IMG/VR virus record: IMGVR_UViG_3300024339_000050
Location: 1 to 32,385 of that record
Reading direction: 5' to 3' (one strand)
Length of the DNA: 32,385 nucleotides
From: a virus
Every line of letters begins with the position of its first letter. Position 1 is the stretch's first letter. Below, in pieces: positions 1 through 32,385 of this stretch. The position numbers were made by a program, and so were the translations under genes. The notes below the pieces were generated by a model, which saw only the letters and a program-made list of their open reading frames with translations, had not been told where the DNA came from and did not search any database.

Positions 1-188
1 CAACTACGGCAGTAATTAGTGGCCCTATCGCAGAAGCAGGTGTTATTCAAACCTGTGCTGGAGCAACCACACTTACGTTAGAAGACGGAACAGAAGCAAT
101 TGGTGACCATATCGATTTCTTATGTGACGGAACAAACTGGTTAATTAATGGAAACTTCCAAACGGCGGCATCTATTACGGTAGCTTAA
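1..188 (+). CDS. C-terminal end of a beta-rich virion protein (partial)
   Basis: An open frame runs in from the window edge and ends with TAA at 186-188. The visible 61 residues are rich in Thr, Gly and Ala, alternate small and hydrophobic residues, and contain the stretches AGVIQTCAGATTLTLEDG and IDFLCDGTNWLINGNF. This style is common in small phage head-decoration or fibre-tip proteins that form beta sandwiches or trimers. The gene is followed at once by a strong terminator, so it is the last gene of its transcript. The 5' part lies outside the window, so its full length and exact family cannot be judged. A virion role is inferred from its style and its place just upstream of head-completion genes. 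Confidence 0.6.
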   Translation, partial: TTAVISGPIAEAGVIQTCAGATTLTLEDGTEAIGDHIDFLCDGTNWLINGNFQTAASITVA

Positions 189-205
189 TAGCAATCGAAT
201 TTAAG

Positions 206-227
206 GGCTCCTTCGGGAGCCTTTTTT
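206..227 (+). terminator. Rho-independent terminator
   Basis: A perfect 6-bp stem (GGCTCC, 206-211; GGAGCC, 216-221) closes a TTCG tetraloop in the very stable C(UUCG)G context and is followed by six T residues (222-227). It sits 18 bases after the stop of the first gene and ends that transcript before the head-tail genes. Confidence 0.95.
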
Positions 228-244
228 ATTGTGTGGAATTAAGT

Positions 245-250
245 TATAAT
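245..250 (+). promoter_or_regulatory. Promoter-like -10 box upstream of the head-tail operon
   Basis: A perfect TATAAT lies between the terminator and the gene at 302. No TTGACA-like -35 is present 16-18 bases upstream; that place is taken by the T-run of the terminator. The box is followed by AGGG, so a start near 256-258 is plausible. Given the weak -35, it may need an activator, a phage-modified polymerase or a phage sigma factor. The position (after a terminator, before a long co-directional gene run) is the main support. Confidence 0.5.
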
Positions 251-266
251 AGGGTATCTTTTCAAT

Positions 267-284
267 GAGCGGGCGAAGCCCCTC
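267..284 (+). promoter_or_regulatory. GC-rich hairpin in the 5' leader
   Basis: GGGC (271-274) pairs with GCCC (278-281) around a GAA loop. Three further pairs (267-269 with 282-284) extend the stem past a single bulged C at 270. It lies between the promoter-like box and the AGGAG ribosome site at 292-296. It has no T-run, so it is more likely an mRNA-stabilising 5' hairpin than a terminator. No function is proven. Confidence 0.4.
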
Positions 285-301
285 TTCTCATAGGAGTCAA
301 T

Positions 302-685
302 ATGGCAGATTCAGTAACAAGCCAAACAATCATGGACGGTTCTAAAACTGTTGTCATGAAGTTTACAAGTGTATCAGACGGTACAGGCGAAACAGCAGTA
401 GTAAAGGCAGATGCCTCAGCACTACTAAATGCACCAACTAAACTTAAAATTATGCGCGTGTGGGCAATGACTGATGGACTATCAGTAAATGTTCTTTTTG
501 ACGCTACTGCAGATGTTCTTGCACTATCTGTACCTGCTGGTTTTATGGAGCACTTAGACTTTAGGTCTTTCGGTGGAATCAATAACAATGCAGGCTCAGG
601 CGTTACGGGTGACATTTCCTTCACGACTGTAGGCGCAGGCGCAGGCGACACCTACAGCATTGTCTTAGAATTATCTAAGTCGTAG
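302..685 (+). CDS. Small beta-rich virion protein
   Basis: This 127-residue protein starts at ATG after a good AGGAG site. It has no signal peptide or membrane segment. It is rich in Val, Thr, Gly and Ala, with a conserved-looking core (residues ~45-75, alternating hydrophobics) and a Gly/Asn-rich turn (FGGINNNAGSGVTGDI) before a final strand. I recognise the style from small proteins between capsid and head-tail genes in marine podoviruses, where they are usually called hypothetical or structural. Being first in the operon after a terminator and promoter-like box is consistent with high expression. A head-decoration or minor capsid role is inference. Confidence 0.6.
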   Translation: MADSVTSQTIMDGSKTVVMKFTSVSDGTGETAVVKADASALLNAPTKLKIMRVWAMTDGLSVNVLFDATADVLALSVPAGFMEHLDFRSFGGINNNAGSGVTGDISFTTVGAGAGDTYSIVLELSKS

Positions 686-695
686 GAGCAGCTAA

Positions 696-1355
696 GTGGC
701 TACTTCAGGAACTACTGCATTTAACCTAGATGTCTCAGACATTATGGAGGAAGCCTACGAGAGATGTGGGCTAGAGCTTCGTAGTGGCTATGATGCTAAG
801 ACAGCACGACGCAGCATGAATATCATGCTACAAGAGTGGAGTAACCGAGGCATAAATCTCTGGAAGGTTAATAAAACCTCGCAGGCTTTAGTCAAGGGAA
901 CCGCGTCTTATACATTAGATGCTAAGATTATTGACTTACTAGACGTCAACCTTAAACGCTCAACTACTGAATTATCAATGTCGCGTCTATCTAGGGCTGA
1001 TTACCATGCCCGCCCTAACAAGACTACCCAAGCTAGGCCATCTCAGTATTACGTAGAGCGTACAGCAACTCCAACTCTATACGTTTGGCCAGCCCCTGAA
1101 AATGCTACCGATACTATTGAGTATTACGCAATGGAGAAACTAGAGGATGTAGGTACTAGCCTTAATAACGTGGACGTACCTGTTAGATTCATACCCGCTT
1201 TAGTTGCGGGCTTAGCTTATTACATAAGTATGAAGAAGAACCCGGAGAGAATTACACTGCTTAAATCAGTTTATGAAGAAGAGTTCACTCGTGCTTTAGA
1301 AGAAGACAGAGAGCGTGCAAGTAGCTTCTTTGTACCTCGTAGGATGAGACTGTAA
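696..1355 (+). CDS. P22 gp4-like head-tail connector / tail accessory protein
   Basis: This 219-residue protein begins with GTG at 696 after TAGGAG; no better in-frame ATG lies upstream of the conserved part. The N-terminal region (residues ~10-55) is helical and carries the pattern LDVSDIMEEAYERCG ... TARRSMNIMLQEWSNRGI, which I associate with the P22 gp4-like tail accessory factor family of podoviruses. In P22, gp4 binds under the portal ring and primes tail assembly. The C-terminal third is again helical and ends in basic residues (FFVPRRMRL), as is usual for these adaptors. It overlaps the next gene by one base (TAATG), indicating translational coupling. Family assignment is from memory of the motif, not a search. 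Confidence 0.75.
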   Translation: MATSGTTAFNLDVSDIMEEAYERCGLELRSGYDAKTARRSMNIMLQEWSNRGINLWKVNKTSQALVKGTASYTLDAKIIDLLDVNLKRSTTELSMSRLSRADYHARPNKTTQARPSQYYVERTATPTLYVWPAPENATDTIEYYAMEKLEDVGTSLNNVDVPVRFIPALVAGLAYYISMKKNPERITLLKSVYEEEFTRALEEDRERASSFFVPRRMRL

Positions 1356-1681
1356 TGGGTAAGTATGCAGGTGGTACCTATGCTAGAGCTATGTGCGACA
1401 GATGTGGCATTGAGGTTAAGTACTCTACACTTTTACTTGAGTGGACAGGCTATAAAGTGTGTCCTGATTGCTGGGACCCTAAAACAGAACTAGAATTTCC
1501 TAATAAACCACCTGTTGATGCAGAGGCTTTGATTAACCCTAGGCCAGATGTAGATGTAGAAGCAAACGAAGGCGGTATTACAGCAAAAGACGTATCAACA
1601 GGAGACACACCAATTGGTACAATGTTTAGAGGATTCGAGCCAAGTGCAGAACTTGGCTCTGTTACGGTGACTATATCATGA
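1355..1681 (+). CDS. Small zinc-ribbon protein in the head-tail cluster
   Basis: This 108-residue protein carries two CxxC knuckles (Cys14/Cys17 and Cys36/Cys39) 18 residues apart, a treble-clef or zinc-ribbon arrangement. The rest (residues ~45-108) is acidic, Pro-rich and probably disordered. Small zinc-ribbon proteins next to head-tail adaptors are frequent in marine phages; their role is unknown to me, and an assembly or scaffold-like function is only a guess. The gene is coupled on both sides: TAATG with the gp4-like gene and ATGA with the next adaptor gene. Confidence 0.65.
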   Translation: MGKYAGGTYARAMCDRCGIEVKYSTLLLEWTGYKVCPDCWDPKTELEFPNKPPVDAEALINPRPDVDVEANEGGITAKDVSTGDTPIGTMFRGFEPSAELGSVTVTIS

Positions 1682-2313
1682 CATATGCAGAATTAGTACA
1701 ATCAATTCAAGACTGGACAGAAAACGACGAGTCTACCTTTACTGGCGAGTTAGATTTAATTATCGAGCTTGCTGAAAAGAGAATTTTCAGAGAGTCTGAC
1801 CTTAATAACACTAGGAAGTACTCAACAGCATCATTACCCGCAGGGGATGAGTTTTTAGCTCATCCAACAGATGCAGTAGTTATACGCTCTTTACAAAGTA
1901 TTGACTCCAGTGGCGACCGCGCCTTTCTACTCCAAAAAGACAAGAGCTTTCTAGATGACTATATTGTAGACAGAAGCGCTACCGGAACGCCTAGATATTA
2001 CTGTCATTGGGATAGTGATACAGTATATATTGTACCTTCGCCGGCTGTTGATACAGACTTCGAGATGGCTTATACCTACAGACCTACTGGACTATCGGCA
2101 TCTAACACTACTTCATGGCTCGGTACAAACGCCCCTGATGCTTTGTTCTACGCATGTTTAATCGAAGCATCTATATTTATGAAAGAAGCTCCGGACATTA
2201 CTGCAAGCTATACGGCTAAATACCAAGAAGCTCTACAGAGACTTATTGTAGAAGAAAACTTTAGAAACAGGAGCGACGAATACCGCTCTCGCTCAATTAT
2301 ACTAGGAGATTAG
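1678..2313 (+). CDS. Head-tail adaptor, SU10-adaptor type
   Basis: This 211-residue protein begins MTYAELVQSIQDWTEND and continues with a helical region containing LIIELAEKRIFRES, then LPAGDEFLAHPTDAVVIRSL, PRYYCHWDSDTVYIVPSPAVD and a helical C-terminus with FMKEAPDITASYTAKYQEAL. This order is the one I know from the widespread phage adaptor family exemplified by the Escherichia phage SU10 adaptor. These proteins form a dodecameric ring between portal and tail nozzle. The start overlaps the zinc-ribbon gene by ATGA. Length is normal for the family. It is the second adaptor-like gene here, next to the gp4-like protein. Confidence 0.75.
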   Translation: MTYAELVQSIQDWTENDESTFTGELDLIIELAEKRIFRESDLNNTRKYSTASLPAGDEFLAHPTDAVVIRSLQSIDSSGDRAFLLQKDKSFLDDYIVDRSATGTPRYYCHWDSDTVYIVPSPAVDTDFEMAYTYRPTGLSASNTTSWLGTNAPDALFYACLIEASIFMKEAPDITASYTAKYQEALQRLIVEENFRNRSDEYRSRSIILGD

Positions 2314-2315
2314 TA

Positions 2316-2744
2316 ATGGCTATTACACAAGCACTCTGCACCTCATTTAAAAAAGAACTATTCGAGGTAATCCATGATTTTGATGCGACTACTGGCGATA
2401 CTTTCAAAATAGCACTGTATACTTCTTCTGCTAGTTTAGGAGCAGCTACTACTGCATATACTACGTCTGGGGAGGTAACCGGTACCGGTTACACCGCTGG
2501 CGGAAACACACTAACCAAAGTAAGTCCTACATCCTCTGGAACTACTGGATTTATTGACTTTGGTAACACATCTTGGACTACTGCTACCTTTACAGCGAGG
2601 GGTGCTTTGATATACAATAGCACCAATAGCGACAAGGCAGTGGCGGTCTTAGACTTCGGAGGCGATAAAGATGTATCCGCGGGTACTTTCTCTATCGCCT
2701 TCCCAACACCAAGCAGTTCAACTGCAATTATAAGAATAGCATAA
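2316..2744 (+). CDS. Beta-rich virion protein, paralogue A
   Basis: This 142-residue protein is of a type common in marine phages: a short N-terminal helix (CTSFKKELFEVIHDF), then beta strands with FKIALYTSSASLG, the motif EVTGTGYTAGGNTL, and a C-terminal strand region. The motif EVTGxxYTAGGxTL recurs in the next gene, so the two are distant paralogues. It lies between adaptors and tail fibre, so a tail or decoration role is likely but unproven. Start ATG is 3 bases after the previous stop, with GGAG upstream. Confidence 0.6.
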   Translation: MAITQALCTSFKKELFEVIHDFDATTGDTFKIALYTSSASLGAATTAYTTSGEVTGTGYTAGGNTLTKVSPTSSGTTGFIDFGNTSWTTATFTARGALIYNSTNSDKAVAVLDFGGDKDVSAGTFSIAFPTPSSSTAIIRIA

Positions 2745-2760
2745 GCACAGGAGAAACAAC

Positions 2761-3192
2761 ATGGCCTCAATTAGTTTTTACAACAACGCTACTAAGGATA
2801 TCTTAGACGGCACGATAGACCTAGACAGCGATACAATCAAGGTATCACTACACGCTAGTACATACACCCCAGCAGTAACTCATGACTTTTTTGATGATTT
2901 AACTAATGAAGTAACGGGAAGCAACTACACAGCAGGCGGAGCAACACTAGGCTCTACAGCAGTTACTACAGTGACTGTAAACGACGCTATGTACGACGCA
3001 GCAGACACAACATGGTCAGCTCACGCATCTGGTTTCAGTACAGCGAGATATGCAGTGATTTATAAATCTACAGGCACAGACTCAACCTCTCCTTTGATAG
3101 GCTACATTGACTTCACTACAGACCAAGACAACGTGAACAATGATTTAACTATTAAGTGGAACGCTAGCGGAATCTTACAGCTAACAACATAA
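2761..3192 (+). CDS. Beta-rich virion protein, paralogue B
   Basis: This 143-residue protein shares the layout of the previous gene: IKVSLHASTYTP in the place of FKIALYTSSAS, then EVTGSNYTAGGATL, then a Trp-containing strand (DTTWSAHASGFSTARYAVIY) matching NTSWTTATFTARGALIY. The two probably arose by tandem duplication and then diverged. Ribosome site GGAGAAAC precedes ATG. Function is unknown; a virion surface or tail role fits the neighbourhood. Confidence 0.6.
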   Translation: MASISFYNNATKDILDGTIDLDSDTIKVSLHASTYTPAVTHDFFDDLTNEVTGSNYTAGGATLGSTAVTTVTVNDAMYDAADTTWSAHASGFSTARYAVIYKSTGTDSTSPLIGYIDFTTDQDNVNNDLTIKWNASGILQLTT

Positions 3193-3203
3193 GAGGATGA
3201 CTA

Positions 3204-5504
3204 ATGGCAACTTCGAGAAAAGCACCTGATTTAGTACTTGATACGTCCCCTCAACTTGGCGGCAACCTAGATGTAAATGGGCACACTGTTGATGGTGTAG
3301 ACATTGCAACAAGGGATGGTGTCTTAACTTCGACAACTACAACAGCTAACAACGCACTGCCTAAAGCAGGTGGTGCAATGACGGGTGCTATTACAACTAA
3401 TAGTACCTTTGATGGTGTAGACATTGCAACAAGGGATGGCGTCTTAACTTCGACAACTACAACAGCTAACAACGCACTGCCTAAAGCAGGTGGTGCAATG
3501 ACGGGTGCTATTACAACTAATAGTACCTTTGATGGTGTAGACATTGCAACAAGGGATGGCGTCTTAACTTCGACAACTACAACAGCTAACAACGCACTGC
3601 CTAAAGCAGGTGGTGCAATGACGGGTGCTATTACAACTAATAGTACCTTTGATGGAAGAGATGTAGCTACTGATGGTTCTAAACTAGACCTTATTGAAGC
3701 AAGTGCAGATGTAACTGATACAGCAAATGTAGTTGCTGCGTTGTCTGCTGGAACTGGTGTTACTATTAGTGGTGCTGGTGTTGTTGCTGTATCGGCGGTA
3801 GCTCTTACCACTGTTCAAACTGCTGTCAGCCAAGCTGCTCAGCTGGCTCTTACCGCTCAAGAAGGTGATGTTGTTGTTCGTTCAGATGAGAATAAGTCTT
3901 ATGTGCATAATGGCGGTACTGCTGGAACTATGGCAGACTACACACTGCTTGCCACTCCGACCGATGCTGTACTAAGTGTTAATGGGGTTACTGGTGCAGT
4001 TACTGCTGCTCATATAGCAGCAGCAGTAGAAGCCGCTAGTGGTTCAAATACATTTACAGATGCCGACCACACTAAACTAAATGCTATTGAAGCCTCAGCT
4101 GATGTAACTGATACAACAAATGTTACTGCTGCTGGTGCATTGATGGATGGTGAAGTAACTAACCTTGCTCAAGTAAAAGCCTTTGATACAACTGATTATG
4201 CTACCGCTGCTCAAGGTACGACTGCTAATGCAGCTTTACCTAAAGCAGGTGGTGCAATGACGGGTGCTATTACAACTAATAGTACCTTTGATGGTCGTGA
4301 TGTAGCAACAGACGGCTCAAAGTTAGATGGCATTGAATCAGGCGCTACAGCAGACCAAACTAATGCTGAGATAAAGACTGCTTATGAAGCTAATGCTGAT
4401 ACTAATGAGTTTAGTGATGCTGAACAAACAAAACTAGCAGGAATAGCTACTTCAGCTAACAACTATGTTCATCCAAACCATAGTGGCGATGTAACATCTA
4501 CTGCTGATGGCGCTACAGTAATCTCATCTGGTGCAGTTGATATTGCAATGTTATCTGCTACAGGTACAGCTTCAGGCACTACATTCCTTAGAGGAGACAA
4601 TACTTGGGTTGTACCTACTGATACTAATACTACCTATACATCTTCAGACTTTACTCATGATGACTTAACTGGATTCGTAGCTAACGAACATGTAGACTGG
4701 ACTACTGACCAAGGTGCTACCAATATCCACGCTGGTAATTACACAGATACTAATACTACATACAGTGTTGGTGATGGTGGATTAACACAGAAGAACTTTA
4801 CTACCACTCTTAAAGATAAGTTAGATGGTATTGCTACAGGTGCAACAGCTAATGGAACAGTAACAGGTTCTGGTACTACTTCAGGTACAAACACAGGTGA
4901 CAATACAGTTTGTACTTCAGGTACAGCTACTACTGCTGCTACTCTAGCAACAGCTAGAACTATCGCAGGTGTATCGTTTGATGGTTCAGCTAATATATCT
5001 CTAAATAACAATGCTATTACTAATGGCGCTGGTTATACAACTAATGTAGGTGATATTACTGGCGTTACTGCTGGTACTGGAATGAGTGGTGGCGGTACAT
5101 CTGGCACTGTAACACTAAATTGTACTATTGATTCACCATCTGAAGTAGGCTTAGGTAACTTATCATCTAGTGGTAACGCCCTTTCAGGCACTTTCACTGC
5201 GACAGGTGATATCGTGGCTTACTCTGATGAACGCTTAAAAGAGAATGTTGAGGTTATACCTGATGCTTTATCCAAGGTTAAACAGTTAAGTGGTTATACA
5301 TTTACAAGAAATGATTTAGATGATACAACTAAAAGATACACAGGTGTTATCGCTCAAGAAGTCTTAACTGTACTGCCTGAAGCGGTGGTGTTAGGTGATA
5401 CCTCTGAAGATACTATGTCAGTTGCCTATGGTAATATGATGGGTCTAATGATTGAAGCTATTAAAGAATTAGAAGCTAAGGTTGAGAAATTGGAGAATGA
5501 ATAA
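3204..5504 (+). CDS. Repeat-built tail fibre/spike with C-terminal S74 chaperone domain
   Basis: This 766-residue protein opens with APDLVLDTSPQLGGNLDVNG, a common phage fibre start. Residues ~30-150 are three nearly identical 40-residue repeats (GAMTGAITTNSTFDG type), followed by degenerate repeats such as DGRDVATDGSKLD and KLDGIATGATANG through to about residue 660. The C-terminus is an S74-type intramolecular chaperone: SDERLKENVEVIPDAL begins at Ser674, then IAQEVLTVLPEAV and a final coiled coil (MIEAIKELEAKVEKLENE). In studied members this domain trimerises and folds the fibre, then cuts itself off just at the SDxRxK site. The protein is therefore probably a homotrimeric receptor-binding fibre. 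The next gene overlaps by one base (TAATG). Confidence 0.9.
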   Translation: MATSRKAPDLVLDTSPQLGGNLDVNGHTVDGVDIATRDGVLTSTTTTANNALPKAGGAMTGAITTNSTFDGVDIATRDGVLTSTTTTANNALPKAGGAMTGAITTNSTFDGVDIATRDGVLTSTTTTANNALPKAGGAMTGAITTNSTFDGRDVATDGSKLDLIEASADVTDTANVVAALSAGTGVTISGAGVVAVSAVALTTVQTAVSQAAQLALTAQEGDVVVRSDENKSYVHNGGTAGTMADYTLLATPTDAVLSVNGVTGAVTAAHIAAAVEAASGSNTFTDADHTKLNAIEASADVTDTTNVTAAGALMDGEVTNLAQVKAFDTTDYATAAQGTTANAALPKAGGAMTGAITTNSTFDGRDVATDGSKLDGIESGATADQTNAEIKTAYEANADTNEFSDAEQTKLAGIATSANNYVHPNHSGDVTSTADGATVISSGAVDIAMLSATGTASGTTFLRGDNTWVVPTDTNTTYTSSDFTHDDLTGFVANEHVDWTTDQGATNIHAGNYTDTNTTYSVGDGGLTQKNFTTTLKDKLDGIATGATANGTVTGSGTTSGTNTGDNTVCTSGTATTAATLATARTIAGVSFDGSANISLNNNAITNGAGYTTNVGDITGVTAGTGMSGGGTSGTVTLNCTIDSPSEVGLGNLSSSGNALSGTFTATGDIVAYSDERLKENVEVIPDALSKVKQLSGYTFTRNDLDDTTKRYTGVIAQEVLTVLPEAVVLGDTSEDTMSVAYGNMMGLMIEAIKELEAKVEKLENE
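3291..3650 (+). repeat. Three 120-bp tandem repeats in the fibre gene
   Basis: Units 3291-3410, 3411-3530 and 3531-3650 differ at a single base (T at 3320, C in the others). They encode a 40-residue unit. The last ~55 bases of the unit recur unchanged at 4240-4294. Near identity at silent sites shows recent duplication or conversion. Confidence 0.97.
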
Positions 5505-6523
5505 TGGCTTTACAGAGTTCAGGAAGAATTGATTTAAGTGATGTAAATGTTGAGTTAGGTAACTCTGCTACTGCTAATATCTCATTAGGTAGTGCAGCAG
5601 TTAGAGGGTTATTTGGTGTTGCTAGTGGGACTATTAGTTTATCTGATGGTTATGGTGCTAGCGGTAGTACAAACTTAGGAACAAGGGGTATATTTGCAGG
5701 TGGAGAACTAGGGTATGCCCACCACAATGAGATTCAGTACATAACCATAGCTACCACAGGTAATGCTACTGACTTTGGTGATTTAGTTTGGGGGCGTGCG
5801 GGCCTATCAGCTTGTTCTAATGGCACTAGAGGTGTATTTGGGGGTGGTTACGATTCTTCAACTTACTTCGATATGGATTACATAACTATAGCTACAACAG
5901 GTAATGCTACCGACTTTGGTGATTTGACAGTAGGTAGAGAGCACAACGCCTCCTGTGCAAACACAACTAGAGGTGTATTTGGAGGCGGTTGGGATGGCAC
6001 TCAATATGCCTCTATTGATTACATAACCATATCCACCACGGGTAATGCTGCTGACTTTGGTGACCTAGCATTTTCAATACAACAGCTAGGTGCTTGCTCT
6101 AGTTCCACTAGAGGTATATTTGGAGGTGGTACAACGGGTACAGTGGTTGACAATATTCAGTACATAACCATATCCACCACGGGTAATGCTGCCGACTTTG
6201 GTGATTTACTAAGCGCTACCAGCCTTATACCTGCTTGTTCTAATGGCACTAGAGGTGTATTTGGGGGTGGTTACACAGGCGCAAACACCAATGTTATTCA
6301 GTACATAACCATATCCACCACGGGTAATGCTGTTGACTTTGGTGATTTGACTTTCGCTAGAAATAGTTTAGCTGCTTGTTCAGACGGCACTAAAGGTGTA
6401 TTTGGTGGTGGTGGCGCTGATAATATTATGGATTACATAACCATAGCTACCACAGGTAATGCTGTTGACTTTGGTGATTTGACACAAGGAACAAAGGGAA
6501 TATCTGCTTGCTCAGGCACATAA
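5504..6523 (+). CDS. Kelch-like six-repeat fibre or receptor-binding protein
   Basis: This 339-residue protein has a short N-terminal domain (MALQSSGRIDLSDVNVELG..., residues 1-58) of a kind that often starts phage fibre proteins. It is followed by six repeats of about 47 residues from residue 60 to the end. Each has the pattern TRGVFGGG - variable loop - YITI(A/S)TTGNAxDFGDL - variable loop - ACS. The Gly-rich strand and six-fold number resemble a kelch-type six-bladed beta-propeller. Frame is constant and strands are strictly conserved, while two loops per repeat vary in length and sequence, as expected for a ligand-binding face. It follows the S74 fibre by one-base overlap, so it may be a fibre tip or second receptor-binding protein. 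Confidence 0.75.
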   Translation: MALQSSGRIDLSDVNVELGNSATANISLGSAAVRGLFGVASGTISLSDGYGASGSTNLGTRGIFAGGELGYAHHNEIQYITIATTGNATDFGDLVWGRAGLSACSNGTRGVFGGGYDSSTYFDMDYITIATTGNATDFGDLTVGREHNASCANTTRGVFGGGWDGTQYASIDYITISTTGNAADFGDLAFSIQQLGACSSSTRGIFGGGTTGTVVDNIQYITISTTGNAADFGDLLSATSLIPACSNGTRGVFGGGYTGANTNVIQYITISTTGNAVDFGDLTFARNSLAACSDGTKGVFGGGGADNIMDYITIATTGNAVDFGDLTQGTKGISACSGT

Positions 6524-6533
6524 GGAAACTAAT

Positions 6534-7388
6534 ATGAGAAACAATACAAATAAAGTAATAAAACTAGACGAAGCTAAAGACCAATTAAGTGAATACAATG
6601 GCTTTAAGGAACTTCAAAAGTCAGTAGGTGGCTTATCTACAATCACAGACGAGAAGTTAGCAATAATTGCTTCTAAGATGCCAGCGATTGATAGAGCAAA
6701 TCACACAGCAGGTCGTTCACAAACTCAAACTACCAATCAATTAATGTCATTAACAATGATGTCAGATAGTCCTTACAGAATGATGCGCCAATGTTTATCT
6801 CAGATTGAGAAGAAGCGTGGAGCGTTAGAGGAATCTTACTTCAAGATGAAGAAGAAAGCTATCTTAATCAAACAATGGTATGCCAAAGGTGATGAGATGT
6901 CTGTGGTAAAAGCACAAGAAGCTGAAGCACAAGCATTTAGACAGAAAGATTATATCGATGGTGCTTTAAAAGAGATTGCTACTTTCCAATGTGCTTATGA
7001 TGAAATCAGGGAGTCACATAATATCCCCGAGAAATGGGATGAACGTGATGCTGAGATAGCTGAAATTGACCACCATATTAAACAAGCGTTTAGACAAGCA
7101 CACAGAGACGTAGTACAGACTGGTAGTATCACTGGTGGTAATATGGAGTATATGGAACAGTACGGTATTCATATTCAGACAGCTACTAAGATTATCAGAG
7201 ACTATGTTGCTAGAGAAGACAAGATGATTAGCGAAGGCAAGATGCCTACTGTTGAGCATCTATATGCTTTCCTAGACAGTATGGCTGTACAATTCAATGA
7301 TGCACATAAGCTAGTAATGAAGCGTATAGGCATCAAAGAACTAATCAAGGAAGATTTCTTATACTTGGAGGATAAAGATGATAATTAA
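6534..7388 (+). CDS. Helical protein of unknown function, first gene of the radical SAM/halogenase operon
   Basis: This 284-residue protein is almost wholly helical and charged, with no signal peptide or membrane segment. Visible stretches include ITDEKLAIIASKMPAIDRAN, QTQTTNQLMSLTMMSDSPYR and the coiled-coil-like region around residues 90-150 rich in Lys, Glu and Gln. I have the impression of similar unnamed proteins near tail fibre genes of marine phages, but I cannot name a family. It has an AAGGA site and ATG, and its end overlaps the next gene by 11 bases. Coupling to the downstream enzymes suggests a shared role, for example as scaffold or fibre-associated factor; this is inference. Confidence 0.55.
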   Translation: MRNNTNKVIKLDEAKDQLSEYNGFKELQKSVGGLSTITDEKLAIIASKMPAIDRANHTAGRSQTQTTNQLMSLTMMSDSPYRMMRQCLSQIEKKRGALEESYFKMKKKAILIKQWYAKGDEMSVVKAQEAEAQAFRQKDYIDGALKEIATFQCAYDEIRESHNIPEKWDERDAEIAEIDHHIKQAFRQAHRDVVQTGSITGGNMEYMEQYGIHIQTATKIIRDYVAREDKMISEGKMPTVEHLYAFLDSMAVQFNDAHKLVMKRIGIKELIKEDFLYLEDKDDN

Positions 7389-8094
7389 ATACCAGTTAGA
7401 AAACAGAACAACACCTACAGGTACAGGACTAACAGCTCCTGAATGTATTTCTGATGGCGGATACGCTTTTGATATTGAGGACAGCACCTATACTGGGCAC
7501 GCTGATAGTACCCAGCCTTTGTGTGCTTCTTGTGTTGAGATAACAGAGGTAGAACTAGAGGAACGGAAAGCTAAACTAGCTAACACACGCGAGTGTGCCA
7601 TAAGGTCGGATGGTCAAGCTAGTTATACAGAGTCACTAGATAACGACACCAATGGGTTTATGGTAGTAAAAGCATACCCAAGTAACACCCCTGTACATTA
7701 CTATACCAAAGGTGATAGTAGCTGTGATTTCTACTCTGAACGTCCTGAAGGTCGTAAGAAGTATTGGACTAACAATATATCACCTGAGAGGTATAGTCAG
7801 CCTGATTCTGATAGTCAAGTATTAGGATGTTACAGTGAGGTTGAAGGTAGTTCCCAAGAATGGTACTATCACTTTATTGTATTCGAAGATATGATGTCTT
7901 TTGTTAATAGCCATAAGTCTATATCTTTAAATTCGACACTAGAAGTAAAGATGAGAGACAACCCTTTAAGTGTAAGGCCTACTGCATTTGGAGACGGGCC
8001 TTTTATGTACATCGCCAGTGTGTCTATAACAACAGCAGGTGATAAAACAACAACTATATATGTAACAGCACAGCCTGAAGATGTGTTTAGTTAG
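7378..8094 (+). CDS. Unknown Cys-containing protein between fibre and radical SAM genes
   Basis: This 238-residue protein starts at ATG within the end of the previous gene (11-bp overlap) with GGAGG seven bases upstream. It looks like a mixed alpha/beta protein: a central stretch with FMVVKAYPSNTPVHYY and a C-terminal beta-rich part ending in TTTIYVTAQPEDVFS. It has six Cys (23, 49, 52, 73, 116, 151), including one CASC pair that could bind a metal. There is no signal peptide. It overlaps the radical SAM gene by 14 bases. I do not recognise the family. It could be a structural tail protein or the substrate of the enzymes that follow; nothing in the sequence decides this. Confidence 0.5.
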   Translation: MIIKYQLENRTTPTGTGLTAPECISDGGYAFDIEDSTYTGHADSTQPLCASCVEITEVELEERKAKLANTRECAIRSDGQASYTESLDNDTNGFMVVKAYPSNTPVHYYTKGDSSCDFYSERPEGRKKYWTNNISPERYSQPDSDSQVLGCYSEVEGSSQEWYYHFIVFEDMMSFVNSHKSISLNSTLEVKMRDNPLSVRPTAFGDGPFMYIASVSITTAGDKTTTIYVTAQPEDVFS

Positions 8095-8998
8095 CTTCTC
8101 AAAGGAGAAATCCTACTCCTCAAAAGAAAAGGTTGATAAGTTTGATGGGCTACCTAAGTGGGGATATATAGATATTACATCTAAATGCTCGCATGGTTGT
8201 GCTTGGTGCTATGGTGGTTTTAATGAAGATTTAAACTCAGAGATGAATCTTAATGAATTTAGAACTGTCCTATCAAAACTAAAGGTGATGGGCTTACATC
8301 AAATAACTATAACTGGTGGAGAGCCTACCGAGCATCCTCAATTTCTAGAGTTTGTAGCAGAAGCAACTAAAGACTTTATGGTTCACGTATGCTCACATGG
8401 TGATTGGACTCAAGACTGGGCAAAAGATTTAGCAAAGCTAGGTGTTAGTCAGATTCAGTTCAACTATCAAGGCTCTAAGCGACATGATGGTGTTCATCAA
8501 GTATTAGGCTCGTATCTTAAACAAGTAACAGCAATCAAGCAATCTATCAAGGCAGGCGTTGAAACAGTCGGAACAGTAACTGTTGGGGCTTACAACTTGA
8601 AAGATATAGATGGTATCTTCAAAGAGATGTCAGACTTGGGTGTTACTCGTTTAAGAGTATGGGAAGCAACTGGAAAAGGTAATAAGTGGCGTAAAGATAA
8701 AGAAGCTAAAGAGATATTTGATATTTGTAAAACCTCGGCATCAGCACTTGGATTTAACTTTGTTCAGTCTTACGACCCAGATATAGTTGGTGATGTAAAC
8801 GCTCACTGCCCAGCACAAATGCAAATGTTTATGTATATCAATAGTGATTCAGAATTAATTTTCTGTCCAGCAACAGACCAGTTGTTAAACAAGCCTATTG
8901 CGTCATTCAAAGAAGATACCTATCAAGCTATTCAAAATAAGTATTCAGCGTTTATGAATAGTCTTTCTTCTGGTACTTGCTTAGCTAGGGAAGGATGA
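8081..8998 (+). CDS. Radical SAM enzyme with SPASM/twitch-like C-terminus
   Basis: This 305-residue protein has the radical SAM signature CxxxCxxC at Cys36, Cys40 and Cys43 (KCSHGCAWCYGG), which binds the [4Fe-4S] cluster that cleaves S-adenosylmethionine, and the SAM-binding GGEP motif at 79-82 (ITITGGEPTEHPQF). The barrel continues to about residue 235. The C-terminus holds Cys243, Cys262 and Cys300 (HCPAQMQMFMYINSDSELIFCPATD), resembling a twitch or reduced SPASM domain that would hold an auxiliary cluster. SPASM/twitch enzymes often modify peptides or proteins. The ATG at 8081 lies inside the previous gene, and no other in-frame start exists before the motif. Its stop forms ATGA with the next gene. 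The substrate is unknown. Confidence 0.88.
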   Translation: MCLVSFSKEKSYSSKEKVDKFDGLPKWGYIDITSKCSHGCAWCYGGFNEDLNSEMNLNEFRTVLSKLKVMGLHQITITGGEPTEHPQFLEFVAEATKDFMVHVCSHGDWTQDWAKDLAKLGVSQIQFNYQGSKRHDGVHQVLGSYLKQVTAIKQSIKAGVETVGTVTVGAYNLKDIDGIFKEMSDLGVTRLRVWEATGKGNKWRKDKEAKEIFDICKTSASALGFNFVQSYDPDIVGDVNAHCPAQMQMFMYINSDSELIFCPATDQLLNKPIASFKEDTYQAIQNKYSAFMNSLSSGTCLAREG

Positions 8999-9219
8999 AG
9001 GACTGGGTTTGGTATTTGAAATATATAAGCGCTTCAGTGATTCTTGTAGCTATAGGCTTGCATACAATTCCTGAAGCATATCCATACAATGTAATTGTTC
9101 ATCTAGTGGGGGCGATTCTTTGGACTATTGTTGGCCTTAAAACAAGAGAAGGCGCTATATTGTTAAACTTTATGCCACAAATTATAATTTTCAGTGTTGG
9201 CCTGTGGGTGGCTTCATGA
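8995..9219 (+). CDS. Small inner-membrane protein, three predicted segments
   Basis: This 74-residue protein is almost entirely hydrophobic, with likely membrane segments at residues ~6-24, ~32-48 and ~53-72 separated by short charged turns. It resembles small membrane proteins seen in marine T4-like phages (DUF6552-like, from memory, not verified). It lies between the radical SAM and halogenase genes and overlaps both by ATGA, so the three are translated together. It could anchor the enzymes at the membrane, move a substrate, or be unrelated. Few other clues exist. Confidence 0.6.
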   Translation: MKDWVWYLKYISASVILVAIGLHTIPEAYPYNVIVHLVGAILWTIVGLKTREGAILLNFMPQIIIFSVGLWVAS

Positions 9220-10784
9220 ATAAGTTAGTAATATTAGGTGGGGGTACTTCAGGCTGGATGAGTGCCGCGTACTTTCATGCTAAAGGTGGATATGACATTA
9301 CAGTTATTGAATCACCTAACTTCAAGCCTATTGAGATGTCTGCTTCAACTACACCATATTTAAAACGCTTTTTTAAAGAAATTGGTATTGAATCAGAATC
9401 TGAGTGGATGCCAGCATGTAAAGCTACGTATAAATTGGCAGTTTTATATGATGATTTTGCTCATCTTGGCTCACGTATGTGGAACTCCTTTGAGGGTGAA
9501 GAGGATTGGCATTGTTATTGGAATAAGCATAGGACTGAAGACGGCTTGCCAAACTCAGACTTCTTTTTATCAAGAATCTATTCATCTCATATTGGTATGA
9601 ACGACTCTGGTAAATTCGTAATGAATAAAGATGGCGAGATGGCTTACCCATATATGCCTAAAAAATCGTTTGGAGGGCATCCAGAACCTTGGGCATACAA
9701 CATTGATTCAGGCTTGTTCAACCAGTTTTTAAAGAATAGAGTTATGAATGATATTAATTTCGTTCAGACAACTATTGAAGAGATTAAGACTGATGACACT
9801 GGTATTACAGCTTTAATTGATTCAGATGGAAATGAGCATACAGCAGATTTGTTCATTGATTGTACAGGTTTTAAAGGTATGTTAATTGAAGCGGTTTGTC
9901 CTGATGGACGTATTCCTTTAGACCCTTATTTGTCACACGATAAGGCTATTGTTGTTGATACTAAATATACAGATGTTGAAAATCAAATGTGTCCTAGAAC
10001 AGGAGCTAAAGCACTATCAAGTGGATGGATGTGGGATATACCTTTGTATGACAGGGTTGTGAATGGTTATGTTTATTCGTCAGAGTTTCAGTCTAGCGAA
10101 GATGCTGAAAAAGAGTTATTAGATAATATAGGTGATGATAGAGCAATAAAAGACTCAATCATGCACATGGACATTAAAACTGGGCATTACGCACGACCTT
10201 GGTCAAAGAATGTAATCGCTATTGGAATGTCAGCTGGATTTATTGAACCAATGGAAGCAACACTATTAATGACTGTTCAGTTCACGCTGGTTAATATTCA
10301 TGAGGTGTTTGCTGATAGGATGAATAAAGAAAAGTGTAATGATATATTTGAAGCTGCATTATTCGATACACTTGATTGGGTTTCAACTCAATACTATATG
10401 AGTCACAGACAAGACTCAGCATTTTGGCGCTTTAAATCACAGAATGGTACACAGATAAGACCTCGCATGAAAGAGTGGCTAGAATCGTGCAAGACTGCGA
10501 TGCTACCCCCTAAAGATGATGTGTTATTCTTTCCAAATTGTTGGTACACGAAGTTAGTTGGTTTTGAGTATTACCCCGTTGGTGATGGATTTCCAATAGA
10601 AGAAAGTATGTCATTGCCTACATTTTCAGATTCAAACTTTAAGCCCCAGAATAAGTTCAAGTACAAAGAGATGGATGAGCTTAATGCTAGGATGCAAATG
10701 GAGAAGATAAGAAACTTTGATACAAGCATATTAATCAGTCAAAAAGAATACTTAGATAAATTTATATACAATAATAAAGGCTAG
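9216..10784 (+). CDS. Flavin-dependent tryptophan-halogenase-like enzyme
   Basis: ATG at 9216 is preferred over GTG at 9204 because it forms an ATGA overlap with the upstream stop and begins right before the FAD fold; the product is 522 residues, normal for the family. It has the N-terminal Rossmann motif GGGTSGW (residues ~8-14), the family lysine in KATYK (Lys73, equivalent to PrnA Lys79), the signature WxWxIP (GWMWDIP, residues 270-276) and the acidic active-site residue in EPMEAT (Glu347, equivalent to PrnA Glu346). Such enzymes use FADH2, oxygen and halide to make hypohalous acid, delivered through the lysine. Marine phages carry relatives, including VirX1 of cyanophage Syn10, which prefers iodide. 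A separate flavin reductase would be needed; none is visible here. The substrate is unknown. Confidence 0.92.
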   Translation: MNKLVILGGGTSGWMSAAYFHAKGGYDITVIESPNFKPIEMSASTTPYLKRFFKEIGIESESEWMPACKATYKLAVLYDDFAHLGSRMWNSFEGEEDWHCYWNKHRTEDGLPNSDFFLSRIYSSHIGMNDSGKFVMNKDGEMAYPYMPKKSFGGHPEPWAYNIDSGLFNQFLKNRVMNDINFVQTTIEEIKTDDTGITALIDSDGNEHTADLFIDCTGFKGMLIEAVCPDGRIPLDPYLSHDKAIVVDTKYTDVENQMCPRTGAKALSSGWMWDIPLYDRVVNGYVYSSEFQSSEDAEKELLDNIGDDRAIKDSIMHMDIKTGHYARPWSKNVIAIGMSAGFIEPMEATLLMTVQFTLVNIHEVFADRMNKEKCNDIFEAALFDTLDWVSTQYYMSHRQDSAFWRFKSQNGTQIRPRMKEWLESCKTAMLPPKDDVLFFPNCWYTKLVGFEYYPVGDGFPIEESMSLPTFSDSNFKPQNKFKYKEMDELNARMQMEKIRNFDTSILISQKEYLDKFIYNNKG

Positions 10785-10817
10785 TGTGGGCACATAGCTA
10801 AAGTTATAGGTAAATAG

Positions 10818-10823
10818 TATAAT
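10818..10823 (+). promoter_or_regulatory. Promoter-like -10 box upstream of the membrane/secreted gene block
   Basis: TATAAT lies in the 74-base gap between the halogenase gene and the first coiled-coil membrane protein, in a very AT-rich stretch. No convincing -35 is present 16-18 bases upstream. The gap also contains AAGTTATAGG at 10801-10810, similar to AAGTTATAATAGGG at 241-254. No terminator hairpin is evident in the gap. Confidence 0.4.
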
Positions 10824-10858
10824 ACTATAAAACACTTAACATGTATCAAGGATTGTAA

Positions 10859-11080
10859 ATGGAGCAGCGATTAGATAGGCTAGAGCAGGCTAGTGCGCGT
10901 CACGACGAACAGATATCTACCCTATCCTTGAAGATGGGAGATATGAACACACACTTAACATCAATACAAGACACTCTTAATCAGATAAAGTACATCGCTG
11001 TAGGTATGGTGTTCTACTTTACCTTGCAAGAGTTTGGATTTTTTGAGGCATTTAAAGTGGTGTCTAAGGCGGTAGTATAG
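10859..11080 (+). CDS. XhlA-like coiled-coil membrane protein, copy 1
   Basis: This 73-residue protein has an N-terminal coiled coil (RLDRLEQASARHDEQISTL, residues ~3-42) and one membrane segment (~45-62, QIKYIAVGMVFYFTLQEFG). This layout recalls hemolysin XhlA-type small phage proteins that accompany holins. It shares QIKYxAxG and the spacing of the membrane segment with the next gene, so the pair is a tandem duplication. A role in membrane lesion formation or lysis timing is possible; an anchoring role is equally possible. The stop overlaps the GTG start of the next gene. Confidence 0.6.
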   Translation: MEQRLDRLEQASARHDEQISTLSLKMGDMNTHLTSIQDTLNQIKYIAVGMVFYFTLQEFGFFEAFKVVSKAVV

Positions 11081-11289
11081 TGGAAAAACGTGTCAATAGA
11101 ATTGAAGACCAAGTAGCTAAGACGTTCTCTGAAATAACTAATCTTAATAAGCGTGTTGGTAAGATGAATAACAGAATGACTAAGATGGAACAGGCTGCTA
11201 TACAGATTAAATACACTGCTTTTGGCGCGCTTGGGGTATTCGTACTCACACAGGTGGGCTTGCTTGAATTTTTAAAACTGGTAAAGTGA
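11080..11289 (+). CDS. XhlA-like coiled-coil membrane protein, copy 2
   Basis: This 69-residue protein starts with GTG overlapping the previous stop by one base (TAGTG). It has the same layout as its neighbour: coiled coil (RVNRIEDQVAKTFSEITNL) then QIKYTAFGALGVFVLTQVG at residues ~42-60 and a short tail. The membrane segments align residue for residue. Two diverged copies in tandem could form a heteromeric complex or fulfil separate timing roles. Function is inferred only from layout. Confidence 0.55.
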   Translation: MEKRVNRIEDQVAKTFSEITNLNKRVGKMNNRMTKMEQAAIQIKYTAFGALGVFVLTQVGLLEFLKLVK

Positions 11290-11357
11290 CACCTATAGAA
11301 CAGATTGTGTTGATAGCAGACTGCACACTCTTTTACCCATACCTGCTATGTTGTTAA
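11286..11357 (+). CDS. Possible 23-residue hydrophobic peptide
   Basis: A short frame starts with GTG overlapping the previous stop (GTGA) and ends with TAA at 11355-11357. The product is hydrophobic with three Cys (TPIEQIVLIADCTLFYPYLLCC). It fills most of the gap before the next small gene, and coupling by GTGA matches the style of its neighbours. No clear ribosome site and short length make it doubtful. Confidence 0.25.
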   Translation: MTPIEQIVLIADCTLFYPYLLCC

Positions 11358-11372
11358 ACGAGGAAAGTGGAA

Positions 11373-11507
11373 ATGGCAAGAACTAATCAGAAAGCAAGAG
11401 ACAGCAAGGGGCGTTATTTAAAGCTTACCGTACTTAACCAAGTGAAATTAGTGTGTAATCGTTTCATGCTCAAGTTAGATGCTTGGCTTAAAAGTATAGA
11501 CAAGTGA
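11373..11507 (+). CDS. Small basic protein, 44 residues
   Basis: ATG at 11373 follows GAGGAAAG with good spacing, and the frame ends with TGA at 11505-11507, which overlaps the ATG of the next gene (TGATG). The product starts MARTNQKARDSKGRYLKLTV and is rich in Lys and Arg with an amphipathic C-terminal half (FMLKLDAWLKSIDK). It has no match I recognise. Tight packing and a good ribosome site support a real gene. Confidence 0.5.
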   Translation: MARTNQKARDSKGRYLKLTVLNQVKLVCNRFMLKLDAWLKSIDK

Positions 11508-11935
11508 TGGGATTGCTAACAAGTATAGCGCCTATATTGGCAGGTTTTGCAATGAAGCTGTTTGCGCTTAACCAACAAGCCAAACAAGAACAACACACTC
11601 AGATGCTAGATGCGTTTGCTGCAAGGTCTCAGAATATGCAAGATGCTAGAGCTCAATCTAATAAAGAAAGCCCTATGGCTGCCTTAAACAGACGGGTTAT
11701 TATCTTTGTGATACTAGCATTAGTTATATTCACTCAAGTAGCTCCTGTGATGTTTGACGTGCCTACAGTAATACCTACAGTTACTAAAGGATTCAGTCTA
11801 TTAGGCTTTGAAGTAACATCTGACAAGGTTGAATACATTACTGTTAAAGGTATGCTTAAACTAACTGAGGTGTTTGAATGGGCTTCTTTAATAATTGAAT
11901 TTTATTTTGGCAGTCAGCTCGCTAAGGGGAGATAA
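11507..11935 (+). CDS. Membrane protein, candidate holin
   Basis: ATG at 11507 (TGATG overlap with the previous stop) gives 142 residues; a GTG one codon earlier is less likely. Hydrophobic segments lie at residues ~3-22 and ~63-83, with a third weaker one near the C-terminus (~123-138). Between them is a polar helix rich in Gln and Ala. The stretch SPMAALNRRVIIFVILALV followed by FTQVAPVMFDVPTVIP is a type I have seen in marine phages without firm function. Size, two to three membrane segments and small membrane neighbours make a holin possible, but no lytic enzyme is visible nearby. The next gene overlaps by one base. Confidence 0.5.
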   Translation: MGLLTSIAPILAGFAMKLFALNQQAKQEQHTQMLDAFAARSQNMQDARAQSNKESPMAALNRRVIIFVILALVIFTQVAPVMFDVPTVIPTVTKGFSLLGFEVTSDKVEYITVKGMLKLTEVFEWASLIIEFYFGSQLAKGR

Positions 11936-12477
11936 TGAGCATTAAGCTATTGACTAGTTCAATAATGCTAATTCTTGGACTTCAAGCACACGCTTTAGAC
12001 CCTATCGTTACAGATTCAACTACAAAGAGTTCTGTACACACTACAGGCGATATAACTACTACGGTTAAGTCACCTCCTCCATCAGCAATCTCACCCTCAC
12101 TTAGTGGGGGCAATGGTAATGACCAATGTATTGTTGGCGTATCAGGTGCTGTTCAGACACAGATTCTAGGTATCTCAATGGGTTCAACTATTAGAGATAT
12201 GAACTGTGAACGCTTAAAGAACTCTAAGACGCTGTTTGATATGGGTATGAAAGTGGCAGCTGTATCAGTCCTATGCCAAGACGTAAGAGTCTTTGACGCT
12301 ATGATGATGGCTGGAACACCTTGTCCTTATCACGGGATTATCGGTACTGATGCTAGAATAGCTTGGCAGAATGATGAGTTGAATAGACCTAAAACAGAGG
12401 AGGAAGAAGATGATGGTAGTAATGCGATACTTGGCGGTCTTGGCGCTAGTATTCTCGGGTTCTTACTCATACTCTGA
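11935..12477 (+). CDS. Secreted protein of unknown function with C-terminal hydrophobic tail
   Basis: This 180-residue protein has a Sec signal peptide (residues 1-20, likely cut after AHA). The mature part has a Ser/Pro/Thr-rich linker, then a Cys-containing domain (DQCIVGVSGAVQTQ ... MNCERLKN ... VLCQDVRVFD ... GTPCPYHGII) whose four Cys could form two disulfides. An acidic run (TEEEEDDG) and a hydrophobic C-terminus (ILGGLGASILGFLLIL) follow. I recall similar domains in marine phages but no function. Its last 68 bases also encode the start of the next gene in another frame; the acidic codons double as that gene's ribosome site. Confidence 0.6.
   Translation: MSIKLLTSSIMLILGLQAHALDPIVTDSTTKSSVHTTGDITTTVKSPPPSAISPSLSGGNGNDQCIVGVSGAVQTQILGISMGSTIRDMNCERLKNSKTLFDMGMKVAAVSVLCQDVRVFDAMMMAGTPCPYHGIIGTDARIAWQNDELNRPKTEEEEDDGSNAILGGLGASILGFLLIL
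12398..12403 (+). promoter_or_regulatory. Ribosome site embedded in the upstream coding sequence
   Basis: AGGAGG lies 6 bases before ATG at 12410. It is part of the Glu codons of the upstream gene. Its strength decides the start of the overlapping 287-residue gene. Confidence 0.75.
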
Positions 12478-13273
12478 GTACACTTACGGTACGACCAACA
12501 ACGCGGCTGACAATAGGCTAAATTGGGTGATGAAGAACGTATTGCCTGATGCGTCTAATCTAAGTGTCAATGGCGTATTCTATCAATACACACCTGTCAA
12601 AGTCAAAGAAGATGCTATGAAGGTACACGTTCAGAATGAGAACGCTTTAGGCTCTGGGTACATATTCAGAGAAACTGATGATTGGACTGGTCAGCCTGGA
12701 GGCATACCAATTAACAAGGTTGTTGGTGTAGCTAATATTCCTGAAGCTGCTTGGGGTGATGGCTCTATTGAAGTTGAAGGTACAGGCTCAGTCATAGATA
12801 CAAGTGTTATATACAGCTATCAATACGATAATACGTGTGCTAACCCTATAGATGACCCAACTTGTCCTGGCTACAATGATGCCATTCAATCAGTGCTAAA
12901 CTCTATATCAGAGCCTGTAGCATACGATACAACAGGTGATGTTAAGTTGGTACTAGATAAAAAGGTTGAACTAGAAGAAGAAGTTGATGAAGAAGAGCAA
13001 GATGAAGATAGATTAGAGAAGGCATTATCAGCTGTAGATGTTGGTGTGCTAGATGCTAATACGATTGCTCAGAATCATTTGTTACTTAGTTTGACGGCAG
13101 GTGTTAGTGTACAAAGTTATTACGATAAACGCATACAGGGCGGTGTTTATGAAGATACGGTAGATATGTCTACTGTACAAATGCCTGATAACGTAAGTGG
13201 CGCTAGAGTTGGTTTGGCGCAACAATTAAAGCATAACGAAATGGTCGATATGCAATATAAGCTAGGAGAATAG
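12410..13273 (+). CDS. Secreted acidic protein of unknown function
   Basis: This 287-residue protein starts at ATG 12410, set by a perfect AGGAGG site, and overlaps the previous gene by 68 bases in a different frame. The first ~22 residues form a signal peptide (VVMRYLAVLALVFSGSYSYS). The mature protein is beta-rich and Asp/Asn-rich, with a Cys pair (NTCANPIDDPTCPGYND) and a strongly acidic stretch (ELEEEVDEEEQDEDRLEKAL) around residue 190. The C-terminal part contains HLLLSLTAGVSVQSYYDKRI and is helical. No family recognised. It sits in a row of exported proteins, so a periplasmic or surface role during infection is inferred. Confidence 0.6.
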   Translation: MMVVMRYLAVLALVFSGSYSYSEYTYGTTNNAADNRLNWVMKNVLPDASNLSVNGVFYQYTPVKVKEDAMKVHVQNENALGSGYIFRETDDWTGQPGGIPINKVVGVANIPEAAWGDGSIEVEGTGSVIDTSVIYSYQYDNTCANPIDDPTCPGYNDAIQSVLNSISEPVAYDTTGDVKLVLDKKVELEEEVDEEEQDEDRLEKALSAVDVGVLDANTIAQNHLLLSLTAGVSVQSYYDKRIQGGVYEDTVDMSTVQMPDNVSGARVGLAQQLKHNEMVDMQYKLGE

Positions 13274-13274
13274 T

Positions 13275-13784
13275 ATGAAAAAGTTAGCATTAGTAATAAT
13301 GGCATTTGCCCTTGGTTATGGTTTTGGTACAGTAGTATTTGCAGAGAATGTTCCTATTGAAGGTAGTGTTGAGTCAAGATGTTTAATTACAACATCAAAC
13401 GCAGGTGTCTATGGAAACCCTCTACCTCAGAAATTAAGTACAGCAGTAGCAGATGGTGGTGTATTACCAATCGTAAGATTTGATATCTCATTAGCAGATG
13501 CGTACAAAGCTAAGATAACAACTCCAACAGCTTTCTCGTCTAGTCCTGCTCTATCTGACTCGGTAGCTTGGACAGGTTCTACTATCTTAGGCACAACTTC
13601 AGATGCAGGTATGTCAGGTTATGAAGCAGCTAAGGTTGTTTACGATGCGACTACTGAGTTTGATTTAACAGTAGCAGGTTCTACTTGGTTTAAGTCTACA
13701 TCAACAGCAACATACGGTTATGACAAATCATTTCCTGGCGGATTATATAGCGCTATAGTTGTAGCTGAGTGTATCGCTAAGTAA
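13275..13784 (+). CDS. Secreted pilin- or spore-coat-U-like protein
   Basis: This 169-residue protein has a clear signal peptide (residues 1-23, cut after VFA). The mature part begins ENVPIEGSVESRCLITTSN and ends YSAIVVAECIAK, with two Cys near the two ends that could pair. The rest is strands rich in Thr, Ser, Ala and Gly, as in fimbrial subunits and spore coat U domains, where a Cys near the N-terminal strand and a final strand ending in Y-x-V are typical. This resemblance is by eye and weak. GGAGAATAG precedes ATG. The next gene, with an Ig-like look and signal peptide, overlaps by one base, so the two may act as a pair. Confidence 0.5.
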   Translation: MKKLALVIMAFALGYGFGTVVFAENVPIEGSVESRCLITTSNAGVYGNPLPQKLSTAVADGGVLPIVRFDISLADAYKAKITTPTAFSSSPALSDSVAWTGSTILGTTSDAGMSGYEAAKVVYDATTEFDLTVAGSTWFKSTSTATYGYDKSFPGGLYSAIVVAECIAK

Positions 13785-14167
13785 TGAAATACTTTGGGTT
13801 TACAGTTGGGTTTGTGTTCTTGTTATGTGTGGCTAATACCCATGCTCACGAGATGACCCCAACGTATCCCAAATTAGAGACTACCCATGTATCAGGTGTT
13901 CTTAAAACTAAGATGAAGATATTCAATAGGCGTGAAGACGTATCTTACTATGAGATAGGTGTGTTTGATAAGGATTGGAACGCCATCCCTTTTGTTACCT
14001 CTTACAAGGTATTACAGATGGATTACTTAGCGCACGCTGAAGTTGATATTTATATTAATGAAGGTGACGCTAATAGGTCTGAGTATATTTGTTCTAAGTC
14101 TAAGCTAAAGAAGGATGATGTAGAAACATCAGCAATAGCTTCACGTATATGTTCGAGGATTAAATGA
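13784..14167 (+). CDS. Secreted Ig-fold-like protein, possibly chaperone-like
   Basis: This 127-residue protein has a signal peptide (residues 1-21, cut after THA). The mature part shows alternating strands: HVSGVLKTKMKIFNRREDVS, YYEIGVFDKDWNAIPFV, a Tyr-rich strand and VDIYINEGDANRSEYICSKS. The order resembles the N-terminal domain of periplasmic pilus chaperones (PapD type), but the length allows only one Ig domain. Two Cys near the C-terminus could pair. It is coupled to the pilin-like gene before it (TAATG) and to the next secreted protein (ATGA). The chaperone idea is inference only. Confidence 0.45.
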   Translation: MKYFGFTVGFVFLLCVANTHAHEMTPTYPKLETTHVSGVLKTKMKIFNRREDVSYYEIGVFDKDWNAIPFVTSYKVLQMDYLAHAEVDIYINEGDANRSEYICSKSKLKKDDVETSAIASRICSRIK

Positions 14168-14562
14168 TTAAGGTAATGCTACTAATGTTGTTATCTTTTA
14201 ATGCGTTTGCGAATAATGCGTTAAGCCTACAGCTACCTAGTATGTCTAATAGCTATCAGTCTGATAAGTTTAGGGCAGGTAACTTAGATTGTTCTAATGC
14301 TATTGGTGGCTCTACTAACCTAGAGTTTGGTATGACAGGTATTGTTAATAACGCTATGGGTGAGGATTCAACTAATCCAACCTCAAAAGACGTAGGACTA
14401 TATGCTAGGATTGTGATGCCCTTAAATGCGCCTAAAGAACGTATCAACTGTAACACCTTGTACAAACTAGAACTAAGAAAGAAACGTCTTGAGGTAATGC
14501 GACTTGAACAAGAACTAGCAGACCTTAGAAGACTTGGTATTCAAAATAGCTTTGAGAATTAA
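14164..14562 (+). CDS. Secreted protein with C-terminal coiled coil
   Basis: This 132-residue protein starts within the previous stop (ATGA) and has a short signal peptide (residues 1-16, cut after AFA). The mature part contains DCSNAIGGSTNLEFGMTGIV and VGLYARIVMPLNAP, which look like strands that could insert in or lie on the outer membrane. A Cys (NCNTLYKLELRK) then leads into a coiled coil (RLEVMRLEQELADLRRL). Two Cys may form a disulfide. Similar unnamed proteins occur in marine phages in my memory. Function unknown. Confidence 0.55.
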   Translation: MIKVMLLMLLSFNAFANNALSLQLPSMSNSYQSDKFRAGNLDCSNAIGGSTNLEFGMTGIVNNAMGEDSTNPTSKDVGLYARIVMPLNAPKERINCNTLYKLELRKKRLEVMRLEQELADLRRLGIQNSFEN

Positions 14563-14564
14563 TT

Positions 14565-15068
14565 ATGGCAAACCTTGGTGATGACTTAAATAAAATAGAC
14601 GAAGCAAAGGATAAGTTAGCTAATACTACTATCGGTATCTTTGGATATAAGCTAACGCCCACTCAGATAGGTATGGCATTTGCTGTGTTATCAACTACAT
14701 TAGGTACTTTGTATGGTGGATTCACTATGTATCAGAAAGTAGAAGGTATAGCTAGTTTAGATTTAGGTGCGTATCAATCCAAGATGAGTGCTATGGATAT
14801 TAAGATTGAACAGGCCTTGGATTACTCGAGAGACATTAAAAACGGTCTTAGAGACGATATTATGCGCATTGAGAATGTTGCTGATAGAGTTGAGGATGAT
14901 GTTAATACTATCGAAGATAAAGTAAGAAACTTAATTGATGATGCCGAAGAGAGGTTTGAGAATAAAAGAGACCAACTCAGGACATCAAACAAAGCAGATA
15001 TTAAGGAGTTAGAGGACAGATTATCAGCTAAACTACAACGAGCCTTGGACAATCCATTGGCAAACTAA
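14565..15068 (+). CDS. Membrane-anchored coiled-coil protein, candidate inner-membrane spanin
   Basis: This 167-residue protein has one membrane segment at residues ~33-54 (PTQIGMAFAVLSTTLGTLYG) preceded by a soluble charged N-terminus. A long coiled coil follows (residues ~68-160; IENVADRVEDDVNTIEDKV and similar heptads). This layout is shared with i-spanins, which link inner and outer membranes at the last step of lysis, though the cytosolic part is longer than usual. The small secreted Cys-rich protein downstream is in the place where an o-spanin would be, but lacks a lipobox. Anchoring of other phage proteins is an alternative. Confidence 0.5.
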   Translation: MANLGDDLNKIDEAKDKLANTTIGIFGYKLTPTQIGMAFAVLSTTLGTLYGGFTMYQKVEGIASLDLGAYQSKMSAMDIKIEQALDYSRDIKNGLRDDIMRIENVADRVEDDVNTIEDKVRNLIDDAEERFENKRDQLRTSNKADIKELEDRLSAKLQRALDNPLAN

Positions 15069-15077
15069 GGGTTTAAG

Positions 15078-15230
15078 ATGAATAAATATATATTACTAAT
15101 AACAATACTAATGACAACGGCTTCGTTCGCATTTTTTAATATGCCTCAGCAGATGTTTCAGACGGGCAGTCAGATGATGTTTCCTGCTCAACCTCAACCA
15201 ACTTGCAGCTGTCAGTGTCTAAAACAATAG
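15078..15230 (+). CDS. Small secreted peptide with CxCxC tail
   Basis: This 50-residue frame starts at ATG 15078 and ends with TAG at 15228-15230. It has a signal peptide (residues 1-18, cut after SFA), then a Met/Gln/Pro-rich segment (FFNMPQQMFQTGSQMMFPAQ) and ends in PTCSCQCLKQ. The mature peptide of ~32 residues has three Cys in CxCxC, suited to metal binding or disulfides. No lipobox is present, so a lipoprotein o-spanin is not supported. It is the last gene before a new promoter-like box. The signal peptide supports a real gene although the ribosome site is weak. Confidence 0.55.
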   Translation: MNKYILLITILMTTASFAFFNMPQQMFQTGSQMMFPAQPQPTCSCQCLKQ

Positions 15231-15261
15231 ACGCCCAGTGGCATAAAAGAGTGGTTTAGGG

Positions 15262-15267
15262 CATAAT
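15262..15267 (+). promoter_or_regulatory. Promoter-like -10 box upstream of the second tail block
   Basis: CATAAT followed by AG lies in the 66-base gap before the gene at 15297. AGTGG precedes it by seven bases, as GTGG precedes TATAAT by eight at 245-250. No TTGACA-like -35 is seen. Support is mainly its place at a functional boundary. Confidence 0.35.
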
Positions 15268-15296
15268 AGCAATTAAAGATAATTAGGAGTGATTAC

Positions 15297-15905
15297 ATGG
15301 GTATTAGCACAATAGAACAAGGCGAAGAGTTAGGGCTGTCTGTCCAGATTGAAGATGGTACAAGTTCAGGGCTTTACCCCCGTGCAATTGTCACCAACGA
15401 CTCGGGAAGCACTATCTCTGGTGGAACGGTAGATTTAACCGTAGCAGGCACCACAGGAATGTACTACAACGCAGGTACAGCACTAGCTATGCCAGATAAT
15501 GCGTTTGTAACAGTTACCTACATTATCTACACAGACGCAGGCCATACTACAGAATCAACAACCTATTTACGCTCAGCTGATATGTTTATGAGAGCGGGGG
15601 AAGTATCTGCTGACGTCACTAAAGTTAGTGGGTCGGCGAGTGCTGCGGATAAGTTAGAAGCCAACGTACTACTTACTATCGACGCAGCTGTCAATGACGC
15701 CTCTGCTTCAACCTCATCGTTCGATACAACCCTAACTGAAACTACAACTAACGCATACGCAGGTAGAGAGCTTCATATGACTAGCGGTAACGCAGCAGGT
15801 GAAATTAGTAAGATTACAGCTTATGATGGTACTACTAAAGTAATAACACTATCTCCGGGTCTTTTAACTGCCCCCGCAAACACTGATACATTCACTATTT
15901 TCTAA
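15297..15905 (+). CDS. Beta-rich virion protein
   Basis: This 202-residue protein has no signal peptide. It has beta strands rich in Thr, Ser and Gly, with TIEQGEELGLSVQIEDGTSS at the N-terminus, AGEVSADVTKVSGSASAADK in the middle and MTSGNAAGEISKITAYDGTT then VITLSPGL near the end. The last part resembles small domains common at the ends of phage tail proteins. It has TTAGGAG before ATG. It heads the second structural run, so it is likely a tail or fibre-associated protein. Confidence 0.55.
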   Translation: MGISTIEQGEELGLSVQIEDGTSSGLYPRAIVTNDSGSTISGGTVDLTVAGTTGMYYNAGTALAMPDNAFVTVTYIIYTDAGHTTESTTYLRSADMFMRAGEVSADVTKVSGSASAADKLEANVLLTIDAAVNDASASTSSFDTTLTETTTNAYAGRELHMTSGNAAGEISKITAYDGTTKVITLSPGLLTAPANTDTFTIF

Positions 15906-15917
15906 TGAGGGTATTAT

Positions 15918-16910
15918 ATGAGCTCTAGATTAGGGTTTTCAGGATATATTAGAAAGGACCGATATACGGATGAGGGTCAGCTAGACATCACTCTAGCGAC
16001 TATGCAGTTGTTAGGGCCGTCGCATTCTATTGCTATTGATGAGACAGTACATGTCGACTTAGCAACAATATCACTAAGTGCTGGTGCAGTAACCCTAACA
16101 GAAACGACCCATGTAGATTTATCCAGCATGGGTTTATCTACTTATGACGTAGACAACATAATAACCCTACCTGCTGCAACACTACAGGTAGCTACTTATG
16201 ACGTAGACAACATAGTAACCCTGCCTGCTGCAACACTACAGGTAGCTACTTATGACGTAGACAACATAGTAACTCTATCTGCACAGGCATTGCAATTGGC
16301 TGCTAACGACGTAGACAACATAGTAACCCTGTCTGCACCTGCACTGCAGTTGGTAGGAAAGGATGTTACTTTAGAAGAAACAGTGCATATAAGTACTGCT
16401 ACCATAGCGCTGGTAGGACAAGAAAACACCACTATTGCAGAGGTAAATGTAGACACAGCAGCAGTTGCACTAAGCACCGCTGCAATAACTCTAACAGAGT
16501 CTCCTAACGTAGATTTATCAGGTATGGCACTAAGTGCCTTAGCTGTATCCCTTGAAGGCACAATAAATGTATCTGCAGTTACTGTAGCTTTAGTAGGGAA
16601 TACAGTTGTAGTAGAGCAGAGTGGTACCATGGGCATAACATCCCTGCAGCTGGTCACTAAGAATGTTGATAACATAGTTACACTATCAGCTGGCGCTATG
16701 GCCATCACTAGTTACGACGTCAGTTTAGAAGAAGATATATTAGTAGACTTAGCTTCTATTGTACTGGTAGGTAAAAATATAGATATTATATTGGACAGCT
16801 ACTTAACTGTAACTGGAGTGTCTGCGACAGGCTCCGCTAGTAAAATAACTACTTGGGCAGATTTAGTCACTGCAGATACCAATACTTGGACAGAAGTACC
16901 CGCGGCATAG
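15918..16910 (+). CDS. Repeat protein, beta-solenoid-like virion protein
   Basis: This 330-residue protein consists of degenerate repeats of ~18-20 residues, each of the form (Val-Asp)-x-hydrophobic-x-hydrophobic followed by a turn: TYDVDNIVTLPAATLQVA, TTHVDLSSMGLSTYDV, SPNVDLSGMALSALAV. Four copies near residues 77-148 are nearly identical at DNA level. The regular hydrophobic alternation and length suggest a beta-solenoid, as in elongated phage spikes. N- and C-termini are not repetitive; the C-terminus (SYLTVTGVSATGSASKI...) may be the attachment or tip. No family recognised; tail or fibre role inferred from neighbours. Confidence 0.6.
   Translation: MSSRLGFSGYIRKDRYTDEGQLDITLATMQLLGPSHSIAIDETVHVDLATISLSAGAVTLTETTHVDLSSMGLSTYDVDNIITLPAATLQVATYDVDNIVTLPAATLQVATYDVDNIVTLSAQALQLAANDVDNIVTLSAPALQLVGKDVTLEETVHISTATIALVGQENTTIAEVNVDTAAVALSTAAITLTESPNVDLSGMALSALAVSLEGTINVSAVTVALVGNTVVVEQSGTMGITSLQLVTKNVDNIVTLSAGAMAITSYDVSLEEDILVDLASIVLVGKNIDIILDSYLTVTGVSATGSASKITTWADLVTADTNTWTEVPAA
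16146..16361 (+). repeat. Four 54-bp tandem repeats
   Basis: GACGTAGACAACATA recurs exactly 54 bases apart at 16146, 16200, 16254 and 16308. Copies 1 and 2 are nearly identical over the whole unit; copies 3 and 4 have drifted. They encode 18-residue units in the solenoid-like protein. Confidence 0.95.
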
Positions 16911-16951
16911 GTAACGAATTAATTAATTAAAACATACAATAGGAGCAGGTC

Positions 16952-17965
16952 ATGGCATCAAGCTATACAACAAATTTAGGGTTCGAGAAGCAAGGGGATG
17001 GTGAAAACGCATCTACTTGGGGTGTAAAGGTCAACACTGTCTTTGACCTCATAGAGGATGCCATCGCAGGTGTTGGCTCCATCTCAATGACGGCAGATGC
17101 AGACAAGACACTAACTGATATAGACGGCGCAGTAGATGAGTCACGAAGTGCGGTACTAGAATTTACCTCAACACTGTCCCTAACCGCAACGCGCTCTATT
17201 ATAGTACCCACCTCAGGCAAAATATACATAGTTAAGAACGGCACTACTGGAGGTCAGTCTCTTACAATAACCACAGTAAGCGGTACAGGTGTTACTATTG
17301 CTAACGGCGATATAAGAATAGTCTACTGTGACGGTACAAATATATTAGAAGCAGGCGCAGCAGACCAGACGGCCGCTGAGATTAAGACCTTATTAGAGAA
17401 TGGCATTGACAGTATTCATTATGTAGACGGTAGTATTGATAATGAACATATTGCAGACAATGCAATTGACAGCGAGCACTACGCTGACGGCAGTATCGAC
17501 ACAGCCCATATTGCAGATGACCAGATTACAGTAGCAAAAATGGCAGACAACTCAGTTGACTCTGACCAGTATGTAGATGGCAGTATCGACACAGCCCATA
17601 TTGCAGATGACCAGATTACAGTAGCAAAAATGGCAGACAACTCAGTTGACTCTGACCAGTATGTAGATGGCAGTATCGACACAGCCCATATTGCAGATGA
17701 CCAGATTACAGTAGCAAAAATGGCAGACAACTCAGTTGACTCTGACCAGTATGTAGACGGGTCAATTGATGCGGCTCATTTATCAGCTACATTAGGTGAT
17801 TTAAGAAGAGGGGTTACCCATGTAGGTAGAGATGCTAATGACCATATTCAGATAGACACCAATATGATAAGATTCTATATTGACGGTGTTAATGTAATGA
17901 GCTGTGATGCTTCGGGCAATATAATCGCCAAAGGCAATGTAACAGCTTACGGAACACCTGCTTAA
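16952..17965 (+). CDS. Tail fibre protein with 30-residue repeats
   Basis: This 337-residue protein begins MASSYTTNLGFEKQGDGENA and STWGVKVNTVFDLIEDAI, a start found in many phage fibres. A beta region follows (residues ~45-130), then short degenerate repeats and three identical 30-residue repeats (GSIDTAHIADDQITVAKMAD then NSVDSDQYVD). It ends in a tip with HVGRDANDHIQIDTNMIRFY and VNVMSCDASGNIIAKGNV, which looks like the strand region that often precedes an S74 chaperone, but no S74 domain follows. It may be a truncated or chaperone-free fibre. Ribosome site AGGAGCAGG. Confidence 0.75.
   Translation: MASSYTTNLGFEKQGDGENASTWGVKVNTVFDLIEDAIAGVGSISMTADADKTLTDIDGAVDESRSAVLEFTSTLSLTATRSIIVPTSGKIYIVKNGTTGGQSLTITTVSGTGVTIANGDIRIVYCDGTNILEAGAADQTAAEIKTLLENGIDSIHYVDGSIDNEHIADNAIDSEHYADGSIDTAHIADDQITVAKMADNSVDSDQYVDGSIDTAHIADDQITVAKMADNSVDSDQYVDGSIDTAHIADDQITVAKMADNSVDSDQYVDGSIDAAHLSATLGDLRRGVTHVGRDANDHIQIDTNMIRFYIDGVNVMSCDASGNIIAKGNVTAYGTPA
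17491..17760 (+). repeat. Three 90-bp tandem repeats in the fibre gene
   Basis: Units 17491-17580, 17581-17670 and 17671-17760 are identical apart from one base near the end of the last copy (GTAGACGG in place of GTAGATGG). They keep the frame (30 residues). Partial degenerate copies precede them. Confidence 0.97.
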
Positions 17966-17975
17966 AGGAATTGAA

Positions 17976-18875
17976 ATGAGCATTTACGGATACGGGTACG
18001 GGACAAACGATGGGCAGAACGCCATTGACTGGAATTACTATAGGTATCCAGAACAGCAGGTAGGGGCAAGACCTCTGGATTACCCTGCTCACTTACCTTG
18101 GCCTCCTCCTCAACCTAATGTCAATGTAGACAGCGGTGGGGGCGGCGCTATGCCTAATATCAATGGCGGTACCTCACCTACGGGGCAGGGGCTTGGCTCG
18201 TTAAACGGCGGTAAAGAGTATGGTTGGAAAGACGTGGGTAACTTCCTGTCTAACCAGACTCTGGGCCCTATGGGTGAGCACGTCGGCTTAGGTAATTACA
18301 ACGCAGGTAATGCAATAGGGACAGTGGGCGCAGGCTTACTAGGGGTCATGAATCCTGTCGTAGGTATGGGACTAAGCTGGTTAGGTAATCAGGCTTGGGG
18401 CAATAAGTACGGAGAGGACGGCTTCTGGGGCAGCTTCTGGGGTGAAGATAAAGATAAAGACGATGAAAAGACAGACGACGGACTGGGTGACAATCCTCTA
18501 GGTATTCCTGGTAAGGATAATTTAGGTAGAGGATTTACTAATCCAAGTGACTTAAGTAAAGGACCTAATCAGTTTGGGCCAGAGGGTTTCAATATGCAAG
18601 ATGGTGTGGGTGTTACAGACCCTAGTGGTCCGTACGGTGACGGCAGCGGGCTAGGGTATAACGCCCCTACCACAATCGAGACATTCAGCCCTGATAACAA
18701 CTACGGATATACTGGCCCCGACTCTAATGGAAACAGTCAGAACTTCAACTATACTGGCGGCGACGGCTCAGCAGGCGACGGCTCAGGATTTGGTGAAAAC
18801 AACTCAGGATTTGGCGGTTTTGAAGATGGTACCGATGAGAGTGACGCAGCTGCTGCGGACCAAGGCGAATGGTAG
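17976..18875 (+). CDS. Gly/Asp-rich virion protein
   Basis: This 299-residue protein is Gly-, Asn- and Asp-rich with few hydrophobic residues apart from one possible amphipathic segment (GTVGAGLLGVMNPVVGMGLS, residues ~112-131). It begins with MSIYGYGYGTNDG and a Pro-rich stretch, contains WGNKYGEDGFWGSFWGEDKD and a highly acidic part, and ends DAAAADQGEW. Low-complexity proteins like this often occur among ejection and tail proteins. It lies directly before the gp10-like gene. Function unknown. Confidence 0.5.
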   Translation: MSIYGYGYGTNDGQNAIDWNYYRYPEQQVGARPLDYPAHLPWPPPQPNVNVDSGGGGAMPNINGGTSPTGQGLGSLNGGKEYGWKDVGNFLSNQTLGPMGEHVGLGNYNAGNAIGTVGAGLLGVMNPVVGMGLSWLGNQAWGNKYGEDGFWGSFWGEDKDKDDEKTDDGLGDNPLGIPGKDNLGRGFTNPSDLSKGPNQFGPEGFNMQDGVGVTDPSGPYGDGSGLGYNAPTTIETFSPDNNYGYTGPDSNGNSQNFNYTGGDGSAGDGSGFGENNSGFGGFEDGTDESDAAAADQGEW

Positions 18876-18892
18876 ATTTAAAGGAGCTTTAA

Positions 18893-20677
18893 ATGGCATT
18901 ACAATCGATTAACTTTCCTCCGGGAATACAAAAAGAGGGTACAACCTACTCTTCAGAGGGCTCTTGGGCTGATGCAGACAGGGTTCGATTTAAAGCAGGA
19001 ATGCCTGAGCGTATTGGCGGCTGGACAAAACATATTAATGGTACTTTAAACGGTGTGGCCAGGGCTATAGTAGCATGGCGCTCCAACAACGGTACTGTTA
19101 ATACTGCTTACGGCACACATAAGAAACTGTACCTGGAGCAGGGCGGTACGCTTTACGACATAACACCTCTTAGAAAAACTACTACTACCATGTCTAGCGA
19201 CCCAGCAGCCTCGGTAAATGCATCTACTACAGTCACAATAACAGACACAGCGCATGGCGCCTCAACAGGAGACTTTGTAACCCTGTCTGGACTTACAATG
19301 GGCGCATCAGGGCTGGTAACTACAGAAGTAAATGCCAATCATGAGCTTACAGTGCTTACTGTAGATACATATACTATAACGGTAGCAACTGCAGCGTCTG
19401 CTACAGTATCTGTAGGCGGAACAGCAGGTGTTGCAGCCTATGAAGTCAGTATTGGTACGATTACCGAGTCCTTTGAATACGGGTACGGTACTTCTACATG
19501 GGGCGATAGTACGTGGGGAACAGCGCGTACTACATCGTCGGTTACACTAACCCCTAGAATTTGGTCTTTAGACACGTTTGGTGAGGATTTAATAGCAACA
19601 TACGAGCAGGGGCTGTTGTATACCTGGGACGCATCAGGCGGCTCAGGAGTCAGAGCGACCGTTATAACCAACGCTCCTGCTAGCAACAGTCGAATCTTAA
19701 TATCTACCCCAGACAGACATCTTATTGCATTTGGGTCACATAATGGGACAGAGTTTGACCCATTATTAGTTAAGTGGGCTTCGCAAGAAAGCACCACAGA
19801 CTGGACAGCTAGTAGTATTAACACCGCAGGTAGTATGAGAATATCAGGAGGCTCTAAAATTGTAGGAGCCCAGCGAGGTCAGGGTCAAGTTCTAGTATGG
19901 ACAGACACTGATTTACACTCTATGCAGTTTACAGGACCTCCGTATACATTTGGTTTCCAGCAGATTGCAACAGAGTGTGGGGCTGCGGGTCCTAATGCTA
20001 TGGTGGTATCCAACTCAGTAGCATACTGGATTGGGCAACATAACTTCTATATGTATGATGGTTCTGTAAAACCACTACCTAGTACTGTACGTACTTATGT
20101 ATTTAACGATATTAATAAGACGCAGCGTAGTAAGATGGTGGCAGGACTAAACCAGGCGTTCCATGAAGTGTGGTGGTTCTACCCGTCTGAGAGTAGTACG
20201 GAGAACAATAAGTATGTGATGTATAATTATGCAGAAGGGGTGTGGTCGCTTGGTGCCATGGGCCGTAGCGCTTGGGTAGACAGAGGAACATTTAGACTTC
20301 CTATTGGAGTTTCTGATACAGGGGTAGTTTATGACCATGAGAAAGGAAATACTGAAGACGGTACTGCTATGGTGTCCTATATTGAGTCTGCTGAGTTTGA
20401 TTTAGGTGAGGGTGATGAGTTATTCTCACTACATAAAATCATACCTGACATATCACAAGACGCAGGGTCTGTTGATATTAGCTTCGATGCTAAGCTGTAC
20501 CCTAACGATGCAGCTAAGGCATACGGACCTTTCACTGTAACCCCTACAACAGAAAAGATAAACACTAGGCTTAGAGCGCGCCAAATCAGCATTAAATTTA
20601 CTTCAGATGCCTTATTAGACGAGAAGTGGCGACTTGGTACATCCCGTATTGATATTAAACCTGCAGGAAGGAGATAG
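18893..20677 (+). CDS. P22 gp10-like tail hub / DNA stabilisation protein
   Basis: This 594-residue protein begins MALQSINFPPGIQKEGTTYS, continues GSWADADRVRFKAGMPERIG and GWTKHINGTLNGVARAIVAW, and then THKKLYLEQGGTLYDITPLR. I know this start from a family common in podoviruses and related to the P22 gp10-like tail accessory proteins that close the tail after packaging. At about residues 105-175 a Thr/Ser-rich insert is present (TITDTAHGASTGDFVTLSGL type), typical of added domains in phage proteins. The rest holds repeated Trp/Gly strands such as YGTSTWGDSTWG, suggesting a propeller. AAGGAG precedes ATG. Assignment rests on memory of the N-terminus. Confidence 0.65.
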   Translation: MALQSINFPPGIQKEGTTYSSEGSWADADRVRFKAGMPERIGGWTKHINGTLNGVARAIVAWRSNNGTVNTAYGTHKKLYLEQGGTLYDITPLRKTTTTMSSDPAASVNASTTVTITDTAHGASTGDFVTLSGLTMGASGLVTTEVNANHELTVLTVDTYTITVATAASATVSVGGTAGVAAYEVSIGTITESFEYGYGTSTWGDSTWGTARTTSSVTLTPRIWSLDTFGEDLIATYEQGLLYTWDASGGSGVRATVITNAPASNSRILISTPDRHLIAFGSHNGTEFDPLLVKWASQESTTDWTASSINTAGSMRISGGSKIVGAQRGQGQVLVWTDTDLHSMQFTGPPYTFGFQQIATECGAAGPNAMVVSNSVAYWIGQHNFYMYDGSVKPLPSTVRTYVFNDINKTQRSKMVAGLNQAFHEVWWFYPSESSTENNKYVMYNYAEGVWSLGAMGRSAWVDRGTFRLPIGVSDTGVVYDHEKGNTEDGTAMVSYIESAEFDLGEGDELFSLHKIIPDISQDAGSVDISFDAKLYPNDAAKAYGPFTVTPTTEKINTRLRARQISIKFTSDALLDEKWRLGTSRIDIKPAGRR

Positions 20678-20678
20678 A

Positions 20679-20843
20679 ATGGCAGTATTACTAAAGGAAA
20701 GATTCCCTATTCCTAGAGATACATACGATAAAGAGCAGTTAAATCAACTAGTTAGAGTGTTAGAGCTTGCTTTCCGTAGGGTTGACTTTGAACTAGCTGA
20801 TGACGCAGACCAGCGTGAAGCTGAAGGTTGGTTACTGAGATGA
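20679..20843 (+). CDS. Small conserved-looking protein, 54 residues
   Basis: ATG at 20679 follows GGAAGGAGA, one base after the previous stop. The product is MAVLLKERFPIPRDTYDKEQ then LNQLVRVLELAFRRVDFEL and ends REAEGWLLR. It is helical and charged with no membrane segment. The stop forms ATGA with the next gene. Similar tiny proteins occur between tail protein genes of marine podoviruses; function unknown. Confidence 0.65.
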   Translation: MAVLLKERFPIPRDTYDKEQLNQLVRVLELAFRRVDFELADDADQREAEGWLLR

Positions 20844-21175
20844 GTAACTACTTTAAATCAGCAGGTACAGCTTTACCTACTACCGCAGCAACTACATTAT
20901 TAACAGCGACTGCCCAGTCGTCTTTTATCTTAAGTAGTGTTATAATATCCAACACTACCGCCGGAAGCGAAACAGTAGACATAAATTTCGTCGATAGTAG
21001 TGCAAGTGCTACATTTAATATCGCCACCGAGCTTGCTATTGGCGCCAAAACCAAGATAGAACTATTGAGTAACTCTTTTGTATTAGAAGAAGGGGATTCG
21101 ATGACAGCAACTGCATCAACTGGTAGCTCTATTGAAATCGTAATATCATATTTAGATAGGTACAGAGGCGGATAA
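20840..21175 (+). CDS. Small beta-rich virion protein
   Basis: ATG at 20840 (ATGA overlap) gives 111 residues; an upstream TTG is unlikely. The sequence has Ser/Thr-rich strands (AQSSFILSSVIISNTTAGSE, VDINFVDSSASATFNIATEL) with a helical connection and ends SIEIVISYLDRYRGG. This style is found in small phage tail or decoration beta-sandwich proteins. It overlaps the next gene by one base. Confidence 0.6.
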   Translation: MSNYFKSAGTALPTTAATTLLTATAQSSFILSSVIISNTTAGSETVDINFVDSSASATFNIATELAIGAKTKIELLSNSFVLEEGDSMTATASTGSSIEIVISYLDRYRGG

Positions 21176-22287
21176 TGGCAGGCATACAAGATTTAGCGCA
21201 ATACGGTAGAGGCAACGACACAATGATTGCTCACGTAACTCCAGGCGAGCAGATGATTCCGCCTGAGATGATGGTGCGCCACCCTGGTCTACAGAAGGAG
21301 TTATACCAAGCCTATGAGGCTGAAGGTATGGACCCACGTCAATTTAAAGTAGGCTCAGGTATCACTTCATTAAACCCGACTACAGGCATGCCTGAGTACG
21401 GGTTCTTCAAGAAATTATTTAAAGCTGCGGCACCTGTCGTAGGCTACGCATTGGGTGGCGCTGCAGGCGCTGCTATTGGCGGTGCTCTAGCAGGAGCCTC
21501 TGACGGAGGCGGCTGGAAGGGTGCTTTAAAGGGTGGCGCTATCGGTTACGTCGGTGGCTCTCTTGCTGCAGGCGGCGCTTTCGGTGATACGATTGCAGCG
21601 AACTCAGGTATGGGTTTTGGCGGAGCTACAGGCACAGCTGGGCTTGGTTCTTTTGGCACAGAGTGGTCGGGCACGCCAGGAGCATGGGGTAGCAACGGGG
21701 TTTCTAGCTCTATCGAACGCCATGGTGGTATTGGTAACGCGTGGCAGAACCTAGGTAAAAAAGCAACCAGTAGCCCTATGCTAGCAATGGCAGCATTAGG
21801 CGCTCTTTCAGAAGAGCCTGACAACGGCGGTGGTACTCCTTACGTTCCAAACGATAAGAAAGGCGACCCATTTAAGATAGACCGTCCTGATTTAGAGTCA
21901 GGTACTGGAGTTCATCAAAGTAATGCTATCACAGATGCGACAGCAGGATATGGTGCTGGGTACAAGGACTACAAAGCCGTAAACATGCCATACAATAGTG
22001 CAGACTATGTACAAACTCCGGTTATAAAGCCAACTGCATTAATACTAAACAACCCAAAGATAAGCCCAGAGGAGTTGATGGAGTATTATAAGCCTAAGGC
22101 TTATAAAGCACAGGGCGGAATGATTAATCACGGCACGACAGGTACTGCTGACGATGTTCCAATTATGGCATCGAGAGGTGAATTTGTAATGACAGCAGAC
22201 GCTGTAAGAAACGCAGGACAAGGCGACCCAAGAGTGGGCGCTAAGAAACTATATAACCTAATGTACAATTTAGAGGGAGCAAGATAA
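21175..22287 (+). CDS. Ejection-type internal virion protein with glycine zippers
   Basis: This 370-residue protein has a polar N-terminus with MIAHVTPGEQMIPPEMMV (residues ~17-34), then Gly/Ala-rich helices that could insert in membranes: PVVGYALGGAAGAAIGGALA (87-106) and KGGAIGYVGGSLAAGGAF (119-136). The C-terminus carries GGMINHGTTGTADDVPIMAS and RGEFVMTADAVRNAGQGD, a motif recurrent in phage tape-measure and ejection proteins. Podovirus ejection proteins form a channel across the host envelope; the zippers suit this. It starts a run of four such genes with one-base or ATGA overlaps. Confidence 0.65.
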   Translation: MAGIQDLAQYGRGNDTMIAHVTPGEQMIPPEMMVRHPGLQKELYQAYEAEGMDPRQFKVGSGITSLNPTTGMPEYGFFKKLFKAAAPVVGYALGGAAGAAIGGALAGASDGGGWKGALKGGAIGYVGGSLAAGGAFGDTIAANSGMGFGGATGTAGLGSFGTEWSGTPGAWGSNGVSSSIERHGGIGNAWQNLGKKATSSPMLAMAALGALSEEPDNGGGTPYVPNDKKGDPFKIDRPDLESGTGVHQSNAITDATAGYGAGYKDYKAVNMPYNSADYVQTPVIKPTALILNNPKISPEELMEYYKPKAYKAQGGMINHGTTGTADDVPIMASRGEFVMTADAVRNAGQGDPRVGAKKLYNLMYNLEGAR

Positions 22288-23507
22288 TGGCTACATCATC
22301 AACAACTACGATAGGCGGCATCCCTGAGTGGATGGAAGACTATGCCAAGAAGACAATGGCATCAGGGCAGTCTCTTGCAGAAACTCCCTATTCATCATAT
22401 GGTGGTCAGCAACTGGCGGGCTTTACAGCACCTCAAACACAATCAGCTAATCTAGTACAGTCTAATGTAGGCTCAGGACAAGCAGCCCTGGCGGCTTCTA
22501 CAGGCTTAGCAGGCGAGCAGGCGAAATACGCAAGACAGGGTATCGCTCAAGCAGGAGCGGGAACTCCGTTATTCGGTCAGGGTGTTTCTATGACTGGTGC
22601 GGGTGCTGGCCTAACTAACGAGGCTGCCGCGGCAGCAAGAGGAGCCCCATCTACATTCAATGCAATGTTGCCTGGTCTAGCGTCTCAGTATGCAGGCACA
22701 GCACAGTCTTATGACCCTAGGTCAGCGGGTGCGTTCATGAATCCATATCAAGACGCTGTAACTAAGCAGGGTCTTGATGAGATGCGCCGACAAGGTACAC
22801 AAGGACTTAACCAGATTAGTGCAAACGCTGTGGGCGCTGGTGCGTTCGGCGGCGCGCGCCACGGTATAGCCGAAGCAGAGCATCGTAGAAACATGCTTGA
22901 CCAGCAAAGCAAATTCATTAACGAGTCAAATATGCAAAACTACGGTCAGGCTCAGAATGCTTCTCTACAGAACTTCCAAAACCAGATGGCTCGTCAAGCA
23001 GGCGCAGCACAAGGTCTTCAGGGACTAGGTCAGACAAGTTCAGGACTACAGTCAAATGTAGCCACTCAATTAGGTCAGCTAGGCGGTCAGTACGGTACGA
23101 TGGGTCAGCAGTTAGGTGCTCTAGGTAGTAGATACGGACAGATGGGACAAACACAAGCTAACATCGGCGCGCAACTGGGTCAGGTTGGTCAGACTCAAGC
23201 AGACTTGGCTAGAATGTCACGTGGCTTTACTGGTGATGATATCAACAGTCTACAGAATGTTGGTAACTTACAGCAGGTACAAGCACAGCGTGGACTAGAC
23301 TTAGACCAGGCAGCGTGGGAGAAGCAGCAGAAGCATCCATATGAACAGCTTAACTTTATGAGTGGTCTAATTAAAGGGACTCCTTATAGAACTCAGCAGA
23401 TGTCTACAACAGAAACACAGGACCCATCTAGAGCTAATCAGGTACTAGGTGGACTAGCAACACTGGCTGGAGCCGGTAAAGACTTTAACTGGTGGGGTAA
23501 TAAATGA
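22287..23507 (+). CDS. Ejection-type internal virion protein, Gln/Gly/Ala-rich
   Basis: This 406-residue protein is rich in Gln, Gly and Ala, with many small repeats such as GQLGGQYGTMGQQLGALGSR and GQMGQTQANIGAQLGQVGQ. A helical part contains GAGAFGGARHGIAEAEHRRN and QDAVTKQGLDEMRRQGTQGL. Such Gln/Ala-rich helical proteins among ejection genes are usual in marine podoviruses. It overlaps its neighbours by one base (TAATG) and by ATGA. Specific role unknown. Confidence 0.6.
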   Translation: MATSSTTTIGGIPEWMEDYAKKTMASGQSLAETPYSSYGGQQLAGFTAPQTQSANLVQSNVGSGQAALAASTGLAGEQAKYARQGIAQAGAGTPLFGQGVSMTGAGAGLTNEAAAAARGAPSTFNAMLPGLASQYAGTAQSYDPRSAGAFMNPYQDAVTKQGLDEMRRQGTQGLNQISANAVGAGAFGGARHGIAEAEHRRNMLDQQSKFINESNMQNYGQAQNASLQNFQNQMARQAGAAQGLQGLGQTSSGLQSNVATQLGQLGGQYGTMGQQLGALGSRYGQMGQTQANIGAQLGQVGQTQADLARMSRGFTGDDINSLQNVGNLQQVQAQRGLDLDQAAWEKQQKHPYEQLNFMSGLIKGTPYRTQQMSTTETQDPSRANQVLGGLATLAGAGKDFNWWGNK

Positions 23508-26500
23508 GCATCGCAGAAAAACTAATAGAGTTCACCAAGTCATTAGACGAGGCGGATAACTCAAGAAAGAATCCTGTCGAGGGTATGACCATGGCAGATA
23601 AGATGCAGATGGGCATGGGTGCTATGGGTACTTTATATGGGAGTGCCGCTGAGCAACAAGGCATGCCTACCCAGGACTGGATGAAGCAGAACATCGCGGC
23701 TGGTGATATGGACATGGCTGGTCGGAATATGGCGGGTGCTATGAATAATACAACGCCTGAGCAGATGCAGGTGTTTCAGGGTATTGAAGGTATCCCATCT
23801 CAAATGATGCAGCCTGTAAATCAACCACAGGCCCCGCAATTATCGCAGACACAGCAGAACGTAGTAGCGGGTGAAAACTCAATGAACCGTATGCAGCAGG
23901 AAGTGGATTACGCTAAATCACAACAAGCAGCACAGGCTAAGCAACAAGCAGCACAGCAACAACAGCAGAACGCTGGTATCACCTCACTATCGAACGAGGA
24001 TGTAGCAATAGCGCAGGGCGAAGCTAAGGGCTTAGTAAAACAAGCAGTAGCAGACCAGGCAGACGATATTGATGACACGGCGCAAGCAGCAAAGGAAACA
24101 CAAGGCTGGTCAGAAGAGCATTTCAGAGGGGCTATTAAAGTAATTGATAGCCTAATACAGCAGACAAACCCTGAATCAGCAGAGTACGCCTCTTTACAAA
24201 ACAGAAAAGCAGACCTAATTAGAGTCTATGAATCTCAAAAAGGCAGTGACGACCCTCGTAAGGCGATGGCGAACCAGGTCGCTGGTAATCAGAGGATAGC
24301 TCAAGCTAAACTAGATGGAGAACAGATTCAGCAGTTGGCCCGTACACAGCAGCAAGCAGTAGCACAAGGGCAGGATGTTTACGCTGAGGAGCTTGAGGAG
24401 CAGGATACTTTAAATCAACTAAGTGACTGGGACATGGAGACTAAGATGCAGGACGCGCAGGCACAGTTCGGTGAACTAGACCAGGAATACGCACAAACAG
24501 AACAGGACAAGCAGATAGGCGCCGACGAACGCGCTGCCTATTTAGAGGAGATGAGCGGTACTGGGGACGCGCAACAGATGGCATACCAGCCAGCTGAAAA
24601 GAGTGCTCAGCCAGCTCCTACTTCAAGAGAGCGTATTAATATGACACTCGACAATGTGAACGACCTGCAGGGTGGCGAGCAATTGGTAGACCGGATTGCC
24701 AGAGAGCAGGCAGCTATCGATGAAGCAGACGCGGTACGCCAAAGTATCGTAGACACAGCTATGGACGAGCCTACTTTCCCTGATACGGACAAGGGTGATA
24801 GCGACAGACTAGCGTATCAGGCACAGGACGCTGGTTTTGACAACGTGCATGACTACTTAGCAGATACAGAAACTACACCAGGTGCTAACGTAGGAGCAGG
24901 CTGGAAAGACAAGACAGCTGATAATCAAATGAAGGCTATTGAGCATCAGTTCAGTAAGCTAGATAAAGAAGTTGCCTCTCGTATTACCGAGGCAGTCCAG
25001 ACACCTCCTCCACCAGGGGACGAAACAGGTGTTGCCTCTGTAAACAATATGAAGAAGACAGTAACAGAGTCTGTTTTAAATGAGGCTGGTAGTATAAAGT
25101 CTTCAGCCGACTTACGAGGCGTATCCGCTAAGATTTTTAAAGAGGCTATGGCCTTGGAGAATATGAAGAACGCGGACAGAGACTGGGGTCCTGCTATGAT
25201 GCAGTTTGGCTTAACCCTAATGTCAACTCCGGGCAACCTACTAACAGGTATTGGTATTGCAGGAAAAGACGCACTTAAGATGTGGCAAGACATCAAGAAA
25301 GGCGATAAAACCGCAGCAACTGCTAAGAAAGAACTAGCTCTTAAGTACGCAGAACTCGCTGATACTAAAGACAAAGAAGAAGACACTGCTAAAGAGAAGC
25401 TATATACTAAATGGGATGCTAACGAAGACGGTACTGTCTCAACTTCGCAAGTAACTGGTAAGAAAACAGGTAAGGAGCGAGCTTCCCAGATTCTAAACGA
25501 GATGGCAGGCATCACTACTAAAGGAGACCTAGAAAAATTAACGCCTACGCAGGCGGCTCAGTTCTCTAACGATTACATCTCAGCATACAACGGCTCTAGT
25601 ACAACAGATAGTTTTGGTAATGTTACTAACCTAACGGGTAAGACACATCCATTGAAGGTATTGGCTACATTGCGTAAAAAGTACCCTAATAATAAAGAGC
25701 TAGGTGCTATTGAGACAGCACTACGCGACAACCGACCTCTTAATAAAGTACAAGGTGAGCTGAAAGCCAGAAAGCATTCAGTTAACAGTTTGATGGTTGC
25801 CTATAAAGACCTTAAGGACATCGTAAACAAAGCCCCTGCTAACTCAACTAACTGGGCAGGTAATTTAGCCTCTAAAATTGACAGCTTACTTGACCCAGTT
25901 TGGGGAAGTAAAGTGGGTACTAACAAAGGTGCTATTGACTCTGCGTTTGAAGAGACCTTTGACAGTAGCTTCGACGAGACGGTTAGAAACAACGTAGCGG
26001 TGAAGAGCCTAATTAAGACACTGGCTAGACACCGTCTGATGGCGCGCTTTGGAGAGAAGGGCCGTTCTATCTCTAACGAAGACATGAAGCAAGAGATTCA
26101 AAACATTTCGTCAATGACGGAGTGGGGTGGTTCTAAGCAGAAGGTAATCGAAGGTATTGACACAGCTATGAAGGCTGACCTAAGAGCCTATGGCTCAGAG
26201 TGGGAGTCTGCATTTGGTAATACTAACGGCTTTACGGATAGGTTTACAGACGGTAATGGTGAAATAGCGGCTAACTTAGCGTACGGGGTTACTACTACAC
26301 GCGGCCCGCGTAAGAACACACACCCTTTCCAGTCTAATTCAGGTGGCGCCTACGACGAAGCGTCGTTTACAAGGCACATCAAAGGTAAGTTCAATGACTT
26401 TATACAGTCTAAAGTAGCCAATCCTTCGGCAAGACTGAAGCAGTACATAGAGTCTAGCTTCCCAGAGAAAGACTGGGGTAAGCTAATGAAAATAACAGCA

Positions 26501-26515
26501 GATGCATTTGACTAA
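23504..26515 (+). CDS. Large internal virion protein, Gln-rich N-terminal half
   Basis: This 1003-residue protein has an N-terminal ~400-residue region rich in Gln, Ala and Asp, with a run of Gln at residues ~140-165 (AKQQAAQQQQQNAG), probably long helices or disordered linker. A possible membrane-active stretch (MMQFGLTLMSTPGNLLTGIG) lies near residue 565. The C-terminal half is mixed helical with no catalytic motif I can see. No lytic transglycosylase signature was found. Place and size agree with a T7 gp15/gp16- or P22 gp16/gp20-like ejection protein. Confidence 0.6.
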   Translation: MSIAEKLIEFTKSLDEADNSRKNPVEGMTMADKMQMGMGAMGTLYGSAAEQQGMPTQDWMKQNIAAGDMDMAGRNMAGAMNNTTPEQMQVFQGIEGIPSQMMQPVNQPQAPQLSQTQQNVVAGENSMNRMQQEVDYAKSQQAAQAKQQAAQQQQQNAGITSLSNEDVAIAQGEAKGLVKQAVADQADDIDDTAQAAKETQGWSEEHFRGAIKVIDSLIQQTNPESAEYASLQNRKADLIRVYESQKGSDDPRKAMANQVAGNQRIAQAKLDGEQIQQLARTQQQAVAQGQDVYAEELEEQDTLNQLSDWDMETKMQDAQAQFGELDQEYAQTEQDKQIGADERAAYLEEMSGTGDAQQMAYQPAEKSAQPAPTSRERINMTLDNVNDLQGGEQLVDRIAREQAAIDEADAVRQSIVDTAMDEPTFPDTDKGDSDRLAYQAQDAGFDNVHDYLADTETTPGANVGAGWKDKTADNQMKAIEHQFSKLDKEVASRITEAVQTPPPPGDETGVASVNNMKKTVTESVLNEAGSIKSSADLRGVSAKIFKEAMALENMKNADRDWGPAMMQFGLTLMSTPGNLLTGIGIAGKDALKMWQDIKKGDKTAATAKKELALKYAELADTKDKEEDTAKEKLYTKWDANEDGTVSTSQVTGKKTGKERASQILNEMAGITTKGDLEKLTPTQAAQFSNDYISAYNGSSTTDSFGNVTNLTGKTHPLKVLATLRKKYPNNKELGAIETALRDNRPLNKVQGELKARKHSVNSLMVAYKDLKDIVNKAPANSTNWAGNLASKIDSLLDPVWGSKVGTNKGAIDSAFEETFDSSFDETVRNNVAVKSLIKTLARHRLMARFGEKGRSISNEDMKQEIQNISSMTEWGGSKQKVIEGIDTAMKADLRAYGSEWESAFGNTNGFTDRFTDGNGEIAANLAYGVTTTRGPRKNTHPFQSNSGGAYDEASFTRHIKGKFNDFIQSKVANPSARLKQYIESSFPEKDWGKLMKITADAFD

Positions 26516-26523
26516 GGATAAAC

Positions 26524-29500
26524 ATGGGATTTAATTTAGACGAGTTTAATAACGCAGGTACTTATCAAGGAACTACAGAGGTTTTAGACGCCCCTGAGGA
26601 TTCTAGCACTCCTAATTGGGGCTCGTTTGAGTCCAGGGTGAGAGAGTCTGGTATCGAGTCAAGTGTGATGGATACCCATATCTGGGGTGTAGACTCAGAA
26701 GAGTCAGGAGTTACGCACAACGCGCCATACGATATCCAGTCTACTATGTCATACACCCCGACAGACTCGTACCAATTCACTTTAAAACATATGTTAAAAC
26801 GTGAGTTTCCTGAGGCTGCTGATAACGGACATTTCTTCGATGTGTACCAAGATAAAGACTCAGGCAAGTATGTCTATACTGACCCAGAAGGCAATAAGAC
26901 GTGGGTCGAGCCCCCTGGTATAGACATTGAAGACATCACTACGGAACTAGTGCCTATGGGTACTGAAACAGTAGCGGGTGCCATGGGAGGTGCGGCAGGT
27001 TTTGCAACACCGGCACCGGGTGGTACTATCATGGGCGCTGCAGCGGGCTCGGGAGTAGGTGCTTTTGCATGGAGAGCTCAGGATTTAAAGGACAGGTTGG
27101 ACAAAGGATTGCTAGACCCTAGTATATACGGCACAGCCGAAGAACCTAATTACCTATCTCTGTTCAACGAGACTAGCAAACACGGAGCCTTGTCTGCAGT
27201 GGGCTCCGTAGGCGGAGATGTGCTGACTAAAGCCTTCGGTATGGTGTTCAACAAGACTAAAGACAAATTTATAGAAAAGAAGCTGTCTGCTATTGTAGAC
27301 GATGCGATTGTAGAGGGCGTTAAAAAGAAAAACGAGCTGTTCACAGAGGAGGAGTTTGAGCATCTAACTACAGGTCAGATGCTAGCGCGGCTAGCTGAGC
27401 ACAAGCTAGAAGTAGCCTCAGGTAGAGGTGAGAAGGCCGCGGCCCAGAAGCTGCAGGCAGTATCTCGACAGCTCCAAGAGCAGGAGACTGAATTTCTAGG
27501 TAACTCTAATATCAGTACAGAGTTAAGAGAGAAGTTGTTTGCGCAGGGTGGTTATATATACGACCAGTATAAACTAATGCTTAATAACGCAGGATTACCT
27601 CACGAAGTGTCTGAGGCGTTAACAGAGCTACAGATGCGGGACAAGGGTAAGAATATCCAAGATTACGTAATGGCTAATCACGATGAGTACTTAAAAGCAA
27701 CAGGTAAGCGCTTTAAATCGAGTACTGAAGAGTTGCAAAGACGTATTGATACCATTGTCGGGTATGCAAGGTCGCCCGACAAGGCTGGCTCTCAGATAAA
27801 GAGTACTATCAATTACGCTAAGAAGAGATTCGACGACGATATTGATGCAGAGTACAAGTCTATTCTTCAAATGATTCCCAACGGAAGTAATAACAAAGTA
27901 TTCGACTTGACTTCTTTTACAATGGGGCCTTTCGCACGATGGAATAAGCAGGTAGGTGAGGCAGTAGGTGAGTTTGACGTAAATAAGAAGTTCATCGGTG
28001 ATATGAAGAACGACTTATTCGAGATGGTTAAAACCGTAGGTAAAGACGGTAATGAGGTCATGGTGCGTCAGATTAAGAAGCTGGACTACGCCGGTATTGA
28101 TAAGACCCTTAAGAAACTACGCCAACGCAGACGTCAGGCATTCAACGCTAATGACCCTTCGGCCTCTTTTGATAGAGATATGCTCAAAGAGTTCATCGGC
28201 GAGCTGGAAAATATCCGGGCAGATGGGCTTGAGAATATTGTCCGAGGTAATGATGACGCTTTAGATAGACTACTGCATGTAGAGCATGCTTACTCTCAAG
28301 GCAGACGTACGTTTGATTCAGATATTGTCCTTAATATCATGGGTGGCTCTACTAAAGAGGCAGATGTATGGGGGTTAGTTAAAAATGCAGGTCCTGGCGA
28401 TAGAGACTACCTGAAAGATATTATGAAGACGCACCTACCTGACGCTGGTCTATACAGTGGCGACGCTTTATATCAGACAATCCGTAGAGGTATCTTTAAT
28501 GAGTATCGCAAGAAAGTATTAGGTATTTCTAAGGCTGGCAAAGGCTCAGATATACTAGAAATGAGTCCTAATTACTACTCTACCAAACAAGGCGAGCACG
28601 CGGAGTGGCTTAATGAAAACGACTCCATTGTTAAGGAGTGGTTGACTACTGCGGACAGAGAAAAACTCAAGAGTGTTGAGCACATGGCTCAGATTACTGT
28701 AAATGAGCAGGGTGTCTGGAAAGAACTACTGGAAGATTTCAACACCCTACCTTGGGGTAGTAAGAAGACAGGCCCTTTAAAAGGTACTCTGAAAGATACA
28801 GAAATGCTGTTCCATAAGACATGGGGCGCAGGTAAAGTAGGCGATTCACAAAAGCTACACAATACGCTACATAGGGCAGACGGTACTATCAAGCCTGGCG
28901 CAGAAGATGTAGTGGCTGATTATCAGTCTATGATTATGAATGACATGAATCAGACTATCATCAAACGGGCAGACGCTGGTGAACGACTTAAAGTAGGTAA
29001 CTTTATCGACCAAGACGCAGTTCGCAAGTATTTGAAAGACAATACAGCTAAGCTGGACATGTGGTTAGGTGCTGATACATTACAGTCGTTACAAGATGTA
29101 CTGAGGCTGTCTGAGGTAATGGAGTCTGGTTACAAGGGATTCACCAACGCAGGTGAGGGCGACGCTTTCGCTAAGGCTATGATGGATATGGGTCGTGCTT
29201 ACGTAGGTATGTTCACAACTCCAGGTCGTATGCTAACAGCTGGTAAGAGAATACGTGCCCGAGGCACTAATAGAAAGCAGATGGAGAGGATACTGTCCCC
29301 TGCACTGGCTGCGGCTCAAATCTCTAAAGGAGACCGTTCTTTATTCAAGCGTATGTTCTTCCAAGTATTTGGAAAGTCTGAAACGCGCGCTGGGGAGCCG
29401 GATGCAGTGGAGGACCAGCTCCAAGACCCTGCTTCTAAATTTAATCTAGATGAGTTCACAAGCGGTGCAAAGGTATCTTTTAAGAACGGCGGCGTAGTCC

Positions 29501-29847
29501 ATGACTACCAGCTACCTACTTTAAAACGACCGGACCACGTCGACGACATGATTCAGGGATATGCTGAAGGCGGCTATGTAACACAAGACCAGATGCAAGG
29601 CATGATGCAGCAGATGAGCGGTGTACAGCCTACGCTACAAGCGACACCTGTCGTACCTCCTTTACAAGAGCCAGAGATGGCGATGCCTATGGCACAAGAT
29701 ACGGGTGTTATGTCAGTTATCGAGCAACAAGCGCCAGTCATGACAAAGAAACAAAAAGAAAAAGCCCGAGTTAGGGCTGTAAAAAAAGGAAACAAGCGCG
29801 GTAACGCGATGCCTCCTCCTAAGACAGGAATACTGTCTGGGTTTTAG
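26524..29847 (+). CDS. Largest internal virion protein with glycine zipper
   Basis: This 1107-residue protein begins MGFNLDEFNNAG and has a Gly/Ala-rich helical pair at residues ~152-184 (GAMGGAAGFATPAPGGTIMG, then AAAGSGVGAFAW) that could insert in a membrane. A long helical body follows. Near residue 973 the motif FNLDEF of the N-terminus recurs, followed by VSFKNGGVVHDYQLPTL and YAEGGYVTQDQMQG, then a Met/Gln/Pro-rich tail and basic end (KEKARVRAVKKGNKRG). It is the last gene of the plus-strand run. It probably forms part of the ejection channel. No peptidoglycan hydrolase motif is evident. Confidence 0.6.
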   Translation: MGFNLDEFNNAGTYQGTTEVLDAPEDSSTPNWGSFESRVRESGIESSVMDTHIWGVDSEESGVTHNAPYDIQSTMSYTPTDSYQFTLKHMLKREFPEAADNGHFFDVYQDKDSGKYVYTDPEGNKTWVEPPGIDIEDITTELVPMGTETVAGAMGGAAGFATPAPGGTIMGAAAGSGVGAFAWRAQDLKDRLDKGLLDPSIYGTAEEPNYLSLFNETSKHGALSAVGSVGGDVLTKAFGMVFNKTKDKFIEKKLSAIVDDAIVEGVKKKNELFTEEEFEHLTTGQMLARLAEHKLEVASGRGEKAAAQKLQAVSRQLQEQETEFLGNSNISTELREKLFAQGGYIYDQYKLMLNNAGLPHEVSEALTELQMRDKGKNIQDYVMANHDEYLKATGKRFKSSTEELQRRIDTIVGYARSPDKAGSQIKSTINYAKKRFDDDIDAEYKSILQMIPNGSNNKVFDLTSFTMGPFARWNKQVGEAVGEFDVNKKFIGDMKNDLFEMVKTVGKDGNEVMVRQIKKLDYAGIDKTLKKLRQRRRQAFNANDPSASFDRDMLKEFIGELENIRADGLENIVRGNDDALDRLLHVEHAYSQGRRTFDSDIVLNIMGGSTKEADVWGLVKNAGPGDRDYLKDIMKTHLPDAGLYSGDALYQTIRRGIFNEYRKKVLGISKAGKGSDILEMSPNYYSTKQGEHAEWLNENDSIVKEWLTTADREKLKSVEHMAQITVNEQGVWKELLEDFNTLPWGSKKTGPLKGTLKDTEMLFHKTWGAGKVGDSQKLHNTLHRADGTIKPGAEDVVADYQSMIMNDMNQTIIKRADAGERLKVGNFIDQDAVRKYLKDNTAKLDMWLGADTLQSLQDVLRLSEVMESGYKGFTNAGEGDAFAKAMMDMGRAYVGMFTTPGRMLTAGKRIRARGTNRKQMERILSPALAAAQISKGDRSLFKRMFFQVFGKSETRAGEPDAVEDQLQDPASKFNLDEFTSGAKVSFKNGGVVHDYQLPTLKRPDHVDDMIQGYAEGGYVTQDQMQGMMQQMSGVQPTLQATPVVPPLQEPEMAMPMAQDTGVMSVIEQQAPVMTKKQKEKARVRAVKKGNKRGNAMPPPKTGILSGF

Positions 29848-29912
29848 TTTAGGGCTAACGTGTAGTTATTTGTAATCTCCTTTTCACTATGCGTGGCCAC
29901 CCTATTACTACT

Positions 29913-30185
29913 TTAAAACGGAACTTCGCCTTCTGTGTCGTCCGTGCCAATAGTAGAGCCTGTAGCACTACGATAGTCTTGGATTGTCTTGGTGCTTTGC
30001 TGTTCTTTAGCAGTGAACGATAGAGACATAAAAGGCGCTCCTTTTTTACTCTTCTTTACCCATGATGATATCCAGTACTCTGTACCGTCAATCTCACACG
30101 AGCCCGAGTATAGCGGGGAACGCTCTGATTTGAGTTCCCTGTTCTTAAACAAGACACCTGTTAAGTTGTTGTCGTAATCTGACAT
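29913..30185 (-). CDS. Small beta protein with SSB-like C-terminal tip
   Basis: ATG at 30185 with AAGGAG upstream (MSDYDNNLTGVLFKNRELKS) gives 90 residues; a longer in-frame start upstream lacks a ribosome site and would overlap the previous gene. The core is strands (SPLYSGSCEIDGTEYWISSW then KKGAPFMSLSFTAKEQ), a pattern like DUF736-type small phage proteins. The C-terminus is acidic and ends TDDTEGEVPF, close to the SSB tip D-D-x-I-P-F that recruits repair and replication proteins. The start overlaps the stop of the upstream gene (TAATG). Role in DNA replication is inferred. Confidence 0.65.
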   Translation of the reverse strand: MSDYDNNLTGVLFKNRELKSERSPLYSGSCEIDGTEYWISSWVKKSKKGAPFMSLSFTAKEQQSTKTIQDYRSATGSTIGTDDTEGEVPF

Positions 30186-30367
30186 TATAGTCTCCTTAAA
30201 ATTGTATTTAATTCTTCGCCTGTAGTGAGGTGTATATAACAAGCCTCACGTAAAACTCCGTACATATAAGCTCTACGTAAGTTAGACGCGTCGTACTTGC
30301 TACCTGCCCTCGACTTTAAAGTTAAGTCCATATCTCTTAGTAGTTTATCCGCATCTGTGCCTGTCAT
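30185..30367 (-). CDS. Small helical protein, 60 residues
   Basis: This minus-strand frame starts MTGTDADKLLRDMDLTLKSR and ends GEELNTILRRL. It is helical and charged, without membrane segment. It lies between the ssDNA-binding protein gene and the SSB-tip protein and its stop overlaps the next start. Ribosome site AGGAT is modest. Tight packing in the replication operon supports a real gene; function unknown. Confidence 0.55.
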   Translation of the reverse strand: MTGTDADKLLRDMDLTLKSRAGSKYDASNLRRAYMYGVLREACYIHLTTGEELNTILRRL

Positions 30368-30381
30368 ATTAATATCCTAAA

Positions 30382-31176
30382 TTAGAACGGGATACTGTCG
30401 CCAGTATCAGAAACTTCTGCAACAACTACGTCATCACCCTCGTTATAGTTAGCGCTCTTAGAGCCACCTTTAACAGCATCGTACAAACCTTTAGCGGTAA
30501 CGTAGGCATTCTGGTCAGTAACAAAACCATCTAAAGTAAATGCAATACCTTTCCAAGTACCGTGGTCATTAGACTCTGAGGTAGAGTTCAGCTTAACTTG
30601 GTTAGCGAACATCGGAGGAGCAAACATGCCGTTAGCACCCTGCACCCGTACTGCGTTCAATTGAGTCATCAACTTACGTGATGCTTTAACTTGACTAGAC
30701 GCCATTGAGATAACAGCAGGGTCGTAGGTACCGTCATCGTTAATAACGATTACAGTCAACTCTCTTGTGTCCGCGGCTTGGTTACCGTTAGCGAAGTAAT
30801 CCTTACCGTCTTCCCCACGTGTGATACCTAGTGCTTTCGCCTCAGTAGGTGTTAGCTTACCTAAGAAACCACCGCCTTGCTCACGTGACTGCCACTCAAT
30901 GTAACAGCGCTCGTAGTAGACAGGTAGAAACGTAAGTTCTTCGTACAGCTTCTCTGTAGCAGTGTTGTAAAACATACCTGCTTTAGCGCCTTGTACATAA
31001 CCTGGGTTATCTTCGTCCACCTGTGGTGACATCTTTTGTAGAGGACGTAGGAACGGCATCGCTTGGTCTGCCGCCTCAATGTTCTCTGTACCCATGCCTG
31101 CATCTTGCTCAAATGAGCCCATGATTGCTAATTGACTATCTTCTTGTTCTTTCTTTGTCATTTTTGTTGTTGACAT
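30382..31176 (-). CDS. Putative phage single-stranded DNA-binding protein
   Basis: This 264-residue protein has AGGAG before ATG. After a flexible N-terminus it contains FLRPLQKMSPQVDEDNPGYV and GAKAGMFYNTATEKLYEELT, then TFLPVYYERCYIEWQSREQG, which I recall from marine phage proteins annotated as ssDNA-binding. The body is beta-rich (LTVIVINDDGTYDPAVISM; WKGIAFTLDGFVTDQNAYV) as expected for an OB-fold. The C-terminus is acidic and ends VSDTGDSIPF, which matches the SSB interaction tip. It lies in the same operon as an SNF2-type helicase. Identification is by pattern; an OB-fold search would settle it. Confidence 0.65.
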   Translation of the reverse strand: MSTTKMTKKEQEDSQLAIMGSFEQDAGMGTENIEAADQAMPFLRPLQKMSPQVDEDNPGYVQGAKAGMFYNTATEKLYEELTFLPVYYERCYIEWQSREQGGGFLGKLTPTEAKALGITRGEDGKDYFANGNQAADTRELTVIVINDDGTYDPAVISMASSQVKASRKLMTQLNAVRVQGANGMFAPPMFANQVKLNSTSESNDHGTWKGIAFTLDGFVTDQNAYVTAKGLYDAVKGGSKSANYNEGDDVVVAEVSDTGDSIPF

Positions 31177-31205
31177 TTCTTACTCCTATGTTGTTATTTT
31201 TAGTT

Positions 31206-31769
31206 TTATTTGATAATTGACTCTTGGTACAAAAAGATGCCCATTAGTTCTAGAGGTATATCTTCCCCCTGCGCTAGCTTTTCTTTAGCTAACGCTTTTA
31301 GTGACCCCGTGTTGATACTGATATCTTCATGGAAGTTACTAAAACCGTTATCGACTAGTAAGTCGATTAATTCTTCTGCTCTTGAGTTCTCACCTTTCTG
31401 AAACTCAATCACCACTGTGTCTTTTATCAAGCTACCCGCGCCATGCTCTTTCAGCCAGTTGGCTACTTCCGCACGGTTCTTCTTAGGTAGAGATGCTCTC
31501 ATCTGGTCTTTGACGCTGATGGAGGAGCCATTCTCTAATGTGAATGACGCCATACCTACCGACTGCATTGCCTCGGGTAGGTCTACTTGGGATATCTGAA
31601 TATATTCCTTCTTGGTTCGCTTGACATCATCCTCTAACTGAACCAGCTCAGCTTTCTTAGCGACCTGTGCATTAGCTATGTCAGATATCTTATCAATATG
31701 TACGCTCTGTACATCCTCTTGTGTTGGTATGTCTGCTTCAAACATACTCTCTAAATTACTTTTTTGCAT
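31206..31769 (-). CDS. Conserved phage replication-region protein, unknown function
   Basis: This 187-residue protein has an N-terminal coiled coil (KAELVQLEDDVKRTKKEYIQ, residues ~40-58) then SFTLENGSSISVKDQMRASL, KKNRAEVANWLKEHGAGSLI and KDTVVIEFQKGENSRAEELI. It ends with GSLKALAKEKLAQGEDIPLE, then LMGIFLYQ. The order coiled coil - short beta unit - helix-turn (WLKEHG) - strand - C-terminal helix is one I know from many podovirus genomes just upstream of the ssDNA-binding gene. No function is assigned to my knowledge. AAGGAG precedes ATG. Confidence 0.65.
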   Translation of the reverse strand: MQKSNLESMFEADIPTQEDVQSVHIDKISDIANAQVAKKAELVQLEDDVKRTKKEYIQISQVDLPEAMQSVGMASFTLENGSSISVKDQMRASLPKKNRAEVANWLKEHGAGSLIKDTVVIEFQKGENSRAEELIDLLVDNGFSNFHEDISINTGSLKALAKEKLAQGEDIPLELMGIFLYQESIIK

Positions 31770-31782
31770 ATTATGCTCCTTC

Positions 31783-32100
31783 TTAAATTGAAATATCTAT
31801 CGCGTAGTAGCGATTCTCTTTCTTGTCCCACGTTAGTACTTTAATCTTACCGTGATTCGCTTTAGATGCGATTGCACCGACCATGGCAATCGCGGCTGGC
31901 GCTCCCATAGCAAGGATATAATCCTTATCTGAAAAATCCCGTAAGTCGTTCTTCAACTGTCTCACAACAGGAGCAACTCCCGCGGTGATATCCCCTGGTG
32001 GTAGCAAATACTGTAGCCTGCCGTATCTCAGTGCATCACTCAAGTCAACAAATCTAAACGGCTGTTGACAAACGTACACTACGCCTTCTTCTTGTTCCAT
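31783..32100 (-). CDS. Conserved phage protein, unknown function
   Basis: This 105-residue protein begins MEQEEGVVYVCQQPFRFVDL, then DALRYGRLQYLLPPGDITAG, VAPVVRQLKNDLRDFSDKDY and ILAMGAPAAIAMVGAIASKA, ending KIKVLTWDKKENRYYAIDIS. The pattern PPG - LRDF - DYI - GxPxAIA - WDR/K - Y is one I know from many podovirus and siphovirus genomes next to replication genes; function unknown. It is the first gene after the minus-strand promoter. The ribosome site is AAGGGA. Confidence 0.65.
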   Translation of the reverse strand: MEQEEGVVYVCQQPFRFVDLSDALRYGRLQYLLPPGDITAGVAPVVRQLKNDLRDFSDKDYILAMGAPAAIAMVGAIASKANHGKIKVLTWDKKENRYYAIDISI

Positions 32101-32143
32101 GTTTCCCTTTCTTTAGTTATAAAATTCTAAACTTCTGTCTTGT

Positions 32144-32173
32144 AGTATACCCTAATTAAACACTTAGTGTAAG
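32144..32173 (-). promoter_or_regulatory. Sigma70-like promoter for the replication operon
   Basis: On the minus strand, CTTACA (32173-32168) and TATACT (32149-32144) are 18 bases apart: a fair -35 (four of six) and a good -10 (five of six). It lies 3 bases after the helicase stop and ~44 bases before the first downstream ATG, so it can drive the five genes that follow. Confidence 0.55.
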
Positions 32174-32176
32174 TTT

Positions 32177-32385
32177 CTATGAAATAAAACTCGCTATGTC
32201 TTTAATTATTGTATCGGCAATGTTCTGCTTACTACGCAGTGCCTTAATAATAGACTCGTCTACCGTACCACGCGCCACTAGGTCTCGGTATACAACATTC
32301 TTCTTCTGACCAATACGCATCGCCCTGTCCTCAGACTGTAGTCTGTCCTCAAGTGAGTACGAATTAGAGTAGTAGATAACACTAC
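32177..32385 (-). CDS. C-terminal end of SNF2-type helicase (partial)
   Basis: The minus-strand frame enters from the window edge and ends with TAG (complement of 32177-32179). The 69 visible residues include VIYYSNSYSLEDRLQSEDRA, then MRIGQKKNVVYRDLVARGTV and DESIIKALRSKQNIADTI. This is helicase motif VI (Q-S-E-D-R-x-x-R-I-G-Q) with the usual SNF2 tail. Most members read RAHRIGQ; here it is RAMRIGQ. The phage members probably act in replication or recombination as ATP-driven translocases. The ATP-binding part lies outside the window. Confidence 0.88.
   Translation of the reverse strand, partial: SVIYYSNSYSLEDRLQSEDRAMRIGQKKNVVYRDLVARGTVDESIIKALRSKQNIADTIIKDIASFIS

Follow-up and report, generated by a model that had tools for sequence, protein, structure and literature searches.

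Gene Organization of the Locus

The window, the whole 32,385-base stretch analysed here, is virus record IMGVR_UViG_3300024339_000050. Its "stabilization" protein (18893-20677) shares 43% identity with the counterpart in phage DSL-LC04 and 32-36% identity with those of the pelagiphages HTVC027P/HTVC023P and the Roseobacter phages CRP-901/902; judging from these identities, the source is probably an uncultured marine phage.

The genes of interest are listed in Table 1. Two tail-fibre genes are followed by a run of five plus-strand open reading frames (ORFs), whose successive overlaps of 11, 14, 4, and 4 bases, proposed in an earlier sequence-only reading, were confirmed by the ORF calls. The last ORF of the run has an alternative GTG start at 9204, and small genes lie 3′ of it at 10859-11935. 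Within the region, neither promoter-like sites (13 vs. 23.7 in shuffles) nor terminator-like sites (3 vs. 3.7) are enriched. The propeller-like tip begins with MALQSSG, an N-terminus common to the Gly-rich tips of relatives, and it is regarded here as context and as a candidate substrate.

Table 1. Genes of the fibre region and enzyme cassette in the window.
Feature	Position	Strand	Evidence
Long tail fibre with C-terminal S74 chaperone domain	3204..5504	+	PF13884, 2.6e-14; PHROG tail fibre families
Propeller-like fibre-tip protein	5504..6523	+	Sequence; PHROG family of unknown function
284-aa fibre-module protein	6534..7388	+	27 other loci without the enzymes
238-aa protein (residues 1-66 fibre module, rest of unknown origin)	7378..8094	+	hhalign
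Radical SAM enzyme with SkfB/PqqE-like predicted fold, cassette core	8081..8998	+	PF04055, 62.6 bits; invariant Cys; model
Small membrane protein near DUF6552, optional	8995..9219	+	26.5 bits vs. cut-off of 27
Trp_halogenase-family flavoprotein, cassette core	9216..10784	+	PF04820 (Trp_halogenase), 288 bits; clade analysis

The Radical SAM Enzyme

The assignment of two of the five products to the radical SAM and halogenase families, made earlier from the letters alone, is borne out by the Pfam scores in Table 1. The radical SAM enzyme has the CxxxCxxC motif (C36/C40/C43), the GGE motif (G79-G80-E81), and the radical SAM fold that characterize the superfamily. Both motifs are invariant in a set of 21 sequences, two of which come from bacterial metagenome-assembled genomes (Turneriella and Marinamargulisbacteria), and so are C2, C243, C262, and C300, which could together hold one auxiliary Fe-S cluster of the twitch type. 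A SPASM domain gave no Pfam match at E 0.1, and only three invariant C-terminal Cys (C243, C262, and C300) are found, fewer than a SPASM domain calls for.

The AlphaFold model of the enzyme (pLDDT 87.8) has SkfB, a maturase of ribosomally synthesized and post-translationally modified peptides (RiPPs), as its nearest fold, followed by BlsE, PqqE, and MoaA, and SkfB is also the top sequence match in the PDB. The predicted fold is thus peptide-maturase-like. SkfB (6EFN) and other radical SAM peptide maturases are the nearest known enzymes by both sequence and fold; the window enzyme differs from them in its C243/C262/C300 pattern with an invariant Cys2 and in having no SPASM match, and no short precursor peptide was seen. 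Among isolated phages, one weak partial match was obtained. In the two bacterial relatives (L052 and L053), no halogenase-type gene adjoins the radical SAM gene, and the surroundings are unlike fibre regions.

The Trp_halogenase-Family Flavoprotein

The flavoprotein matches 30 solved halogenase sequences, including VirX1, and many of its matches are free-tryptophan halogenases. The catalytic Lys and WxWxIP are described features of flavin-dependent halogenases (PMC8407142). Besides the PF04820 match, the window protein has the GxGxxG-type motif (GGGxxGWM), the catalytic K73 and E347, and WMWDIP. It had been credited with all key residues of a halogenase; those just named are in place, whereas SAST stands for the GEAT segment and EAT-L for the EST-G segment. 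A further halogenase motif, Fx.Px.Sx.G, which also occurs as a variant with a charged residue for the Gly (PMC8407142), is replaced by FIEPMEATL. The same deviations run through the clade: the Gly of this motif is missing in all 20 members (Leu, or Ala in one), Ala replaces its Ser in 17 of 20, and the Glu of the GEAT segment is missing in 16 of 20, while the catalytic Lys and Glu are invariant and WxWxIP is retained in most members.

Because Fx.Px.Sx.G is absent, halogenation is not assured and the predicted halogenase activity is uncertain; judging from the residues, the protein may possibly be a hydroxylase. In view of these deviations, it is referred to here as a Trp_halogenase-family flavoprotein. 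Its clade stands well apart: near full-length sequences score at least 590 bits within it, and those of other phage halogenases at most 275 bits. The window protein was also considered as a QhpG ortholog and rejected, since it matches the NCBIfam QhpG model weakly, with 26.6 bits where the curated cut-off is 240.

A Conserved Enzyme Pair and a Separate Fibre Module

IMG/VR was scanned with each of the proteins and gene maps were drawn for all loci, which separated the region into two modules, a fibre module and an enzyme cassette. Members of the radical SAM family occur in 27 viral contigs, 23 of which also encode, downstream and on the same strand, a flavoprotein of the one clade; the distance ranges from a 22-base ORF overlap to 786 bases. 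When near-identical contigs were merged by hand into 19 lineages, 16 had the pair. Four contigs have the radical SAM gene without the flavoprotein (L096/L097, L100, and L101). L016/L017 carry two flavoproteins in tandem, with the upstream sequence cut off, and in L169 and L170 the partners of the flavoprotein are a polyprenyl synthetase (PF00348; 149 bits for the L170 gene) and a gene resembling nucleoside deoxyribosyltransferases, in place of the radical SAM gene. All 55 loci at which other phage halogenases are encoded are without the radical SAM gene.

Purifying selection acts on both enzymes, with dN/dS of 0.04-0.11 between close pairs. Across ten core loci, the identities of the two enzymes are weakly correlated (r 0.24): between the window and L003 the radical SAM enzymes are 85% and the flavoproteins 55% identical, and between the window and L012 the values are 77% and 92%. 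The parts of the cassette have thus been reshuffled, with their order retained.

The 284-aa gene behaves differently. It was found at 28 IMG/VR loci, 27 of them outside the window's own virus, mostly behind a propeller-type tip and often with a small protein next to it, and the gene maps of these 27 loci contain neither the radical SAM gene nor the flavoprotein. An hhalign comparison places residues 1-66 of the 238-aa protein with one family of this small trailing protein (probability 89%, E 2e-6). Because of the enzyme-free loci and this match, the 284-aa gene and part of the 238-aa gene are assigned to the fibre module. Among relatives, the small membrane protein is an optional element. Its own relatives lie directly 5′ of the flavoprotein in L012-L014 and L169, and a shared ancestry of the two kinds of small membrane proteins that occur between the enzymes is unsupported.

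The conserved unit is therefore the radical SAM enzyme plus the flavoprotein and not five genes. The sequence-only reading had proposed a modification pathway encoded by all five, the small membrane protein included; the five-gene set does not hold up, and what survives is a conserved enzyme pair beside the tail tip. It had also named unlinked genes, random positions, and lost residues as outcomes that would speak against a joint pathway. Instead, in many phages the pair is linked beside tail-tip genes, under purifying selection and with the catalytic residues kept, an outcome that favours the pair.

In the gene order of the window, the 238-aa protein occupies the slot held in relatives by a protein termed X. 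It is a candidate substrate or partner, and the sequence-only reading had named it as a possible substrate or carrier. Homology of its C-terminal part to X was suggested by eye (motif order and a shared RSDG) and was not borne out by alignment, since shuffles scored as well, equalling the hhalign comparison in 12 of 60 cases and the profile alignment in 32 of 120.

Position behind Fibre Tips and Companion Hydroxylases

At every locus with enough upstream sequence, the cassette trails tail-fibre or adhesin genes. The tips ahead of it differ in build: the window has its propeller tip, L003 collagen-like fibres (PF01391), and L101 a GP38 adhesin by Pfam, and other loci have Gly-rich proteins whose N-termini resemble MALQSSG. 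Since the same radical SAM enzyme accompanies tips of unrelated build, no single tip protein is obvious as the common substrate.

Genes for 2OG-Fe(II) hydroxylases are interspersed in 17 of the 27 viral contigs with the radical SAM gene. They are of two types, one near Asp_Arg_Hydrox (below the Pfam cut-off) and one matching 2OG-FeII_Oxy_3 (above it). The two hydroxylase profiles also match at 23 of the 55 other phage halogenase loci and at 1 of the 27 enzyme-free fibre loci, and they match at 0 of 54 unrelated radical SAM loci of phages. The companion enzymes of the cassette are of types that include protein modifiers.

The fibre region might merely be an insertion hot spot in which each enzyme does a job separate from the tip and from its partner. 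The strong mosaicism, the neighbours that vary between loci, and the four contigs having the radical SAM gene without the flavoprotein would all fit such unlinked cargo. However, the pair is kept in most lineages despite separate recombination of each gene, overlapping or near-contact reading frames are retained, and purifying selection on both enzymes is strong, so that this explanation is considered quite improbable.

Protein X of Relatives

In most relatives, two proteins, Y (about 140 aa) and X (160-240 aa), are encoded between the tip and the radical SAM gene. Nearly all relatives have X ahead of the radical SAM gene, and in several loci X abuts or overlaps that gene. Among the fetched loci, most of which were obtained via the enzymes and are to that extent a biased sample, X and Y always occur with the radical SAM gene, except for a weak X-like ORF in L170. 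Where measurable, dN/dS of X is 0.33-0.53. A search with the full X alignment was hampered by its variability, and one with three close members returned only loci already known, so X without the radical SAM gene is poorly sampled. X of L012 has no match among isolated phages.

The AlphaFold model of X from L012, built with 12 sequences (pLDDT 88, pTM 0.85), has ten main strands in five hairpins. In a Foldseek search of the PDB, ABBA prenyltransferases top the list (E 2.6e-3, probability 0.97); VIA-align superposes 170 of the 196 residues of the model on this fold (Z 10.1, rmsd 3.4), and all 50 structural matches that it listed have the ABBA fold. In a viral structure library, the one match below E 0.001 was an uncharacterised phage protein. 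ABBA prenyltransferases bind diphosphate through Lys, Arg, and Tyr inside the barrel; in the 12 X sequences, the Lys and Tyr residues K77, K190, Y192, and Y43 are invariant. X of relatives is thus predicted to resemble the ABBA (PT-barrel) prenyltransferases with their ten-stranded barrel, a likeness of fold that shows no function; X is shorter (196 aa vs. about 280-420) and has no sequence match to them. In the loci with collagen fibres, a protein termed Xz compared with X at z 3.7 and 2.6 for two members and about 0 for two others (controls at most 2.3), which is only suggestive of Xz being a form of X.

Together with the polyprenyl synthetase of L169/L170, the predicted fold of X points to small-molecule or lipid chemistry, and for these reasons a cassette tailoring a small molecule, probably aromatic or indole, is the main rival to a role in modifying the tip. 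X would then be a small ABBA-type aromatic prenyltransferase, the flavoprotein would halogenate or hydroxylate, and the radical SAM and 2OG enzymes would add further steps; the product would act in the host or against competitors, and the fibre region would merely accept insertions. The deoxyribosyltransferase-like gene of L169/L170, the free-tryptophan halogenases among the flavoprotein matches, and the published view of cyanophage halogenases as antibiotic genes agree with this. On the other hand, the constant position behind the tip, the reading-frame contact with tip-linked genes, and companion hydroxylases of types that include protein hydroxylases argue against it, as do gene maps in which no transporter or scaffold-building enzyme was seen beside the cassette. 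On balance, such tailoring is rather unlikely.

A RiPP-like system, in which the enzymes would act as maturases of a peptide that is cleaved from X or the 238-aa protein and leaves the cell as a toxin or signal, draws on SkfB being the nearest solved radical SAM enzyme and on the existence of peptide halogenases such as SrpI (PMC10858898). The gene maps, in which very short ORFs are not exhaustively covered, contain no conserved short precursor gene and no leader peptidase or exporter, and X is predicted to be a folded barrel; the probability of such a system is put very low. Both it and unlinked cargo are less likely than small-molecule tailoring or tip modification.

A Proposed Cassette for Modifying the Tail Tip

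Many uncultured, probably marine phages carry a swappable set of modification enzymes behind the tail-fibre tip gene. The explanation preferred here, with a probability of about 0.5, is that this cassette modifies the phage's own tail-tip proteins in a manner like that of QhpD/QhpG. It is the best explanation because of the conserved pair, its place behind the tip, the companion enzymes, the reshuffling with kept order, and the strong selection, and it suggests that phages chemically decorate the protein that they use to grab bacteria.

The core of the cassette consists of the radical SAM enzyme and the Trp_halogenase-type flavoprotein, with 2OG-Fe(II) hydroxylases often added and X ahead in relatives; lying directly behind the fibre tip genes, it would be translated together with them. 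During tip synthesis, the radical SAM enzyme might oxidise or crosslink residues of a tip-associated polypeptide, which could be the adhesin, X, or the 238-aa protein of the window. The flavoprotein would then oxidise or halogenate an aromatic side chain of the same polypeptide, following the logic of QhpD/QhpG acting on QhpC. The receptor-binding tip would thereby be chemically altered, and the benefit may lie in receptor choice or stability.

The closest precedent is a bacterial one. QhpD, a radical SAM enzyme, crosslinks a chain in which QhpG, a flavoprotein likened to halogenases by its authors, then dihydroxylates a peptidyl Trp, and the operon includes the substrate, QhpC, on which both act in turn (PMC7876137). 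The cassette likewise has a radical SAM enzyme and a halogenase-related flavoprotein in one operon, as in this type of dual maturation. The Qhp system differs in that it matures the cofactor of a bacterial enzyme, quinohemoprotein amine dehydrogenase, and no QhpC-like substrate was seen at the window locus. A second precedent, for the flavoprotein, is provided by SrpI, a peptide brominase, and MibH, both of which carry out flavin-dependent halogenation of Trp in a ribosomal peptide; they belong to RiPP clusters, for which the available part of the source describes no radical SAM partner (PMC10858898). A search of the open-access literature found no description of this gene set, and nothing on radical SAM enzymes together with phage halogenases or on such enzymes modifying tail fibres; the QhpD/QhpG logic itself is already known.

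Observations on tip modification fall on both sides. The cassette's place behind fibre genes of several builds, the SkfB-like fold of the radical SAM enzyme, the contrast in hydroxylase content between cassette loci and unrelated radical SAM loci, the islands of cyanophages Syn10 and S-CREM1, and the QhpD/QhpG and SrpI precedents are in its favour. Against it, the membrane proteins of the cassette have no role in that model, and the window has neither a demonstrated X nor a demonstrated replacement for it.

Similar Islands in Cultured Cyanophages

In a wider form, put forward tentatively and with less than even odds, a general swappable island for "tip decoration" would lie behind the adhesin gene, and its radical SAM, halogenase-type, 2OG hydroxylase, and possibly ABBA-prenyltransferase-like enzymes would alter the receptor-binding tip post-translationally; this could also be the native role of VirX1-like viral halogenases. 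For viral halogenases no native substrate appears to have been established. In the literature consulted, the halogenases of cyanophages are regarded as metabolic genes of antibiotic type, and the 2OG oxygenases are assigned to repair or metabolism. The gene neighbourhoods lead to the prediction that tail-tip proteins carry halogen, crosslinks, or hydroxylation. If this holds, the receptor-binding proteins of phages would bear a chemical layer beyond their sequence, which matters for host-range prediction, and such islands would offer protein-modifying enzymes from a new source.

In Syn10, the halogenase genes, among which VirX1 (6QGM) was assigned from length only, lie directly behind the genes of two Gly-rich proteins with matches to tail-fibre families. 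On their 3′ side follows a run of genes, at least four of which exceed the Pfam cut-off of a 2OG oxygenase, JmjC_2, or Cupin_8 family. VirX1 shares the Pfam family of the window flavoprotein, and the Syn10 halogenase genes share with the window cassette the setting of a fibre-tip/hydroxylase island. They differ in that the Syn10 match is about 29% identical to the window flavoprotein and of a different clade, the window clade being without the Gly of Fx.Px.Sx.G, and in that no radical SAM partner is listed in the Syn10 halogenase neighbourhood. In S-CREM1, the halogenase is found together with a collagen-like gene and with eight or nine genes in a row that carry 2OG oxygenase or JmjC annotations.

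Gene settings of the flavoprotein clade and of the radical SAM gene

The Trp_halogenase-family flavoprotein clade of the window also occurs in other gene settings. In two of the loci fetched for comparison (L169 and L170), a flavoprotein of this clade is present and the radical SAM gene, its usual partner, is replaced by a polyprenyl synthetase gene and a nucleoside-deoxyribosyltransferase-like gene, and two further loci (L016 and L017) each carry two flavoproteins in tandem, from the two subclades. Among bacteria, a Turneriella MAG encodes a protein related to the radical SAM enzyme (45%). A second radical SAM gene follows it directly and a glycosyltransferase-like gene lies nearby; the gene map around this relative contains no halogenase-type gene. 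Immediately upstream of the radical SAM gene, two loci encode a 177-aa multi-pass membrane protein, and a Pfam search with one of the two returned no family above the cut-off.

Halogenase genes also lie in islands in the cultured cyanophages Syn10 and S-CREM1. The halogenase gene pair of cyanophage Syn10 (HQ634191), the source of the viral flavin-dependent halogenase VirX1, is flanked by Gly-rich fibre-tip genes on one side and by a run of 2OG oxygenase/JmjC-type genes on the other. The halogenase of Synechococcus phage S-CREM1 is grouped with a collagen-like gene and with eight or nine genes in a row that carry a 2OG oxygenase or JmjC annotation.

Coordinates of the features described
Sequence	Positions	Feature
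L169	48-3159	Flavoprotein setting
L170	2456-5311	Flavoprotein setting
L016	211-3351	Tandem flavoproteins
L017	81-3221	Tandem flavoproteins
L052 (Turneriella MAG)	8001-9960	Radical SAM pair
L102	7467-8000	Membrane protein
L104	2451-2984	Membrane protein
L232 (Syn10)	3314-14541	Halogenase island
L234 (S-CREM1)	5633-15112	Halogenase island
Window	3204-5504 (+)	Long fibre
Window	16952-17965	Second fibre-like gene
L002	13023-13946	Second fibre-like gene

Fibre genes of the window

Close to the N-terminus of the long fibre, a unit of ~40 residues (NNALPKAGGAMTGAITTNSTFDG...) occurs in three near-identical tandem copies. The second fibre-like gene differs in length by 30 residues between the window and L002, whereas its neighbours are 100% identical, and the two contigs are identical apart from this gene.
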